A DNA stretch of 64,000 nucleotides from an uncultured bacterium (GTDB lineage Bacteria; Bacteroidota; Ignavibacteria; UBA10030; BY39), in assembly GCA_937967455.1 (NCBI GenBank), contig CALCJK010000011.1:1-64000 (forward strand). The letters run 5' to 3'. The notes under the pieces were generated by a model that searched no databases, was not told the DNA's origin, and saw nothing but the letters and a program-made list of their open reading frames with translations. Below, in pieces: positions 1 to 64,000 of this stretch (position 1 is the stretch's first letter; every line of letters begins with the position of its first letter). The translations under genes were made by a program, and so were the position numbers.

Positions 1-793
1 TATCAATGAAGTTAGAAATATTCCTGCTCAGGAAAGAGTTGCGCCAATTTTAGATTTGACTTCATTCTCTGAATTGCAGGATTGGACTAATGCTACTTTC
101 GATTTTGTTAATAATGCTAGCACATCCAGATTAAAGGAACTTGTTAAAATATCAGTTAATAGATCTTCAATAACAAAACCTGTAGAAAAATTTTTCCCAA
201 CGAGAGTAATAGAAAAATTAGACAGCTTGATCAGCAGCATTGCATTATGCAGGGGAAGAGAGTTGGTTAATTTTAATTTTAAAGAACTTAAAAAAGATGT
301 TACTGATCTTAAATATAAAGATTTACCAATAGCGTTTATTTATCTGGTTGACGAAATAGAAAAGAAAATTTCTGAATTCGACAATAATCTTCAAAAATTA
401 ACTATAACTTTAATAGATTGGTGTTTAACTCATAATTTGTATCAACAGGCAGTAACACTTTTGCAGGAATTTACTATTTCAATTATTTTGCAAGAAAATC
501 TACTTGAATTAGACAACGAAGTATATCGAAATCTTGTTGCTCAGGCATTTAGAATTTATTCCCAAAATATTCCACAGAACGAATGGAAAAAACCCGCTTC
601 TGAAAATACTGAATTGATGCAGAAACTATTAAAATGTGAAACTCTTAATGAATTATCTTCAGAATATAACTCACTTACCGATTTGAGGAACGATGTGAAC
701 CATGCTGGATTTTTAAGTTCAGCGCGTTCTGTGAGTTCTGTTAAAAATCGTTTGAATGAAATTTTTAATGCTTACAAAAAATATTTACTTTAA
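1..793 (+). CDS. Type III CRISPR ancillary HEPN ribonuclease, TM1812/Csx1-like (5' end missing)
   Basis: The reading frame is open from base 2 and runs in from outside the window, so only the C-terminal 263 residues are visible. This part is helix-rich and ends with RNDVNH at bases 686-703, a clear R-x4-H motif of HEPN ribonucleases, followed by a short helical tail. Known Csx1/TM1812 proteins have an N-terminal CARF domain that binds cyclic oligoadenylate made by Cas10 and a C-terminal HEPN domain that then degrades RNA without sequence specificity. The CARF part would lie upstream and is not seen here. The assignment rests on the HEPN motif, the helical character and the two downstream genes, one of which is a Card1/Can2-like CARF nuclease. 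A TTG at 56 could look like a start but lies inside the gene. The next gene begins 5 bases after the stop. Confidence 0.72.
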   Translation, partial: INEVRNIPAQERVAPILDLTSFSELQDWTNATFDFVNNASTSRLKELVKISVNRSSITKPVEKFFPTRVIEKLDSLISSIALCRGRELVNFNFKELKKDVTDLKYKDLPIAFIYLVDEIEKKISEFDNNLQKLTITLIDWCLTHNLYQQAVTLLQEFTISIILQENLLELDNEVYRNLVAQAFRIYSQNIPQNEWKKPASENTELMQKLLKCETLNELSSEYNSLTDLRNDVNHAGFLSSARSVSSVKNRLNEIFNAYKKYLL

Positions 794-798
794 TCCCT

Positions 799-1164
799 AT
801 GCTTATTAACATCTCAAATCATCCAAGTAATCAATGGTCGGAAAAACAGTTTAAGTCTGCTATAAAAAAATTTAAATCTGTTTACGACTTGGCTTTTCCG
901 CATATATCACCTAATGCAAATTCAAATCAAGTTAAAATTAAAGCCAGGAAATATTACGAAATAATTTTAAAATTACTTAAATCTTCAAAAGATAAATCAA
1001 ATGCTGTTCATCTTATGGGTGAGCTGACTTTCGTTTTCCATCTTACACAGATGTTGAAAAAGAAAAATATAAAAGTAATTGCCTCAACTACAGATAGGAT
1101 TGTTGAAGAGAATAATGGAAAAAAGATTGTTATATTCAACTTTGTAAGATTTAGAGAGTATTAA
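799..1164 (+). CDS. Small type III CRISPR-associated protein, family unassigned, possible ring nuclease or CARF-like regulator
   Basis: A 121-residue protein between two probable cyclic-oligoadenylate effectors, 5 bases after the first and directly abutting the second (stop 1162-1164, next ATG 1165). The N-terminus has a NHPSNQWSEKQ stretch at residues 8-18. A middle segment, HLMGELTFV, is followed by a predicted helix, then IASTTDR near residue 94 and a C-terminal FNFVRFREY. The alternating beta/alpha pattern with a conserved-looking STT(D/E)R turn suggests a Rossmann-like fold. It does not match what I remember of Csx15, Csx16, Csx20 or Csx3. Small proteins in this position in type III loci are often ring nucleases that degrade the cyclic messenger and switch effectors off, but that role here is inference from location only. 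No clear Shine-Dalgarno is present, so translation may be coupled to the upstream gene. Confidence 0.6.
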   Translation: MLINISNHPSNQWSEKQFKSAIKKFKSVYDLAFPHISPNANSNQVKIKARKYYEIILKLLKSSKDKSNAVHLMGELTFVFHLTQMLKKKNIKVIASTTDRIVEENNGKKIVIFNFVRFREY

Positions 1165-2199
1165 ATGAAAACTATCTTTTGTCTTGTCTCCCGCCAGGCA
1201 ATGGCTAATGTATTACCTGTACTTATGTTCCAACCAAAAAGTGTTGTTTTGTTTACTACACCGGAAGAAAAGCAATGTGCTGATAACCTTGAAAAATTAT
1301 TTAGATCAAAGGGAATAAAAATTAAAAGGAATGATGGCTTAAATGCTTATGATTATATAAAATTTAAAGATGCTGTTAAATCTGAATTGGAAAAAACAGA
1401 AGGTGATGTAATATTAAATGTTACAGGTGGTACTAAATTAATGGCGCTTGCAGCTTATGAAGCTTTTGCTGAAAAGGATAAAAATATATTCTACTGTAAT
1501 ACAGAGAACAAACAGATTATTCATTTGTTTCCGAAATTGAGTACTGAACCCTTAACTCTTAGCCTTTCGGTAAAAGATTATCTGATTTCCTACGGCTATG
1601 AAATTACCTCAACAAAAACTGAAGGATTAAACGAAAATCATAAAAGACTTTTTAATCTATTAATTAAAGAACAGCTATTAACTAAATTTTCTGAATTTCT
1701 TGATAAATTCAGAAGTGAATCTGCTAACAAAAGATATCTTAAAACTTATAACGATAAAAAGAATAGAATTTTTTCTATCCAGAAAACGCATTCAAATTTT
1801 ATATTATTTGTTGGGAAAGAAAAATTCAATTATGATGATGATGCATTCTTAAGAGGTGAATGGCTTGAATATTTTATGCTGTATTCTTTAAAAAATCAAA
1901 ATATAAATCCTGAAGTTGGAGTTAAAATTTTATCAGGGAGTAATGTAGAAAATGAAATTGATATTATTTTTATAAAGGATTACCAGCTTCATCTTATTTC
2001 TTGTAAGAGTGGTAGACAGAGTGATCCAAATCGAGATATTTATGAAATTGAAACTCTTAGGAATGTAGCAGGAGGGACATTTGGAAGAGGATTTTTAGTT
2101 ACTACACAAGATTTAAGCAATAGAATTCGGAAAAGAGCTGAGGACTTAGGTATCAGAATTCTGAGATTTGATAAATTAACTCATAAGGAGTTTATTTAA
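1165..2199 (+). CDS. Card1/Can2-like CARF nuclease (DUF1887), type III CRISPR effector
   Basis: A 344-residue protein with two domains. The N-terminal CARF domain (about 1-140) has NVTGGTK at 85-91 before a helix, the usual CARF ligand loop. A winged-helix-like linker covers about 150-210. The C-terminal PD-(D/E)xK nuclease domain has GEWLE at 231-235, EID at 264-266 and SCKSG at 279-283, then a GGxFGxGFLVTT segment near 303-314. This is the architecture of Card1 and Can2, which are activated by cyclic tetra-adenylate and nick nucleic acids (Card1 cuts single-stranded DNA and RNA). The residue two before the catalytic Lys is Ser, not Glu. I recall SCK forms in other DUF1887 proteins, so I do not call it inactive. 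Its length is close to Can2 and well short of the two-CARF Can1. The stop lies 2 bases from the tRNA-Ser 3' end on the opposite strand. Confidence 0.85.
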   Translation: MKTIFCLVSRQAMANVLPVLMFQPKSVVLFTTPEEKQCADNLEKLFRSKGIKIKRNDGLNAYDYIKFKDAVKSELEKTEGDVILNVTGGTKLMALAAYEAFAEKDKNIFYCNTENKQIIHLFPKLSTEPLTLSLSVKDYLISYGYEITSTKTEGLNENHKRLFNLLIKEQLLTKFSEFLDKFRSESANKRYLKTYNDKKNRIFSIQKTHSNFILFVGKEKFNYDDDAFLRGEWLEYFMLYSLKNQNINPEVGVKILSGSNVENEIDIIFIKDYQLHLISCKSGRQSDPNRDIYEIETLRNVAGGTFGRGFLVTTQDLSNRIRKRAEDLGIRILRFDKLTHKEFI

Positions 2200-2201
2200 A
2201 T

Positions 2202-2292
2202 TGGCGGAGAGGCAGGGATTCGAACCCTGGATCCACAGAAAGTGGATACCGGTTTTCGAGACCGGCTCTTTCAACCACTCAGACACCTCTCC
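2202..2292 (-). tRNA. tRNA-Ser(CGA)
   Basis: On the minus strand the acceptor stem is GGAGAGG (2286-2292) pairing with CCTCTCC (2206-2212). A long variable arm is present, as expected for serine. The anticodon stem CCGGT/ACCGG encloses CTCGAAA, giving anticodon CGA, and the T-loop is GTTCGAATC. The discriminator is G (2205), followed by an encoded CCA (2202-2204). It lies 8 bases downstream of tRNA-Leu and is probably co-transcribed with it. Confidence 0.95.
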
Positions 2293-2300
2293 ATTGATTG

Positions 2301-2384
2301 TGCCGGAGGCGGGATTTGAACCCGCATGCTCTTGCGAGCGCCGCGCCCTGAACACGGTGTGTCTGCCATTTCCACCACTCCGGC
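2301..2384 (-). tRNA. tRNA-Leu(CAG)
   Basis: The minus-strand acceptor stem is GCCGGAG (2378-2384) with CTCCGGC (2302-2308), discriminator A (2301). The anticodon stem CCGTG/CGCGG closes the loop TTCAGGG, so the anticodon is CAG. It has a long variable arm and the T-loop GTTCAAATC. Unlike the neighbouring tRNA-Ser, CCA is not encoded (CAA follows), so CCA addition is needed. Confidence 0.95.
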
Positions 2385-2399
2385 AATGAAAATCCAAAC

Positions 2400-2431
2400 C
2401 AAATTTAAGAATTTTTTAAGTCTATTCCAAT
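2400..2431 (-). promoter_or_regulatory. Bacteroidetes-type promoter for the tRNA-Leu/tRNA-Ser pair
   Basis: Read on the minus strand: ATTG (2428-2431), a 20-base spacer, then TAAATTTG (2400-2407). This fits the TTTG-N19-21-TAnnTTTG layout of Bacteroidetes primary-sigma promoters. A start site a few bases further on would fall just before the tRNA-Leu 5' end at 2384. The layout is the same as in the cold-shock promoter at 23514-23545. Confidence 0.65.
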
Positions 2432-2491
2432 TAAGAAATATTTCCACACTGATTTTCGCGTTTCCCATTAGTAAGCTAAATTTGAGAATAA

Positions 2492-5131
2492 CTACAAATT
2501 AAACCAATAAGTTAATTTTAACATAACAGCATTATCACCATCGGCTGAGATTAAATCTTTAAAATCTCTTTTGAAGTGAAAAGTTCCTGGGTGTAAATCG
2601 TTGTTTTTGTTTTGTGTCCAGACCAGGTAAAGTGTCGAGCCGGGTAAATATTCCCATCGCAATACTAAATTTAATCGGAGGGATTTGAAATTAAAATCTG
2701 AATTGCCAATTAAAAATTTATTAGCCACTCCAGCACCATCAGGATCAATTATATATTCACCATTATCATCTTTTTCTATAGTCGATATTCCTGTGCCATA
2801 TACATTAAACTCAAAGCTTCTTGGGCGTGACAGTTCCTTGATATTGTTATATTTACCAACAGAAATAAGCGGTTGAAGGTATATTTGAAGGGATAATGTT
2901 GGAGTGAATGTGTAATTCATCCTTATGTTTGCTGAAATAGTATTCTGTTTCAATTCACCGAATATATATCTTTTACCGTAAGTTAGTTTTTGTAATGTAT
3001 CATCAATTGTCGAGATATACTGATATTTTTTCAAATTGTAATTATAGCTTGGTTCTAATCTAAAGTTCAAATAAGGGAATGGTTTCCATTCAATTTCTGA
3101 TTCTAGTTCTAATTCTTTACCACCAATTTCATTAGTGCTAATTCCAGTAGAAAACTCTAGAATGATATTCTTCCGTCTATCAGTATCAAACCATAATCTA
3201 AAGTTATATCCCTGAGGGGATAGCATAGCTGGACCACCTCGTGTGCTTTTGGTATCAAGAGATCGTGGGATGTAAAATATTCTTGAATTGAATCCCCAGT
3301 AGTTTGTAAAAACAAGGTTCACATTTGCAAAGTAAATTTCGCTTGTTTTATCGCCACCGAAATTATAATTTCGTGCAATAGCTATTAAAAAAGATTTGAA
3401 CCTGAAAAGTTTGTCGGGTTCATACCATTTGTATCCTGAAGCTATATGTGCATTGTAAACATCTGCATTGTATTGGAAACCGAGGTCATTGGTTTCAAAA
3501 GCTGGACTTAAGAATCCAAAAGCAGAGTTAAATATCCAGTTATTTTTTTCCTTGTTTATTGTGAATCTTCCTGCCATACCTGTTAGAGATGTTGCTGAGC
3601 TGTCGATGGAAAGATGCTTTGCGTCTGGTCTCTGGAAATACCGTTGTGGTGCTCTTTGAATTTTCAATAATCTTTCTTTACTTCCACTAACATGAGATAA
3701 TCCTATCCATCCATTCATTACCCATGACTTATTTTGATCCAGAAATACCCAGCCATCGCTGCCAAATGTATAAGATCTATGATTTAAAGATTTTGCCAAT
3801 GTAGTATCGCGTGTATCTCTTTCTACGGATGTAATTATGTATCCAATTCCATATCTACCTTGATCAAACTCGTATTGTGTTCTTCCAATACCATAAAAAG
3901 AGAATGGTTCGACCTGTAATTTATATCTACCAATGTCATCTTGAACATCAGCTATTTCTCTTTCAGTCAATGCTGCAAGTATTCCAATAGATTGGTTATT
4001 ATTCAGTTTGCCGCTTATTTTACCTGCTGCTAAAATTGTGGTTGCATTTGGAGAATTGTTGAATTCAGGTAAATCATTTCTTTGTGGTTTACGGCCGATT
4101 CTACGACTGTAGAAAAATTGCGGGTTCGACCAGTTAAAATTCATATTGTTTGTTACACCACCAACACCAAATCTGAAAATATTTGAACCTTCTATAAAGA
4201 AAGGTCTTTTCTCGCTGTAATATGTTTCAAATTGTGTGAGATTAACTTCGGCAGGATCGACTTCAACCTGTCCAAAGTCGGGATTTATTGTTGCATCAAG
4301 TGTAACATTGCTACTAATTCCAAGTTTAAGATCGGTACCAATATTTTTTATAAATTTTTTGCCTGTATTGAATGGATCACCAGGAGTGTAGTTTTTTGTA
4401 AATTCACCGCCTGATACAATGTATGGTAAAACTTCAAACCTTGATGGCGGATTAATATTTTTAATGCCAACCAGTTCAGCAAAATGTGAAACAAAACCAC
4501 TCTCTTTTTTGGGAACCATAACTAAATAATCTTCTTCATTGTATCTACCGATAATTCTCATTGCATTGAAACCCCAAGTATATTCTTCTTTTTTGGAAAA
4601 TCTTAATTGAGAGTAAGGAATTTTTAATTCCGCACACCACCCTTTTTCATTCATTGTAACTGCACGTTCCCATATGCCATCCCAAGAATCATCATCCCAG
4701 CCATCGTTATAGAATGTGCCATCAATGATTGATCCTGCAGGATTGATCCCAAAGAAAAAAGCATTCCTTTTATCGAAATATGAATCGATCACTACCATAA
4801 ACCAATCTGATTTCAAAAATGAATCTCTCCTCCCAAGTTGTTTTACTATTGAATCTGGTGAAGAATCGTGCAACATAGCACCTATATAAATCGCTTCGTC
4901 ATCATAACCAATCCATATTTCAGTCTTGTGAGTTGGTTTTTCACCTTCAATTGGGTCTCTTTGCGTGAAATCACTTATGCTGGGTTCAACATAGAAGCTT
5001 TCAGTTAATAAACCATCAATTTTAATTTTTTCATTTAACCTTGTTGCTGATATCTTCTTTCCTTTAGTTTCAGAAAGAGATAGATGAATAATTATGAGTA
5101 TTAAGTGTAATATTATTAAATATTTTCGCAT
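2492..5131 (-). CDS. Outer-membrane protein with CBM9-like domain and DUF5916 barrel
   Basis: An 879-residue exported protein. It has an N-terminal signal peptide (about 1-22), then a CBM9-like beta-sandwich (about 35-210) with IKIDGLL and the WIGYDDEAIYIG strand. A long C-terminal region rich in alternating aromatic beta-strands is typical of DUF5916 and probably forms an outer-membrane barrel. The chain ends in KLTYWFNL, an aromatic-rich terminal strand usual for outer-membrane barrels. These proteins are common in Bacteroidota and Chlorobiota. Their function is poorly known; a role in glycan binding or uptake is suggested only by the CBM9-like fold. The gene stands alone, divergent from 5238 and upstream of the tRNA pair on the same strand. 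Confidence 0.8.
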   Translation of the reverse strand: MRKYLIILHLILIIIHLSLSETKGKKISATRLNEKIKIDGLLTESFYVEPSISDFTQRDPIEGEKPTHKTEIWIGYDDEAIYIGAMLHDSSPDSIVKQLGRRDSFLKSDWFMVVIDSYFDKRNAFFFGINPAGSIIDGTFYNDGWDDDSWDGIWERAVTMNEKGWCAELKIPYSQLRFSKKEEYTWGFNAMRIIGRYNEEDYLVMVPKKESGFVSHFAELVGIKNINPPSRFEVLPYIVSGGEFTKNYTPGDPFNTGKKFIKNIGTDLKLGISSNVTLDATINPDFGQVEVDPAEVNLTQFETYYSEKRPFFIEGSNIFRFGVGGVTNNMNFNWSNPQFFYSRRIGRKPQRNDLPEFNNSPNATTILAAGKISGKLNNNQSIGILAALTEREIADVQDDIGRYKLQVEPFSFYGIGRTQYEFDQGRYGIGYIITSVERDTRDTTLAKSLNHRSYTFGSDGWVFLDQNKSWVMNGWIGLSHVSGSKERLLKIQRAPQRYFQRPDAKHLSIDSSATSLTGMAGRFTINKEKNNWIFNSAFGFLSPAFETNDLGFQYNADVYNAHIASGYKWYEPDKLFRFKSFLIAIARNYNFGGDKTSEIYFANVNLVFTNYWGFNSRIFYIPRSLDTKSTRGGPAMLSPQGYNFRLWFDTDRRKNIILEFSTGISTNEIGGKELELESEIEWKPFPYLNFRLEPSYNYNLKKYQYISTIDDTLQKLTYGKRYIFGELKQNTISANIRMNYTFTPTLSLQIYLQPLISVGKYNNIKELSRPRSFEFNVYGTGISTIEKDDNGEYIIDPDGAGVANKFLIGNSDFNFKSLRLNLVLRWEYLPGSTLYLVWTQNKNNDLHPGTFHFKRDFKDLISADGDNAVMLKLTYWFNL

Positions 5132-5237
5132 TTTATATCAGATTTTTGAACAATTACGAATTAGTTTTCACTAAGTTACAAAAGATGTTTGAATTTATAT
5201 AATATTTCTTTAAATTTTAAAAAATAAAGGAGAAGTT

Positions 5238-6065
5238 ATGAGAAGTTTAATTGCTATTTCCTACATGTTGTTATTTGTTATTTCAGTTCATGCACAGGAT
5301 TTATATAAACTTTTTTATAATTTTGAACAGGGGAAAGTTTATCGTTATCAAGATTTAATTAAATCAAAGACTACACAGGAAATGATGGGACAGGAAATCA
5401 GAGTGGATACTAAAGCCGAGATAATGCATAAGATAGTGGTAGATTCAGTTTTAGAGAACGGAAATTTTTTGTTAACGATTTCTTTTGATTCAATCAGAGC
5501 ACAAATAAATTCAAAGCAAATGGATACTGTTTTAGCATTGAAAGAAATTCCTGCTAAAAGAAAAAAAGTTGAAATAGATAAATGTGGTAATTACATAAAC
5601 AAGGGCTCTATAGATAAGATTGTAATAGGTGGGCAACTTGCTGATGAAATTCTACAAAATAAAATTGAACTGCATATTTTAAACGATAAGGAACTAAAAA
5701 TTGGTGACAAATGGGAAACAACTGTATTTGATACAGTGGATATAATGGGAACACTAATTGTGAGCAAGATAAAAGCCAAGTATAAAATTTTAAAGAAGGA
5801 AAATAAATTTAATCGCGATTGCTTGAAGATAGAATATAAGTCAGAAAGTGAGAGTGAAGGAAACATTAAAATGCAGGGAGAAGCTCTGTATTTTGAAAGT
5901 AGCACTGATGTGGAGGGGATTTTTTATTACGATTTGGTTGCCAGCTTAATTATATATGAAGAAGCAGATATAACTGATAACACTTCGCTTGCGACTTCTG
6001 GACCAAGATCAATGATAATTCCAATAACACAGAAAACCAGTTTTACCAGAAAACTTGTATATTAA
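5238..6065 (+). CDS. Exported protein of unknown function
   Basis: 275 residues with a clear signal peptide ending near VHAQ (residue 20). The mature protein is mostly predicted beta-strand with charged loops, including a stretch, FRTGDKWET-like (IGDKWETT), after a helix. I do not recognise the family with confidence; the style resembles DUF6263-type periplasmic proteins. A good Shine-Dalgarno, AAAGGAGA, precedes the ATG. The DUF418 membrane gene starts 14 bases downstream and is probably in the same operon. Confidence 0.6.
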   Translation: MRSLIAISYMLLFVISVHAQDLYKLFYNFEQGKVYRYQDLIKSKTTQEMMGQEIRVDTKAEIMHKIVVDSVLENGNFLLTISFDSIRAQINSKQMDTVLALKEIPAKRKKVEIDKCGNYINKGSIDKIVIGGQLADEILQNKIELHILNDKELKIGDKWETTVFDTVDIMGTLIVSKIKAKYKILKKENKFNRDCLKIEYKSESESEGNIKMQGEALYFESSTDVEGIFYYDLVASLIIYEEADITDNTSLATSGPRSMIIPITQKTSFTRKLVY

Positions 6066-6079
6066 AAAAGGAGAAATAT

Positions 6080-7300
6080 GTGTATAATTCTGATATATTA
6101 GGGCCTGTTAGAGCCTCAGAAAGAATTTTAATATTGGATGTGCTGCGTGGATTCGCTTTGTTTGGAATTCTCTTGGTTAATTTTGATTATTTTGTTCATC
6201 CTTTTCAGACAATACTATTTCCTCTACCTGAAAATGTTATGGGGGTTGAAAAAGCAATCGCGTGGTTTATTAAATTTGCTGCTGAAGGGAAGTTTTACAC
6301 AATCTTTTCAATTTTGTTTGCTTATGGTTTTACAATTATAATGTCGCGCGCTGAATCTCGAAGTGATAAATTTTTATCAATAATTTCGAGAAGGTATTTA
6401 TTCCTTTTTTTTCTCGGATTATTTCATGCTTTTTTAATCTGGGTAGGCGATATACTTGCTTTGTATGGTTTGTTAGGATTTATTTTGATTTTGTTCAGAA
6501 ATGCAAAACCTAAAACAATATTGATCTGGATAATAATTATTTTAATTGTGCCATTGTTACTAACTTTGTTTGGAGCGCTTGCTATAGAACTCGGAAAATC
6601 ATTTCCAGAGGCTCGTGAGCAAATAGAAAAATCTTTTTTAACTCAGGCAGAAATGTATAAAAAGGATATCGATAGAGCATATTCTGTTTATCCTGATGGA
6701 AATTTTTGGGAGATTACCTATCAGCGGATTTATGATATGAAATTTATGGCTGGTTCATTAATTTTTATCGGACCAAATGTGTTTGCAATGTTTTTGATCG
6801 GACTTTACCTTGGTAAAAAGAAATTTTTTCATGATTTAGAGAACAATATTGGAACATTGAAAAAAATCTTGATCTGGGGCTTAATTATAGGATTAATTGG
6901 TAATTTTGTATATGCAACTTTAATATTGGATATACAAAGATTTATTCCTACATTAAATTTGTTTGTTGCTTCTTTTTTCCAGATGATTGGTGTACCAGCT
7001 CTGAGCTTTTTTTATATATCAATTATAAGTTTTATGGTTATAAAACAAAAAAGCTTTATAAAATACCTTGCTGCTCCAGGTAGAATGGCACTAACAACTT
7101 ATATAACCCAGTCAATTATCTTTACTTTTATAGTATATGGATATGGTTTGGGTATGTTTGGTAAAATAAACAAAATCGAAGGTTTGATTTTAACAATAGT
7201 AGTTTATATTATTCAGGTGATAATCTCAAATTTCTGGTTTAGGAAATTTGAATTTGGTCCAATGGAATGGATATGGAGAAAATTTACATATTTTAGATAA
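6080..7300 (+). CDS. DUF418 (YeiB-like) integral membrane protein
   Basis: About 406 residues with some nine to ten hydrophobic segments. The N-terminal SERILILDVLRGFALFGI motif is characteristic of DUF418/YeiB, a family related to membrane acyltransferases (OpgC/heparan-type) whose substrate is mostly unknown. The C-terminal DUF418 core includes AAPGRMALTTYITQS. I chose the GTG at 6080: it follows AAAGGAGA with good spacing, while the overlapping ATG at 6078 is in another frame and stops after a few codons. The next gene (ATG 7305) begins 4 bases after the stop. Confidence 0.85.
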   Translation: MYNSDILGPVRASERILILDVLRGFALFGILLVNFDYFVHPFQTILFPLPENVMGVEKAIAWFIKFAAEGKFYTIFSILFAYGFTIIMSRAESRSDKFLSIISRRYLFLFFLGLFHAFLIWVGDILALYGLLGFILILFRNAKPKTILIWIIIILIVPLLLTLFGALAIELGKSFPEAREQIEKSFLTQAEMYKKDIDRAYSVYPDGNFWEITYQRIYDMKFMAGSLIFIGPNVFAMFLIGLYLGKKKFFHDLENNIGTLKKILIWGLIIGLIGNFVYATLILDIQRFIPTLNLFVASFFQMIGVPALSFFYISIISFMVIKQKSFIKYLAAPGRMALTTYITQSIIFTFIVYGYGLGMFGKINKIEGLILTIVVYIIQVIISNFWFRKFEFGPMEWIWRKFTYFR

Positions 7301-7304
7301 TTTT

Positions 7305-8870
7305 ATGGATAAATTTGTATCAGTAGAACCAATTGTAAAACTAGTTAAGGCATTTGAAACACCTTTTAAAAATGTGGTCGCCACTGCAAGAACTTGCTAT
7401 TCCTCAAAAGGAATTATAAATGATGAGCAAATTGAAGATGCACTCGAACCTATAAGTCGTGATATGGAAATAGCAAGAAGCATTTTTGAGGCAGGTCATC
7501 ACACAACTTTTCAACATGCGCATTTCCAGTTTACGATCGAAAATGTGTCTCGACAGTTTGTTTGGTCATTTCTGCATAGCCATCCTTTTTATAATTCAGA
7601 ACAGGTAAGTCAAAGATATGTAGAGGTAAAACAAAAAAATTTTACCATACCACCGATATCAGACGAAGTATTGGAAATATATCTTTCTACAATTAATGAA
7701 CAGATAATTTCTTATAAAAAACTTATTGATCTGCTACTGCCAGTAACAGCGAAAGAATATTATAAAATATTTCCAGGTCGTAGGACTTCTAATAAGAAAT
7801 ACGAAACAGATATAAAAAGGAAAGCTCAGGAAATTGCACGATATGTGCTACCAATTGCTACACATACATATCTTTATCATACAATTAATGGTATTACACT
7901 TTTAAGATATCATCGAACCTGTGAACAATATGATGTTCCATTCGAGCAAAAAGTTGTAATTAACAAGATGATTGATGAGCTACTGAAATTTGATCCCAAT
8001 TATAAATTAGTATTGGATAAAGTTACACCCTTTGAGGAAACATTAGAATACCAAATGTTAAACTCAAAATTATTGAATAATTTACCCTCACGCAAGAGAT
8101 TCTTAGAAGAATTTGATCAAAGTATGGATGGGAAAACATCAAAGTTAATTGATTATAAAGTTAACAACGAATCAACCCTTGCGCAGGCTATAAGGGAGGT
8201 TTTAGGAATTACAAAAAGCGAATTGTCGGATGAAGATGCAATCGACACTTTATTGAATCCTAAGAAAAATAAATTTTTAGGAGATACTTTAGTTATTACA
8301 ATGCATTCAAAGTTAATGAGAGCAATGTATCACCCAGTTTACACTTTTAGAAAGAAATTGAGTCATACAGCTGATTCACAGGATCAAAGACATAGAACAA
8401 CGCCAGCATCACGACCTGTGTTATATACACATCTGACTGATACACCTGATTTTATAACACCCCAACTCATTGAAATGTCGTTAGAGGCAAAAAATCTCTA
8501 CAGAGAAACAATGTATAAAACCTGGGAAAGCATTAACAGATTGAGACAAATGTGCGTAAAAGATGAATATTTAATTTATCTTTTACCTAACGCCTTTCCA
8601 ATTCGTTACACGGAGTCTGCAGATTTGTTAAACCTGCATCACAAGCATGTAATGCGGCTATGTTACAATGCGCAGGAGGAAATATGGCGAGCATCACTCG
8701 AAGAAGCCCAACAAATTTTTGAAGTAAATCCAAATATTGGAAAACACCTCCTGCCACCCTGCACAATCAGGTTTGAGGCAGGCAGCTATCCAATTTGTCC
8801 GGAAGGTGAGCGTTTTTGTGGAATCAAGGTCTGGAAACTTGATAAATCAGAGTATTCACGCATAATTTAA
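7305..8870 (+). CDS. thyX: Two-domain ThyX-like (FAD-dependent thymidylate synthase) protein
   Basis: 521 residues from the ATG at 7305; an upstream TTG at 7248 would overlap the preceding gene and adds nothing that looks conserved. ThyX converts dUMP to dTMP with methylene-tetrahydrofolate, NADPH and FAD. Two ThyX-like halves are visible. The first has GHHTTFQHAHFQF and then SRQFVWSFLHSH followed by YNSEQVSQRY, which keeps the S/N..S.R part of the ThyX signature but lacks RHR. The second, near residues 360-390, has QRHRTTPASRP, which supplies RHR. Single-domain ThyX is usually 220-270 residues, so this is about double length. Whether the two halves make one active site is inference. No thyA is present in the window. 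Confidence 0.8.
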   Translation: MDKFVSVEPIVKLVKAFETPFKNVVATARTCYSSKGIINDEQIEDALEPISRDMEIARSIFEAGHHTTFQHAHFQFTIENVSRQFVWSFLHSHPFYNSEQVSQRYVEVKQKNFTIPPISDEVLEIYLSTINEQIISYKKLIDLLLPVTAKEYYKIFPGRRTSNKKYETDIKRKAQEIARYVLPIATHTYLYHTINGITLLRYHRTCEQYDVPFEQKVVINKMIDELLKFDPNYKLVLDKVTPFEETLEYQMLNSKLLNNLPSRKRFLEEFDQSMDGKTSKLIDYKVNNESTLAQAIREVLGITKSELSDEDAIDTLLNPKKNKFLGDTLVITMHSKLMRAMYHPVYTFRKKLSHTADSQDQRHRTTPASRPVLYTHLTDTPDFITPQLIEMSLEAKNLYRETMYKTWESINRLRQMCVKDEYLIYLLPNAFPIRYTESADLLNLHHKHVMRLCYNAQEEIWRASLEEAQQIFEVNPNIGKHLLPPCTIRFEAGSYPICPEGERFCGIKVWKLDKSEYSRII

Positions 8871-8909
8871 TAAAAATCTTTAAAGAAACCTTTTAATCCT
8901 TTAATAACA

Positions 8910-8940
8910 TTTCATTTTTCTAATTTTTTGTTTATATTTG
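8910..8940 (+). promoter_or_regulatory. Possible Bacteroidetes-type promoter upstream of the Ogg2 gene
   Basis: TATATTTG (8933-8940) fits the TAnnTTTG element. The -33 box is weak: TTTC at 8910-8913 with a 19-base spacer. The start codon is 46 bases further on. It sits in the only gap (8871-8986) before a run of overlapping genes. Confidence 0.4.
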
Positions 8941-8986
8941 TAAAGTAAAATTTTTAAAAGATGGAATAATATCAAATACTTCAAAG

Positions 8987-9619
8987 ATGGAAAAAGGAGT
9001 TAATTTAAAAGATAGAATTCTGAAAGAATATCGGTCAAAAAAAGATGAAATCCGTGAGAGGCTTGAAGAATTCAAAAATGTAAAAGAAGCTGATTATTTT
9101 TATGAATTGATATATTGTTTGTTAACTCCACAATCAAGTGCACGGAATGCAGACTTAGTGGTTAAGAAACTAAAAGCAAAGGATTTTTTGAAAAACAATT
9201 TTAATCCTGAGGCTATACTTGCAGATAAAAAAAATTATATACGATTTCATAAAACCAAAGCTAAACGTTTAATTGAATTGAAAGAAAATTATTTCAATAT
9301 TAAAAGCTTTTTGATGAATGGTAGTTGTGAACATGAACTCAGGGAATATTTGGTTAAGAATGTTAAAGGTTTGGGTTATAAAGAAGCTTCTCACTTTTTG
9401 AGAAATATTGGAAAGCGAAATCTCGCCATTTTAGATAGGCATATACTTAGAAATTTAAAGAGATTAAAAATCATTCGTGAAGTTCCCAAGACTTTAACCA
9501 GAAAGAATTATCTATTGATTGAAAAAAAATTTAGGAAATTTTCAGAGGAAGTTAATATAACAATCGATGAACTGGATTTGTTATTCTGGAGTATGGAAAC
9601 AGGAGAAATTCTAAAATGA
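8987..9619 (+). CDS. ogg: N-glycosylase/DNA lyase, Ogg2 type (8-oxoguanine repair)
   Basis: A 210-residue helix-hairpin-helix-GPD enzyme. Ogg2 proteins remove 8-oxoguanine from DNA and nick the abasic site. The N-terminal part contains YCLLTPQSSARNAD (about 44-57), typical of the family. The HhH segment VKGLGYKEASHFLRN (about 128-142) carries the catalytic Lys, and ILDRHIL (about 150) carries the catalytic Asp. The length matches the family (about 205-215). The stop overlaps the next start by 4 bases (ATGA at 9616), so expression is coupled to the saccharopine-dehydrogenase-like gene. Two identical AAAGATGG octamers flank the start; the upstream ATG there stops at its third codon. Confidence 0.9.
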   Translation: MEKGVNLKDRILKEYRSKKDEIRERLEEFKNVKEADYFYELIYCLLTPQSSARNADLVVKKLKAKDFLKNNFNPEAILADKKNYIRFHKTKAKRLIELKENYFNIKSFLMNGSCEHELREYLVKNVKGLGYKEASHFLRNIGKRNLAILDRHILRNLKRLKIIREVPKTLTRKNYLLIEKKFRKFSEEVNITIDELDLLFWSMETGEILK

Positions 9620-10770
9620 GAGCTCTTGTGATAGGCGCTGGTATGATGGGAACGGCTCTTGTATATGACCTTGTGTTCTCAAATACTTTTAGTGAAATAC
9701 TGATCTCGGATATAGATATTAAAAAAGCAATATCTGTTGCAGAAAAAATCAATAGAAAAGTTGAACCTGTTCAACTTGATGTAAATAATTATGATGATGT
9801 AATTGATTTAATGTCGGGTGTGGATGTAGTGATAAGTGCAGTTCCATATTCACATAATTATTTATTAACTAAAGCTGCAATCGAAGCAGAGAAACATTTC
9901 TTAGACCTTGGTGGAAGTAATGAGATACTAAAAAAGCAATTGTCTTTAAATGAAAAGGCAAAGGAAATTGGCATCAGTATAATACCAAATTGTGGGTTAG
10001 CTCCTGGACTTGTAAACATTCTTGCCGTTCAGGGTGCAAAAGAATTTGATTATGTTGATGAAATACATCTTCGTGTTGGTGGACTTCCTCAGCATCCTCG
10101 TCCTCCATTGAATTATCAGATTGTATTCTCAGCTGAAGGTCTGATAAACGAATATACTGAGCCTGTCGATGTTATTAGAAACGGGAAATTTCAGAGCGTA
10201 AACCCGCTAGAAGATCTTGAAGAAATTATATTTCCAGAACCATTCGGTACACTTGAAGCTTTTAATACTTCGGGTGGACTATCCACACTTTGTAATTATT
10301 TTTTGGGTAAAGTTAAAGAACTCGATTATAAAACAATCAGATACAAAGGACATTGTGAAAAAATAAAAACACTGCTGGATCTGGGATTGGCTAGTAATGA
10401 AGCATTAATTATTGGCAATTCGGTGAAAACATTACGTGAATTCTTTATTGATTTACTCTACAAAAAGTTGATTTATAATGATGAAGATGTTGTGCTTTTG
10501 AGAGTAGAAATTAGAGGGGAAAAAGAACATCGACTTAAAATTTTAACTTATGAAATGATCGATTATTATGATAATGTGAATCAGATTTCAGCGATGATGA
10601 GAACAACTTCATATCCAACATCTATTATCGCACAGATGATTATGGATGGTAGAATTAATAGCCGTGGAGTTATTCCTCCTGAGTATTGTACCGATGCTGA
10701 AGAAATGATAAAAGAACTCAGAAAAAGAAATATATTTATTTCAAAAAATATAACCAGTGGTGAAAAATGA
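9616..10770 (+). CDS. Saccharopine dehydrogenase family oxidoreductase
   Basis: 384 residues with a Rossmann start, LVIGAGMMGTALVYDL (GxGxxG near residue 8), and the saccharopine dehydrogenase C-terminal region containing NCGLAPGLVNILA and RVGGLP. The family performs NAD(P)-dependent oxidation of amino-acid adducts such as saccharopine, but many bacterial members act on other amino acids, including as lysine 6-dehydrogenase. The exact substrate cannot be read from the sequence. It is coupled by ATGA overlaps to the glycosylase gene upstream and to a 48-codon ORF downstream. Confidence 0.8.
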   Translation: MRALVIGAGMMGTALVYDLVFSNTFSEILISDIDIKKAISVAEKINRKVEPVQLDVNNYDDVIDLMSGVDVVISAVPYSHNYLLTKAAIEAEKHFLDLGGSNEILKKQLSLNEKAKEIGISIIPNCGLAPGLVNILAVQGAKEFDYVDEIHLRVGGLPQHPRPPLNYQIVFSAEGLINEYTEPVDVIRNGKFQSVNPLEDLEEIIFPEPFGTLEAFNTSGGLSTLCNYFLGKVKELDYKTIRYKGHCEKIKTLLDLGLASNEALIIGNSVKTLREFFIDLLYKKLIYNDEDVVLLRVEIRGEKEHRLKILTYEMIDYYDNVNQISAMMRTTSYPTSIIAQMIMDGRINSRGVIPPEYCTDAEEMIKELRKRNIFISKNITSGEK

Positions 10771-10913
10771 AACGTCCATTCTCAATTGTTTTGATTACAA
10801 GAGATCGAGATTCTAATAACGAAATTCATATTAAATATGAAACCGAGACAGCTCATCCAAGAATTGAAATATTAAAATTCTTTGTAAAATATTTCTTTAA
10901 ACTGAAATTTTAA
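10767..10913 (+). CDS. 48-residue hypothetical protein in operon
   Basis: A short ORF beginning in an ATGA overlap with the saccharopine-dehydrogenase-like gene and ending 2 bases before the amidase ATG. It fills the gap between them exactly. The product is basic and ends in an aromatic, hydrophobic segment (FFVKYFFKLKF). No family was recognised. The start/stop geometry matches that of the surrounding real genes, which is the main support. Confidence 0.5.
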   Translation: MKRPFSIVLITRDRDSNNEIHIKYETETAHPRIEILKFFVKYFFKLKF

Positions 10914-10915
10914 GT

Positions 10916-12511
10916 ATGAGATTGAAATTCAAAATATTGATAGCAATATTTTTGATTAGAGCTGAAATATATGCTCAATATTCAATTCCAGTTGAATTTG
11001 CTGATAAAAAATTAAAAAGTTCTTCTATTGGGAGTTTTGAACTAAAAGGCATTTTATATGCTTCTGTGAATGATTTTTGTAATCTCTTTGGGTATCATAT
11101 GTTTTATAATGCTGAAGCTCAGAAACTGGAAGTTAAAATAAATAGTCATAAAATAAAATTTACAGCAAATAATAATTTTATTATAGTTACAGATGAAAAA
11201 GGTGAATTAGGCGTGGTTCAAATTGAAAATAGAACAATTCTTGCATCTTATTCGTTTTTCATTCCAGTACGGAAATTAGTAACATTATTTTCTAATGTTA
11301 CGGGTCAAAATATAAAATATGACATTCAAAGAAACAAAATTGATGTGGGAATTTTTTATGAAACAAAAAAGTATGATATTACCGGATTAATTTATGATGT
11401 TAAAGTTAATGGTACAATGATTCGATTTATAACCAGCAGAAGATTGAAAGATTATGAAAGCTGGGTTAGATATGAACCGAATGATAAAGAGAAGAAAAGT
11501 GGATGGTTATATCTTACGATTGCAAATGTTAAAGCTGATATAGAGAAACTAAAATCTGTAAAACCTGCAGGTGCTGTGAAGGAATTGTTAATATTCCCGT
11601 CTGCAAATTCAGTACAGTTTACATTCAAACTTAATCAAAAAATTTCCAGCACAGAAGTTATTCAGGATTCTGAGAGTAATGATTTAATCCTTGCAATTTA
11701 CACACCACTTGAGACGAAAACTCCTGAAAAAGATCTTAAACCTTATGAAAAGAATATTATACGTGAAAAGGAAAGGTGGAAACTTGATGTTGTTGTTCTC
11801 GATCCCGGCCATGGTGGGAAAGACCCGGGGGCAATCGGTGTTACTGGGACCAGAGAGAAAGATATTACACTTGCTATTGCAAAGAAACTGGGAAAATTGA
11901 TTGAGACCCGGATGCCTGATGTTAAAGTTGTTTATACCCGACAAGACGATGAATTTGTAGAATTATATAGAAGAGGTCAGATTGCCAATCAGGCAAATGG
12001 TAAACTTTTTATTAGTTTACATTGTAATTCCACAGCACGCAAACCAAGTACAACAAAGGGGTTTGAAATATACTTGTTGCGTCCAGGCAAGACTGAACAT
12101 GCTTTAAAAATAGCAGAGAGGGAAAATTCTGTAATTCAATTCGAAAATGATTATGAAAAACGATATCAGGAGCTAACTGAAGAAAACTTCATTTTGCTAA
12201 CGATGGCTCAGAGCGCTTATATGAAATATAGTGAACATTTTGCAGAATTATCTGCAAGTTTTGTCCAGCAACACACTGATTTAGATATTAATGGTGTTAA
12301 ACAAGCTGGTTTTTATGTACTTGTTGGTGCCTCTATGCCAAATGTGCTTGTTGAGTTGGGTTATATTTCGAATCGCGAAGATGAAAAATTTTTAAAATCG
12401 GAACAAGGGCAAAATAAAATAGCTGAAGCTTTATTTAAAGCTGTTCAGCAATATAAAATTGATTACGACCAATCTATTGATGGGGTAAAGCAAATTGGGG
12501 TTAAGGAATGA
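10916..12511 (+). CDS. N-acetylmuramoyl-L-alanine amidase (Amidase_3) with N-terminal beta domain
   Basis: 531 residues. A signal peptide (about 1-21) is followed by a beta-rich N-terminal region (about 25-260) with the look of a copper-amine-oxidase-like/AMIN envelope-targeting domain. The catalytic Amidase_3 domain covers about 290-515. Zinc ligands are visible: the His of LDPGHGGKDPGA, the Glu of TREKDI and the His of SLHCNS. The catalytic Glu lies in VLVELGYISN near the end. The enzyme cuts the bond between muramic acid and the peptide stem during cell separation or wall turnover, in the periplasm. The downstream lipoprotein gene overlaps it by 4 bases. Confidence 0.92.
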   Translation: MRLKFKILIAIFLIRAEIYAQYSIPVEFADKKLKSSSIGSFELKGILYASVNDFCNLFGYHMFYNAEAQKLEVKINSHKIKFTANNNFIIVTDEKGELGVVQIENRTILASYSFFIPVRKLVTLFSNVTGQNIKYDIQRNKIDVGIFYETKKYDITGLIYDVKVNGTMIRFITSRRLKDYESWVRYEPNDKEKKSGWLYLTIANVKADIEKLKSVKPAGAVKELLIFPSANSVQFTFKLNQKISSTEVIQDSESNDLILAIYTPLETKTPEKDLKPYEKNIIREKERWKLDVVVLDPGHGGKDPGAIGVTGTREKDITLAIAKKLGKLIETRMPDVKVVYTRQDDEFVELYRRGQIANQANGKLFISLHCNSTARKPSTTKGFEIYLLRPGKTEHALKIAERENSVIQFENDYEKRYQELTEENFILLTMAQSAYMKYSEHFAELSASFVQQHTDLDINGVKQAGFYVLVGASMPNVLVELGYISNREDEKFLKSEQGQNKIAEALFKAVQQYKIDYDQSIDGVKQIGVKE

Positions 12512-13437
12512 TTAATAAATTCAGGATGATAAAATTTTTATTTTTAATTAGTTCAATTTGTCTTCTGAACGCATGCGAAAGAAAATTACCACATCCAAAA
12601 ATTTCCTTACCACTGGCAATAACTGATGATATTGGGAATAGATTTTTATTTGATGAAGAACCTAAACGTATCATTTCACTTGCACCGAGTATAACAGAAA
12701 TTCTTTTTGCACTCGATGATGGAAAAAGTTTAGTCGGTGTAACAGATTTTTGTGATTATCCCCCTGAAGCAAAATTAAAACCCAGTGTTGGTGGAATGAT
12801 TAATCCAAACCTGGAAAAGATTGCGGAATTGAACCCAGAAGTAATAATTATGACATTCCACGGAAATGACAAATGGGATTATTATCAATTGAAAGGAATG
12901 GGATATAAAGTTTTTGTTTTAAACCCTAAGATGATCGATGGTGTATTTCTCTCTATCAATCATCTTAGCAGAATTACAGGTGCAATTACTCGTGGAAGTC
13001 TTCTGAATAATGAATTGAGAAAAAAATATAAAGAAATAGTAGAACAGGAAAAATATTGTAAAAGGCAAAAGGTAGGTGTCGTAGTAAATATAGAGCCGCT
13101 TATGTTCGCAGGACTTGATACATTTATTGATGAGATGATTATTGCTCTTGGCTGTGAAAATGCATTTTCCTATTCTTATATGCAATATCCAATTGTTAGT
13201 CGTGAAGAAGTATTGAAAAAAGATCCAGATGTAATAGTCCTTCTGGATGATGCAGTAAGCAGTTTAGAAGATTTATTTCAAAAATACCCTGAATGGAAAA
13301 ATCTAAAAGCTTTCAAGAATAATAAAATTGTAATTGTGGATGCAGATTTGCTTTCCAGACCAGGACCAAGAATATTCAGGGGTTTCGAAATTTTAGCAAA
13401 TATATTGAATAAACAAAAAACAACTAACAAACTATAA
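12508..13437 (+). CDS. BtuF/FepB-like substrate-binding lipoprotein
   Basis: 309 residues. An N-terminal lipoprotein signal ends in LLNAC, giving a lipidated Cys near residue 23. The rest is a helical-backbone metal-receptor fold, with the typical opening RIISLAPSITEILFAL, then GVTDFCDYP and NLEKIAELNPEVIIM. Such proteins bind cobalamin, haem or iron-siderophores for an ABC importer. No permease or ATPase gene is nearby, so the partner must be elsewhere. Ferritin follows 11 bases downstream, which makes an iron-related ligand attractive but does not prove it. The first codons overlap the amidase stop (ATGA). Confidence 0.85.
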   Translation: MINKFRMIKFLFLISSICLLNACERKLPHPKISLPLAITDDIGNRFLFDEEPKRIISLAPSITEILFALDDGKSLVGVTDFCDYPPEAKLKPSVGGMINPNLEKIAELNPEVIIMTFHGNDKWDYYQLKGMGYKVFVLNPKMIDGVFLSINHLSRITGAITRGSLLNNELRKKYKEIVEQEKYCKRQKVGVVVNIEPLMFAGLDTFIDEMIIALGCENAFSYSYMQYPIVSREEVLKKDPDVIVLLDDAVSSLEDLFQKYPEWKNLKAFKNNKIVIVDADLLSRPGPRIFRGFEILANILNKQKTTNKL

Positions 13438-13448
13438 GGAGTTAAAAA

Positions 13449-13940
13449 ATGATTAGTAAAACTTTGCAAAACGCATTGAACAATCAAATTCAATCGGAAA
13501 CTTATTCCTCATATCTATATATGGCTATGGCTGCTTATGCCGATTCAAAGAACTTTAAAGGAATTGCTAAATGGTTTAAAGTACAATCTTCAGAGGAGTG
13601 GATGCATGCAATGAAATTTTACGATTTCTTGGTTGAACGTGGTGCAACTGTCATATTTAAAGCAATTGAACAACCCCCATCCGACTTCAAATCAATTTTA
13701 CATGCTTTTGAAGCAACCCTTGAACATGAGAAAAAAGTTACTGCATCAATTAATAAACTTTATGAATTGGCTCTGAAAGAAAATGATTATCCTACACAGA
13801 TTATGTTACACTGGTTTATCGATGAACAAGTAGAAGAAGAAGCGAATGTCACTGAAATAATAGAAAAAATCAAATTGGTAGGTGAAAAGAGTGGCTCCAT
13901 TCTTTGGATCGATAATGAGTTAGGTAAACGAGAAAAATAA
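13449..13940 (+). CDS. ftnA: Bacterial ferritin
   Basis: 163 residues forming a four-helix bundle. The ferroxidase-centre residues sit at the FtnA positions: Glu17, Glu50, His53, Glu94, Gln127 and Glu130. It oxidises Fe(II) and stores Fe(III) in a 24-subunit cytoplasmic shell. A good ribosome-binding site, AAGGAG, precedes the ATG by 7 bases. It is the last gene of the run that begins at 8987 and is followed by a rho-independent terminator. Confidence 0.95.
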
Positions 13941-13957
13941 TAAGTCAATGTTCTGAA

Positions 13958-14000
13958 GGAATCGTCATATATATTATGGCGATTCCACTTTAATTTTTTC
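13958..14000 (+). terminator. Rho-independent terminator after ferritin
   Basis: GGAATCGTCA pairs with TGGCGATTCC (10 bp with one G-U pair) across a 9-base AT loop, 13958-13986, followed by an imperfect T-tract with TTTTTT at 13991-14000. It sits 17 bases after the ferritin stop. Confidence 0.75.
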
Positions 14001-14005
14001 TTTAA

Positions 14006-15055
14006 ATGAAAGCAATAAAAAAGATTTTAATTATCCGTCTCAGTTCAATAGGGGATATTGTGCTTACTTCTCCAATTTTGAGAATTCTAAGAAATTTCTT
14101 ACCAGATTCAAGAATTGATTTCCTTATAAGAAGAGAATACACAGAACTAATAAAGTTTAATCCCAATATAAATAATGTAATTGAATTTGATACCTCGCAA
14201 GGTTTAAAGGGATTATATTTTATAGCAAATGAAATAAAAAATAATCAATACGATTTAATATTGGATTTACATAATAATCTCAGAAGTAATTATATAAAAT
14301 TCTTCTCAAAAGCGAAGTTTTATACAATAAACAAAAGAACAGTTAAAAGATTTCTATTAGTCAAGTTCAAAATAAACCTTTATCGTGATACAATATTTGC
14401 TGTCGATAAGTATCTTGAAACAATAAAATTTCTGAAACTTAAGAATGATAACAAAGGGTTAGATTTGTTTTACACAGATGATATAAAGTTAAAATCTGAG
14501 GAAATAATTAAACATCTTCTAATTCAAGACTATGATTTTTTGATCGGGGTTGCACCATCAGCGAAACACTATACCAAAATATGGCCAGCTGAAAAATATA
14601 TTGAATTACTTACTATGATAATTCAACATTTTAATGCCTTTGTGTTTTTGTTTGGAAGTCAGAATGAAGCTGAGTATATAAATCAAATAAATAATGCTGT
14701 AAAAACGAAAGTGAATAAAAATTCCATTGTAAATATGGCAGGAAAATTATCACTGCTTGAAACAGCTGCATTAATGGATAAGTGTAAAGTTATAATTACA
14801 AACGATACTGGACTAATGCATATTGCTGCAGCTCGTAAAAGAAAAATTGTGGCAATATTTGGTTCTACAGTTAAAGAGTTTGGTTTTTTCCCTTATGGCA
14901 CAGAAAGCATCGTTGTGGAAAATAATAATATTAATTGCAGGCCTTGTACTCATATCGGTCGTGATAGTTGCCCAAAATTGCATCTCAAGTGTCTTAATGA
15001 CATTACCGTTGATATGGTTTATAATGCATATAAAAATATATTGAATGTGAAATGA
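14006..15055 (+). CDS. Glycosyltransferase family 9 (ADP-heptose:LPS heptosyltransferase-like)
   Basis: 349 residues with a GT-B fold. The N-terminal IIRLSSIGDIVLTSPILR motif is the classic GT9 opening. The C-terminal domain has the nucleotide-sugar binding segment ITNDTGLMHIAAA and AIFGST, and a Cys-rich end, CRPCTHIGRDSCP. Family members add heptose to the lipopolysaccharide inner core at the cytoplasmic face of the inner membrane. The gene overlaps waaA by 4 bases, which fits core assembly. gmhA, needed for the heptose donor, is at 51483-52085. Confidence 0.9.
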   Translation: MKAIKKILIIRLSSIGDIVLTSPILRILRNFLPDSRIDFLIRREYTELIKFNPNINNVIEFDTSQGLKGLYFIANEIKNNQYDLILDLHNNLRSNYIKFFSKAKFYTINKRTVKRFLLVKFKINLYRDTIFAVDKYLETIKFLKLKNDNKGLDLFYTDDIKLKSEEIIKHLLIQDYDFLIGVAPSAKHYTKIWPAEKYIELLTMIIQHFNAFVFLFGSQNEAEYINQINNAVKTKVNKNSIVNMAGKLSLLETAALMDKCKVIITNDTGLMHIAAARKRKIVAIFGSTVKEFGFFPYGTESIVVENNNINCRPCTHIGRDSCPKLHLKCLNDITVDMVYNAYKNILNVK

Positions 15056-16332
15056 GAACTTTTTGGAAAATTTTCTATAATTTAGTTGTTTTACCAATCC
15101 TGTTAATTTTAGTATTGGGTATTTCTATTTTTAAACAAAAATATAGAATGGGAATTAAGGGAAGAAAAAAAATTTTCTTAAATTTAAAACACAAATCTAA
15201 ATATATTGATAATGGTAAGAAAAGAGTGTGGTTCCATGTTTCTAGTTTAGGAGAATTTGAACAAGCAAAACCGTTAATTTTAGAATTAAAAAATTTAAAT
15301 AATGATATAAAAATAATTGTTAGTTTTTTTTCACCATCTGGTTATGAGCCATCAAAAAATTTCAAGTTTGCAGATTTAATCACATATCTTCCATTTGATA
15401 GTATCTGGAATGCAAAAAAGTTTGTGAAGATAATTAATCCCAATCTTGCAATATTTATAAGATACGATTTATGGCCAAACCATATCTGGGAACTTAAGAA
15501 AAAGAAAATTCCGATTGTTATAGCAAATGCAACTATGCGTCGTAATACACCTCGTCTTTATCCTGTCTTAAAATCCTTCCACCGAGTTCTCTATAATGAA
15601 ATTGATTATATAGCAACTATATCTGAAGATGATAAAAAAGTATTTGAATTATTAGAACTATCTAATCCAACTATTGAGATTATGGGTGATACAAGATATG
15701 ATCAGGTTTTCCAGAGAGCAAATGAGTCTAGAAAAAAACACTTAATATCGGAAAATATAATTAAAAATAAGTTTGTATTAATTGCTGGAAGTACATGGGA
15801 GGCTGATGAAAAAGTATTGTTAAATGTTTATAAAAATTTGAAAAGAGATTTTAAGAATTTTCTGCTTATTATTGTCCCACATGAACCAACTATTAAAAAT
15901 ATTATAAGAATTGAAGATGAATTGAATGGCGAAATTCCCCATATTAGATTTTCTGAACTTATTGACTATAAAGGTGAAGAAGTTATAATCGTTGATAGTA
16001 TTGGGAACTTAATGTCTCTTTACCAATATGCAACTGTAGCTTTTGTGGGTGGAAGTTTTAAAGGTAGTGTTCATAATGTATTAGAACCTGCAGTTTATGG
16101 AATACCCGTAATTTTAGGACCCTATCACACAAATTCTCAAGAGGCAATAAATTTAATTAGAGCAGGTGGTGCCTTTTCCTGTCAGAATGAAAATGATGTT
16201 TTGGAAGTTTTAATTAGGCTTTTTAAAAATGAAGATTTGAGACATGAAGCTGGAAAAATTGCAGGGGATTTTGTTAACCAAAACACAGGTGCTACTAACA
16301 AGTTTCTTTCTTATGTAAAAAAAGTTTTGTAA
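15052..16332 (+). CDS. waaA: 3-deoxy-D-manno-octulosonic acid (Kdo) transferase
   Basis: 426 residues. One N-terminal membrane anchor (about 8-24) is followed by a GT-B glycosyltransferase. VWFHVSSLGEFEQAKPL near residue 60 and SFFSPSGYE near residue 95 are characteristic, as are RYDLWPN and the C-terminal FVGGSFKGSVHNVLEP. WaaA transfers Kdo from CMP-Kdo to the lipid A precursor. It shows that the organism makes a lipid A/Kdo lipopolysaccharide. It is coupled to the GT9 gene upstream. Confidence 0.95.
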   Translation: MRTFWKIFYNLVVLPILLILVLGISIFKQKYRMGIKGRKKIFLNLKHKSKYIDNGKKRVWFHVSSLGEFEQAKPLILELKNLNNDIKIIVSFFSPSGYEPSKNFKFADLITYLPFDSIWNAKKFVKIINPNLAIFIRYDLWPNHIWELKKKKIPIVIANATMRRNTPRLYPVLKSFHRVLYNEIDYIATISEDDKKVFELLELSNPTIEIMGDTRYDQVFQRANESRKKHLISENIIKNKFVLIAGSTWEADEKVLLNVYKNLKRDFKNFLLIIVPHEPTIKNIIRIEDELNGEIPHIRFSELIDYKGEEVIIVDSIGNLMSLYQYATVAFVGGSFKGSVHNVLEPAVYGIPVILGPYHTNSQEAINLIRAGGAFSCQNENDVLEVLIRLFKNEDLRHEAGKIAGDFVNQNTGATNKFLSYVKKVL

Positions 16333-16344
16333 ATTACTTTCGTT

Positions 16345-17511
16345 ATGAAAATTGCATATTTTGATACAATTTCCGGAATTAGTGGTGATATGACAATAGG
16401 TGCTTTTCTCAGTGCAGGAGTACCATTTGAATATCTTAAATATGAACTTGCAAAACTTAATATCTCAGGTTATGAAATATCTCATAGATTTGTGGAAAAA
16501 AGCGGCATCAAAGCAGTTAAGTTTGATGTTGAAATAATTGAAAAAGTCGTTAAATACAGACATCTTAAAGATATTTTAAATGTTATACATGATAGTAATT
16601 TGACTGATAATATCAAAAAGCTATCAGAAAAAATATTTAATGAACTGGCTATCGCAGAAGCCAAAGTTCATAATACACCTGTCGAAAAGGTTCATTTTCA
16701 TGAAGTTGGGGCAATCGACTCAATAATCGACATAGTGGGAACGGCTATTTGTTTGGAGTATTTGAAAATTGCTGAGGTTTACACATCTCCTGTAAAATTA
16801 GGCTCAAGTGGATTTGTGGAAACTGAGCATGGTAAACTTCCAATTCCAACGCCAGCAGTTGTTGAAATTTTGAAAAATTATCCAGTAAAGTTAACTGACT
16901 TGGAATATGAACTTACAACACCAACCGGTGCTGCAATAATTAAAGCTTTATCATCAGGTGTATTAAATCAAGAAGATATTAAAGTGCACTTAATTGGATA
17001 TGGTTCAGGAAGTCGTGAACTTCCAGTTCCTAATTTACTCCGCGTTTTAATAGGTGAATTACAAAAGCAAATCGCTTCAGAGGATTTGTTATTAGTTGAA
17101 ACAAATATAGATGATATGAATCCTGAAATTTATCCATACTTGATAGAAAAATTACTTTCCTCAGGAGCATATGATGCTTATATGATACCTATAATTATGA
17201 AGAAAGGTAGACCTGGAATACTATTATCTACATTAATTCCGAAGTCTTTATTAGATAGCATATCTGATTTAATTTTTAAAGAGACTACTACGCTTGGTCT
17301 AAGAATAGTCGAAGTTGAAAGAAGAAAAGTTTTTAGGGAAGTTCAAAGTATTCATACAAAATTTGGAGATATTAAGATAAAAATTGTTGAAGTAAACGGA
17401 CAGGTTCGTTATATACCTGAGTTTGAAGAGTGTAAACGAATTGCGAAAGAATTGGATATTCCAATTTTGGAAGTATATAAACAAATTGAGAACGAATTAT
17501 TAAAGAGGTAA
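16345..17511 (+). CDS. larC: LarC-type nickel-insertion protein (nickel-pincer cofactor synthesis)
   Basis: 388 residues in one continuous frame. The N-terminus AYFDTISGISGDMTIGAFL and VHFHEVGAIDSIIDIVG near residue 114 are typical of LarC (DUF111). LarC uses CTP to insert nickel into the pyridinium-bisthiocarboxylate cofactor of lactate racemase and related enzymes. No larA, larB or larE lies in this window, although the first two usually help confirm the role. Unlike the Lactobacillus gene, no programmed frameshift is needed here. It lies 12 bases after waaA and 3 bases before the M6 protease gene, so it shares their transcript. Confidence 0.92.
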   Translation: MKIAYFDTISGISGDMTIGAFLSAGVPFEYLKYELAKLNISGYEISHRFVEKSGIKAVKFDVEIIEKVVKYRHLKDILNVIHDSNLTDNIKKLSEKIFNELAIAEAKVHNTPVEKVHFHEVGAIDSIIDIVGTAICLEYLKIAEVYTSPVKLGSSGFVETEHGKLPIPTPAVVEILKNYPVKLTDLEYELTTPTGAAIIKALSSGVLNQEDIKVHLIGYGSGSRELPVPNLLRVLIGELQKQIASEDLLLVETNIDDMNPEIYPYLIEKLLSSGAYDAYMIPIIMKKGRPGILLSTLIPKSLLDSISDLIFKETTTLGLRIVEVERRKVFREVQSIHTKFGDIKIKIVEVNGQVRYIPEFEECKRIAKELDIPILEVYKQIENELLKR

Positions 17512-17514
17512 AAC

Positions 17515-20500
17515 ATGAGAAAATTATTTTTGTTTTTTATTATCATAAATTTTTTATTTTTTAGCGATGTCTTTAGTATCAGACCTCCCAGGGAAGGTGT
17601 CAAAATCAAAAAGGAATTAGTTGAGGAGTTTAAAATTATTCAGCAATCCTATAGTTCCGGTTATTGGGCAGAAAAAATGTTTGAGCGTTACAAACAAGTT
17701 CAAATTAATCCAGAATATTATAAAAAGACCTCAACAGTTGATAGTATATTTGCACCAACCTTATTAGGTTATTTTACAGATTTATTACCTACATATACAA
17801 AAGAGCAATTTCAAGCACAGTTGTGGGATGGGCCAAATCCTTCAGGTACAATAACAGATTATTACACAGAGGTGTCTTATGGGCAGATGCATCTTAGTGG
17901 AAGGTGCGATGGATGGTTTCCTGTCCAAGGTCCAGTATCAGCTTATAATCCTGGTGGAAGTTCAGGTGGTCCAAGATTTACCTACGAGTTGTTAGTTGCA
18001 AGTGACGCACAGGTTGATTATAGTAAATATGTACAGTATGTTGATAATTCAGGTAATGGTCATGTTCCTTTTTTGATAGTTGTTCACACAGGTGGTGATG
18101 CAGCAGCAGGAGCACCTAATATTTGGTCTCATAGATGGGATTTTAAAGTTTATAGTGGTTCAGCCTATACTACAAATGATAATATGCCAGATGGTAAATC
18201 TGTAATTGTGGATGGTCCTTACGCAATACAACCTGAAATGACTGGTAATCAGAATTCAGGTGGTGCAATTGAGCCAATTGGTGTTTTTGTTCATGAGTTA
18301 GGACATATTTTTAATTTGCCAGATTTATATGATGTTTCAGGTCAGGGTGAAGGTTTGGGTGGATGGTGCTTGATGGCTTCTGGTAGTTATGGTGGCGATC
18401 AACGAAATGCGCACAAACCATCACATATGTCGGCATGGTGTAAAATAAAATTGGGATGGGTTGTCCCAATTAATGTTACAGAATCATATCAGAATTTCTC
18501 AATTCTACCAGCTGAAAATAATCCAGTAGTTTATAGATTATGGAAAGATGGATCTCAAAATAGCCAGTATTTTTTAATTGAGAATAGACAAAAAATTGGA
18601 TTTGATGTATCTATAATTGAAAGTGGTTTGCTTATTTATCATGTAGATGATCAAATCCCGGTACAAAATAATCCTAATTACTATAAGGTTGATTTAGAAC
18701 AAGCAGACGGCATCAGACATTTAAATCTTGGAACAAATCGTGGAGACGCTGGTGATCCTTTCCCGGGTTCTGGTGGTGCAAATAATCCAAATACTGTTTT
18801 TGATGGATATTCAACTCCTAATAGTCGAGATTATAATTTCAATCTAACTGGAATTAATATTAACTCAATCCGTAAAGTTGATACATTGATTTTATTAAAT
18901 ATGACAATCTGGGATACCTCAGCATTTACTCCCGCATTTATAGAGGCAACTCCTCAAGTAATGATTGATTCATCAGAAAATTATGGAGCAGCAGCTTTTG
19001 ATTACAATAATGATGGATTGGATGATATCTATGTCGCTAGTAAAAATGTTAATAAATTTTATATAAATCAAGGCAATAGCATTTTTATTGAATCCACCTT
19101 AAATGCAGGTGTTGCAGATGCTGATAATAATCGCTCAGTTGTAGTTGGAGATTTTAATAACGATAACCTACAGGATTTGTTGGTTACCACTTATAATCCA
19201 ATTCCAATTTTAAGAAGAAAGAATAAGCTTTATCGTAACAATGGAGATGGAACATTTACTCTTGTAACTGATGTACCAATTTATTATGATGATCGATCGA
19301 CTGGCGCAAACTTCGTTGATTACAATAACGACGGGCATTTGGATGTTTTTATTCTTTCAGAATTAAATACTAAAAAGGCAAACCTTTTCAGGAACAATGG
19401 AGATGGTTCTTTTACTTTAGATACCACTTCTGATTTAATTTATCAGGCAAATGGTTCAATGTCAGTTTGGGGTGATTTTAACAATGATGGATTTATGGAT
19501 GTGTACATAGTTACAAAAAACGAGTTAATACCAAGTTACTTATTTAAAAATAATGGAGATGGTACTTTCACAGATATCACTCAGTCAGCAGGTGTTGAGA
19601 ATATGCAGTATGGAACAGGTGCAGCCTGGGGAGATATAAACAATGATGGTTATCTGGATTTAGTAGTATGTAATGAAAATGGGCCAAACAGATTGTATTT
19701 AAATAATCAAAATGAAACATTTACAGAGATTGGCGAATACGCTGGAATTGCTGAAACTGGTGTAAATTATTCTCCCGCTTTTATTGATTTCGACCTTGAT
19801 GGATATTTAGATATTTACATTACAAGAACCGGCCCTAATAGACTATTTAAAAATAATGGAGATCTAACATTTACTGAAGTTGGTGGTCGTATGGGTGTGT
19901 CGAATAAAGGAGTAAATAAAGGTGCTTGTATATTGGATGTTGATAATGATGGCTTACCAGACATTTTTGTATCTTCAGGTGGAACTGCATCGTCAAATTT
20001 ATTATATCACCATACTAATGTGGAAAAGCGCTGGATGAAAGTTACTGTAAAGGGTAATCCTTCAAATCGCAGTGGAATCGGGACAAGAATTACTTGCTAT
20101 GCTGGTAATAGCTTACAAATTAGAGAAGTTGCAAGCGGTACAGGATATCTTTCACAAAATAGCCACACTCAATTTTTTGGTTTTAGTGAATATGAATTTA
20201 TTGACTCTATGACGGTAAAATTCCCTTCTGGAAATAAGTTCACTTTGGTAAACTTAAGCACAAATAGTCATTATACAATAAGCGAAGCTGAGCTTTCGGT
20301 TAAACAGTTGTCGCATATCCCCGAAAATTTTTCACTTTTACAAAACTATCCAAATCCCTTTAATTCAAATACAATTATTGAATTTACGCTTCCATTATCA
20401 CAAAAAGTTGTTTTGGGTGTTTATAATATTTTAGGCCAGGAAGTTGCGGTATTAGTAAATCGGAATTTACAGGCTGGAAGTTATCAGGTTAATTTTGATG

Positions 20501-20586
20501 CTTCGAATTTCCCAAGCGGGATTTATTTCTATAAAATAAAAACAGAAAATTACTCTTATGTTCGTAAAATGCTTTTGCTCAAATAA
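17515..20586 (+). CDS. Secreted M6-type metalloprotease with FG-GAP/VCBS repeats, ASPIC/UnbV domain and T9SS sorting signal
   Basis: 1023 residues. The signal peptide covers about 1-21. The M6 metallopeptidase domain has HELGH at 260-264 followed by PDLYD, and the Met-turn-like segment CLMASGSYGG. Seven calcium-binding FG-GAP/VCBS repeats of the type DxNNDGxxD lie between about 495 and 830. An ASPIC/UnbV-like segment follows (about 840-925). The last 85 residues form a type IX secretion sorting domain with QNYPNPFN, NILGQEV and SGIYFYKI. The protein is expected to pass the outer membrane by T9SS, losing the C-terminal domain or being anchored by it. It is the last gene of the 14006-20586 run. 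No T9SS machinery gene is in the window. Confidence 0.92.
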   Translation: MRKLFLFFIIINFLFFSDVFSIRPPREGVKIKKELVEEFKIIQQSYSSGYWAEKMFERYKQVQINPEYYKKTSTVDSIFAPTLLGYFTDLLPTYTKEQFQAQLWDGPNPSGTITDYYTEVSYGQMHLSGRCDGWFPVQGPVSAYNPGGSSGGPRFTYELLVASDAQVDYSKYVQYVDNSGNGHVPFLIVVHTGGDAAAGAPNIWSHRWDFKVYSGSAYTTNDNMPDGKSVIVDGPYAIQPEMTGNQNSGGAIEPIGVFVHELGHIFNLPDLYDVSGQGEGLGGWCLMASGSYGGDQRNAHKPSHMSAWCKIKLGWVVPINVTESYQNFSILPAENNPVVYRLWKDGSQNSQYFLIENRQKIGFDVSIIESGLLIYHVDDQIPVQNNPNYYKVDLEQADGIRHLNLGTNRGDAGDPFPGSGGANNPNTVFDGYSTPNSRDYNFNLTGININSIRKVDTLILLNMTIWDTSAFTPAFIEATPQVMIDSSENYGAAAFDYNNDGLDDIYVASKNVNKFYINQGNSIFIESTLNAGVADADNNRSVVVGDFNNDNLQDLLVTTYNPIPILRRKNKLYRNNGDGTFTLVTDVPIYYDDRSTGANFVDYNNDGHLDVFILSELNTKKANLFRNNGDGSFTLDTTSDLIYQANGSMSVWGDFNNDGFMDVYIVTKNELIPSYLFKNNGDGTFTDITQSAGVENMQYGTGAAWGDINNDGYLDLVVCNENGPNRLYLNNQNETFTEIGEYAGIAETGVNYSPAFIDFDLDGYLDIYITRTGPNRLFKNNGDLTFTEVGGRMGVSNKGVNKGACILDVDNDGLPDIFVSSGGTASSNLLYHHTNVEKRWMKVTVKGNPSNRSGIGTRITCYAGNSLQIREVASGTGYLSQNSHTQFFGFSEYEFIDSMTVKFPSGNKFTLVNLSTNSHYTISEAELSVKQLSHIPENFSLLQNYPNPFNSNTIIEFTLPLSQKVVLGVYNILGQEVAVLVNRNLQAGSYQVNFDASNFPSGIYFYKIKTENYSYVRKMLLLK

Positions 20587-20601
20587 ACTTAGTTAAAATT
20601 T

Positions 20602-21774
20602 TTATGGCAGACAAATTTTGCCAAGAATTGTTTTCTTTTTTGCACCAGTAGCATTTATCATATTAGTACTATTTCCGCTTATAGTTTCGTTTGCTAAAAA
20701 AGCAAAACACACTGCCTCCTTTGAATCTGCTGAAATATTGAAATCGTCTATAGTTTTTATTTTTATTCCAGAGAAATACTTTTTTAAAGCATTCATTAAG
20801 TACTTATTATGAACACCACCTCCACTAATAATCAATTCTTCGATGTTAAGTTTATCCTTGATGAACTTTTCATATGATCTAAAAATTGATAATGCTGTAA
20901 ACTCGGTAAATGTTGTTATTAAGTCGGTTTTAGAGATTTTATCTGTGTATTTTTCAGTTATCTCTTTAATAAAATTTTCGCCAAATATTTCTCTCCCGCA
21001 AGATTTTGGTGGCTTTTTGTCAAAATATTTATGGCTCATCATAAAATCTAATATTTTGTAGTTGATTTTTCCTTTGAATGCTATTTTTCCATTATGATCG
21101 TATTTTCTATGATATAACTTTTGCATCAAATAATCGATCATGATATTTCCTGGTCCAGTGTCAAATGCAAAAACATCACCTTCTGTTGCATTTCTTGGTA
21201 TAACTGTAATATTAGAAATACCCCCAATATTCAACAATGCTCTGTTTTTTATCTTTGATCTGAACATAACATAATCAAAATATGGAACAAGTGGTGCACC
21301 CGAACCATCAACTGCTATATCTGCTATTCTAAAATCTCCAACAGTTATAATTCCGGTTTGTTTTGCGATTACACATGGATCACCAATTTGCATTGTAGTG
21401 GAAAAATTTTTATTTAGAAACTTCTCTTTCTCAGCAAGATGAAAAATTGTTTGACCATGAGAGCCAATTAAATCAATTTTTTTTAAGTTGTGTTTTTTGC
21501 AAAGCTTTAATACTGCATCTGCAAAGTATTTGCCAATTATAACATTTAGTTTTGCGATTTCTTCTAATTTTGCTGTTTTGTTATTGGAATTTTTTAAAAT
21601 TAATTTTCGCAGTTTAACTGGATATTTATAACATTCAAATGCCAACAACTTAATTTTTGTATCCAATCCGTTGTATTTTATTTTTATTGCTGCTGTATCT
21701 ATTCCATCTACAGATGTTCCAGACATTAAACCGATAACAATTTTGTTTTGTTTTTTTAAAATTCGTTCGAGCAT
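20602..21774 (-). CDS. anmK: Anhydro-N-acetylmuramic acid kinase
   Basis: 390 residues of the ASKHA kinase fold. GLMSGTSVDGIDTA near residue 15 is diagnostic, with GSHGQTIFH near 105, an AFDTGPGNIMID segment and GGGVHNKYL near the end. The enzyme opens and phosphorylates anhydroMurNAc released by wall turnover, giving MurNAc-6-phosphate. It is convergent with the M6 protease gene (15 bases apart) and divergent from the flavoprotein at 21815 (40 bases apart). Confidence 0.95.
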   Translation of the reverse strand: MLERILKKQNKIVIGLMSGTSVDGIDTAAIKIKYNGLDTKIKLLAFECYKYPVKLRKLILKNSNNKTAKLEEIAKLNVIIGKYFADAVLKLCKKHNLKKIDLIGSHGQTIFHLAEKEKFLNKNFSTTMQIGDPCVIAKQTGIITVGDFRIADIAVDGSGAPLVPYFDYVMFRSKIKNRALLNIGGISNITVIPRNATEGDVFAFDTGPGNIMIDYLMQKLYHRKYDHNGKIAFKGKINYKILDFMMSHKYFDKKPPKSCGREIFGENFIKEITEKYTDKISKTDLITTFTEFTALSIFRSYEKFIKDKLNIEELIISGGGVHNKYLMNALKKYFSGIKIKTIDDFNISADSKEAVCFAFLANETISGNSTNMINATGAKKKTILGKICLP

Positions 21775-21814
21775 TACATTTTACAATAAAAATTTAATTT
21801 AATATATTAAACAA

Positions 21815-23086
21815 ATGAACAAATCCCAACATTTTAAGTTAATAGTAATTGGTGGAGGCGCTGCAGGAATATTCGCTGCATGGAGTGCTGCATCGCATGG
21901 CTTAAAAACACTTTTGATTGAAAAAAATAAAGATTTAGGAAGGAAGTTACTTATCTCTGGTTCTGGTAAATGTAATATTACACATACAGGATCGGTTGAA
22001 GAACTTTTAAAAGGATTTCCAAAAAGAGAAGCAAATTTTTTGAAACATTCATTTTACAGATTCAGTAATTTTGATGTTTTGAAATTGCTTTACTTATATG
22101 GAATGAAAACTTATACCCGTGAAGATGGAAAAATATTCCCTGTTACGAATAAATCATCAGATGTTTTAAATGTTTTTAAGAAAATACTTGCTGATTATGA
22201 AGTTAAAGTTTTATTGAATACAAATGTTCAGGAGATTAAGTCTGAAAGTGATTATAAATTTATAATAAAAACTAATGACAATTATTTTGAATCTGAGTTT
22301 ATAATAATTGCAACTGGTGGGTTATCATATCCACATACTGGCTCGACAGGCGATGGTTATTTATTTGCAAAAAAACTTGGACATACAATCGTTGATACAA
22401 AAGCTGCACTTGCTCCGATAGATGTATCTCCACGATTTCCTGATACGTGGAAGGGTATAGCAATCCGAAACGGGTCATTATCTTGTTATCTAAATAATAA
22501 AAAGTTAATTGAAGAGAATGGAGATGTTTTATTTACACATCGTGGTTTATCGGGACCAGCGATACTGGAATTAAGTAGATATGCGGCAGAATATTTTGTA
22601 AAAGGAGATTTATATCTGTATTACGACTTATTTCCCTCGAAATTGTATGAGGAGGTAGATGATGAACTTAAAAATAATTTTTATAGAAATCCTAATATGA
22701 AAATTGAGAACGAGTTAAAAATATATTTGCCTAACAGAATAATTGGGTACTTTTTAAATAAAGCTGGAGTAGATGAGAAAAAGCGTTGCAATCAGATAAA
22801 TAAAAATGAAAGGAAAAGAATTGTAGAATTATTAAAAAGGTTACCATTAGGTAAGATAGAGTTTATCGACCTTAAGAGAGGTGAAGTAACGGCAGGTGGA
22901 GTTTCTTTGAGCGAAATATATCCGAAAACAATGGAATCAAAAAAAATAAAAGGTTTATACTTCTGTGGTGAAGTATTAGACATAGCAGGTAGAATTGGAG
23001 GTTACAACCTACAAGCAGCTTATTCTACTGGTTATGTTGCTGGCGAAAGTGTTGCTAATCAAGTAAAATCCCGGCTTCTAAAATGA
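21815..23086 (+). CDS. HI0933/YhiN-family flavoprotein (NAD(P)/FAD-dependent oxidoreductase)
   Basis: 423 residues. The FAD-binding start VIGGGAAGIFAAWSAA is followed by EKNKDLGRKLLISGSGKCNITH, the hallmark of the family. TGGLSYPHTGSTGDGY lies near residue 170, and FCGEVLDIAGRIGGYNLQAA is the C-terminal FAD site. The physiological substrate of these proteins is not established. It stands as a single gene; its stop codon lies within the hairpin at 23068-23095. Confidence 0.92.
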   Translation: MNKSQHFKLIVIGGGAAGIFAAWSAASHGLKTLLIEKNKDLGRKLLISGSGKCNITHTGSVEELLKGFPKREANFLKHSFYRFSNFDVLKLLYLYGMKTYTREDGKIFPVTNKSSDVLNVFKKILADYEVKVLLNTNVQEIKSESDYKFIIKTNDNYFESEFIIIATGGLSYPHTGSTGDGYLFAKKLGHTIVDTKAALAPIDVSPRFPDTWKGIAIRNGSLSCYLNNKKLIEENGDVLFTHRGLSGPAILELSRYAAEYFVKGDLYLYYDLFPSKLYEEVDDELKNNFYRNPNMKIENELKIYLPNRIIGYFLNKAGVDEKKRCNQINKNERKRIVELLKRLPLGKIEFIDLKRGEVTAGGVSLSEIYPKTMESKKIKGLYFCGEVLDIAGRIGGYNLQAAYSTGYVAGESVANQVKSRLLK

Positions 23087-23095
23087 AACCGGGAT
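23068..23095 (-). terminator. Hairpin between convergent flavoprotein and cold-shock genes
   Basis: ATCCCGG (23068-23074) pairs perfectly with CCGGGAT (23089-23095). On the minus strand the stem is followed by TTTTAC, so it more likely terminates the cold-shock transcript. It contains the stop codon of the plus-strand flavoprotein gene. Confidence 0.5.
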
Positions 23096-23115
23096 ATAAA
23101 AAGTTCTAACAAAAC

Positions 23116-23316
23116 CTATATCTTTTTTACCTTTGTGGCTTGTAAACCTTTGGGAGTCTGTTCAACTTCAAATTGTACTGAATCACCCTGTTTTAGGGAT
23201 TTGTAACCATCTCCAACTATAGAGCGGTAGTGAACGAAAACATCTTCACCTGACTCTCTTGTTAGAAATCCAAAACCTTTGGTGTTGTTGAACCACTTAA
23301 CTTTACCAGTCTCCAT
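23116..23316 (-). CDS. Cold-shock domain protein (CspA family)
   Basis: 66 residues, a single OB-fold cold-shock domain. RNP1 is KGFGFLT (14-20) and RNP2 is DVFVHY (26-31), both complete, with the opening GKVKWFN. Such proteins bind single-stranded RNA and DNA and melt RNA structure at low temperature. The gene has a strong upstream promoter and a leader of about 190 bases, which is typical of cold-inducible csp genes. Confidence 0.96.
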   Translation of the reverse strand: METGKVKWFNNTKGFGFLTRESGEDVFVHYRSIVGDGYKSLKQGDSVQFEVEQTPKGLQATKVKKI

Positions 23317-23507
23317 AAAAATTAAACCTTTAATTTGTTAATGATAGCTGTACGCCAGTTTGAGCTTTAAAACGAAAACCAAATACAGCAGAAAATCATC
23401 TGGAATTCCGTTTTGGCTGCCTTGTCTGACGAACCAGCTAACGTTAAGTGGTTCGTACAAATAAAGCAAACTTCGTAAAAAGCACAAATAACGGTGTACT
23501 GTTAATT
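23317..23507 (-). promoter_or_regulatory. Long structured 5' leader of the cold-shock gene
   Basis: If transcription starts a few bases past the promoter at 23514-23545, the mRNA leader is about 190 bases and carries no convincing ORF. It holds a perfect 8-bp stem, ACGAACCA (23429-23436) with TGGTTCGT (23449-23456), whose loop contains the palindrome TAACGTTA. Long leaders that refold with temperature control cspA in other bacteria; that role here is inferred. Confidence 0.5.
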
Positions 23508-23513
23508 GTAATA

Positions 23514-23545
23514 CAAAGATAAGAGAATATTTATTTAAAGTCAAA
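23514..23545 (-). promoter_or_regulatory. Bacteroidetes-type promoter of the cold-shock gene
   Basis: On the minus strand TTTG (23542-23545), a 20-base spacer, then TATCTTTG (23514-23521): a full match to TTTG-N19-21-TAnnTTTG. The spacer length is the same as in the tRNA promoter at 2400-2431. Confidence 0.75.
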
Positions 23546-23570
23546 TTCGTTATATCTGCTTAATAAAATA

Positions 23571-23597
23571 AAAAAATATATAGCTGTTAACTACAGC
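23571..23597 (-). terminator. Terminator of the uvrA-pabA operon
   Basis: On the minus strand GCTGT (23593-23597) pairs with ACAGC (23583-23587) around a 5-base loop, followed by TATATTTTTTT (23571-23581). It lies 6 bases after the pabA stop and upstream of the cold-shock promoter. The stem is short. Confidence 0.5.
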
Positions 23598-23602
23598 AGA
23601 TT

Positions 23603-24166
23603 TTATAATTTTAGCCAATTTGAAATTATTTGATGTCCTGTATTTGTTAGAATTGATTCTGGGTGAAATTGTATACCTTCCACTGGCAAATATTTATGTC
23701 TGATTCCCATTATTTCATCATTTTCGGTTCTGCTTGTAATTTCAAGTATTGTTGGTAAAGAATTTTCATCAACAATTAGTGAATGATACCTTGTTGCGGC
23801 AAAAGGATTTTCTAAATTTTTATATAGCGTTTTAGAATCGTGATAAATTAATGAAGTTTTACCATGAAGAATATTTTTAGCTTTTATTACTTTTCCACCA
23901 AAAGCAACCGCAATTGCCTGATGTCCTAAGCAAACTCCAAGAATTGGAATTTTGTCATGAAAATATTTTATGACTTCTATCGATATTCCTGCACTTTCCG
24001 GTCTTCCAGGTCCAGGTGATATTAAAATATGTGATGGCTTAATTCTTTTAATTTCATCTAATTGGATTTTATCGTTTCTAAAAACAATCACTTCTTGTGT
24101 AATCATTTTTATAAGATTTACAAGATTGTAGGTAAAGGAATCATAGTTGTCGATTACAAGTATCAT
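23603..24166 (-). CDS. pabA: Glutamine amidotransferase, aminodeoxychorismate/anthranilate synthase component II
   Basis: 187 residues, a class I glutamine amidotransferase. [16 protein letters not shown] opens the family, ISPGPGRPESAG near residue 51 is the PabA/TrpG signature, and GVCLGHQAI near residue 78 carries the catalytic Cys. The His-Glu pair is in GIQFHPES near residue 165. It supplies ammonia from glutamine for p-aminobenzoate (folate) or anthranilate (tryptophan) synthesis; sequence alone does not separate these, and no synthase subunit lies nearby. Its start overlaps the uvrA stop by 4 bases, an unusual pairing of folate/tryptophan synthesis with DNA repair. Confidence 0.92.
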   Translation of the reverse strand: MILVIDNYDSFTYNLVNLIKMITQEVIVFRNDKIQLDEIKRIKPSHILISPGPGRPESAGISIEVIKYFHDKIPILGVCLGHQAIAVAFGGKVIKAKNILHGKTSLIYHDSKTLYKNLENPFAATRYHSLIVDENSLPTILEITSRTENDEIMGIRHKYLPVEGIQFHPESILTNTGHQIISNWLKL

Positions 24167-27042
24167 GTATAAGAGGCTTCTAATTCTTCTTTTAAATATT
24201 TTGCGGTATAACTTTTTGGGTTTTGAATAATTTCTTCTGGAGTGCCTTCCGCAATTATTTCACCACCTTCATCGCCACCACCAGGACCTAAATCAATTAT
24301 CCAATCAGCACATTTAATTACGTCTAAATTATGTTCTATGACTATAACTGTATTTCCTTTGTCTACAAGTTTATCCAAAACTGAAAGAAGCATTCTTATA
24401 TCTTCGAAATGTAAACCTGTTGTTGGTTCGTCTAAAATATACAAAGTCTTTCCTGTTCCAACTTTTGAGAGTTCGGTTGAAAGTTTAACTCTTTGAGCCT
24501 CACCGCCAGATAGTGTGGTTGCTTGTTGACCTAAACGAATGTAACCCAAGCCAACATCATAAAGTGTTTTGAGTTTGTTAACAATTTTTGGAAATTCACT
24601 AAAAAAGTTGAGTGCTTCCTGAACCGACATATCAAGTACATCAGCAATGGATTTATCTTTATATTTAATCTCAAGTGTTTCGTGATTATACCTTTTACCA
24701 TGGCAAACTTCGCATTGAACATAAACATCTGGTAAAAAATTCATTTCAATTTTTCGTATACCGTCGCCTTCACATTCTTCGCATCTTCCACCTTTGACAT
24801 TAAAACTAAATCTACCAACACCATAACCTCTTAACTTTGCTTCAGGTAATTGTGCGTATAAATCTCTTATCAGTGAAAAAAGACCTGTATAAGTTGCAGG
24901 ATTTGAGCGAGATGTCCTTCCAATCGGACTTTGGTCTACATCAATAACTTTATCAATATTTTCAATTCCTATTATTTTCTTATATGGAAGAGGAACTTCG
25001 TGTGAATTATAAAATTTTCTTGCAAGAATTCTGTATAAAGTTTCAAGAATTAAAGAGGATTTTCCAGAACCACTAACTCCGGTTACACATATTAATTTAC
25101 CAAGTGGGATTCTTAAATTAACTGATTTTAAATTGTTTCCTGTACAACCAGTTAAATTTATAAACAATCCATTACCTTTACGGCGTTCTTTTTTAATTTC
25201 AATTTTCTTCAATCCTTTTAAATAATGAGCTGTGTAAGAAATTGAGTCAAATCCATTACCTGAGATTTTTATTGAGTCGTTTTTTAATTTAAGCTCATTT
25301 GGCCTACCTGATGTAACAAGGTATCCACCATATTCGCCTGCTCCAGGTCCTAAATCCACAACATAATCAGCATTGCGTATCATTTCTTTATCGTGTTCTA
25401 CAACGATAATTGTATTTCCAAGATCTCTTAAGTGCAACAATGAATTTATAAGTTTTATATTATCTCTCTGATGCAAACCGATGCTTGGTTCATCAAGCAC
25501 ATATAGAACTCCAACAAGTTGTGATCCAATTTGCGTTGCGAGTCGTATTCTTTGTGCTTCACCACCCGATAAAGTTTTAATTTGTCTGTTGAGTGTTAAA
25601 TAATCTAAGCCAACGTTTAAAAGGAAGTCAATTCTGTTGTTTATTTCTTTTAAAATAGGTCCGGCAATTATCATCTGGCGTTCTGTAAGTTCTAAATTTT
25701 TAAAGAAAACTTTTAGGTTTTTTATAGATAAATTAACAACATCATTTATATCAAAAGCGTTTTCACTTTTAAGATTGTATATTTTTACAGCTAGACTTTC
25801 CTTTTTTAATCTTCCTCCTGAACATTCATCGCATGGATTGGTGCTCATATATGCTTCTATCCATTGCCTTACCTTGCTCGAAGAGGTCTCATCATAATAT
25901 TTTTGAAGAGTTGCCAGTATGCCATTGAAACGATGTTTATATACTACCTTTCTACCACTTGTGTAAGTATATTCCATATCAAATTTTTCATTTCCAGCTC
26001 CATAAAATAAAATGTTCAAGAATTTCTTAGAAAGTTTTTCAATTGGTGTATCAAAATCAATCTTGTATTTTTTTGCTACTGCTTGTATCTGACTCCATAG
26101 CCATGTTTGACGTGGTTTACCAAGAGCTGCTATTCCACCTTGGTTTATAGATTTCGCCGGGTCAGGAATTATTAGGTTGGGGTCTAATTTTCTGGATTCA
26201 CCCAGACCGTTACAAGCAGGACACCAGCCATATGGTGAGTTAAAAGAAAAAGAGTTTGGTGCGAGTTCATCATAGCTTGTACCACATTCAATACATGCAG
26301 AATATACACTATAGAGTGTATCGGTACTGTTTGTATTAACGATTACTATTCCAGATCCAAAACTTAAAGCTGTCTCTATTGAATCAGCAACTCTGCTTCG
26401 TATATTTGATCCAATCACAATCCGATCTATTACTATTTCTATATTGTGAATTTTATATCTATCAACTTGCATTCCCTTATAAACTTCTTTAATTTCTCCG
26501 TCTATTCTGGCTCGTAAGAATCCATTCCTTAAGATTTCCTCAAAAAGTTCACGATAATGACCCTTCCTTCCTCTAACCACTGGCGCTAGGATCTGAATAT
26601 AAGTGTTGGTGGGAAGCCTCATTATTGTGTCTATAATTGTGTCAATATTTTGTTTTTGCACTTTCTTACCACAAATATGACAGTGTTGTGTGCCAATACG
26701 AGCAAAAAGCAATCTCACAAAATCATAAATCTCTGTAACCGTGCCTACTGTTGATCTGGGATTATGGGAAATAGATTTTTGCTCAATTGAAACTGAAGGA
26801 CCCAAACCTTCTATGTTGTCCACATCTGGTCTTTCTAAAATCCCTAAGAATTGTCTAGCATAAGAAGAAAGGCTCTCAATATATCTTCGTTGTCCTTCGG
26901 CATAAATTGTATCAAATGCGAGACTTGATTTCCCTGAACCTGAAAGTCCAGTTATAACAATTAACTTTTCCCGGGGCATTTCCACATCTATATTTTTTAG
27001 GTTATGAACTCTTGCCCCTTTTATTATAATTTTATTGTTCAA
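24163..27042 (-). CDS. uvrA: Excinuclease ABC subunit A
   Basis: 959 residues, close to the E. coli length of 940. There are two ABC ATPase halves. The first Walker A is [12 protein letters not shown] (about 33-44) and the second [12 protein letters not shown] (about 650). Both signature motifs are present (LSGGEAQRI and LSGGEAQRV). Zinc-binding Cys pairs appear as CHICG, the CIEC...CPAC group and the CEEC...CEVC group. UvrA scans DNA and loads UvrB at bulky lesions in nucleotide excision repair. It is the first gene of the uvrA-pabA operon. Confidence 0.98.
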
Positions 27043-27183
27043 TTTTCTTAATAATTTTGATTTCTTTTATCTTAAAAGATAAAAAATTGATAAAGCAAAA
27101 GCAATTAGTGTTTTAATGTTTTTTTAAAAATCGAGATTATGGAATTATTTTCACAAAATCACTTGTGAAATTGGTAAATCACG

Positions 27184-29760
27184 CTACATTATTCCGATAG
27201 GGTCAATATCAATTATTAATTTAATGTTTTTTGATTTTATTGAACTATGAAATTTTTTTGTAGTATTGCTTAGGATATGATGTAATAATTTCCCGGATGG
27301 ATCATATGACTTTAGATCTTTTATCAGTATATGCCATCTGTAATTTTTTTTGATTTTTGGAATTGCTGCCTCGGATGGTCCAAGTAAAATTAAATTACTT
27401 TTTTCCTCACTTAGGTATTGATAGAATTTATTAATTGCTCGAATAACCTCACTTTCGTTTTCTCCCTTTATCTCTATCAGAGCTATTCTTGAAAAAGGTG
27501 GATATTTTAAATTATATCTTTCTGAAATCTCTTCATTATAGAATCCAAAATAATGATGGTTAATTACATATTTTAGTATATAATGGTCAGGTTGAAAGGT
27601 TTGGATTATTACTTCACCTTTTAAAAGACCGCTTCTTCCTGCTCTCCCAGCAACTTGAGTTAGTAATTGAAATGTTCTCTCAGCTGATCTGAAGTCTGGT
27701 AGAAGCATCTGTGTATCAGCGCTTATTACTCCAACTAATGTAACATGTGAAAAGTCTAATCCTTTCGCTACCATTTGTGTTCCGAGTAAAATATCAATTT
27801 CACCCTTTGCAAAACGACTTAAAATTTTATCATGAGAGTGTTTTTGTGTGGTTGTATCTAAATCCATTCTTGTTATGGAAGCTTGAGGGAAAAGCTTAAT
27901 AAGCTCATCCTCAACTCTCTGTGTGCCAAATCCTTTATAATTAAAATAAATTGAATTGCACTCTGGACATAAAGTTGGTGGGGTTTTTACAAATCCACAA
28001 TAATGGCAGCGTAGTTGTTTCTTGACGAGGTGATATGTTAATGATAAATGACAATTTTCGCACATCTCAACATAACCACAATCCATGCACTCAATAAAAT
28101 TTGAAAATCCTCTGCGATTTTGTAGAAGAATCACACCTTCCTTTTTCTCTAATCGATCCTTTATCTTTTCCTTTAATAAATCAGATAAGAAGGAGAATTC
28201 AACTTTTTTCTTCGCTTCTCGGGCAGATGTTGGATCTTTTTCAAATTCTTTTTTTCGTTCCTCTTTATATTTTAAATATGCTTTTTCTCTTTCCTTTCGT
28301 AAGTCTATAATCTGTATTTCGGGCAATTTTGCATTATCTACGCGTTCAGGAAGTTCCAGGAGCTTATATTTTCCATTAATAGCGTTGTAATAGCTTTCAA
28401 TTGAGGGTGTTGCTGAGCCCAATATTACAACTGCATTGTTCAACATTGATCTCATAATTGCCACATCTCGGGCATTATATCGAGGTGTTTGATCAAATTG
28501 TTTATATGATGCTTCATGTTCTTCATCTACAACAATCAAACCTAGATTTTTAAGAGGTGCAAATACTGCCGAGCGTGGACCAATTACAATTGAAAATTCA
28601 CCCTTATTAATTTGTTGCCAAATGTTGTACCGCTCGTTCACAGAAAGTCTGCTATGCACTACAGTTACTTTATCTCCAAAGTATGACTGAAATCTTGTTA
28701 CAATTTGTGGTGTTAATGATATTTCCGGTACTAGTACTATTGCCGTTTTCCCAGACAACAAGCAATTTCTAATTGATTCAACATATACCTGTGTTTTGCC
28801 ACTTGATGTAATTCCATAAAGTAAAAATATCTTAAATTCCTTTCCAGTTAATGCTGTGTTTATTTGAGTTAATGCATTTACCTGCCATTCATTCAATACT
28901 AAGTGATTTTGATCAGGAATACCATATTCGAATTTTATGATCTGTTTAATTTCTTTTTGATGGACGACTAATAAATTTGATTCAATAAGTTTTTTAAGTG
29001 TGGAAAGTGAAAGTTGGAACTTCTGAAGAATATCCTTAATATTAAATGACGTGCCGATTGGTAACTCTTGTAAAAATTTTATTAGTTTAATCTGCTTCTC
29101 AAATTTTTTATTGTTACTTTTTTCTATTATAAATTTTTCCCATAAATTCTTTAAATTATCAGTGATTAATACATATTTTTCATATTTTGGCTTTACCTTT
29201 TTTAGTTGTAAATTTTCCTGAATTTCTATAAAATTTTTCTGTGCTAGTTCATTTATAGAAGCATAAAGATTTTTATATCCTAATAATTTTTGAAGTTGTG
29301 TTAATTTGAGTTCTTTTTTTTCGTGAATAATTTTTAGAATTTCAGATTGCTTTGGTGCGTTTGATATTTGTTTTAAAGCATCCTCCAGATTGGTAACAGA
29401 AATTTTTATTATTCGCTTACTTTCTACTAATGAGTTTTTTGGTAAAACAGTTTTAATTACTTCACCTAATGGTGCAAAATAATATTCTGAGATCCATTTT
29501 GTGAGTTTGAGCATCTCTTCACTTAAGACTGGATTAGCATCAAGTATGTCGATTATAGATTTAATTTTTGGAATATTTGTGGTAGTTTTGATATTTACAA
29601 TAAACCCAATTATTTGTTTTTTACCAAAAGGTACTAAAGCTCTAACACCCAGCTTGGTATAATTTTCAAGTTCGGGTGGAACACTGTATGTAAAGAATTG
29701 GTTTATTGCAACAGGTAAAGCTAAATCTACAAAAATTTTGGAAGATTGTGTGTTCTTCAT
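27184..29760 (-). CDS. priA: Primosomal protein N' (replication restart helicase)
   Basis: 858 residues from the ATG at 29760. A start ten codons further upstream would lie inside the neighbouring gene, while this one makes an ATGA overlap with its stop. An N-terminal DNA-binding domain precedes the helicase core: Walker A GITSSGKTQVY, DEEH box, and GSATPS. Eight zinc-binding cysteines are visible in CMDCGYVEMCENC and CHYCGF...CPEC. The C-terminal helicase motifs include QVAGRAGRSG. PriA reloads the replisome at stalled forks. It is the last gene of a five-gene operon whose other members are envelope and signalling genes, which is an odd setting. Confidence 0.97.
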   Translation of the reverse strand: MKNTQSSKIFVDLALPVAINQFFTYSVPPELENYTKLGVRALVPFGKKQIIGFIVNIKTTTNIPKIKSIIDILDANPVLSEEMLKLTKWISEYYFAPLGEVIKTVLPKNSLVESKRIIKISVTNLEDALKQISNAPKQSEILKIIHEKKELKLTQLQKLLGYKNLYASINELAQKNFIEIQENLQLKKVKPKYEKYVLITDNLKNLWEKFIIEKSNNKKFEKQIKLIKFLQELPIGTSFNIKDILQKFQLSLSTLKKLIESNLLVVHQKEIKQIIKFEYGIPDQNHLVLNEWQVNALTQINTALTGKEFKIFLLYGITSSGKTQVYVESIRNCLLSGKTAIVLVPEISLTPQIVTRFQSYFGDKVTVVHSRLSVNERYNIWQQINKGEFSIVIGPRSAVFAPLKNLGLIVVDEEHEASYKQFDQTPRYNARDVAIMRSMLNNAVVILGSATPSIESYYNAINGKYKLLELPERVDNAKLPEIQIIDLRKEREKAYLKYKEERKKEFEKDPTSAREAKKKVEFSFLSDLLKEKIKDRLEKKEGVILLQNRRGFSNFIECMDCGYVEMCENCHLSLTYHLVKKQLRCHYCGFVKTPPTLCPECNSIYFNYKGFGTQRVEDELIKLFPQASITRMDLDTTTQKHSHDKILSRFAKGEIDILLGTQMVAKGLDFSHVTLVGVISADTQMLLPDFRSAERTFQLLTQVAGRAGRSGLLKGEVIIQTFQPDHYILKYVINHHYFGFYNEEISERYNLKYPPFSRIALIEIKGENESEVIRAINKFYQYLSEEKSNLILLGPSEAAIPKIKKNYRWHILIKDLKSYDPSGKLLHHILSNTTKKFHSSIKSKNIKLIIDIDPIGIM

Positions 29761-31949
29761 TTTGTAGTCATTTCGAAAATACCATCCCACTCATCTGGTG
29801 GTGGTTGCTTCTTTAAGGAATTTACTCTCTCTATATATAATTTTGACGGATAATCATCTGGTTTCAATTTCAGTACTTCATTAAATTTTGCTAAAGCTTT
29901 TTCCCATTCTCTTTTTCTGTAAAAAGCTATACCTTCTGCAAAGAGTTCTATTAACTGTAATGTTTCAGATGGTACGGTGTTTTCCAATATTCCTAACAAT
30001 TCAAAAATTTTTATTGGTCTAGCTTTACCAATAACTCTAATTAAATCTAATTCGCGAGTAAGAACTTGTGATGCAACAAATTTGTAAGTGTTTTCACTTA
30101 GAATTATCTTTGTACGATAAAATTTGTTTGTAGCTTCGAGGCGAGAACCAAGGTTCACACTATCTCCAATGACTGTATAGTCGAATCTTTCAGCTCCTCC
30201 TATGTTTCCTACAATCATATCGCCTGTATTTATACCAATTCGGGTGATAAGTTGAAAATTTTTTGTTTCTTTCCAAATTTTATTTTTTTTATCTAAGAAT
30301 TCCTGCATTTCTATTGCTGCACGACATGCATTTAAGGCATGGTTTGGCAATGCTATTGGGGCACCAAAAAATGCCATTATCGAATCACCTTGATATTTAT
30401 CTAATGTTCCGCTATTTCTAAGTATTATCTCGGTAGTTGATTCAAAGTACTCATTCAGTAATTTAACTAATTCTTCTGGCGCTAATTGCTCAGCTATATT
30501 TGTGAACTTTTCAATATCGGAGAAAAATACTGTCAAGATTTTTCTTTCTCCACCGAGATGAAGTTTTTTTGGATCATCAATTAATTCATTTACAACCGTT
30601 GGATTTACATATTGGCTGAACATAGATTTTATCATAACTCGTTTTTGTCGCTCGGATACATAACTGAAAATCATGCTTCCTGTATATCCGAAAATAATTG
30701 CAAGAAATGGTCCAGTTAGTGGAGTAACATAATTATAATTTTGGAAAAGATATAAGGATAGGGCAAAAGTTAAAAATAATTCAGCGATTACAACAGCCAC
30801 TGCCAATATTTCTATAAGGTAATGGTGACGAATCTTTTCGCGTTTTAAATTTTGTATAAAGAAAAACGTTAATGTGAAAAATGCAAAAATTGTAATTATT
30901 TCCAGCCAGAGTGGTTCTCGAGTTAAAAAATTCCTGTCAAGTATACTCTGTATTATGTTTGCGTGGATTTCTACTCCAAACATCAAATTATCGCCTTCTT
31001 GCTTACCCTGTGATATTGGTATTGGAAAAAGATCTTTATCTTCTGGATTGGTAGAACCAACTAGTACAATTTTATCTTTAAATGTTCCATCGTATAAATA
31101 ACCGTCCTCGGGGTCATCGAAAGTGTTTATTCCTTCTCCGGTTTCTTTCTCTTCTTTTGTTTGAAATTCTTTGTCGTCAATTACGTCCACAAATTTGATT
31201 GTTGTAAAAGTACCAGATGGACCATAATAATTGATTAAAGCTGAGTATTCATCGTATGTTGGTATTTTAATATTATGATAAACGAAATATTTTGGATTTA
31301 TTTCAGGTGTGTGTAAAGGCGGTAGAGCAAAGTATTTGTTTAACACAGCAAAACTGAAAGTTGGAATTCTTCGTTGGCGTGCTCGATCATAAACTACTGG
31401 GTTAAATCTTCGATAAACTCCATCTTCATCGTTCCTCAAATAAACAATTCCAACTGAACTATCTACTTCGAAGAATATGTTCCCATAGTTTTCATTTAAA
31501 GTGATAAGATCGTATTTTTCGTTAGCAATTCTGATTTTACCCGCGAGTGCAACATTTGGTATGTCTTTAAGTGCTTTCTTAAAATCTTCATCATTTTTAC
31601 TGCTATAGAAATCTTCTGTATTCATAATTAGATCGATTCCTATAGCAGCTGCTCCCGCTCTTTGTAAGTTTCGAATCAACTTTGCATAATAAGATCTCGG
31701 CCAGGGCCATTTCTCAGGTAATGATTTTAACGACTCGTCATTAATTTCAACTATAATAACCCTGGGATCAAATGATAAAGTGCCTCTATTTTTAAATCGA
31801 TAATCGATAGTAGCTAATTCCACACGTTTGAATGGTGCAAATGTAAAAAATGATTCTTCGGTTAGAAATAGGATAACAAACGTTAGAATAATGCAAACTA
31901 GTATTTTTGTATAGAAAAATTTTACTTTTTTCTTTTTTCCATTTTGCAT
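29757..31949 (-). CDS. CHASE2-domain membrane adenylate cyclase
   Basis: 730 residues. One N-terminal transmembrane helix (about 12-32) leads to a periplasmic CHASE2 sensor domain (about 45-330). Three transmembrane helices follow (about 345-435), then a class III cyclase domain (about 475-655) and a short TPR-like tail. The metal-binding Asp residues are in FFSDIEKFT and KYQGDSIMAFFG. The Lys of LDKYQGD and the Asp of YTVIGDSVNL are the pair that selects adenine, so the product should be cAMP. The Asn and Arg that stabilise the transition state are in SVNLGSRLE. It lies 3 bases after the barrel gene and overlaps priA. The signal sensed is unknown; the FecR-domain and outer-membrane genes upstream are likely partners. 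Confidence 0.93.
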   Translation of the reverse strand: MQNGKKKKVKFFYTKILVCIILTFVILFLTEESFFTFAPFKRVELATIDYRFKNRGTLSFDPRVIIVEINDESLKSLPEKWPWPRSYYAKLIRNLQRAGAAAIGIDLIMNTEDFYSSKNDEDFKKALKDIPNVALAGKIRIANEKYDLITLNENYGNIFFEVDSSVGIVYLRNDEDGVYRRFNPVVYDRARQRRIPTFSFAVLNKYFALPPLHTPEINPKYFVYHNIKIPTYDEYSALINYYGPSGTFTTIKFVDVIDDKEFQTKEEKETGEGINTFDDPEDGYLYDGTFKDKIVLVGSTNPEDKDLFPIPISQGKQEGDNLMFGVEIHANIIQSILDRNFLTREPLWLEIITIFAFFTLTFFFIQNLKREKIRHHYLIEILAVAVVIAELFLTFALSLYLFQNYNYVTPLTGPFLAIIFGYTGSMIFSYVSERQKRVMIKSMFSQYVNPTVVNELIDDPKKLHLGGERKILTVFFSDIEKFTNIAEQLAPEELVKLLNEYFESTTEIILRNSGTLDKYQGDSIMAFFGAPIALPNHALNACRAAIEMQEFLDKKNKIWKETKNFQLITRIGINTGDMIVGNIGGAERFDYTVIGDSVNLGSRLEATNKFYRTKIILSENTYKFVASQVLTRELDLIRVIGKARPIKIFELLGILENTVPSETLQLIELFAEGIAFYRKREWEKALAKFNEVLKLKPDDYPSKLYIERVNSLKKQPPPDEWDGIFEMTTK

Positions 31950-31952
31950 ATT

Positions 31953-34313
31953 CTAAATATCGTACCTTATAACAAAACTTATTACTGATTCAGATCTTTT
32001 ATCTTGGTAAGTGTAAAGATTTAAATTACCTGTTAATAGTAATTTTGATATAATTTCATAAGCTGCACTAAAATCATAAGCAAATCTTTTGATATCTCCC
32101 AAAGTTGGTCTAATACCCATCATTAATTTTAATTTGTTGTTTAAGAGTGAATAATTTCCTAAAAGATTTAATGAGGTATACTTGAGTTTTTTAGTTTGCA
32201 AATCAGGTTGTAATTGGAATATACTGCTTGTGTAAGATATATTTAATGTGGTTTGAAGTGGTATCTTATAAAATGATGTTAAGCCAACTCCTACTGAAGT
32301 GTTTCGTGTATCAATATTTTTTAAGGTTCTGTCGTCTCTTTTTGATGTGCTGAAGTTAAAATTTAAGTTGTTATTTGCTAAGTATTTAAAATTGTAATTT
32401 AACTGCAGAAATACTCTATCATTTCTATCGTTTGTCTGGTATAAAGGATCTATAGTATTATTTTTTGTCGTTCCGTAAATATATCCCATCGATATATTAA
32501 AAAAGTTTAATGAAGGATAATAACTTATGGTACTACTTAAATTAGTGTAACTTGTTGTTGTTGGTTTAGAATTATCAGTGTTATCTTGTAGTTTTTCAAA
32601 TCCAAGCGCTAGGAAAATTTTGTTGCTTAAAATTCTCAATCGGTCAATCAAATTAAACCCCTGGATATCTTTTCTAATGTATGATTGTCCAAAGGATTCA
32701 TAAGCACTTCCACGTCTGAGTAATGAAAATTTGAAAATATTATTAAAGTAATTAAAACTAATTGCACCTTCGTAAGCTAGAGTTGTTAGATTTTTAAGTG
32801 AGAGAGGAACGATATGTTCATTCACAGTTATTAATTTGGATAGTGTATTTTTTGCTTTTCTGATTAGATCGCGTTCTGATTCAGTAAGTGATTTAAAGAG
32901 TGAATCAATATCTTCGTCTTTGATCGTTCCAACTGATATGTCGTTATTTACGACTGAAAATGCAGCCTGTGCTGTAAATTCGATTCTTCTTTTGTCTAAC
33001 GATATTCTCATATCGGAACCTAACACAAGATTTTCTTTTGGCATTAGTCCGTAACTTATCGAGTTTTTGTCATCTTTAGCTTTTAAAAATGTAAAGCCCC
33101 AGTCAAACCCTGAACCTTTTCCGAAAACTGGTCTAATTATCATCAGATTTCGTGTGAACTCACCTCTGTGAACTAACTTTAACCAGGTAGAATCATCATT
33201 TCTGAAATAAATTCCTGAAGGGTCATCTGGTGAATCAACAATTTGGACTTCACTTTCTATTTTCCTTATCGTGCTACCATAGACAAAGTCAAGACTAAAA
33301 AAACTGAGATGTGAATTTGCCGAAATTCCCCTTACTCTTTTTCCTGTCATAATTAAACTTGGGAAAATTGGATATGCATCACCAAATCCTAATTTCAGAT
33401 GTGGGATTTCAACGCCTATAAAATACCTGTTTTGTGGTTGCCTGTATGGTTTTTCTTCACCGGTTAGGTAAAGATTTGCATCAACTTTTATAAAATCATA
33501 TTCTGATCTAGCGTTTATTGTAGCACGATTGTATGTGTTGTGAAAGGATGCAATATTTTCATTCCTGTTTTCAAAGGCAAAAGATGCATTATATTTTAGG
33601 TGCTGAATTTTATATTTATCAGACATTAGATCAATTATTATGAATTGCCTGGTTTCAGTTATCAATTGTTCAAGTTGATTATTATAGAGTTCAATTCTTA
33701 TACTATGATTCCCTGATTTAATGGTGTCGTTTTCAAGCTTAATTATTGATAAATCTCCTGCCTGGAATATCTTATCAGAAATATTTTTTTCGTCTAAAAA
33801 TACCTTAATGTTTTTGATATCTATCGTTGTATCAGTATTTTCTAAAGAAAATGCAATCAATAAGTCGTTAGCGTTTGTTTTCTCATTTTGTGCAGGACTA
33901 TACCAGTTTATTTTTGTAATTGTTTTTTCTTTTATTGGAAGCTTGAGAGGTGCTAGTTTAGGATTTTCAAGTGGATATGTTTCAGGCTGTTCATCAGAAT
34001 TTGTGTAAAGAATGATATAATATTCGATGAATGGAGGCATTACATCAATCGCTGGAATCGCCGTAGATGCAAGATTGCCTTTTATATTCATTTCAAGGAC
34101 TTTGAATTCCGATTCACCATAATTTCTATATGCTAACTCAATTTTACTACAGCAGGTTGTGTTTGCAGTTAGTTGTATGGTGAAATTTAATGCTTCTCCT
34201 TCGATTAATGGTTCAGCACCTATATCTTGAATCTTATCGCTATATTGTGAGGTTGCAAAATAAAAATTTAAAATTAATAAAACAACTACGCTAAAAAATT
34301 TATGTATTTTCAT
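31953..34313 (-). CDS. Probable outer-membrane beta-barrel protein with N-terminal Ig-like region
   Basis: 786 residues. A signal peptide (about 1-22) is followed by one or two Ig-like beta domains (about 25-225). The first has an adjacent Cys pair (TCCSKIELAYRNYG). The long remaining part consists of alternating amphipathic strands typical of outer-membrane barrels and ends in SFVIRYDI. I do not recognise a named family. It is translated between the secreted FecR protein and the CHASE2 cyclase, with gaps of 7 and 3 bases, so all three are made together. A role in presenting an envelope signal to the cyclase is inference. Confidence 0.65.
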   Translation of the reverse strand: MKIHKFFSVVVLLILNFYFATSQYSDKIQDIGAEPLIEGEALNFTIQLTANTTCCSKIELAYRNYGESEFKVLEMNIKGNLASTAIPAIDVMPPFIEYYIILYTNSDEQPETYPLENPKLAPLKLPIKEKTITKINWYSPAQNEKTNANDLLIAFSLENTDTTIDIKNIKVFLDEKNISDKIFQAGDLSIIKLENDTIKSGNHSIRIELYNNQLEQLITETRQFIIIDLMSDKYKIQHLKYNASFAFENRNENIASFHNTYNRATINARSEYDFIKVDANLYLTGEEKPYRQPQNRYFIGVEIPHLKLGFGDAYPIFPSLIMTGKRVRGISANSHLSFFSLDFVYGSTIRKIESEVQIVDSPDDPSGIYFRNDDSTWLKLVHRGEFTRNLMIIRPVFGKGSGFDWGFTFLKAKDDKNSISYGLMPKENLVLGSDMRISLDKRRIEFTAQAAFSVVNNDISVGTIKDEDIDSLFKSLTESERDLIRKAKNTLSKLITVNEHIVPLSLKNLTTLAYEGAISFNYFNNIFKFSLLRRGSAYESFGQSYIRKDIQGFNLIDRLRILSNKIFLALGFEKLQDNTDNSKPTTTSYTNLSSTISYYPSLNFFNISMGYIYGTTKNNTIDPLYQTNDRNDRVFLQLNYNFKYLANNNLNFNFSTSKRDDRTLKNIDTRNTSVGVGLTSFYKIPLQTTLNISYTSSIFQLQPDLQTKKLKYTSLNLLGNYSLLNNKLKLMMGIRPTLGDIKRFAYDFSAAYEIISKLLLTGNLNLYTYQDKRSESVISFVIRYDI

Positions 34314-34320
34314 TAGCTAT

Positions 34321-35019
34321 TTATTCTTTGTATTTAAGTTTTAAATCTTTTTTATTACCTTCACTATCTTTTAATTCTAACTTTAGTTCATTATCTCTTT
34401 GGGTTTCCCCAATCTTAAGATTTTCTTCAGTGGCATTTACTTCTTCTTCTGTTGCTTTACGTATTTCAAGCCTTCCATCTGCATAAGAATAGCAAATCTC
34501 TCCCTCCTTTACGTCTGATTCCTTACCTGTGGTAATGTTTTTAATGTTAACAACACCTTCTAACACAATAAGTATGTCAAATTCATTTTGATGTGAAAAT
34601 ATACCACGAGTTCCACGAATTGATGCAACAGAAGTTGGGGATTCGAATGTGTATTGTTCGTTTTGTAGTTTTATAATATCAAATCCAAAAATACCTTTTA
34701 AAATTTTTATATTATTTATGATCTGACGATTTGATTTTTCACCCAATAGTATAAGTTCAGAATTTTCCAGAACACGCAAAATACTGTTGTCGGAAAATTT
34801 TATTATCGCTACAGATTTTTTTCCTGTACGCATTTGATCTCTGGTAAAGAGAGGTGTACCTTTATCAGCTTTGATCCATTCACTTTCGGGTTCTTTCTTT
34901 TCTACTTTATTAATGGCTTTCCTAACAACACCAAGTGTTTTTTTACTTAATTGTTCGTAAGAAAAATTAGTAGCTGAGAATCCAAGTATTAAAATAATTA
35001 TATATATTAATTTTTTCAT
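34321..35019 (-). CDS. Secreted FecR-domain protein
   Basis: 232 residues from the ATG at 35019, which has AAGGAG six bases upstream. A longer start would overlap the previous gene. A signal peptide (about 1-20) leads to a FecR domain (about 45-150): GTPLFTRDQMRTGKKSVAIIKFSDNSILRV, then an SPTSVASIRGTRG motif, which is typical. The C-terminal tail is acidic and lysine-rich. Unlike true FecR anti-sigma regulators it has no cytoplasmic helix and no sigma-factor gene beside it. Free-standing secreted FecR domains occur next to CHASE2 cyclases in other bacteria as far as I recall, which agrees with this operon. Confidence 0.88.
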   Translation of the reverse strand: MKKLIYIIILILGFSATNFSYEQLSKKTLGVVRKAINKVEKKEPESEWIKADKGTPLFTRDQMRTGKKSVAIIKFSDNSILRVLENSELILLGEKSNRQIINNIKILKGIFGFDIIKLQNEQYTFESPTSVASIRGTRGIFSHQNEFDILIVLEGVVNIKNITTGKESDVKEGEICYSYADGRLEIRKATEEEVNATEENLKIGETQRDNELKLELKDSEGNKKDLKLKYKE

Positions 35020-35029
35020 CTCATTCTCC

Positions 35030-36106
35030 TTAATTAAGTGATACATCATAAATATTGTCTGGATTCTCTTTCAAGAAATCTAGAATCTCTTGAAGTTCAG
35101 AGAGAGAAATTTTTTCACCATTTAAATAATATGTTTCTGATGTCTTGAAATTGTTTTTGGTGATATCCTCCGATACCTTTTTCCACTTTGTTTCTAAAAT
35201 TTTTTGTATCTGTTCCAGGATAATATCGGACTCGATTGGAATTTTATTATCCTCAATTTGGAATTGGTAGATCGGGCTGTATATAAGTTGTTCGCCTCCA
35301 AGACTTTTAACTCTACCTATAATTCTCCAGACATATGTCTTACCTTTTTCAAGTGGTCTTACACCATAAGCTGGATATTGGAAAGAAGATTGTCCACCTG
35401 TAAATGTATTATGATAAATAATTGGAAATTTGTTCAATGCTTCTTCTCTTGATATCCCTGCTGGTTTTTCGTTTATTGTTATTTCAACATCAGTACCATC
35501 AAAATACCATTCGAATAGTGGAAATTCGTTTGTAATATCTTCATCTCGTGGATAGCGAAGTTCTATCTGGGAGAAACTTTCTAAATTCAATTCTACATCT
35601 TTTTGACCACCAGTGTTGGTAGAACTTTCATAGACACCTATTTTGAAAATATAATTGCCGCTTGGAAATTTTCCTGAAGCTAGTGCTGGTTCTATTACAC
35701 TTTTTCTGGCTTCTTCACTTAATTTGAAATTCTTAATCTTAATTTCATTTCCAAAATCTAGATTTGTAATTGATTTTTGCCCTATTAATTGAAATGGTTC
35801 AGAGCCAAACCCCGGTTCCTCCAACAAATTAATTGTTATCCTATTCCTTAATGTGACTATAATTTTACAGGAATCTAAATAAACCATCCTTCCAGATTCT
35901 GGTGGTTCAGGATCTGTAATTTGTATTGTAAATAACCAAATTGAACTCTTAAGGTTTTGGAAGTCAATTTGTGAAGGTGATAGCTGCTGAATGTTGGCAT
36001 TTGAAATCGATATGTAAGGACTCCAATTTTGCCCATTTCCTAATGTAAATGTGAGAATAAGTAGGAGGAAAACTATGGTTGTCCTCAAATATATTTTTAT
36101 ATGCAT
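35030..36106 (-). CDS. Exported protein with FnIII/Ig-like region, function unknown
   Basis: 358 residues. The signal peptide covers about 1-25. A first beta domain (about 30-180) is followed by a fibronectin-type region (about 185-280) with LRYPRDEDITNEFPLFEWYF and TYVWRIIGRV, the 'P.F.W...Y.W.I' pattern of Ig-like modules seen in Ignavibacteria envelope proteins. The C-terminus is helical and acidic. No enzymatic motif is seen. It is the first gene of the operon that runs through FecR, barrel, cyclase and priA, with a sigma70-like promoter 41 bases upstream of its start. Confidence 0.6.
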   Translation of the reverse strand: MHIKIYLRTTIVFLLLILTFTLGNGQNWSPYISISNANIQQLSPSQIDFQNLKSSIWLFTIQITDPEPPESGRMVYLDSCKIIVTLRNRITINLLEEPGFGSEPFQLIGQKSITNLDFGNEIKIKNFKLSEEARKSVIEPALASGKFPSGNYIFKIGVYESSTNTGGQKDVELNLESFSQIELRYPRDEDITNEFPLFEWYFDGTDVEITINEKPAGISREEALNKFPIIYHNTFTGGQSSFQYPAYGVRPLEKGKTYVWRIIGRVKSLGGEQLIYSPIYQFQIEDNKIPIESDIILEQIQKILETKWKKVSEDITKNNFKTSETYYLNGEKISLSELQEILDFLKENPDNIYDVSLN

Positions 36107-36146
36107 ATATCCTCCATAATTGTTTATTTTTTACAAATTCTTATAA

Positions 36147-36175
36147 AGTATAATTAAAATTAAAATTATTTGCAA
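36147..36175 (-). promoter_or_regulatory. Sigma70-like promoter of the FecR-CHASE2-priA operon
   Basis: On the minus strand TTGCAA (36170-36175), a 17-base spacer, TATACT (36147-36152). It lies 41 bases upstream of the first ATG (36106). It has the classical layout and not the TAnnTTTG form seen elsewhere in the window. Confidence 0.5.
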
Positions 36176-36246
36176 GAAAATATGTTATTTTTCTTGATTA
36201 TAATTGCGTATTTTCTTATTATCTATTCAGGAAAATCTAAATTTTT

Positions 36247-36423
36247 ATGGAAAATAGAGATAAAGATAAAATAGTTAGAAGTAAGAGTCTACATATTTTT
36301 ATTCAATTGAGTGAAAATGAGAATTTTAAGAAAAAGAGTACAAGTTTCGAATATTATGATTTTGATCACAATTGTGTTCATATATATAAAAATTCAAAGG
36401 AAAAATTTAAATTAATTTGCTGA
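36247..36423 (+). CDS. Possible 58-residue protein (weak)
   Basis: An ATG-started ORF of 58 codons in the divergent gap, mostly polar with lysines and aromatics. It has no Shine-Dalgarno and no recognised family, and the AT-rich context makes a chance ORF quite possible. Confidence 0.2.
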   Translation: MENRDKDKIVRSKSLHIFIQLSENENFKKKSTSFEYYDFDHNCVHIYKNSKEKFKLIC

Positions 36424-36441
36424 AATACTAAGTTAAATAGA

Positions 36442-36470
36442 TTGGTAACCTTGTAACAAATGGATATATG
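36442..36470 (+). promoter_or_regulatory. Weak promoter candidate for the polyprenyl synthase operon
   Basis: TTGGTA (36442-36447), a 17-base spacer, TATATG (36465-36470). Each hexamer matches four of six sigma70 consensus positions. The chosen start codon is at 36533. Confidence 0.3.
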
Positions 36471-36532
36471 TTATTTTATTGGTAAAAGAATGTTTACGAA
36501 TTAAAAATTACAACTTAAAAAGTATTACTATT

Positions 36533-37504
36533 ATGCAAAATGAAAAATTATTTGAAAGTCTACAATCCAAAATTGAAAAACGTATTCAATATTGGTTAAA
36601 AAGTAGAAATACATTGTACACGCCAATAAAATATATATTTAGAGCTGGTGGAAAACGTCTAAGACCGGTTATAACATTGCTCTCAGCAAAGGCAGTCGGC
36701 GGTAATATCCAAAATATTTTAGATATTGCAGTTGCAATTGAATTTTTACATACTTTTACGCTTATACACGATGATATCATGGATCACTCAGAAAAAAGAA
36801 GAGGGCTGAAGACAATTCACAAAAAATGGGATGAGAATACCGCAATACTAGCTGGCGATTTTTTATCGGGTTTATGTTATAAAACAATTTTAAGTGTTCG
36901 GAATATTGAACTGCTAAAAATTTTAGAAATTTTTACAGATTCATATCTAATGGTGTGTGAAGGGCAAAATGAAGATTTAGAATTTACTCAAAAAAAATTT
37001 GTTAATATGAAAGATTACTTGAAAATGATCAGGAAAAAAACTGCTGCTTTAATTTCAGCATCGGCAGAAATTGGAGCATTAGCTGGTGGTGGAAATAAAG
37101 CCGAAGTGAAAGCTTTAAAAGATTTTGGATTAAATCTTGGTATAGCTTTTCAAATTAAGGACGATATACTCGATATAATTGGAGATCCAAACAAATTGGG
37201 GAAACCATTATTTCAAGATATTTATGAAGCAAAAAGAACTTATCTTTTTAATAAAGCTTTAGAGATTGCAGGAGAGAAGGAAAAAGAATTCTTAGAAAAA
37301 TCTTATAGCAAACAACCAATTAAAAAGGAATTTGTAAATAAAATAAAGAAACTATATTTTGAGTTAGGTGTAATTGGGGAAGCTGAAACTGAAGTATCTA
37401 AATATTCTGAAATTGCTAAGAAAAAATTGCATATTCTGGCAGACACAGAAGCAAAAAGGTATCTAATATTGTTAACGGACAAAATAACATCAAGAAATTA
37501 TTAG
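36533..37504 (+). CDS. Polyprenyl diphosphate synthase (trans-isoprenyl)
   Basis: 323 residues from ATG 36533; a further-upstream GTG-like start at 36479 adds an unconserved, basic 18-residue extension. The enzyme condenses isopentenyl diphosphate onto allylic diphosphates. Both Asp-rich motifs are present: HDDIMD near residue 79 and KDDILD near residue 207, with GGKRLRP near residue 42. Product chain length (farnesyl, geranylgeranyl or longer for quinones) cannot be read safely. The HPr gene begins at the base after its stop, so it is co-translated with phosphotransferase genes, an unexpected pairing. Confidence 0.92.
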   Translation: MQNEKLFESLQSKIEKRIQYWLKSRNTLYTPIKYIFRAGGKRLRPVITLLSAKAVGGNIQNILDIAVAIEFLHTFTLIHDDIMDHSEKRRGLKTIHKKWDENTAILAGDFLSGLCYKTILSVRNIELLKILEIFTDSYLMVCEGQNEDLEFTQKKFVNMKDYLKMIRKKTAALISASAEIGALAGGGNKAEVKALKDFGLNLGIAFQIKDDILDIIGDPNKLGKPLFQDIYEAKRTYLFNKALEIAGEKEKEFLEKSYSKQPIKKEFVNKIKKLYFELGVIGEAETEVSKYSEIAKKKLHILADTEAKRYLILLTDKITSRNY

Positions 37505-37771
37505 ATGGTTGAAGTCGAAGTAGTTATAAAAAATAAAGCTGGATTACATACACGACCTGCTGCTAATCTGGTAAAAACAGCTGCAAAATTTAAATCCGAT
37601 TTTTTTATTTATAAAGATGGATTTGAGATTAATGGTAAAAGTATAATTGGAGTGATGACACTGGCTGCAGAACAAGGAGCTAAATTGTTGCTTCGTTTTG
37701 ATGGTGAAGACGAGCAAGAAGCTGCAAGAGCAGTTTGTGAATTATTTGAAAGGGGATTTGATGAGGTTTAA
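37505..37771 (+). CDS. ptsH: Phosphocarrier protein HPr
   Basis: 88 residues. His15 is in AGLHTRPAA, the phosphorylated site that takes phosphate from Enzyme I. Ser46 is in NGKSIIGVM, the site that HPr kinase modifies in other bacteria, so a regulatory use is possible. No sugar-specific EII gene is in the window. Enzyme I follows 3 bases downstream. Confidence 0.95.
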   Translation: MVEVEVVIKNKAGLHTRPAANLVKTAAKFKSDFFIYKDGFEINGKSIIGVMTLAAEQGAKLLLRFDGEDEQEAARAVCELFERGFDEV

Positions 37772-37774
37772 ATT

Positions 37775-39544
37775 ATGATTGAAGATAGACATAAACCTGA
37801 AATTATTTTTAAAGGGATACCAGCAGCACCTGGAATTTCTATAGGTAAAGTATTTCTTTATGTTAAAGATATACCAACAACTGTTGAAAAGGTCATTAGA
37901 CCAGAAGAAGTGGAGAATGAAATTCAAAAACTGAAAGATGCACTTAAACGATCAGAGAAAGAGCTTCAAAAGATACTTTCATTTGCCCAAGAGAAAATTG
38001 GAGAGGGAAAATCAAAAATATTAGAAGCTCAAATAATGATACTTAGGGATCAGTTTTTGCTTAAGTCGTTTGAAAAAAGAATAAGGTCCGAACTTCGGAA
38101 TGCTGAGTACATTGTTAGCGATGAAATAGGTAAATACGAAAAGATGATGCTAATGGCACAGGATGATTATATGCATGAAAGAGCACACGACGTTGATGAT
38201 TTGAAGAATAGAATTATAAGGAATATGCAGCAGACTAAATTAATTTCAAAATTTGATGAAGCTGCTATTGTTGTCGCACATAATTTAACTCCAGCTGATA
38301 CGGTTATATTTAGTAGAAATACTGTACTTGGTTATGCCACCGACAGGGGAGGAATTACTTCTCATGCAGCAATTCTTTCTCGTGCATTAAAAATTCCAGC
38401 AGTATTAGGATTGGGTGATATTTCAAGGCGCGTCTCTAACGGAGATACAATTATAATTGATGGTTATAGCGGAATTGTAATTTTAAATCCTTCTCTTGAA
38501 CAACAAACAAAATACCAAGCAAAAAAAGAAAAATATTTACAGCACGAGGCTAAATTAGCTCAAATTAAAAATTTGCCAGCTGTAACAATAGACAATCATA
38601 AAATAGAATTATCTGCAAATATTGAATTTGAGGAAGAAATTGAATATTTGCACATGCAAGGTAGCCAAGGAGTTGGACTATTTCGCTCTGAAAGTATGTT
38701 GATAAATAGAGAATCGATACCAACGGAGGAAGAACAATATCAAGTATATAAATTATTTGCAGAAAGAATTTATCCAAATAGAATAATAATACGAACTTTT
38801 GATGTGGGTGGTGATAAAATTGCTCCAAATACAATCGAAGAAGCTAATCCATTTTTAGGTTGGAGAGGGATTAGAATATTCCTTGATCATAAGGATTTGT
38901 TTCTTGATCAACTTAGGGCAATTTTAAGAGCAAGTACAAGAAAAAATGTTGCAATTATGTTCCCAATGGTGAGTACAGTAGAGGAAATTCTTGAAGCTAA
39001 AAAAATTCTTGAAAAAGCTAAATCTCAATTAAAAGCAAAAAAAATAAAGTTTGATCCAAACATTAAAATAGGTGCGATGATTGAAGTGCCTTCTGCAGCT
39101 GTTGCGGCTGATATAATTGCACAAGAGGTTGATTTTTTAAGTATCGGTACAAACGATTTAACACAATATTTATTAGCGGTTGATCGAGGGAATAATGTTG
39201 TCTCAAGTTTATATCAAGAATTTCATCCAAGTGTTATCAGAACTATAAAATATATTATTGAAGCGGGACACAAGGGAAATAAATGGGTTGGCATGTGTGG
39301 TGAGCTTGCTGGTAATCCGCTTGCAACAGTTTTATTAGTTGGATTAGGATTAGATGAATTTAGTGTTATTCCAACTATTTTGCCTGAAATAAAGAGAATT
39401 ATTAGAGCAATAAAATACTCTGACGCAAAATTGCTTGCTTCAGAAGTATTAAAACTCACCACAACCGAAGAAATACTCAGGTTTTTGAAAACTTATTTGC
39501 AAAAGAATTTTAAAGATATTATAATAAACAATAATAATAAATAA
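37775..39544 (+). CDS. ptsI: Phosphoenolpyruvate-protein phosphotransferase (Enzyme I)
   Basis: 589 residues, normal length for Enzyme I. The active-site His197 lies in GGITSHAAI. The C-terminal PEP-binding barrel shows GLFRSE, RTFDVGGDK and the GTNDLTQY segment. It moves phosphate from PEP to HPr. With no EII permease nearby, the pair may serve a regulatory PTS or distant permeases. Confidence 0.97.
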   Translation: MIEDRHKPEIIFKGIPAAPGISIGKVFLYVKDIPTTVEKVIRPEEVENEIQKLKDALKRSEKELQKILSFAQEKIGEGKSKILEAQIMILRDQFLLKSFEKRIRSELRNAEYIVSDEIGKYEKMMLMAQDDYMHERAHDVDDLKNRIIRNMQQTKLISKFDEAAIVVAHNLTPADTVIFSRNTVLGYATDRGGITSHAAILSRALKIPAVLGLGDISRRVSNGDTIIIDGYSGIVILNPSLEQQTKYQAKKEKYLQHEAKLAQIKNLPAVTIDNHKIELSANIEFEEEIEYLHMQGSQGVGLFRSESMLINRESIPTEEEQYQVYKLFAERIYPNRIIIRTFDVGGDKIAPNTIEEANPFLGWRGIRIFLDHKDLFLDQLRAILRASTRKNVAIMFPMVSTVEEILEAKKILEKAKSQLKAKKIKFDPNIKIGAMIEVPSAAVAADIIAQEVDFLSIGTNDLTQYLLAVDRGNNVVSSLYQEFHPSVIRTIKYIIEAGHKGNKWVGMCGELAGNPLATVLLVGLGLDEFSVIPTILPEIKRIIRAIKYSDAKLLASEVLKLTTTEEILRFLKTYLQKNFKDIIINNNNK

Positions 39545-39559
39545 CATTGGGGTAACTAA

Positions 39560-40609
39560 ATGAAAGAAACAGCAATTCAGTTATATGACAACTTTAACAT
39601 GAGAAAATTGTTGATTAATTTCCCAAATCAAATTGAACAAGCAGTTGAAATCGGAAATAAAATTAATTTCAATTTAAAAAAATCAAATGTGAAGAACATA
39701 GTTATTACTGGACTTGGTGGATCTGCTATTGGTGGAGATTTGTTGAGATCATACTTAAGTGATGAGTTAACCATTCCATTACTGGTAAATAGAAATTATA
39801 ATGTTCCTGAGTTTGTTGATAAAAATAGTCTTGTAATTGTCTCTAGTTATTCGGGTAATACAGAAGAGACAATCTCTGCCCATATTGATGCTCAAAAACG
39901 CAAAGCTCAAATAGTTTGTATAACTTCTGGAGGTGAAACAGAAAAAATTGCAAAGAAATATAAAAATTATATCATTAAAATCCCAAAAGGGTATCCACCT
40001 CGTGCAGCGCTTGGGTTCTCTTTTTTCCCAATTTTAATATTAATGTATAAATTAGATTTTGTGAAAAATAAGAAAAATGAAATAAAGGAAACCATTTCTT
40101 TATTAAAAAAAAAGGTAAAAAGTTATCAAAATCTGAATGCAGATAAGAATCCTGCTTTGCAATTAGCACAAAAATTTTTTAATCGCTTGCCAATTATATA
40201 TTCATCCTCTGAACACTTAGATAGTGTTAATCTCAGATGGCGTGGGCAGTTGAGTGAAAACTCTAAAGTTTTGGCATTTGGAAATATACTTCCAGAAATG
40301 AATCATAATGAGCTTGTTGGTTGGAAAGTTTTAAAATCATTAATGGCTAATATGCTTGTGGTATTTTTGAAAGATAAAAATGATCATAGAAGAGTAAAGA
40401 TAAGAATGAAAATTACTGAAGGCATAGTTAAGGAATATGCAGCTGATATATTAAATGTAGAAAGTGAAGGTAATTCTCTACTCGCTAGGATGTTTTCATT
40501 GATATATCTTGGCGACTGGGCAAGTTATTATCTTGCCATTATAAATGGTATCGATCCAACCCCGGTGAAAGTGATTGACTATTTAAAAAATGAATTGGCC
40601 AAAGTTTGA
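39560..40609 (+). CDS. Bifunctional phosphoglucose/phosphomannose isomerase
   Basis: 349 residues with two SIS domains. GLGGSAIGGDLLRSYL near residue 54 and SSYSGNTEETISA near residue 94 are typical, with the C-terminal ENSKVLAFGNILPEMNHNELVGW segment holding catalytic Glu and His. The family interconverts glucose-6-P or mannose-6-P with fructose-6-P; it is best known from archaea and some bacteria. It follows ptsI by 15 bases, so glycolysis and PTS genes share a transcript. The next gene starts at the base after its stop. Confidence 0.9.
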   Translation: MKETAIQLYDNFNMRKLLINFPNQIEQAVEIGNKINFNLKKSNVKNIVITGLGGSAIGGDLLRSYLSDELTIPLLVNRNYNVPEFVDKNSLVIVSSYSGNTEETISAHIDAQKRKAQIVCITSGGETEKIAKKYKNYIIKIPKGYPPRAALGFSFFPILILMYKLDFVKNKKNEIKETISLLKKKVKSYQNLNADKNPALQLAQKFFNRLPIIYSSSEHLDSVNLRWRGQLSENSKVLAFGNILPEMNHNELVGWKVLKSLMANMLVVFLKDKNDHRRVKIRMKITEGIVKEYAADILNVESEGNSLLARMFSLIYLGDWASYYLAIINGIDPTPVKVIDYLKNELAKV

Positions 40610-43423
40610 TTGAAGTATATACTCAAAAAATATCTTTTTTTTCTTTTGTTCTTAATAGAAGCACTCCAAGCTCAGTTTTTTTATTTTGGGAGGAATAAAG
40701 TACAATATACTGAGTTCGATTGGCAGGTTTTAAAAACTAAACATTTTGATATTTACTACTATACGGGAATGGAGGATTTAGCCAATCGTGGAGCGTATAT
40801 TGCAGAACAAGCTTATAATGTACTGGAAAAGAAATTTAATCATAATATTCTGCATAGAATTCCGTTAATATTTTATAGTAATTCACTTCACTTCCAGCAA
40901 ACAAATGTAACTCCAGGATTTATTCCTGAAGGTGTGGGGGGCTTTTTTGAATTTTTAAAAGGTAGAGTGGTTATTCCTTTTAACGGTTCTTTCAAAGAAT
41001 TTCAACATGTCATACAGCATGAGCTTGTTCATGTATTCACGCATAATAAGGTTTCAAAAGTACTTAGTGAACATAGAAAAATTTCTGATCGTTTACCCCC
41101 ACTTTGGTTTATAGAAGGGCTTGCGGAATTCTGGTCTACAAGCTGGGATGTTCAGGCAGATATGATAATGCGAGATTTAGTGCTTAATAACAATATTGTA
41201 CCTCTCAACGATATTGAAAAAATTTATGGCTCATACTTGATGTACAAGGAGGGACAGAAAATACTGGAATATATTTCTGAAAAATATGGTGAAGAAAAAA
41301 TATTACTTTTGCTGGAAAATTTCTGGAAAGATGACAGATTTGAAAATGTTTTTAAATCTACACTGGGTGTGAATTATGAAGAATTCGATCGTGAATGGAT
41401 TTATGCAATGAAGAAAAAATATTATCCAATAATTTCCAGTTCTGATCATCCTAGTATCGTATCCAAAATAATTGTTAAAGAGGGGTTTAATACAAAACCT
41501 GTCTTTTATAAGTCGGATGATGATGACACAAGATATGTTTGTTTTATTGGCAATCACATAGGATATACAAGTTTATATAAACTTGAGCTGGGGAACGAAA
41601 AAGCTAAACCAAAACTTCTGATTAAGGGGGAAAGTACAGATGAATTTGAAGCTTTCCATTTGTTCCAAAGTAAATTATCAATTTCAAAAGATGGTATTCT
41701 TTCGTTTATAACTAAAAGCGGAGAGAAAGATGTTATTCACTTGCTAAATTTAAAAAATGAAAAAATAATTGAGACATTGAAATTTGATGAATTAATCTCG
41801 ATTAGTTCAGCATCATGGTCAGGGGATGGAAAAAATCTTGTATTATCTGCATCTGGTGTAAATGGTTATTATGATTTATACATCTATAATTATGAGGAAA
41901 GAACTTTAAAAAAACTTACCAACGATATTTACAATGACCGTGATCCAGTTTGGTCAATTGATGGTAATTTCATTATATTTAGTTCAGATCGCACATTATA
42001 TGGAGCTCAGGGGTTTTACAATCTTTTTATATATTCTTTTAAAACAAATCATATTTATTATTTAACATGTGGAGAAGAAAATTATTATTCACCAGAGTTC
42101 TCAAAGGATGGTAAATTTTTGGTTTTTGTTTCAGACATTGGTGGAGCCAGAAACATATGGTTGATGAATTGGCAGGATTCAATCTTTACAAAAATTTTTC
42201 GTATCACTAATTTTACAACTGCTGCTTTTGATCCTGTGTTCACAGACGAAAATAATTTGTTATTTACTTCTTTCGAAAATTATAATTTCACAATTAATCA
42301 ACTCGATGATGTTGGAAATTTATATCTTAATTCTACTGAGATACATAGCATTATCACTAATATTGATAACCAAAAATGGACAACTGAAAGTATGATTGGT
42401 AGCTCTGAAACAAAAAGATATAAGTATTTTGGTGAATATAGCATAGATATAGCGCAAAGCCAGATTTCTACAGATCCAGTTTTTGGAACCTCAGGTGGAG
42501 CCTTTATTGCATTAAGTGATCTATTGGGTGATGAACAATATTATTTTCTGGTATATAATACCGCACAGAGCCAATCTGAAATAATGCAAAGTTTTAATTT
42601 TGCGATATCCCGGATTTCTCTCGCAAAAAGAACTAATTTTGGTTATGGGGTATTTAGATTTTCAGGAAGAAGATACGACTTAACTGACCCTGATTATTTT
42701 TATTTTGAAAAAGTCTTTGGTGGTTATTTTGTTTTGAGCTATCCACTCTCAAAATTCAAAAGAATAGAATTAGCAGCTAGTATTAGTAATTCTGAAAAAG
42801 AAATTATAGAAGGTTTTGGAGGAAGGAAAGCCCTTTTTGTATCAAATTCTTTAACATTTGTACACGACAATTCTCTTTGGAGTTTGTGTGGCCCAATCGA
42901 TGGTAGCAGATTTAAAGTTACATTTGCATATACAACTGATGTACAATATTCCAATGCTAACTATTATTCCTTCATTTTTGATTATCGCTATTATTTACGA
43001 CTAACTTTAAGAACCGCATATGCAATTAGATTCTGGCTTTTCTACAATGAAGGTCAGGAAGCAAGAAGGTTTTTTATGGGAGGAAATTGGGACTTGCGTG
43101 GATATCCGAGATGGTCAATAAGAGGTCAAAAACTTTGGCTAATATCACATGAGCTAAGATTTCCATTGATAGATGAATTCTTTATTAAGTTTCCATTTGT
43201 TGGTATAAGATTATCAGGTTTCAGAGGCGCAGTTTTTTTTGATGCTGGTAGCGCCTGGGACAAGGTTTATAAACAAACACTTGGTAGTTTTGGTGCTGGA
43301 ATTCGCTTTAATTTAGGAGGTTTCTTGGTTCTACGATACGATTTCGGTAAAAGGATAGAAAACAACTTCTCTACAATACAAAATAATTATTTCCATCAAT
43401 TTTTCTTTGGATGGGATTTCTAA
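40610..43423 (+). CDS. Gluzincin-like peptidase domain fused to TolB propeller and Omp85-type barrel
   Basis: 937 residues with a TTG start directly after the previous stop, followed by a good signal peptide (about 1-22). The N-terminal peptidase MA-like domain has HELVH near residue 140 and a downstream WFIEGLAEF that supplies the third zinc ligand. TolB/WD40-like propeller repeats follow (about 330-520), for example SWSGDGKNLVLSA and DPVWSIDGNFIIFSS. The C-terminal part (about 600-937) is an Omp85-like barrel ending in a Phe. A protease, propeller and barrel in one chain suggests an outer-membrane processing or assembly protein. The exact task is unknown. It begins the envelope cluster that runs to sppA. 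Confidence 0.82.
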   Translation: MKYILKKYLFFLLFLIEALQAQFFYFGRNKVQYTEFDWQVLKTKHFDIYYYTGMEDLANRGAYIAEQAYNVLEKKFNHNILHRIPLIFYSNSLHFQQTNVTPGFIPEGVGGFFEFLKGRVVIPFNGSFKEFQHVIQHELVHVFTHNKVSKVLSEHRKISDRLPPLWFIEGLAEFWSTSWDVQADMIMRDLVLNNNIVPLNDIEKIYGSYLMYKEGQKILEYISEKYGEEKILLLLENFWKDDRFENVFKSTLGVNYEEFDREWIYAMKKKYYPIISSSDHPSIVSKIIVKEGFNTKPVFYKSDDDDTRYVCFIGNHIGYTSLYKLELGNEKAKPKLLIKGESTDEFEAFHLFQSKLSISKDGILSFITKSGEKDVIHLLNLKNEKIIETLKFDELISISSASWSGDGKNLVLSASGVNGYYDLYIYNYEERTLKKLTNDIYNDRDPVWSIDGNFIIFSSDRTLYGAQGFYNLFIYSFKTNHIYYLTCGEENYYSPEFSKDGKFLVFVSDIGGARNIWLMNWQDSIFTKIFRITNFTTAAFDPVFTDENNLLFTSFENYNFTINQLDDVGNLYLNSTEIHSIITNIDNQKWTTESMIGSSETKRYKYFGEYSIDIAQSQISTDPVFGTSGGAFIALSDLLGDEQYYFLVYNTAQSQSEIMQSFNFAISRISLAKRTNFGYGVFRFSGRRYDLTDPDYFYFEKVFGGYFVLSYPLSKFKRIELAASISNSEKEIIEGFGGRKALFVSNSLTFVHDNSLWSLCGPIDGSRFKVTFAYTTDVQYSNANYYSFIFDYRYYLRLTLRTAYAIRFWLFYNEGQEARRFFMGGNWDLRGYPRWSIRGQKLWLISHELRFPLIDEFFIKFPFVGIRLSGFRGAVFFDAGSAWDKVYKQTLGSFGAGIRFNLGGFLVLRYDFGKRIENNFSTIQNNYFHQFFFGWDF

Positions 43424-44577
43424 TGAAAACTTGTTTAAAACTTTCCTTACTGGTTATTGTCTTTTTCCTTTTGCTTTCCTGTAGTAGCATTCAGCTTCAG
43501 AAATATATAAAAATAAATAATTCGGATTTTCCCATGTTTGGGGTTAATCCTTCAAGAACAAACTTTTACGATTCTGATATTAACTCTCCACTTGAAAAAT
43601 TCTGGGAATATGATGCTGACGCGGGCTTTAGTAAGTATTCTGCTGTAATTGCTGATAGTATTCTCTTTTTACCTACTCTTTATGGTGAATTACATTTAAT
43701 TAACATATTTACTGGTAAAAGAATAGCAAAGCAAAAATTTACCGCTCCAATATCGGGTTCTATTGCTATTGATGACAATGTAGTATTTCTTACTTTTTCA
43801 AATTCAAAAACTTCATTAATATGTTATGCACTGATAGAGGGAAAGGTTAAATGGGAACTTAAAATTGGAGATATTGAATCTGCACCATTATTGTATGAGA
43901 AAAAATTGTTCATATCCAATTTAGATGGTAAACTTTTTTCAATCGATAAAAATAATGGAATTATAAACTGGTCCTTTACACCTGAAAACAAAATAATAAA
44001 AGCCTCTTATTCCTCACCTGCAACTAATGGCAAAGTGGTGATTTATGGATGTGACGATGGTAATCTTTATGCAGTTGATTTTGATAATGGAAAGTTAAAA
44101 TGGAAATTTAAAACAAATGGAAGCATTAAATCTAACCCTTCAATCAATGAAGGAGCTGTATATTTTGGTTCACAGGACGGATATTTTTACTGTTTAAATA
44201 TTGAAAACGGTGAACTTTTATGGAAATATAATTTTCAATATCCTCTTTACAACTCTCAAGCATTAAGTGATTCTTTTCTTTATATGAGCACTCCAGATGG
44301 ATTTTTAAGATGTTTGAATGCTTTTTCTGGAAAAGAAATATGGAAATTTTTTTCAGGTTCGTTATCAGGATATGCTCCTTTAGCAGTAAAAAATTATATT
44401 ATTATTGGTGCTTATAACAAAAACATTTATGTCATTGATTCAAAGACAGGCAATCTATATTGGTCATATCAATTGAATGGAAGAATTAAAAGTTCACCAA
44501 TTTATTGGAAAAAATTTTTAATAGTTATGACCGATAATCAAACCGTTTATTGTTTTGTAACAAAAAATGAAAATTAA
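43423..44577 (+). CDS. BamB-like PQQ-propeller lipoprotein
   Basis: 384 residues from the ATG at 43423, which overlaps the previous stop (TAATG); an ATG four codons upstream is less likely. A lipoprotein signal ends in LLSC near residue 20. The rest is a beta-propeller with repeated 'G.LYWS/G.LKWKF' blades (for example GKLKWKF, GELLWKY and GNLYWSY), as in PQQ-binding-like and BamB proteins. BamB helps the BAM complex fold barrels at the outer membrane. Its place next to an Omp85-type gene supports an assembly role, but identity with BamB is not shown. Confidence 0.82.
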   Translation: MKTCLKLSLLVIVFFLLLSCSSIQLQKYIKINNSDFPMFGVNPSRTNFYDSDINSPLEKFWEYDADAGFSKYSAVIADSILFLPTLYGELHLINIFTGKRIAKQKFTAPISGSIAIDDNVVFLTFSNSKTSLICYALIEGKVKWELKIGDIESAPLLYEKKLFISNLDGKLFSIDKNNGIINWSFTPENKIIKASYSSPATNGKVVIYGCDDGNLYAVDFDNGKLKWKFKTNGSIKSNPSINEGAVYFGSQDGYFYCLNIENGELLWKYNFQYPLYNSQALSDSFLYMSTPDGFLRCLNAFSGKEIWKFFSGSLSGYAPLAVKNYIIIGAYNKNIYVIDSKTGNLYWSYQLNGRIKSSPIYWKKFLIVMTDNQTVYCFVTKNEN

Positions 44578-45331
44578 TAAAGCAAATAATAAAATACTTC
44601 TGGTAATTTTTGCACTCGTGGTTTTTGCTTGTTCATCGCAATCGCAATTAGATGAATCGTATTTATCAGTTGAATCAAATATTAATGGAGCAAAAGTATA
44701 TCTGGATTCGAACTTGATAGGTGAAACACCGCTTCATAATTTAAATGTAATACCAGGTGAATATAATTTAAAAGTTGTTTATCCCGATGAAAAATCATGG
44801 AATAAATCAATATACAATGAAAATATTAAATTAAAATCAGGTGAATATCTGAAAAGATTTATTGAATTAGAAAATATTTTTATCATCAACTCCAATCCAA
44901 GTGACGCAAAAGTGTATATCGGCGATTCTTTAATAGGTACAACACCAGTATTTTATTTTACAAAATTATCTGAATTGCTTGTGAGAGTTGAAAAAGAAAA
45001 TTACGAAACAACAATGATTAGACTAAAAAATACGAATAATTATCACGAAATAATGCTTTTTAAAAAGGAAATTAAAGGAAATTCTAAACCTAATCTTAAG
45101 GTCTCATTTCTACCTGCTGAAGTTTATGTTGCAGGTGGGAGTGCAATAATATTCGGTTCGAGTGCTGCTTTATTAAAAGTGAAAGCTGATGAACACTACA
45201 AAAAATACAGAAATACTGGCGATAAAAATGAGCTAGCACAGGTCAGGAAATTTGATAAATTATCTGGAATTTCTTTATTTTTATGCGAAATTAGCAATAT
45301 TTTACTTGTTTATTTGCTTTTATTAAGATAA
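44567..45331 (+). CDS. PEGA-domain lipoprotein
   Basis: 254 residues. The lipoprotein signal ends in VFAC near residue 20. Two PEGA-type beta domains follow (about 33-95 and 100-160): VESNINGAKVYLDSNLIGETPL and NSNPSDAKVYIGDSLIGTTPV. Two weakly hydrophobic helices are near the C-terminus. PEGA domains are extracytoplasmic surface modules without known catalysis. It overlaps the preceding lipoprotein by 11 bases. Confidence 0.85.
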   Translation: MKINKANNKILLVIFALVVFACSSQSQLDESYLSVESNINGAKVYLDSNLIGETPLHNLNVIPGEYNLKVVYPDEKSWNKSIYNENIKLKSGEYLKRFIELENIFIINSNPSDAKVYIGDSLIGTTPVFYFTKLSELLVRVEKENYETTMIRLKNTNNYHEIMLFKKEIKGNSKPNLKVSFLPAEVYVAGGSAIIFGSSAALLKVKADEHYKKYRNTGDKNELAQVRKFDKLSGISLFLCEISNILLVYLLLLR

Positions 45332-45383
45332 ATTGTTTAAATTTAAAAAAATATGTTAGAACTAAATTTTCAGGAATATACAA

Positions 45384-47774
45384 ATGCAAGATAAAGGGAG
45401 TTTTAAAATAACAGATGATTTAAAAAAGCGTGCAGAAGATTTAGCTCAAAAAACCGAAACCAATGAAATACTTAGAATCGATGAATTAATAAAAAAAGCG
45501 GAAGAATTTGCATCGATGCGAAACAGAGATTTCTTGGATAAATGCGAAGCTAAATTAAAATTGGCTGAACAAATTTTTGAGCAATCAAAAAAATATCTAA
45601 TTGAGCGTGAAGAAGAAATTAATAAAATTTTAAAAGAAGAAAGAATCAAGAAGTTAGAGGCCTACAGGAAACAACTTGAAGAGAAAAAATTAAGGGAAGA
45701 GGAAGAACGTAGAAGGATCGAAGAAGAAAAACGTAAGAAGGAAGAAGAAGAACTGCGCAGGATAGAAGAAGAGAAAAGATTAAAAGAGGAATTGCAGCGT
45801 AGACGAGAAGAAGAAGAAAGATTGCGTAAGGAAGAGGAAGAACGCCAAAAGCGAGAAGAAATCGAATTGAAAGTTCAATCATTATTGATGCAAGCGAAAG
45901 AATATTTTGATAATGGAAATTATGAATCTGCTCTGATTGAAATTGCCAAGGCACTTGTGCATAATCCGGAACATCAAGAAGCTCTTGAGTTGAGACAGAA
46001 AATTAAACAAGCTCAAGGTGCAACTACTCAGATTGTTGAAAAAGTCGAAGAGAATAAGAAAATTGAGAAAATTGAAGTCGAGCCTGTTTCAAAAACTAAA
46101 ACTTCAGTACCAACTTTTCAGGAGAAAAAAAGAAAAAAAATAAATATTATTCCATACGCATTAGTAATTTTTGCATTAATAGCGTTTATAATTTATCATT
46201 ATTCACCTCAATTCTTCTATAAGCCTCCAACACTTGTAGTTTTGCCTTTTAAAAGTGAAACTGGAATTCTTGAAGAAAATGTTCTGGGCAAGGGGATTTC
46301 AGAAGATATTGTAAACCGACTTTATTATATTAAAGATTTAAAAATAATGGGATATGAATCGGCACTTTTTATTTCAAACTATTATTTGGATCCAAGTGTT
46401 TTAATTTTTCAAACAGGCTATAATAAAATCTTAGAAGGGAAAATTAAACAGCTAGATAATCAAATATTGATAAAATTGGTGCTTAGAGATACGACCGGAA
46501 ATGGGATAGAAAAAGAAATTTTACATGATAGGGATAAACTTTTTGAACTACCAGCTCTGATATGTAAAGAAATTGCTAAAGTCCTAAAAATAGAAAATGA
46601 GAAAATTAGTGAATCTGCATTTAGAATTGCTACTTCAGATAATTCAGCTTACTTGATGTATTTGCGTGGACTTGAGATGATACATCGCAAAACAGTAGAA
46701 AGCATTAATAATGCTCAACAACTATTTGATTATGCAGCATCTCTTGATGATAGTTTTGTAGAATCTTTTGCGATGAGTGGATATACTTCACTCTTACAGC
46801 TTGAATATAATTATAATAACCCAGATGAAAATTTTACGAAAGCAAATAATATGCTGGAAAGAGCAGATATAAAAATGCTGAATCCACTTTTTGTAAAACC
46901 TAAAATCATTTTGTTAAATATTTATAAAAAAGATTTTACAAGTGCTAAAAATATTCAGAAACAGCTTGAATCCGTTGGCTTAAACATTCCTGAAGTTTAT
47001 AAATATAATGGTAAATTAAACATATTAACTGGAAATTATAAAGACGCTATTGATGCTCTTGTGATGGCTCAAAAATTAGATCCTTATGATTTTGATCTCT
47101 TGAGATTAATTTCTAAAGCAACTCAATTAAATAATGAACATAAAACAGCTTATCAACTTTATAATCAATATAGTGCATTTTTTGAGGACACTTCTTTTTC
47201 TGTTTCAAATGATTTATCCAATATAATTTTAAATGATCCCGAGTTAATGGTTAAATATTCGGACAGATTAATTCAGATTTTAGAGAAAAGAATAGAACGA
47301 AATCCCAAGGATTTTAAAGATAGATATAAACTTGCTCGTATCTACCAGATGAATGGAAAATATTCTGAGGCTGAACCAATACTAATCAAATCACTTGATC
47401 TTAATGATTTAGAGTATATTAAAATGCCAAAGAATCCTGAAATTTTGATTTACAGAGCTTTGATTTATACACGGCTTGGTAGATTTAACGATGCAGTAAA
47501 GTTGGCTCAAAGTGCAGTTCAGCTTTCAAATGATGATCATCGTATTTATTATAAAGCAGCTCAGATGTATGCAATTCAGGCTGGAGGTAATGATACATTG
47601 TATTATGACAAGAAGACAAAACGACCTGTTTTAAAAGAATTTATAAAATCAATTGAATTACTAAATCAGGGTGTAGAAAAGTATTTTGATCTTGATGAAA
47701 TTCTTGATGTAGATTTTTTCAATTTGCGCCATACTGAAGAATTTAAATATGCAATCAAACTGAAGGGGAAATAA
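45384..47774 (+). CDS. Membrane-anchored protein: charged helix, TPR, TolB-like N domain and TPRs
   Basis: 796 residues. Residues about 75-165 form a continuous Glu/Arg/Lys-rich helix (ER/K pattern), followed by one TPR-like unit (about 170-205). A single transmembrane helix lies at about 254-272. Outside it is a segment starting PPTLVVLPFKSE (about 285-400), the FlgO/TolB-N-like fold that often precedes TPRs in cyclase-type regulators, and then many TPRs to the end. It has no signal peptide, so the helix and first TPR should be cytoplasmic and the long TPR part periplasmic. No enzymatic motif is visible. The N-terminal half resembles the next gene. Confidence 0.7.
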   Translation: MQDKGSFKITDDLKKRAEDLAQKTETNEILRIDELIKKAEEFASMRNRDFLDKCEAKLKLAEQIFEQSKKYLIEREEEINKILKEERIKKLEAYRKQLEEKKLREEEERRRIEEEKRKKEEEELRRIEEEKRLKEELQRRREEEERLRKEEEERQKREEIELKVQSLLMQAKEYFDNGNYESALIEIAKALVHNPEHQEALELRQKIKQAQGATTQIVEKVEENKKIEKIEVEPVSKTKTSVPTFQEKKRKKINIIPYALVIFALIAFIIYHYSPQFFYKPPTLVVLPFKSETGILEENVLGKGISEDIVNRLYYIKDLKIMGYESALFISNYYLDPSVLIFQTGYNKILEGKIKQLDNQILIKLVLRDTTGNGIEKEILHDRDKLFELPALICKEIAKVLKIENEKISESAFRIATSDNSAYLMYLRGLEMIHRKTVESINNAQQLFDYAASLDDSFVESFAMSGYTSLLQLEYNYNNPDENFTKANNMLERADIKMLNPLFVKPKIILLNIYKKDFTSAKNIQKQLESVGLNIPEVYKYNGKLNILTGNYKDAIDALVMAQKLDPYDFDLLRLISKATQLNNEHKTAYQLYNQYSAFFEDTSFSVSNDLSNIILNDPELMVKYSDRLIQILEKRIERNPKDFKDRYKLARIYQMNGKYSEAEPILIKSLDLNDLEYIKMPKNPEILIYRALIYTRLGRFNDAVKLAQSAVQLSNDDHRIYYKAAQMYAIQAGGNDTLYYDKKTKRPVLKEFIKSIELLNQGVEKYFDLDEILDVDFFNLRHTEEFKYAIKLKGK
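45630..45875 (+). repeat. Purine-rich low-complexity tract coding a charged helix
   Basis: Mostly GAA, AGA, AAG and GAG triplets, translating to runs such as EEERRRIEEEKRKKEEEE. It encodes the single-alpha-helix part of the protein at 45384. Confidence 0.85.
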
Positions 47775-47777
47775 ATC

Positions 47778-49061
47778 ATGGAAGATGAAAAAGAATTATC
47801 AAAAGAAGAAAGAAAAGAAATAGCCCGAGAAAAATTATTAACTACAGATAAGTTGTTCAAAGCTGGCGACTATAAAAATGCATTAAAAACTATAGAAGAG
47901 GCATTAAATGTGGATCCTGAAAATTTTTATGCCCTTGCTTATAAAGATAGAATTTTAAATGTACTGGAGCAGGAATCAAGTGTTGAGCAAACTGAATTAG
48001 AAAAAACTAAAACCAAAGATGAAGTTAAACAGAAAACTCAACAGGAAGCTTTGAAGAAATTAAAAGAACAACAATTAAAAGAAGCTGAAGAAAAAAAGAA
48101 AAGGGAAGAAGAGGCTCGCAGGATTGCTGAAGAAGAACTTCGTAGAAGAGCTGCAGAATTAGAGATGCTCAGAAAAGCAGAGGAAGAAGAAAAAAAATTA
48201 AAAGCAATAGAGGAAGAAAAAAGAAGAAAGATGGAAGAGCTTCGTAAAAAACAAGAAGCAGAAGAACAAGCTCGAAGATTAGCGGAAGAACAAGCCCGAA
48301 AACGCCAACTTGAAGAACAGGAAAGAAAACGAAAGGAAGAAGAAGCAAGAAAAAAAGCTGAGGAATTAGAACGTAAGAAACGTGAAGAAGAGGAAAGAAG
48401 GCGAAGAGAAGAAGAAGAAATTCGTCGTAAAGCTGAGGAGGCTAAGAGAAAAGCTGAAGAGGAATTAAAGAAAAAACTCGAAGAAGAAAAGAGAAAAAAA
48501 CAAGAAGAAGAGTATTTAAAATCTATAGAGGTAGAAACTATATCGAAAACACGAGAAAAGAAAATTAAGGAGTTTATCGAACAGGCTAAAACATTTGTTA
48601 ATGAAAATAAATTTAATGAAGCAACTGTAGAGATTGCAAAAGTACTCCTAATTGATCCCAAAAATACCGAAGCTTTACAACTTGAAGAGATTTTACAACA
48701 GAAGCTAATGAAACAAATTGAAGAAGAATTTGAGACAAGGAAAAATTTGCCAAGAAATATGATTTTGGAATCATATAAAAGAACAATAAAGGAAGCTTGG
48801 ATTGACGGTGCTTTAAGTGTTGATGAGGTCACTCAAATTGAAATGAGAAAAAGAGAATTAGATATCTCTGAAATTGAGCACAGAGATTTGGAAAGGGAAA
48901 TTCAGCTAGAGTGTTATGAACAGAATTTAAGAGAATTTTGGAAAGATGGAGCAATAACACCAGAAGAACAGGACTGGTTAGATATTTTAAGAGAGGAGTT
49001 AAAAATAACTCCCGAGGAGCATCTCGAGATTGAAAAGAAAGTTAGAAAAGAAATGACATAA
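47778..49061 (+). CDS. TPR protein with long ER/K helix and duplicated TerB-like C-terminus
   Basis: 427 residues. A TPR-like unit (about 15-60, LFKAGDYKNALKTIEEALNVDP) is followed by a very long charged helix (about 85-255) rich in E, K and R. A second TPR-like unit comes next (about 265-310, FVNENKFNEATVEIAKVLLIDP). Near the C-terminus are two similar helical repeats of about 45 residues, YKRTIKEAWIDGALS and YEQNLREFWKDGAIT, each with a following ITPEE/VDEV-type turn; this recalls TerB-like or EF-hand-less acidic folds. It has no signal or membrane segment and is likely cytoplasmic. It resembles the upstream protein's N-terminal half, so the two may form a scaffold pair. Confidence 0.65.
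   Translation: MEDEKELSKEERKEIAREKLLTTDKLFKAGDYKNALKTIEEALNVDPENFYALAYKDRILNVLEQESSVEQTELEKTKTKDEVKQKTQQEALKKLKEQQLKEAEEKKKREEEARRIAEEELRRRAAELEMLRKAEEEEKKLKAIEEEKRRKMEELRKKQEAEEQARRLAEEQARKRQLEEQERKRKEEEARKKAEELERKKREEEERRRREEEEIRRKAEEAKRKAEEELKKKLEEEKRKKQEEEYLKSIEVETISKTREKKIKEFIEQAKTFVNENKFNEATVEIAKVLLIDPKNTEALQLEEILQQKLMKQIEEEFETRKNLPRNMILESYKRTIKEAWIDGALSVDEVTQIEMRKRELDISEIEHRDLEREIQLECYEQNLREFWKDGAITPEEQDWLDILREELKITPEEHLEIEKKVRKEMT
48040..48530 (+). repeat. Long purine-rich low-complexity tract coding a charged helix
   Basis: About 490 bases dominated by GAA/AGA/AAG. It codes the long single alpha-helix of the protein at 47778. The tract produces a false serine-rich ORF on the opposite strand. 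Confidence 0.85.
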
Positions 49062-49092
49062 AGTTTTTTAAAATAAAAAATCTGGAGGGAAA

Positions 49093-51477
49093 ATGAAAAA
49101 AAATATTTTAGCCTTGCTATTAATTGCTTTTTCAATTTCATATTCGCAGGAGAGTTCACTTTTTAATGTATTTTACCCCACATTTATAAAATCCGTTTTT
49201 TCCGCAGGTGTGGATGACGCTTCAGGTGTTGCAATCAATCCAGCTGCTGTTGGATTCGAACAGGAAAATAATATTTTTTTTAATACTACTTTTCATAAAA
49301 ATAAAATCAACGAGAACTTAATATACTTAAATACAAGAATTTTTAAATTTGGACTGAGCTTAAATTTTAAAAATTCAACTGAATACTCAAGAAAAAATAC
49401 ATTATATTCCATTGGTTATGGTTTTGGCTTTGGGGATGAAAAGTTCGCATTTGGTTTTAATTTGGATAATGTATGGCAGAATAAATCATTTTCTAATATT
49501 AAAACATTTTATAATCTCGGATTCATATTGCGTCCCATTAGATATGTTTCATTAAGTTATTCGCTTCTGAATGCAGGTTGGAAAAATGTTGCAGGCAGAG
49601 ATATTAGGGCTACAAACATTTTTGGAATTGGTGTTAGACCACTTGGAACAAATCGAATTACACTCTTCTTTGATTATGAATATGATACAAACTTGAAGAT
49701 CAAAGAAATTCCATATAAATATGGCGCTCAAATAAAAATTGCAAATGGCTTGTTCGTTTATGGAAGTTTGTATGATACAAGAGGAATTAACGGGAAAAAT
49801 TATTATTTAGGTTTACGCTTTGACTTTTCTCACATTGGCATTGATTATAGAAGCGCTTTTAACGAAGCGAAAGATAATAATATTAATAATTTTTCATTAT
49901 ATTTAAATCGTGCTAAAAAACCAAGTTTGGTCAGGGGAAAAATTAAAATTGCGGAAATTACAATTGAGGGTGACTACAATGATTTTGATGAACCAGCAGG
50001 TTTGTTTTCCAGGACTAAGAAAGGTTTGCAATCTTTAATTGGAGAGATTGATCGTGCAGCGAATGATGATGATGTTGGTGGAGTACTTTTAAATATAAAA
50101 AGCTTTACTACACCTTATGCAATTTTTGGTATGAATTCAGGTCTTGAAGAATTAGCTTCTGCAATTTTAAGGGTAAAAGCTAAAGGCAAACCAGTTGTAG
50201 CGTTCATTGAATCTATGGGAAGTTTGCATGAAATTTATCTCGCTGTATGCACAGACAAAATAGTCTTACCTCAATATGGAATGCTGGCTGGATATGGAAT
50301 ATCATATAATAATATTAAACTTAAATATGCACTTAAAAAACTGGGAATTGATGTCAGAACATATACTGCTGGAAAGTACAAATCGTCTCTGAATGATTTA
50401 TCAGATACTTTATCAATTGCAAAAATTGAAGAATTGAATTCACTTATTGATGATTTGTATGATAAAATGGTTGAGCATATTAAAACCCATAGAAAATTAA
50501 GCGATAGTATAATAGATTCATTGTCTGGAATGATGAATTCTGAACAAGCACTGAATGCAGGTGTTATTGATATGGTTGGTTGGTATGAAGATGCAAAAAA
50601 GGAAATATACAAAATGGTTAAAAATAAGGAAATAGAAAAAGGAGAAGATGTTAAAACATTTAAAATTGCAGAAAGAAAATATTGGAATGAATACTGGAAC
50701 TCCCCTGATAAAATAGCGATAGTTGGAATTTATGGAACAATTGTACAGGGTGAGAGTCAACCACCAAGTTTAGTCCCAATTCCATTTTTATCTTCACCAC
50801 GCTCGACTGGATCAAAGACTGTAATAAGGCAATTGGAGAAAGCCTTGAAAGACCCAAGTGTTAAAGCAATCATTTTAAGAGTTGATAGTCCTGGTGGAGA
50901 TGGAATTGCTTCAGATGATATTTATCGTGCGGTAGTAAAAGCAAGAGAAAAAAAGACTGTTATAGTTTCAATGGGAAGTTTAGCAACATCAGGTGGATAT
51001 TATGTTTCGGCACACGGTGCAAAAGTTTTTGCAAATCATACAACACTCACAGGTAGTATTGGTGTGATTGCTCAAATTCCGTTCTTATACGATCTTTTTC
51101 AAAAGTATGATGTTTATACAAAGAGTTTCAATCGTGGTAGTTTTAGTGAATATTTTAACTTTTATGTTGAACCAAAACCAGAGGCTGAGAAAATGTTAAA
51201 CGATGCGTTAAACAATTTTTATGAAGGATTTATAAAAAGAATTTCAGAAGGTAGAAAATTGTCTGAAGAAGAAGTAAAGTTAGTCGCTCAGGGGAGAATA
51301 TGGACAGGTAAACAGGCAAAAGAAAGGAATTTGATTGATGAGTTTGGTTCACTTTATGATGCAATTCAATATGTAAAACAGATATGTAATCTTGGAGATG
51401 ATACAAAAATTGAGTATTATAGCGTACCTTCATTTATGTTTGGTGTTGGTTCGATAATTTCAAATTTAATCAAATGA
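49093..51477 (+). CDS. sppA: Signal peptide peptidase SppA (67K type) with N-terminal outer-membrane-like barrel
   Basis: 794 residues. The signal peptide covers about 1-18. Residues about 20-275 look like a beta-barrel of the PorV/FadL style, starting SAGVDDASGVAINPAAVGFEQ. From about 280 there are two tandem SppA domains. The catalytic dyad is intact: Lys430 in TAGKYKSS and Ser633 in ATSGGYY. SppA normally digests leftover signal peptides in the inner membrane. Fusion to a barrel would place the protease at the outer membrane or periplasm; this is inference. Its stop codon is inside the palindrome shared with gmhA. Confidence 0.88.
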   Translation: MKKNILALLLIAFSISYSQESSLFNVFYPTFIKSVFSAGVDDASGVAINPAAVGFEQENNIFFNTTFHKNKINENLIYLNTRIFKFGLSLNFKNSTEYSRKNTLYSIGYGFGFGDEKFAFGFNLDNVWQNKSFSNIKTFYNLGFILRPIRYVSLSYSLLNAGWKNVAGRDIRATNIFGIGVRPLGTNRITLFFDYEYDTNLKIKEIPYKYGAQIKIANGLFVYGSLYDTRGINGKNYYLGLRFDFSHIGIDYRSAFNEAKDNNINNFSLYLNRAKKPSLVRGKIKIAEITIEGDYNDFDEPAGLFSRTKKGLQSLIGEIDRAANDDDVGGVLLNIKSFTTPYAIFGMNSGLEELASAILRVKAKGKPVVAFIESMGSLHEIYLAVCTDKIVLPQYGMLAGYGISYNNIKLKYALKKLGIDVRTYTAGKYKSSLNDLSDTLSIAKIEELNSLIDDLYDKMVEHIKTHRKLSDSIIDSLSGMMNSEQALNAGVIDMVGWYEDAKKEIYKMVKNKEIEKGEDVKTFKIAERKYWNEYWNSPDKIAIVGIYGTIVQGESQPPSLVPIPFLSSPRSTGSKTVIRQLEKALKDPSVKAIILRVDSPGGDGIASDDIYRAVVKAREKKTVIVSMGSLATSGGYYVSAHGAKVFANHTTLTGSIGVIAQIPFLYDLFQKYDVYTKSFNRGSFSEYFNFYVEPKPEAEKMLNDALNNFYEGFIKRISEGRKLSEEEVKLVAQGRIWTGKQAKERNLIDEFGSLYDAIQYVKQICNLGDDTKIEYYSVPSFMFGVGSIISNLIK

Positions 51478-51501
51478 GATGTTCAGCTGAACATCTCATT
51501 T
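51472..51501. terminator. Perfect 30-bp palindrome, shared terminator of sppA and gmhA
   Basis: AAATGAGATGTTCAG (51472-51486) is the exact reverse complement of 51487-51501. It holds the sppA stop (51475-51477) and the gmhA stop (minus strand, 51483-51485). It ends in A- and T-rich flanks on both sides, so it can act in both directions. Confidence 0.8.
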
Positions 51502-52085
51502 TCTATTATTCCACAAATTATATGAGCAACAGTTATATGTCCTTCCTGAATTCTTTGTGTATCTTCTGCTGGGATGATTATTGGTATATCAACAAGGTTT
51601 TTAGATGCACCACCATCTTTTCCTAGGAAACCAATTATCTTCATTTGTTTTTTTCTGGCTTGTTGAATTGCTCTATTCACATTTTCTGAATTTCCACTTG
51701 TAGATATTGCTATCAGTATATCGCCTTCATTTCCGAGGGCTTCAATTTGACGAGAAAAAATATTTTCAAAACCTATATCGTTACCACCTGCTGTAAGTAT
51801 TGAGGTGTCTGTTGTAAGTGCAATGGCTGCTACAGGTGGACGATTTGGTTTTGTCATACGTATAACTAATTCAGCGGCAATGTGTTGAGAATCTGCAGCA
51901 CTTCCACCATTTCCGCATATAAGTATTTTTTTTTGATTGTTTAAAGCATTAAAAATTGCATCTACAGCTTTTATAATGCTCGCACTGCAAGCTTCGAATA
52001 TTTTCTTTTTTGTTGTAGCGCTATCTTCAAGTTGGTCTTGAATATATTTTTGTCTATATAATAAAGTTAATGGTGAATGTGCCAT
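51483..52085 (-). CDS. gmhA: D-sedoheptulose-7-phosphate isomerase
   Basis: 200 residues, one SIS domain. ICGNGGSAADSQHIAAEL near residue 55 and AISTSGNSENVNRA near residue 123 are the family motifs. GmhA makes the first heptose intermediate for LPS core; a GT9 heptosyltransferase-like gene is at 14006. DiaA, a replication initiator regulator, has the same fold; the lipid A pathway here favours GmhA. Third gene of the clpS-alaS-gmhA operon, 12 bases after alaS. Confidence 0.9.
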   Translation of the reverse strand: MAHSPLTLLYRQKYIQDQLEDSATTKKKIFEACSASIIKAVDAIFNALNNQKKILICGNGGSAADSQHIAAELVIRMTKPNRPPVAAIALTTDTSILTAGGNDIGFENIFSRQIEALGNEGDILIAISTSGNSENVNRAIQQARKKQMKIIGFLGKDGGASKNLVDIPIIIPAEDTQRIQEGHITVAHIICGIIENEMFS

Positions 52086-52097
52086 ATTTTATCCTTT

Positions 52098-54908
52098 TTA
52101 AATTAGTGATTGTACGATCTCAAAAGTTTTTTCTAAAGCTTCGTCTAATTTAGATGCATCTTTTGCTCCTGCGGTGGCGAGATGAGGCCTACCCCCACCG
52201 CTACCACCAGCGTATCTGGCTACTTCTTTAACAATTTTTCCAGCCTGCAATTTATTTCCTTTTATCAAGTCGTCTGTAACAACACATACAAAATATGCTT
52301 TTGACTGGATTTCAGCACCTAGAACACCAATACCACTTTTTAACTTCTCACGGAGTTGATCTCCAATCTGCTTCAATTCATCCAGATCATCAACTAATAA
52401 TTTTGATGTAGCTACTTTAATACCATTAATGATTCGGGAATTATTGATCATCTCATCAATACTTGTTGAGGCTTCTGTCAATCTTTTCTTACTTAATTTT
52501 TTCTTAATTTCATTTGATACTTCGAGTAAATAATTTAAATAATTTTTTCTGAGTTCTAATTCTTTTTCAAGATCTTTTATATAATTTAGTGTTATTTTTT
52601 CCTGTATTTTGGTATCTAAATCGTTTAACTTTTGAAAGTTTATATGTATTGAGTTATCAAACGAGGGTAATTCGCTAATACTTAATTTGATATTTTCAGT
52701 AACAGATTGGATTTTCTCAGTGATCTCAGAAATATTTTTTATTACTGAATTTAAATAATTTTCAATTCCACCTAAAGTTACAGCTTCAATTCTTCTAATT
52801 CCACTTGCAATTCCTGATTCGGATATAATTCTGAAAATTCCAATTTCTTTTGTGTTTTTAACATGTGTTCCACCACATAATTCAGCACTGAATTCATCTT
52901 CAAGTTTTATAACCCTGACTACATCGCCATATTTCTCTCCAAAAAACATCTTTATGTTAGAAATCTTTTTTGCTTCTTCCAGTGGTAGAATGATAGATTT
53001 AACTGAAACTCCTGCATCTATTTTTTTATTTACAATATCTTCAATTTTTTGAATTTGTGATTCAGTTAATTTTTCAAAGTGGTTGAAATCAAATCTTAAT
53101 CTATCAGGTGCTACCAGAGAGCCTTGCTGTTGGACATGATTTCCCAGAACTTGCCTGAGCGCCTCGTGTAAAAGATGGGTAGCTGTGTGGTTTTTCATAA
53201 TTTTTTGCCTCCAATCAGGATCAACAACTGCTTTAATCGTGTCTCCAACATTCAGATTTTTTGCTTCATTGCTATCAACAACATGGTAGATTTCATCATT
53301 GTATTTTAAAACATCATATACATTTATCTGCTTACCATTGTATTCAAGGTATCCAATATCATCTATCTGACCACCTGACTCGACATAAAAAGGTGTCCGA
53401 TCAAGAGCAATTAAAAATTTGTCCTTTAGTTTTCTGATTCGTACAATTTTTGAATTTATTTCAGTGGTATCGTAACCTACAAATATACCCGGTTTGTAGT
53501 CGATAGCTATTAGATCTTCTTCTGTTATATTGTCAAGATTTTCACTTAGGTTTGTGTATGAAAATTTTTCTTTTGACGCACTACGAGCTCTTTCTCTTTG
53601 TTCTTCCATTAATTTACTGAAAGTAGCAATATCTACATGTAATCCTCTTTCCTCAGCCATTAATTGAGTCAGATCTATTGGGAAACCATAAGTGTCGTAT
53701 AATTTGAAAGCATCTTCACCGGGAAAGGTTCTGGATTTCTCAAGTCGATTAATTACAGATTCAAAAATTTCTAAACCACGATCAAGAGTTTGATTGAAAC
53801 TTTCTTCTTCGGCTTTAATAACTTTTGCGATGTGTTCCTGTTTTTCTTTAATCTCCGGGAATACATTCCCCATTGTTTCAACAAGAGTAGGCACAAGTTT
53901 ATAAATAAATGGTTCATGCATATTAAGTTTTCTTCCATATCTAGCAGCTCGCCGTAATATTCTACGAAGTACATAACCTCTGCCTTCATTTGAAGGTAGT
54001 GCCCCATCCGCTATTGCAAAAGAAAGTGCACGGATGTGATCAGAGATAACTCTTATTGCTGTATCTATTTCGATTTGAGGATCAGATTTTATTTTTTGTA
54101 TATCATAGAATGTACCGGCATAATTTGTTTTACTGAGCTCACAAATTTTTGAAATTAATGGTTGAAATATGTCGGTATCATAATTAGATTTCTTATCCTG
54201 GAGCACAGCACAGAGTCGTTCAAAACCAGCGCCTGTATCCACATGTTTAGATGGAAGTGTGATAAGCGAGCCGTCAGCTTCACGATTGTATTGAATGAAG
54301 ACAAGGTTCCAAATTTCTATTACGCTTGGATTTCCTGTATTGACTAAATTATGTCCTGACTTATCTGGAGTTAAATCTATATGAATTTCTGAACATGGAC
54401 CACACGGACCAATATCACCCATTTCCCAGAAATTTTCTTTTTCTCCAAATCGCAAAATATGAGAATGCTCTATGTCTGTTTCTTCTTTCCAGCATTGCTC
54501 TGCTTCATCGTCGGTTTTATAAATTGTAGCATACAACCTATCTTTTGGAAGTTTCCAGACATCTGTAAGTAATTCCCATGCCCATCTGATAGCTTCTATT
54601 TTATAATAATCCCCAAATGACCAGTTGCCTAACATTTCAAAAAAAGTATGGTGATAAGTATCTTTTCCAACTTCTTCAAGGTCGTTATGTTTTCCGCTAA
54701 CTCGTATACACTTTTGTGAATTCACTGCACGTTTATAGTCGCGAGTGCCCTTACCTAAAAAAAGATCTTTAAATTGATTCATCCCTGCATTTGTGAATAG
54801 TAATGTAGGATCATCATATGGAATAACTGATGAACTGGGGACAAACCTGTGTCCACGCTCTAAAAAAAAATTAATGAACTCGTTTCTGATTTCTATCGAT
54901 GATTTCAA
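52098..54908 (-). CDS. alaS: Alanyl-tRNA synthetase
   Basis: 936 residues. The class II core includes FTNAGMNQFKDLFLG and GDIGPCGPCSEIH near the start. The editing domain has HTATHLLHEAL near residue 565 and CGGTHV near residue 668, the zinc site. A C-Ala domain ends the chain (GGRPHLATAGAKD). It charges tRNA-Ala and clears mischarged Ser/Gly. Its length is a little above the E. coli enzyme (876). Confidence 0.98.
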   Translation of the reverse strand: MKSSIEIRNEFINFFLERGHRFVPSSSVIPYDDPTLLFTNAGMNQFKDLFLGKGTRDYKRAVNSQKCIRVSGKHNDLEEVGKDTYHHTFFEMLGNWSFGDYYKIEAIRWAWELLTDVWKLPKDRLYATIYKTDDEAEQCWKEETDIEHSHILRFGEKENFWEMGDIGPCGPCSEIHIDLTPDKSGHNLVNTGNPSVIEIWNLVFIQYNREADGSLITLPSKHVDTGAGFERLCAVLQDKKSNYDTDIFQPLISKICELSKTNYAGTFYDIQKIKSDPQIEIDTAIRVISDHIRALSFAIADGALPSNEGRGYVLRRILRRAARYGRKLNMHEPFIYKLVPTLVETMGNVFPEIKEKQEHIAKVIKAEEESFNQTLDRGLEIFESVINRLEKSRTFPGEDAFKLYDTYGFPIDLTQLMAEERGLHVDIATFSKLMEEQRERARSASKEKFSYTNLSENLDNITEEDLIAIDYKPGIFVGYDTTEINSKIVRIRKLKDKFLIALDRTPFYVESGGQIDDIGYLEYNGKQINVYDVLKYNDEIYHVVDSNEAKNLNVGDTIKAVVDPDWRQKIMKNHTATHLLHEALRQVLGNHVQQQGSLVAPDRLRFDFNHFEKLTESQIQKIEDIVNKKIDAGVSVKSIILPLEEAKKISNIKMFFGEKYGDVVRVIKLEDEFSAELCGGTHVKNTKEIGIFRIISESGIASGIRRIEAVTLGGIENYLNSVIKNISEITEKIQSVTENIKLSISELPSFDNSIHINFQKLNDLDTKIQEKITLNYIKDLEKELELRKNYLNYLLEVSNEIKKKLSKKRLTEASTSIDEMINNSRIINGIKVATSKLLVDDLDELKQIGDQLREKLKSGIGVLGAEIQSKAYFVCVVTDDLIKGNKLQAGKIVKEVARYAGGSGGGRPHLATAGAKDASKLDEALEKTFEIVQSLI

Positions 54909-54919
54909 ATTTATTCTTT

Positions 54920-55192
54920 CTAATACTCTATTTGGGTTCTTAATTCAATTTCTTCTAAAATACTGCTAACTTCAATGCATCTGATAAGTTCTCCTGAGTA
55001 TACAATAGCTTTTCCGTAGTTGTGAACTTGATAAGTAAGTGCTTTTGCTTTTTCATAATCGCAGCGTATGGCTTTTATTAGCTGATATATAACTTCATCG
55101 AATGTATGAACATCGTCATTGAACAAAATTACCTTCGCAGGAGTTTGTACATCACTAATTTCTTCTATTTCTTCAAGTGGTTTCTCTTGCAT
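54920..55192 (-). CDS. clpS: ClpS, adaptor of the ClpAP protease
   Basis: 90 residues. VILFNDDVHTFDEVIYQL near residues 22-39 is the N-degron binding signature, and the helical YQVHNYGKAIVYSGE follows. ClpS hands proteins with N-terminal bulky residues to ClpAP. It leads the alaS-gmhA operon, 11 bases before alaS. Confidence 0.95.
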   Translation of the reverse strand: MQEKPLEEIEEISDVQTPAKVILFNDDVHTFDEVIYQLIKAIRCDYEKAKALTYQVHNYGKAIVYSGELIRCIEVSSILEEIELRTQIEY

Positions 55193-55514
55193 AAGATTAT
55201 TGAAATTTTTTAAAAATTACTGAAAAATTGTGAAAAAATCAAAAGTATCTAGAAATCTAAAAAATTGTCTTAAATAAATTTTTAGTATATCTGATGCTTT
55301 ATAAATTTTCTCCATGTTGGGAAATTATTAATTAAAAATAATTTGATAGAATTTTATATTTCATGAATATTAATTTTTAAATTCTTTTTGATTTTACAAC
55401 TCAGAGTTAATGTAATATAAATAATTGATATTGTAATTTTTAATTGAGTTGCTATGTTAATAATGATGTTTGTATTTTTTTAAAAAAATATGCAATTTTA
55501 AAGAAAATATATTA
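55193..55514. other. 322-base divergent intergenic region
   Basis: Very AT-rich gap between clpS (minus) and the PfkB gene (plus). A minus-strand TACTTTTG fits the TAnnTTTG element (55240-55247). A perfect 18-bp A/T palindrome lies at 55473-55490. No gene, tRNA or terminator was seen. Confidence 0.6.
55240..55247 (-). promoter_or_regulatory. Possible -7 element for clpS-alaS-gmhA
   Basis: TACTTTTG on the minus strand matches TAnnTTTG; the sequence 20 bases upstream is AAGA and not TTTG, so the -33 box is missing. The element ends 48 bases before the clpS start. Confidence 0.3.
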
Positions 55515-56453
55515 ATGCTCATAACTGTAATAGGACATATTTGTAACGATGTGATTCATAATCCTGATGGAAGCCAGATAGAAGGATATGGTGGTATTTA
55601 TTATTCTTTAGTTTCACTGGCGAATTTTCTGAATGAAAACGATGTGATTTATCCTGTTTTTGGTATTGGAGCTAAAGATTATAATGCTTTAATTGAAAAT
55701 TTAGCAACATATAAAAATATTGATATATCGGGGATATTTAAAATAGATGGTCAAACGAATACTGTTCACCTTTTTTATCAGGATAACACACATAGAATAG
55801 AGTGTTCACGCGATTTGGCAATGCCAATTCCATTCAAAAAAATTAAATCTTACCTGGATGTTAATATGATTTTGATAAATATGATATCAGGATTCGATAT
55901 AACACTCCAGACGCTTGATGAAATAAGGATAGCTGTCAGAGATGAAAGAATTCCTATTTATTTAGATGTACACAGTTTGACACTTGGAATTTCTGAAGAC
56001 GGTAAGCGTTTTCGCAGACCTGTTTCAGACTGGCGGAGGTGGTTATTTATGCTGCACGCTGTTCAAATGAATGAAGAAGAAGCTGCTGGACTTTCAATTG
56101 AAAGCAAGAACGAGGAGTATTTGATAAAACAAATTACTTCACTCGACACAAATAATGTGATTATAACAAGAGGTAAAAAAGGTTGTACGCTTTTTGAAGA
56201 TGTTCACAAAAAAATTTCGAAATATAACTATAGAGTCAGTGAAAAAATTGAAGTTGCAAACACTACAGGTTGTGGAGATGTCTTTGCAGCAGGATATTGT
56301 GCTAAATATCTTTATACAAAGGATGTTCATCAATCAGTTGAATTTGCAAACCAAGTTGCTTCTTTTAAGGCAACACTAGTTTCATCAAATGAATTGAATA
56401 AACTATCGGAATATAAAATAAGAAATAATAAAAAGATGGAGAAATCGGTATGA
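55515..56453 (+). CDS. PfkB-family sugar kinase, substrate unknown
   Basis: 312 residues from ATG 55515, where the family's opening (LITVIGHICNDV) begins; a longer start at 55470 adds an unlikely segment. The substrate-side motif GYGGIYYSLVSLANF is near residue 37. The PfkB signature ANTTGCGDVFAAGY is near residue 250; Asn replaces the usual first Asp, while the catalytic GxGD Asp is kept. It could be a ribokinase, fructokinase or nucleoside kinase. It overlaps dapB by 4 bases, so it may modify something related to wall precursor synthesis, but this is inference. Confidence 0.8.
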   Translation: MLITVIGHICNDVIHNPDGSQIEGYGGIYYSLVSLANFLNENDVIYPVFGIGAKDYNALIENLATYKNIDISGIFKIDGQTNTVHLFYQDNTHRIECSRDLAMPIPFKKIKSYLDVNMILINMISGFDITLQTLDEIRIAVRDERIPIYLDVHSLTLGISEDGKRFRRPVSDWRRWLFMLHAVQMNEEEAAGLSIESKNEEYLIKQITSLDTNNVIITRGKKGCTLFEDVHKKISKYNYRVSEKIEVANTTGCGDVFAAGYCAKYLYTKDVHQSVEFANQVASFKATLVSSNELNKLSEYKIRNNKKMEKSV

Positions 56454-57187
56454 GAATTGCAATTATAGGCTATGGCAAAATGGGTAAAGAAATTGAACAG
56501 GTTGCTAATGAAAAGGGTATTGAAATTGGAATGATCATTAAAGAGGAAGAAAATTTTGAAGGCTCAGCTATTACCAAAAAGAATTTGAAAGGAATTGATG
56601 TATGTTTAGAATTTACAAACCCCAGTTCCGTCTTGAGCAATATTGAAGCTGCTATTAAAGCTGAAAAAAATATTGTTGTAGGTACTACTGGTTGGTACGC
56701 TCAACTTGAGGAAGTTAAGAAAATGGTAAAGAAAAGTAATATTGGTCTGCTCTATTCACCAAATTTTTCGTTAGGAATAAATATTTTTTATAGGATATTA
56801 AATACTGCATCCAGCATTTTTAACAATTTTGATGAATATGATATTTTAGTATCAGAAGTTCATCATCGTAATAAAGTGGATAGTCCAAGTGGTACTGCAC
56901 TTGCTATTGCACAAATTATTATGCAAAATATTAAAAGGAAAAAGGAAATACTCCATGAAACAGCTCATGATACAATAAAACCACAACAATTGCATGTAAC
57001 ATCAGCAAGAATAGGGACTTTTGTGGGCAAACATTCAGTTATTTTTGATTCAGAAGCGGATTTTTTGGAAATTACACACACAGCAAAAAACCGTAGAGGG
57101 TTTGCGCTTGGCGCTCTTTTGGGTGCTGAATGGTTACATGGTAAAAAAGGAATTTTTACAATGAAAGATGTAATGTCATCAATATAA
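56450..57187 (+). CDS. dapB: 4-hydroxy-tetrahydrodipicolinate reductase
   Basis: 245 residues. The Rossmann start IAIIGYGKMGKEIEQ, VGTTGWY near residue 78, and the substrate motif EVHHRNKVDSPSGTA near residue 140 are present. It reduces the dapA product with NAD(P)H on the lysine and diaminopimelate route. dapA begins 12 bases downstream. Confidence 0.96.
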   Translation: MRIAIIGYGKMGKEIEQVANEKGIEIGMIIKEEENFEGSAITKKNLKGIDVCLEFTNPSSVLSNIEAAIKAEKNIVVGTTGWYAQLEEVKKMVKKSNIGLLYSPNFSLGINIFYRILNTASSIFNNFDEYDILVSEVHHRNKVDSPSGTALAIAQIIMQNIKRKKEILHETAHDTIKPQQLHVTSARIGTFVGKHSVIFDSEADFLEITHTAKNRRGFALGALLGAEWLHGKKGIFTMKDVMSSI

Positions 57188-57199
57188 ACGGATAATGGT

Positions 57200-58081
57200 A
57201 TGAAAAGAAAAATATTATTTAGAGGCACTGGAACCGCACTTGTAACACCTTTTAAAACAAGTGGCGAGATTGATAGTGAAGCTCTTAAAAAACTTGTAGA
57301 TTTTCAAATTGAAAAAGGCGTTGAGGCAATTATTCCTGCAGGAACTACAGGCGAAAGTGCTTCTCTATCTGAAGCAGAACAATTATCACTAATAAATCTT
57401 GTAGTCCAACAAGCAAATAATAGAGTAAAAATTATTGCAGGTGCAGGGGCAAATGATACAAGTAAAGCAATTAAACTTGCAAAGCTTGCCTATTCAACAG
57501 GAGTAGATGCAGTTCTTTCTGTGGCACCTTATTATAATAAACCAACACAGGAAGGAATATTTCGCCATTATCAAATGATTGCAGAAGAGGTCCCAATAAT
57601 TATTTATAATGTACCAGGAAGAACATCTGTGAATATAGAAGCAGAAACTACATTGCGCATTGCCGAGGAAATTCCAAATGTAATTGGGATAAAAGAAGCA
57701 TCCGGAAATATTTCTCAGATAATGGAAATTTTAAGAAATCGCCCAGCCGGATTTGGTGTCTGGTCTGGTGATGATGCAATTACGCTACCTTTAATAGCAC
57801 TTGGTGCTGATGGTGTTATTTCTGTCGTCTCCAACGAAATTCCAGATATATTTTCTAAAATGGTCAGGTTAGCTTTAAACGGCAAATATGAGGAAGCAAA
57901 GAAAATTCATTATAAAATTCTTCCGCTTATGAATTTCAATTTTATTGAATCAAACCCAATTCCAGTAAAGGCAGTACTTGCGGAAATGAAAATGATTGAA
58001 GAGGTATACCGCTTACCGCTAGTTCCTTTAAGTGATAAACATCGTAATAAAATGTTAAAAATCTTGAAAGAATTATTTTAA
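57200..58081 (+). CDS. dapA: 4-hydroxy-tetrahydrodipicolinate synthase
   Basis: 293 residues, a TIM-barrel lyase. GTTGESASLS near residue 48, YNVPGRTSVNI near residue 137 and the Schiff-base Lys in IGIKEASGN near residue 165 are all present. It joins pyruvate and aspartate semialdehyde. It is followed one base later by dapD. Confidence 0.97.
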   Translation: MKRKILFRGTGTALVTPFKTSGEIDSEALKKLVDFQIEKGVEAIIPAGTTGESASLSEAEQLSLINLVVQQANNRVKIIAGAGANDTSKAIKLAKLAYSTGVDAVLSVAPYYNKPTQEGIFRHYQMIAEEVPIIIYNVPGRTSVNIEAETTLRIAEEIPNVIGIKEASGNISQIMEILRNRPAGFGVWSGDDAITLPLIALGADGVISVVSNEIPDIFSKMVRLALNGKYEEAKKIHYKILPLMNFNFIESNPIPVKAVLAEMKMIEEVYRLPLVPLSDKHRNKMLKILKELF

Positions 58082-58082
58082 A

Positions 58083-58922
58083 ATGGAATTAATTGAAAAA
58101 ATAGAAGCTTTTTTTTCCCAATCTGTTGATCAAATTAATCGCACTGAAGCTTGTAAAGTTTTCAGGGAATTTAAAGAATTATTAAATGAAGGGAAAATAC
58201 GAGCCGCTGAACCAGAACCTGAAAATAATAGCTGGAAAGTAAATCAATGGGTTAAAAAGGGAATCCTTTTAGGATTTAAAATTGGTTTATTGACTGAATA
58301 TACTCAAGATGAATTGTTTCAATATTTTGACAAGCATACAATGAAGTTACATGAGTTTAGCTTATCGGACAATGTAAGGATAGTCCCAGGTGGAACTTCA
58401 GTAAGAGATGGTTCCTATATTGGCAAAGGTGTTGTAATTATGCCCCCTGCATATGTAAACATAGGTGCATATGTTGGAGAAGACACAATGATTGATTCTC
58501 ATGCTTTAATTGGATCGTGCGCACAGATAGGAAAGAAAGTTCATATAAGCGCGGCTGCTCAAATAGGAGGTGTCCTTGAACCAATCGGTTCACTTCCAGT
58601 GATTATTGAAGATGAAGTTTTGATCGGTGGAAACTGTGGTATTTACGAAGGAACAATCATTAAACGCCAATGTGTAATTGCATCAGGTGTAATTATTACT
58701 GGTTCTACCCCTGTTTATGATCTTGTAGAAAGAAAGATTTACCGTAGAACGGAAACGCAACCTTTAATAATTCCAGAAAATGCAGTTGTTGTTTCTGGAG
58801 CTCGACCTGTAAAAAACGAATGGGGACAGTTAAATAACATTAGCATATATACACCAATAATAATAAAATATCGTGATGAAAAAACTGACCTTTCAGCCAT
58901 GCTGGAAGAAATGCTGAGGTAG
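58083..58922 (+). CDS. dapD: Tetrahydrodipicolinate N-succinyltransferase
   Basis: 279 residues. A helical N-terminus precedes a left-handed beta-helix made of hexapeptide repeats (about 100-240), for example GTSVRDGSYIGKGVVIMP and DEVLIGGNCGIYEG. It adds a succinyl group from succinyl-CoA. Its presence shows that this organism uses the succinylase branch to diaminopimelate. dapE and the aminotransferase are not in this window. Confidence 0.96.
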   Translation: MELIEKIEAFFSQSVDQINRTEACKVFREFKELLNEGKIRAAEPEPENNSWKVNQWVKKGILLGFKIGLLTEYTQDELFQYFDKHTMKLHEFSLSDNVRIVPGGTSVRDGSYIGKGVVIMPPAYVNIGAYVGEDTMIDSHALIGSCAQIGKKVHISAAAQIGGVLEPIGSLPVIIEDEVLIGGNCGIYEGTIIKRQCVIASGVIITGSTPVYDLVERKIYRRTETQPLIIPENAVVVSGARPVKNEWGQLNNISIYTPIIIKYRDEKTDLSAMLEEMLR

Positions 58923-58923
58923 T

Positions 58924-59829
58924 ATGAAAAAAGTTTTAATTGTTGGAAGTAATGGCTTGTTGGGGCAAAAAATCAGTAAATTGTTTTCACTAAGTAAAAT
59001 TTATCAATTTCTTACTGCTTCAATAGAAAGCGAATCATATGTTGATGATGTTGATTATGTGCAGCTTGATATTACAAATAGAAAAAATGTAATAGGTGTA
59101 GTTGAAGATTTTGAGCCTGACGTAATTATAAATACTGCAGCAGTTACAAATGTAGATTTTTGTGAAACTAATAAGGAAATTGCCTGGCGTGTAAATGTGA
59201 AAGGTGTGGAAAATCTTGCTTATGCTGCTAAAATTGTTGGTGCAAAAGTGATTCACTTTTCCAGTGATTATGTTTTTGATGGAAAAAAGGGCTCTTATAC
59301 AGAAACGGATATACCAAATCCTGCATCATATTATGGTAGAACCAAGTTAGCTAGTGAAAATGTTTTGAAAATATCGAGTTTGGATTATACTATAATAAGA
59401 ACAATGATACTTTATGGTGTTGGAAAAAATGTAAAAGATAATTTTGCCATCTGGGTTTATAAAAACTTGAAAGAAAATAAATCAATAAAGGTTGTTGATG
59501 ATCAATTCGGCAATCCAACTTTGGTCGATGATCTGGCTTATGCAGTTTTACGAATAGTAGAATATGATCGTAACGGTTTATATCATATTGCAGGCAGTGA
59601 GATTGTTAGTAGATATGATTTTGCAATTGCAATAGCAAACCAGTTTGGTTTTGATAAAAAATTAATTGTTCCCATTAAAACAGCCATCCTAAAACAATCT
59701 GCACCAAGACCATTAAGATCTGGTTTTATAACTTTAAAAGCCGAAGTTGAGTTAGGTATCAAAATGTCAAATGTTAGAGACGGTGTGAAAATGTTTGCTG
59801 GACAGTTGCAGAATTATTTAAATGAATAA
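58924..59829 (+). CDS. RmlD-like NAD(P)-dependent sugar reductase
   Basis: 301 residues of the extended SDR type. The nucleotide-binding motif is GSNGLLGQKI near residue 8. The active-site YxxxK is YYGRTK near residue 138, and HFSSDYVFDGKKGSY is the RmlD-like segment. dTDP-4-dehydrorhamnose reductase is the closest known activity. No other rhamnose genes are here, so the substrate stays open. It starts one base after the dapD stop. Confidence 0.82.
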   Translation: MKKVLIVGSNGLLGQKISKLFSLSKIYQFLTASIESESYVDDVDYVQLDITNRKNVIGVVEDFEPDVIINTAAVTNVDFCETNKEIAWRVNVKGVENLAYAAKIVGAKVIHFSSDYVFDGKKGSYTETDIPNPASYYGRTKLASENVLKISSLDYTIIRTMILYGVGKNVKDNFAIWVYKNLKENKSIKVVDDQFGNPTLVDDLAYAVLRIVEYDRNGLYHIAGSEIVSRYDFAIAIANQFGFDKKLIVPIKTAILKQSAPRPLRSGFITLKAEVELGIKMSNVRDGVKMFAGQLQNYLNE

Positions 59830-59862
59830 GAAGAAGAGTAAAACAATGGAGATACTTTATAT

Positions 59863-61125
59863 ATGTTAGATTTGAAATTTATTCGTGAACATCCTGATTT
59901 AGTCAAAGAAGGTATAAAGAAAAAAGGAGATGTGGATAGAATTGACGACATTTTAAAGCTGGATGAAGAACGCAGATTAATCATTCAAAAAGTTGAAGCA
60001 CTTAAAAATAAAAGAAATGTTGTTTCTGAACAAATAGCAGAAATTAAAAAAGCCAAACAAGATGCCAGTACTCTAATTTCTGAAATGAATTCAGTTAAAG
60101 AACAAATAAAAGATTTAGACGAGAATCTAAAGAAAATTGAATTAGAACTAAATAAGCTTATGTTGCAGGTACCAAATGTACCTCATCCATCGGTACCAGT
60201 TGGTAACAAACCTGAGGATAATCAAGTGATTTTTAGCTGGGGTAAGATTAATGAGGTTGATTTTGATTTGAAGCCACATTGGGAACTTGCTGAAAAGTTA
60301 GATATAATTGACTTTGAAAGAGGAGTCAAATTAACAGGTGCTGGGTTTCCACTCTATAAATCAGAAGGTGCAAAATTACAAAGAGCATTAATAAACTTTT
60401 TTCTGGATGAAGCTAAAGAAGCAGGCTATGTGGAGGTTCAGCCTCCCCTTATGGTAAATGCTAGCAGTGCAATAGGGACAGGTCAACTTCCCGATAAAGA
60501 AGATTTGATGTATGTTATTGAAAGAGATGAATTATATCTTGTTCCTACTGCCGAAGTTCCAGTTACAAATATTCACAGAGATGAAATATTATCAGAATCA
60601 GACCTACCTCTTAAATACTGCGCTTATACTCCGTGTTTTAGAAGGGAGGCAGGTTCATACGGAAAAGATGTAAGAGGTCTTAATCGCTTACATCAATTTG
60701 ATAAAGTTGAGCTGGTAAAATTTGTTCATCCAGCTACATCTTATAACGAACTTGAAAGTTTGCGTTCGGATGCTGAGAGGTTATTACAAAAATTAAATTT
60801 ACCTTACCGAGTGTTACTTATGTGCACTGGTGATATGGGATTTACTCAATCAAAGAAGTATGATCTTGAAGTATGGTCAACAGGTCAAAAACGCTGGTTG
60901 GAAGTTTCCTCAATTAGCAACTTTGAAGCATTTCAAGCGAGAAGATTAAATGTGAGATTTAAATCAGAAGGCTCCAAACCTGAATATGTTCATACACTCA
61001 ATGGTAGTGGACTTGCTCTTCCGCGAGTAGTAGCAGCTATTCTGGAAAATTATCAAACTCCAGAAGGAAAAATTATTGTACCTAAAGTGCTTCATAAATA
61101 TACCGGTTTTGAAGTCATTGGATAA
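59863..61125 (+). CDS. serS: Seryl-tRNA synthetase
   Basis: 420 residues. The N-terminal coiled-coil arm (about 25-105) grips the long variable arm of tRNA-Ser. Class II motif 2 appears as CFRREAGSYGKDVRGLNRLHQF, and motif 3 as TLNGSGLALPRVVAAILENYQ. A TAETEV-like editing site is replaced by PTAEVPVTN. It is a normal-length bacterial SerRS, and a tRNA-Ser(CGA) gene is also in the window. Confidence 0.97.
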   Translation: MLDLKFIREHPDLVKEGIKKKGDVDRIDDILKLDEERRLIIQKVEALKNKRNVVSEQIAEIKKAKQDASTLISEMNSVKEQIKDLDENLKKIELELNKLMLQVPNVPHPSVPVGNKPEDNQVIFSWGKINEVDFDLKPHWELAEKLDIIDFERGVKLTGAGFPLYKSEGAKLQRALINFFLDEAKEAGYVEVQPPLMVNASSAIGTGQLPDKEDLMYVIERDELYLVPTAEVPVTNIHRDEILSESDLPLKYCAYTPCFRREAGSYGKDVRGLNRLHQFDKVELVKFVHPATSYNELESLRSDAERLLQKLNLPYRVLLMCTGDMGFTQSKKYDLEVWSTGQKRWLEVSSISNFEAFQARRLNVRFKSEGSKPEYVHTLNGSGLALPRVVAAILENYQTPEGKIIVPKVLHKYTGFEVIG

Positions 61126-61152
61126 ATCTAATTTTTATGTTCATTTAAATAT

Positions 61153-62913
61153 ATGAAATCTCTCCTAAGATTAATTCCATATCTCAACCGCTATAAAAAA
61201 TCACTCTTAATTGGTCTAATTGCAATTATAGGGAGCAATATATTTACTGTTATCCAGCCCCATTTTGTTGGAAGAGCTATTGATGATTTAAAGTATGGAT
61301 TAGAATCAAAAAATCTGGATTCTTTTAGTTTACTATATTATGCAATTATCATAGTTGGTTTTACACTAATTGCCGGAGTAATGTCGTTCATAACAAGGCA
61401 AACCATAATAGTAACTTCCCGCAAGATTGAGTATGATTTACGTAACGATTTTCTAGCACATCTACAAAAGCTTCATTTTTCGTTCTTCCAAAATACACCA
61501 ACAGGCGATTTAATGGCACATGCTACAAATGATATAAGTGCAGTTAGAAATGTGCTCGGACCCGGCATAATGTATCCAGCAGATACAATTGTAACTTTTG
61601 TAATGGTTTTAACAATGATGATTTTAAAAGACTGGAGACTTACATTATTAGCTTTGATTCCATTGCCACTTGTTTCATTTGCGGTTTATAAACTTGGAAA
61701 ACTGATTAATGTAAAATTTCAGGAGAGACAGGAACATTTTAGCAAATTAACTGGACGTGCTCAAGAAAATTTGTCTGGTATTAGAGTCATCAAGGCATAT
61801 GTAAGAGAAGATTATGAGATTCAAACCTTCAAAAATTTAAGCTGGGAATATCTAAAGAAAAATCTTGTACTTGCAAGGTATCAATCAATTATATGGCCAA
61901 CTATGTTTTTGCTTGTGGGTATATCACTTGTTGTTACAATTTATTTTGGAGGTATTCGTGTAATCGAAAACAAAATGAGTATTGGAACATTAACAGCATT
62001 CTTCGCTTATTTAATGATGTTAATCTGGCCTATGATCGCTTTTGGTTGGGTGACAAATATCTTGCAGCAAGGTGCTGCATCTATGAAGAGAATTTCAAAA
62101 ATATTGGATATTGTTCCAGAAATACGAAATTCGGAAAATTTAGATCTTTCAATAAAAGACATTAACGGAGAAATTGAATTCCAGAATGTAAACTTCAAAT
62201 ATAAAGATTCTCAAAATCCCATTCTGAAAAATATAAATTTAAAAATTCCAGCAGGTAAAACACTCGCAATTGTTGGTTACACTGGTTCTGGAAAATCAAC
62301 TTTGGTAAGTTTAATACCAAGATTGTATGATGTGACGGAAGGTAAAATATTGATTGATGGTAAAGATATTAGAGTTATTCCAATTGAGATTTTGAGAAAA
62401 AATATAGGTTTCGTACCTCAGGAAACTTTTTTATTTTCAGAAACAATAGCAAATAATATCGCCTATGGTGTGGATGAAATAGATAATGAAGAAATAATTT
62501 ATTCCGCCGATGCAGCACAATTATCAAAGGATTTGGATGAATTCCCGAAAGGTTTTGAAACGATTATAGGCGAAAGAGGTATTACACTTTCTGGTGGACA
62601 AAAGCAAAGAGTTAGCATTGCAAGAGCTATTATTCGTAATCCTAAAATTTTAATTCTTGATGATGCATTATCTTCAGTAGACACATATACAGAAGAAGCT
62701 ATACTTCAAAAGTTAAGAGCTATTATGAAAAATCGTACATCAATTATTATAAGTCACAGAATTTCAACAGTAAAAGACGCAGATACAATCATAGTATTAC
62801 ATGACGGACAGATTGTTGAGCAGGGAACTCACGAAGAGTTGTTAGAATATGGTAAAATATATAAAGACCTTTATAACAAGCAATTACTTGAAGAAGAATT
62901 AGAGAAATTATAA
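61153..62913 (+). CDS. ABC exporter half (MsbA-like fold) with degenerate catalytic site
   Basis: 586 residues. Six transmembrane helices (about 1-310) are followed by an ATPase domain. Walker A is GYTGSGKST, the signature is LSGGQKQR, and the H-loop is in IIISHRIS. Walker B reads LILDD: Asp504 stands where the catalytic Glu should be. This is what the degenerate subunit of heterodimeric exporters such as TM287/288 has. The second exporter gene begins one base after its stop (62915), so the two probably form a heterodimer. Substrate cannot be told. Confidence 0.92.
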   Translation: MKSLLRLIPYLNRYKKSLLIGLIAIIGSNIFTVIQPHFVGRAIDDLKYGLESKNLDSFSLLYYAIIIVGFTLIAGVMSFITRQTIIVTSRKIEYDLRNDFLAHLQKLHFSFFQNTPTGDLMAHATNDISAVRNVLGPGIMYPADTIVTFVMVLTMMILKDWRLTLLALIPLPLVSFAVYKLGKLINVKFQERQEHFSKLTGRAQENLSGIRVIKAYVREDYEIQTFKNLSWEYLKKNLVLARYQSIIWPTMFLLVGISLVVTIYFGGIRVIENKMSIGTLTAFFAYLMMLIWPMIAFGWVTNILQQGAASMKRISKILDIVPEIRNSENLDLSIKDINGEIEFQNVNFKYKDSQNPILKNINLKIPAGKTLAIVGYTGSGKSTLVSLIPRLYDVTEGKILIDGKDIRVIPIEILRKNIGFVPQETFLFSETIANNIAYGVDEIDNEEIIYSADAAQLSKDLDEFPKGFETIIGERGITLSGGQKQRVSIARAIIRNPKILILDDALSSVDTYTEEAILQKLRAIMKNRTSIIISHRISTVKDADTIIVLHDGQIVEQGTHEELLEYGKIYKDLYNKQLLEEELEKL

Positions 62914-62914
62914 T

Positions 62915-64000
62915 ATGTACGAAGAAGAAATACTTGGTAAGGCATATGATTCGCGTTTGATGAAAAGATTGCTTAAGTATCTTAAGCCATATAAGTGGTA
63001 TGTTTTACTTGGGATTTTGTTGAGTTTATTAATGTCGGGATTAGAAGCTATTAGGCCTTACTTTACTAAGATCGCTGTCGATATAAATATTGCTAACAAG
63101 GATAAATATGGTTTGCTGACTACAACGGTGCTTTTCTTTTTAGTTTTGATAATTCGGGGAATAGTTCAGTATTTTAATGCATATTTAACTCAATGGATTG
63201 GTCAGCGCACAATTTTTGATCTAAGAATGGAAATTTTTGAGCATCTACAGAGATCTAATATCAGATTTTTTGATAAAAATCCTATAGGTAGATTGATTAC
63301 GCGTGTTACAAATGATGTTGAAGTCCTGAATGAAATGTTCTCTTCTGGTATTGTTATGGTTTTCACAGATATATTTACAATTATCGGAATTTTAGTCTTT
63401 ATGTTTTATATGAATTGGGAACTTGCGCTTGTATCTTTAAGTGTTTTACCAATTTTGTTTTATGCAACATTTCTATTTAGAAAGAAAGCAAGGGAAAGTT
63501 ATAGAGAGGTTCGACTTCAAGTCGCACGTATAAATACATTCATGCAAGAACATGTTTCAGGTATGTTGATAGATCAACTCTTTAATCGTGAAAAAAAATC
63601 TTATGAAGAATTTTCTAGAATTAATGCTGCACATCGTGATGCAAATATTAAATCTATTTTCTACTATGCGGTTTTTTATCCAGCTGTTGAGTTGATAGGT
63701 GCAATAGCTATCGGTTTAATTATATGGTATGCTGGAATTGAAGCCCTGAATAAAGAAATAACAATTGGTACGGTAATGGCATTTTTTCAGTTTAATGAAA
63801 TGTTCTGGAGGCCAATACGCGACCTCTCTGAAAAATACAACATTATGCAAACTGCAATGGCTTCGTCTGAAAGAATTTTTAAACTTTTGGATGATAAAAC
63901 TACTCTCCCGATGCAAATTAATGCAGTTCAATTAAAAGAAGTAAAGGGAGAAATTGTTTTTGAAAATGTATGGTTCTCATACGATTCTGTAGAAAATGAC
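62915..64000 (+). CDS. Second ABC exporter half, partial at window end
   Basis: Starts at ATG 62915, one base after the first exporter's TAA, and stays open to the window end (362 codons visible). Six transmembrane helices of the ABC exporter type are seen, with the intracellular segment FFDKNPIGRLITRVTNDV. The N-terminal lead, MYEEEILGKAYDSRLMKRLLKYLKP, is like the TM288-type partner. The last codons reach GEIVFENVWFSYDS, the beginning of the ATPase domain; its Walker motifs lie outside. The prediction is that this half carries the proper catalytic Glu. Confidence 0.9.
   Translation, partial: MYEEEILGKAYDSRLMKRLLKYLKPYKWYVLLGILLSLLMSGLEAIRPYFTKIAVDINIANKDKYGLLTTTVLFFLVLIIRGIVQYFNAYLTQWIGQRTIFDLRMEIFEHLQRSNIRFFDKNPIGRLITRVTNDVEVLNEMFSSGIVMVFTDIFTIIGILVFMFYMNWELALVSLSVLPILFYATFLFRKKARESYREVRLQVARINTFMQEHVSGMLIDQLFNREKKSYEEFSRINAAHRDANIKSIFYYAVFYPAVELIGAIAIGLIIWYAGIEALNKEITIGTVMAFFQFNEMFWRPIRDLSEKYNIMQTAMASSERIFKLLDDKTTLPMQINAVQLKEVKGEIVFENVWFSYDSVEND

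Follow-up and report, generated by a model that had tools for sequence, protein, structure and literature searches.

A predicted peptidase-propeller-Omp85 protein with conserved BamB-like and PEGA neighbours in a composite gene cluster of an uncultured ignavibacterium

Six consecutive envelope-related genes, P1 to P6, of an uncultured member of the Ignavibacteria very probably comprise three modules set side by side, P1-P2-P3, P4-P5 and P6, the first of which appears from sequence comparison to be an old and widely kept outer-membrane-type module of the phylum. Its central component, P1, is predicted to be an Omp85-superfamily barrel in which a TolB-like propeller and a gluzincin peptidase take the place of the POTRA domains. 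Omp85 proteins with a propeller have been described already; the true peptidase motif of P1 and its two conserved neighbours appear to be new.

Results

Layout and conservation of the gene cluster

The cluster occupies positions 40610-51477 of the window, the whole 64,000-nucleotide stretch analysed here, which comes from a 2.55-Mb genome. In the ORF list of the window, it consists of six consecutive plus-strand ORFs (Table 1) encoding proteins of 937, 388, 254, 796, 427 and 794 aa, with tight intergenic spacing from P1 to P6 (-13, -11, +52, +3 and +31 nt) and a terminator-like hairpin behind P6. The same-strand run begins upstream of P1, with idsA, HPr, ptsI and pgi, and the metabolic genes conserved 5′ of P1 are fni-idsA-HPr-ptsI-pgi. 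A separate row on the minus strand (29757-36106) holds a CHASE2-guanylate cyclase with TPR, a weakly porin-like protein of 786 aa, a FecR protein and a 358-aa protein without a match.

Table 1. Genes of the cluster and features within them, with positions in the window
Feature	Position	Strand	Basis or remark
P1: signal peptide, gluzincin peptidase (38-285), TolB-like propeller (286-580), Omp85 barrel (602-937)	40610..43423	+	Pfam, AF2, Foldseek
P1 HELVH zinc-binding motif, residues 137-141	41018..41032	+	H137, E138, H141 invariant in 31 homologues
P1 E169, candidate third ligand	41114-41116	+	invariant in 31 homologues
P1 LRG in loop-6 type motif GGNWDLRGY, residues 829-831	43094..43102	+	R830, G831 invariant in 31 homologues
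P2: BamB-like PQQ-propeller lipoprotein, lipobox Cys24	43411..44577	+	PQQ_2 124 bits; overlaps P1 end
P3: two PEGA domains, conserved C-terminal hydrophobic hairpin	44567..45331	+	PEGA 72.8 bits
P4: ER/K helix (80-174) and TPR unit, TM (251-275), extracytoplasmic domain and TPR array	45384..47774	+	sequence analysis
P4 ER/K helix, residues 80-174	45621-45905	+	charge pattern
P4 TM segment, residues 251-275	46134-46208	+	single TM
P5: TPR unit, ER/K helix, TPR unit, two ENT-like repeats	47778..49061	+	sequence analysis
P5 ER/K helix, residues 70-257	47985-48548	+	charge pattern
P5 ENT-like repeats (two)	about 48765-49058	+	PF03735
P6: signal peptide, putative PorV-like beta-barrel (~25-275), tandem S49 SppA (~290-780)	49093..51477	+	S49 201 bits
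P6 catalytic Lys428	50374-50376	+	kept in 13/13
P6 catalytic Ser633	50989-50991	+	kept in 13/13
Terminator-like hairpin, bidirectional, P6/gmhA interval	51472..51501	.	13-bp stem

Gene order was surveyed across 98 genomes of the order with P1, P2, P4, P5 and P6 as queries, and 40, 13 and 7 loci of P1, P4 and P6, respectively, were inspected. P2 directly adjoins P1 in 71 of 74 genomes, with the two genes overlapping in 27 of the 71 adjacent pairs, and P4 and P5 lie side by side without exception (22 of 22 genomes), as a fixed pair. By the same survey, P1 is linked to P4 in 4 of 30 genomes and to P6 in 4 of 26, and P5 to P6 in 4 of 10. The links of P1 to P4 and to P6 occur only in G000, G001, G003 and G004, all of the window's own family (f1), to which the P5-P6 links are likewise confined, and the arrangement of all six genes was seen in 4 genomes from two genera of this family. 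The remaining families of the order that possess P4-P5 and P6 all carry them elsewhere, and outside f1 P3 is followed not by P4 but by genes for a Crp regulator and a PHP protein, by ribH, PorZ, DUF3276 and yceD-plsX-fab. Contig ends restrict individual cases of gene order; whole families are nonetheless consistent. PorZ, of the type IX secretion system, is located a few genes 3′ of P1-P2-P3 in most other families, and scores 311-382 bits against a cut-off of 260 at P1 loci outside f1 (e.g., L029:13033-15297).

The original prediction, which joined the six genes into one envelope cluster resembling no named system, was right about the run of tightly spaced same-strand genes and the domains of most of the products (protease-propeller-barrel, BamB-like, PEGA, ER/K-TPR and SppA), the barrel proposed for P6 being the call that remains putative, from a secondary-structure pattern. 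The single unit, by contrast, did not survive: because the order is loose outside f1, with the members apart, the gene-order tally rules out one six-gene system as a general statement and confines the idea to f1, where it is weighed below. As for the lack of a named counterpart, we found no paper in the open literature searched that names or describes P1-P2-P3 or P4-P5. What is left of the original view is the deeply conserved trio of outer-membrane type, for which we found no name, and P4-P5 as an invariable pair.

A phylum-wide search of 395 genomes extended the survey to other classes, with 20 distant loci inspected, 19 of them containing P1. P2 adjoins P1 at 15 of these 19 loci, P3 comes second at 13, and metabolic genes lie 5′ of P1 at 13; at L144-L147, P2 is kept beside P1 despite the absence of these metabolic genes. 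P1 stands without P2 and P3 in a few cases (L132, L139 and L140), and the trio is thus not obligatory.

P1-P2-P3

The P1 gene starts with a TTG codon. Pfam families Peptidase_MA_2 and PD40 were both matched in 31 of 31 P1 homologues, and the HExxH motif, together with a downstream W-F-x-E-G, is intact in all 58 full-length homologues. The HExxH and the downstream Glu place P1, a predicted peptidase, among the gluzincins of the Peptidase MA clan. At the C-terminus, the Omp85 family PF01103 scored 46.4 bits (cut-off 24) in a whole-genome Omp85 search and was matched in 22 of the 31 homologues; an hmmscan of the window P1 alone missed this family, a discrepancy with the whole-genome search. The C-terminal aromatic residue, F937, is kept in at least 90% of the 31 homologues, and 51 of the 58 end in FFFGWDF. 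The AlphaFold2 (AF2) model of P1 (mean pLDDT 75) shows alpha-helices in the N-terminal domain, then a propeller and, at the C-terminus, a barrel whose N-terminal half has a pLDDT of 36-60 over most of residues 590-710. Foldseek searches with this model yielded TolB as the best match (1.4e-10), followed by BamA/TamA (about 1e-8), and profile matches to the PDB placed TolB at residues 387-512 and BamA at 774-913, whereas a Foldseek search of viral structures returned propeller matches alone and was uninformative. Thus, P1 is predicted to have the barrel, the loop-6 RG and the C-terminal aromatic residue of Omp85 proteins but not their POTRA domains, for which Pfam gave no match in the window protein or its homologues, the region being occupied by the propeller.

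P1 homologues are present in 98 of 98 genomes of the order, in most of them near-full-length and 55-88% identical, and full-length homologues with 42-56% identity were recovered from other classes in the phylum-wide search. The named relatives are mostly MAGs of Ignavibacteriae/Bacteroidota, the closest being 'Ignavibacteriae bacterium isolate BY39' (88% identical). Besides P1, the genome of the window codes for a separate BamA-type Omp85 of 787 aa (L153), which rules out P1 as its housekeeping BamA, and additional Omp85 proteins beyond P1, L153 and L154. The last of these, on contig C2 of G000, is a PlpD-like patatin-Omp85 of 900 aa that adjoins a 701-aa membrane protein. On contigs C3 and C10 of G000, L152 and L157 encode HExxH proteins of 1041 and 1035 aa with barrel-like ends, probably paralogues of the P1 architecture.

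P2, by far the top PQQ_2 match in the genome, has the features of a PQQ-propeller lipoprotein, with the lipobox C24 invariant in 19 sequences, but falls short of the curated BamB equivalog score (NCBIfam TIGR03300, 128.4 bits against a cut-off of 285.2). In P3, the C-terminal residues G197, K204 and D230 are invariant, and the N-terminus of the window protein is lipobox-like. Export signals are found on P1, P2 and P3 alike.

P4-P5

The original prediction held that two rigid scaffolds with long helices could bridge compartments. The helices themselves are real: opposite and like i,i+4 charge pairs number 48:0 in P4 80-174 and 75:0 in P5 122-257, hydrophobic residues make up 12-19% of the ER/K segments, and both segments have, by this pattern, true single-alpha-helix-type sequence. 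The bridging role found no support. No signal peptide or TM segment was found in P5, which is predicted to be cytosolic, and the ER/K part of P4 precedes its one TM segment and is assigned to the cytosolic side by the positive-inside rule. Moreover, P5 homologues in family f5 reach 777-1067 aa, the added length being mostly charged helix with far longer ER/K runs, and such variable length argues against a fixed-length ruler. On these three grounds, ER/K helices spanning the periplasm are ruled out.

The ENT assignment of the P5 repeats is graded: PF03735 scores 26 bits in the window protein, below the threshold of 28.5, and 44.9 and 32.3 bits in the orthologues L060 and L061, and the match to EMSY PDB chains is weak (E=0.05). 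The ENT domain of EMSY belongs to a family known mainly from eukaryotes. With the ENT-like repeat region and a TPR unit as the query, matches were obtained in 90 of the 98 genomes of the order, at up to 11 places each. A 264-aa antisense ORF (48038-48832, minus strand) faces the ER/K run of P5 and is most likely an artefact of repetitive codons. A FlgO-like identity of the P4 extracytoplasmic domain reached just 13 bits in one orthologue and is not claimed. We suggest that P4-P5 is an independent bicistron, in which P4 would be an inner-membrane protein with its TPR array facing the periplasm, and P5 a scaffold of the ER/K-TPR-ENT-like type in the cytosol and the probable binding partner of the corresponding ER/K-TPR tail of P4.

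P6

With tandem S49 domains and the catalytic Lys and Ser, P6 is an SppA and a predicted protease. It scores 258 bits in SppA_dom, over the cut-off, exceeds the cut-off of TIGR00706, and remains, at 258, below the 311 of TIGR00705 (67K). About 13 antiparallel strands are predicted in the N-terminal region, but the model has a pLDDT below 50 there, and Pfam and NCBIfam gave no match to a barrel family. With its putative barrel, P6 may be an outer-membrane-targeted SppA-type protease.

In the P6 tree, the copies of G000/G001 (L020, L021) separate from those of G003/G004 (L023, L024), which rules out a single inherited gene at this locus. The two subfamilies are deep, about 26-32% identical in the SppA part and not orthologues by sequence; one also occurs in family f2 and the other in families f3 to f6, and P6 of the window type is rare, found in f10 and f18 in a second search. 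The presence of two subfamilies in one slot implies that the barrel-SppA beside P5 was probably replaced in place or arrived twice. Judging from the sequences, this shared slot is the sole evidence found that ties P6 functionally to its neighbours.

Discussion

The boundaries of the modules, their domains, the intactness of the catalytic motifs and the degree of conservation can all be read from the sequences compared here; the function of the trio has to be approached by analogy. The three-module view with P1-P2-P3 as a protease-bearing unit for assembly or quality control at the outer membrane is, in our assessment, about evenly balanced between right and wrong, and the job itself, which would be to assemble outer-membrane proteins or to police them by proteolysis, is at best even as to mechanism and perhaps slightly below. 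P1 would be anchored in the outer membrane via its Omp85-type barrel, with the TolB-like propeller and the zinc peptidase facing the periplasm and standing in for POTRA, a placement that follows the precedent of PlpD and of Omp85 proteins in general. The BamB-like lipoprotein P2 would dock on P1, and the PEGA-bearing membrane protein P3 would belong to the same complex. On their way through the P1 barrel, outer-membrane or secreted proteins would be assembled or proteolytically checked, such that the trio would be equivalent in function to BamA, BamB and the BepA protease as one unit. We favour this reading because BepA on BAM offers a parallel for a peptidase at an Omp85 barrel, and BamB one for P2. 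We infer, in the same conditional sense, the complex of P1-P2-P3, its protease activity, substrate class and periplasmic topology, and the binding between P4 and P5.

Alternatively, P1-P2-P3 could be a secretion device of a type Vd-like kind, unrelated to the assembly of outer-membrane proteins, in which the Omp85 barrel exports its own or its partner's protease/propeller domain to the surface. Indeed, TpsB-type relatives of Omp85 translocate proteins, and PlpD was long interpreted in this way, as the main text of a survey of the superfamily describes (PMC4104836). However, the enzyme domain of PlpD has been shown to be periplasmic (PMC11116518), and P2, a lipoprotein of the periplasmic type, better suits a periplasmic machine, so that we consider such export improbable. 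A still less probable scenario is that the neighbourhood arose by chance within a housekeeping operon, with the cohesion of P1-P2-P3 reflecting operon inertia and not joint function. Given that the conserved upstream genes are metabolic, the adjacency could partly have this origin, and fni-idsA-HPr-ptsI-pgi is similarly conserved without an obvious envelope link; yet P2 stays with P1 at the distant loci that have lost those genes, and all three proteins of the trio carry export signals.

Within f1, the six genes might instead constitute one lineage-specific envelope machine, P4-P5 and the barrel-SppA having been recruited beside an older trio, a possibility to which we assign the same low probability as to operon inertia. 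The tight spacing with one terminator at the cluster end speaks for it, as does the order held across two genera despite P4 and P5 being 46-48% identical, and the two P6 subfamilies in one slot across these genera suggest selection for a barrel-SppA there, which is an argument against treating the modules of f1 as fully independent. Conversely, the arrangement is known from 4 genomes only, P4-P5 and P6 are found elsewhere in all other families, and P5, predicted to be cytosolic, shares neither a domain nor a localisation with the predicted outer-membrane proteins P1 and P6. We retain the three-module view. In its boldest form, this view would make P1-P2-P3 a self-contained 'proteolytic Bam': a channel of the Omp85 type that carries a metalloprotease of its own and a TolB-like propeller and works with a BamB-like partner and a PEGA protein. 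Such a unit would date back to the early history of the phylum and be required for producing or policing outer-membrane or secreted proteins, and one family would have recruited P4-P5 and the barrel-SppA alongside it; this we put forward tentatively, as somewhat unlikely in full.

Regardless of the exact role, the WD40-type Omp85 proteins, listed since 2014 as an uncharacterised subfamily, can, to judge from P1, carry an intact zinc peptidase motif, and across several classes of the phylum P1 has a BamB-like lipoprotein and a PEGA protein as companions. Should the three form a complex, a protease, a propeller and an insertion barrel would be combined in one polypeptide, and outer-membrane quality control would become testable with a few point mutants.

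Comparison with known systems

P1-P2 resembles BamA-BamB in pairing an Omp85 barrel with a PQQ-propeller lipoprotein, but P1 lacks POTRA, the genome has a BamA-type Omp85 at another locus, and P2 stays under the BamB cut-off. Among peptidase-like Omp85 proteins, the family PF00149 has to be kept apart, as we take it to be a calcineurin-like metallophosphoesterase, not an HExxH peptidase. It is on PF00149 that the 'metalloprotease' Omp85 subfamily rests in the main text of the 2014 survey (PMC4104836), which also accepts Omp85 subfamilies that lack POTRA. Closest to P1 by description in that text is the WD40-Omp85 subfamily, whose function is given as uncharacterised (Heinz and Lithgow 2014, PMC4104836) and which shares with P1 an Omp85 barrel and an N-terminal TolB-like beta-propeller without POTRA; the propeller of P1 conforms to this description through PD40 and the top structural match to TolB. 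P1 differs in adding an N-terminal gluzincin peptidase, which the main text of the survey does not mention, and in having conserved BamB-like and PEGA neighbours. BepA (M48), which acts on LptD at BAM (PMC8423444), shares with P1 the HExxH zinc peptidase and a proposed site of action at an Omp85 barrel, but is a separate protein, whereas the predicted peptidase of P1 is fused to the barrel and is placed in the MA family, not specifically in M48. The fusion of an enzyme domain N-terminally to an Omp85 barrel is shared with PlpD and the patatin-Omp85 proteins; PlpD, however, is a lipase with POTRA, P1 combines a peptidase with a propeller, and the genome has a patatin-Omp85 of its own. Finally, P6 parallels the 67K signal peptide peptidase SppA (S49) in its tandem S49 domains with the catalytic Lys and Ser retained, the TM anchor of the latter being replaced in P6 by a putative N-terminal outer-membrane barrel.
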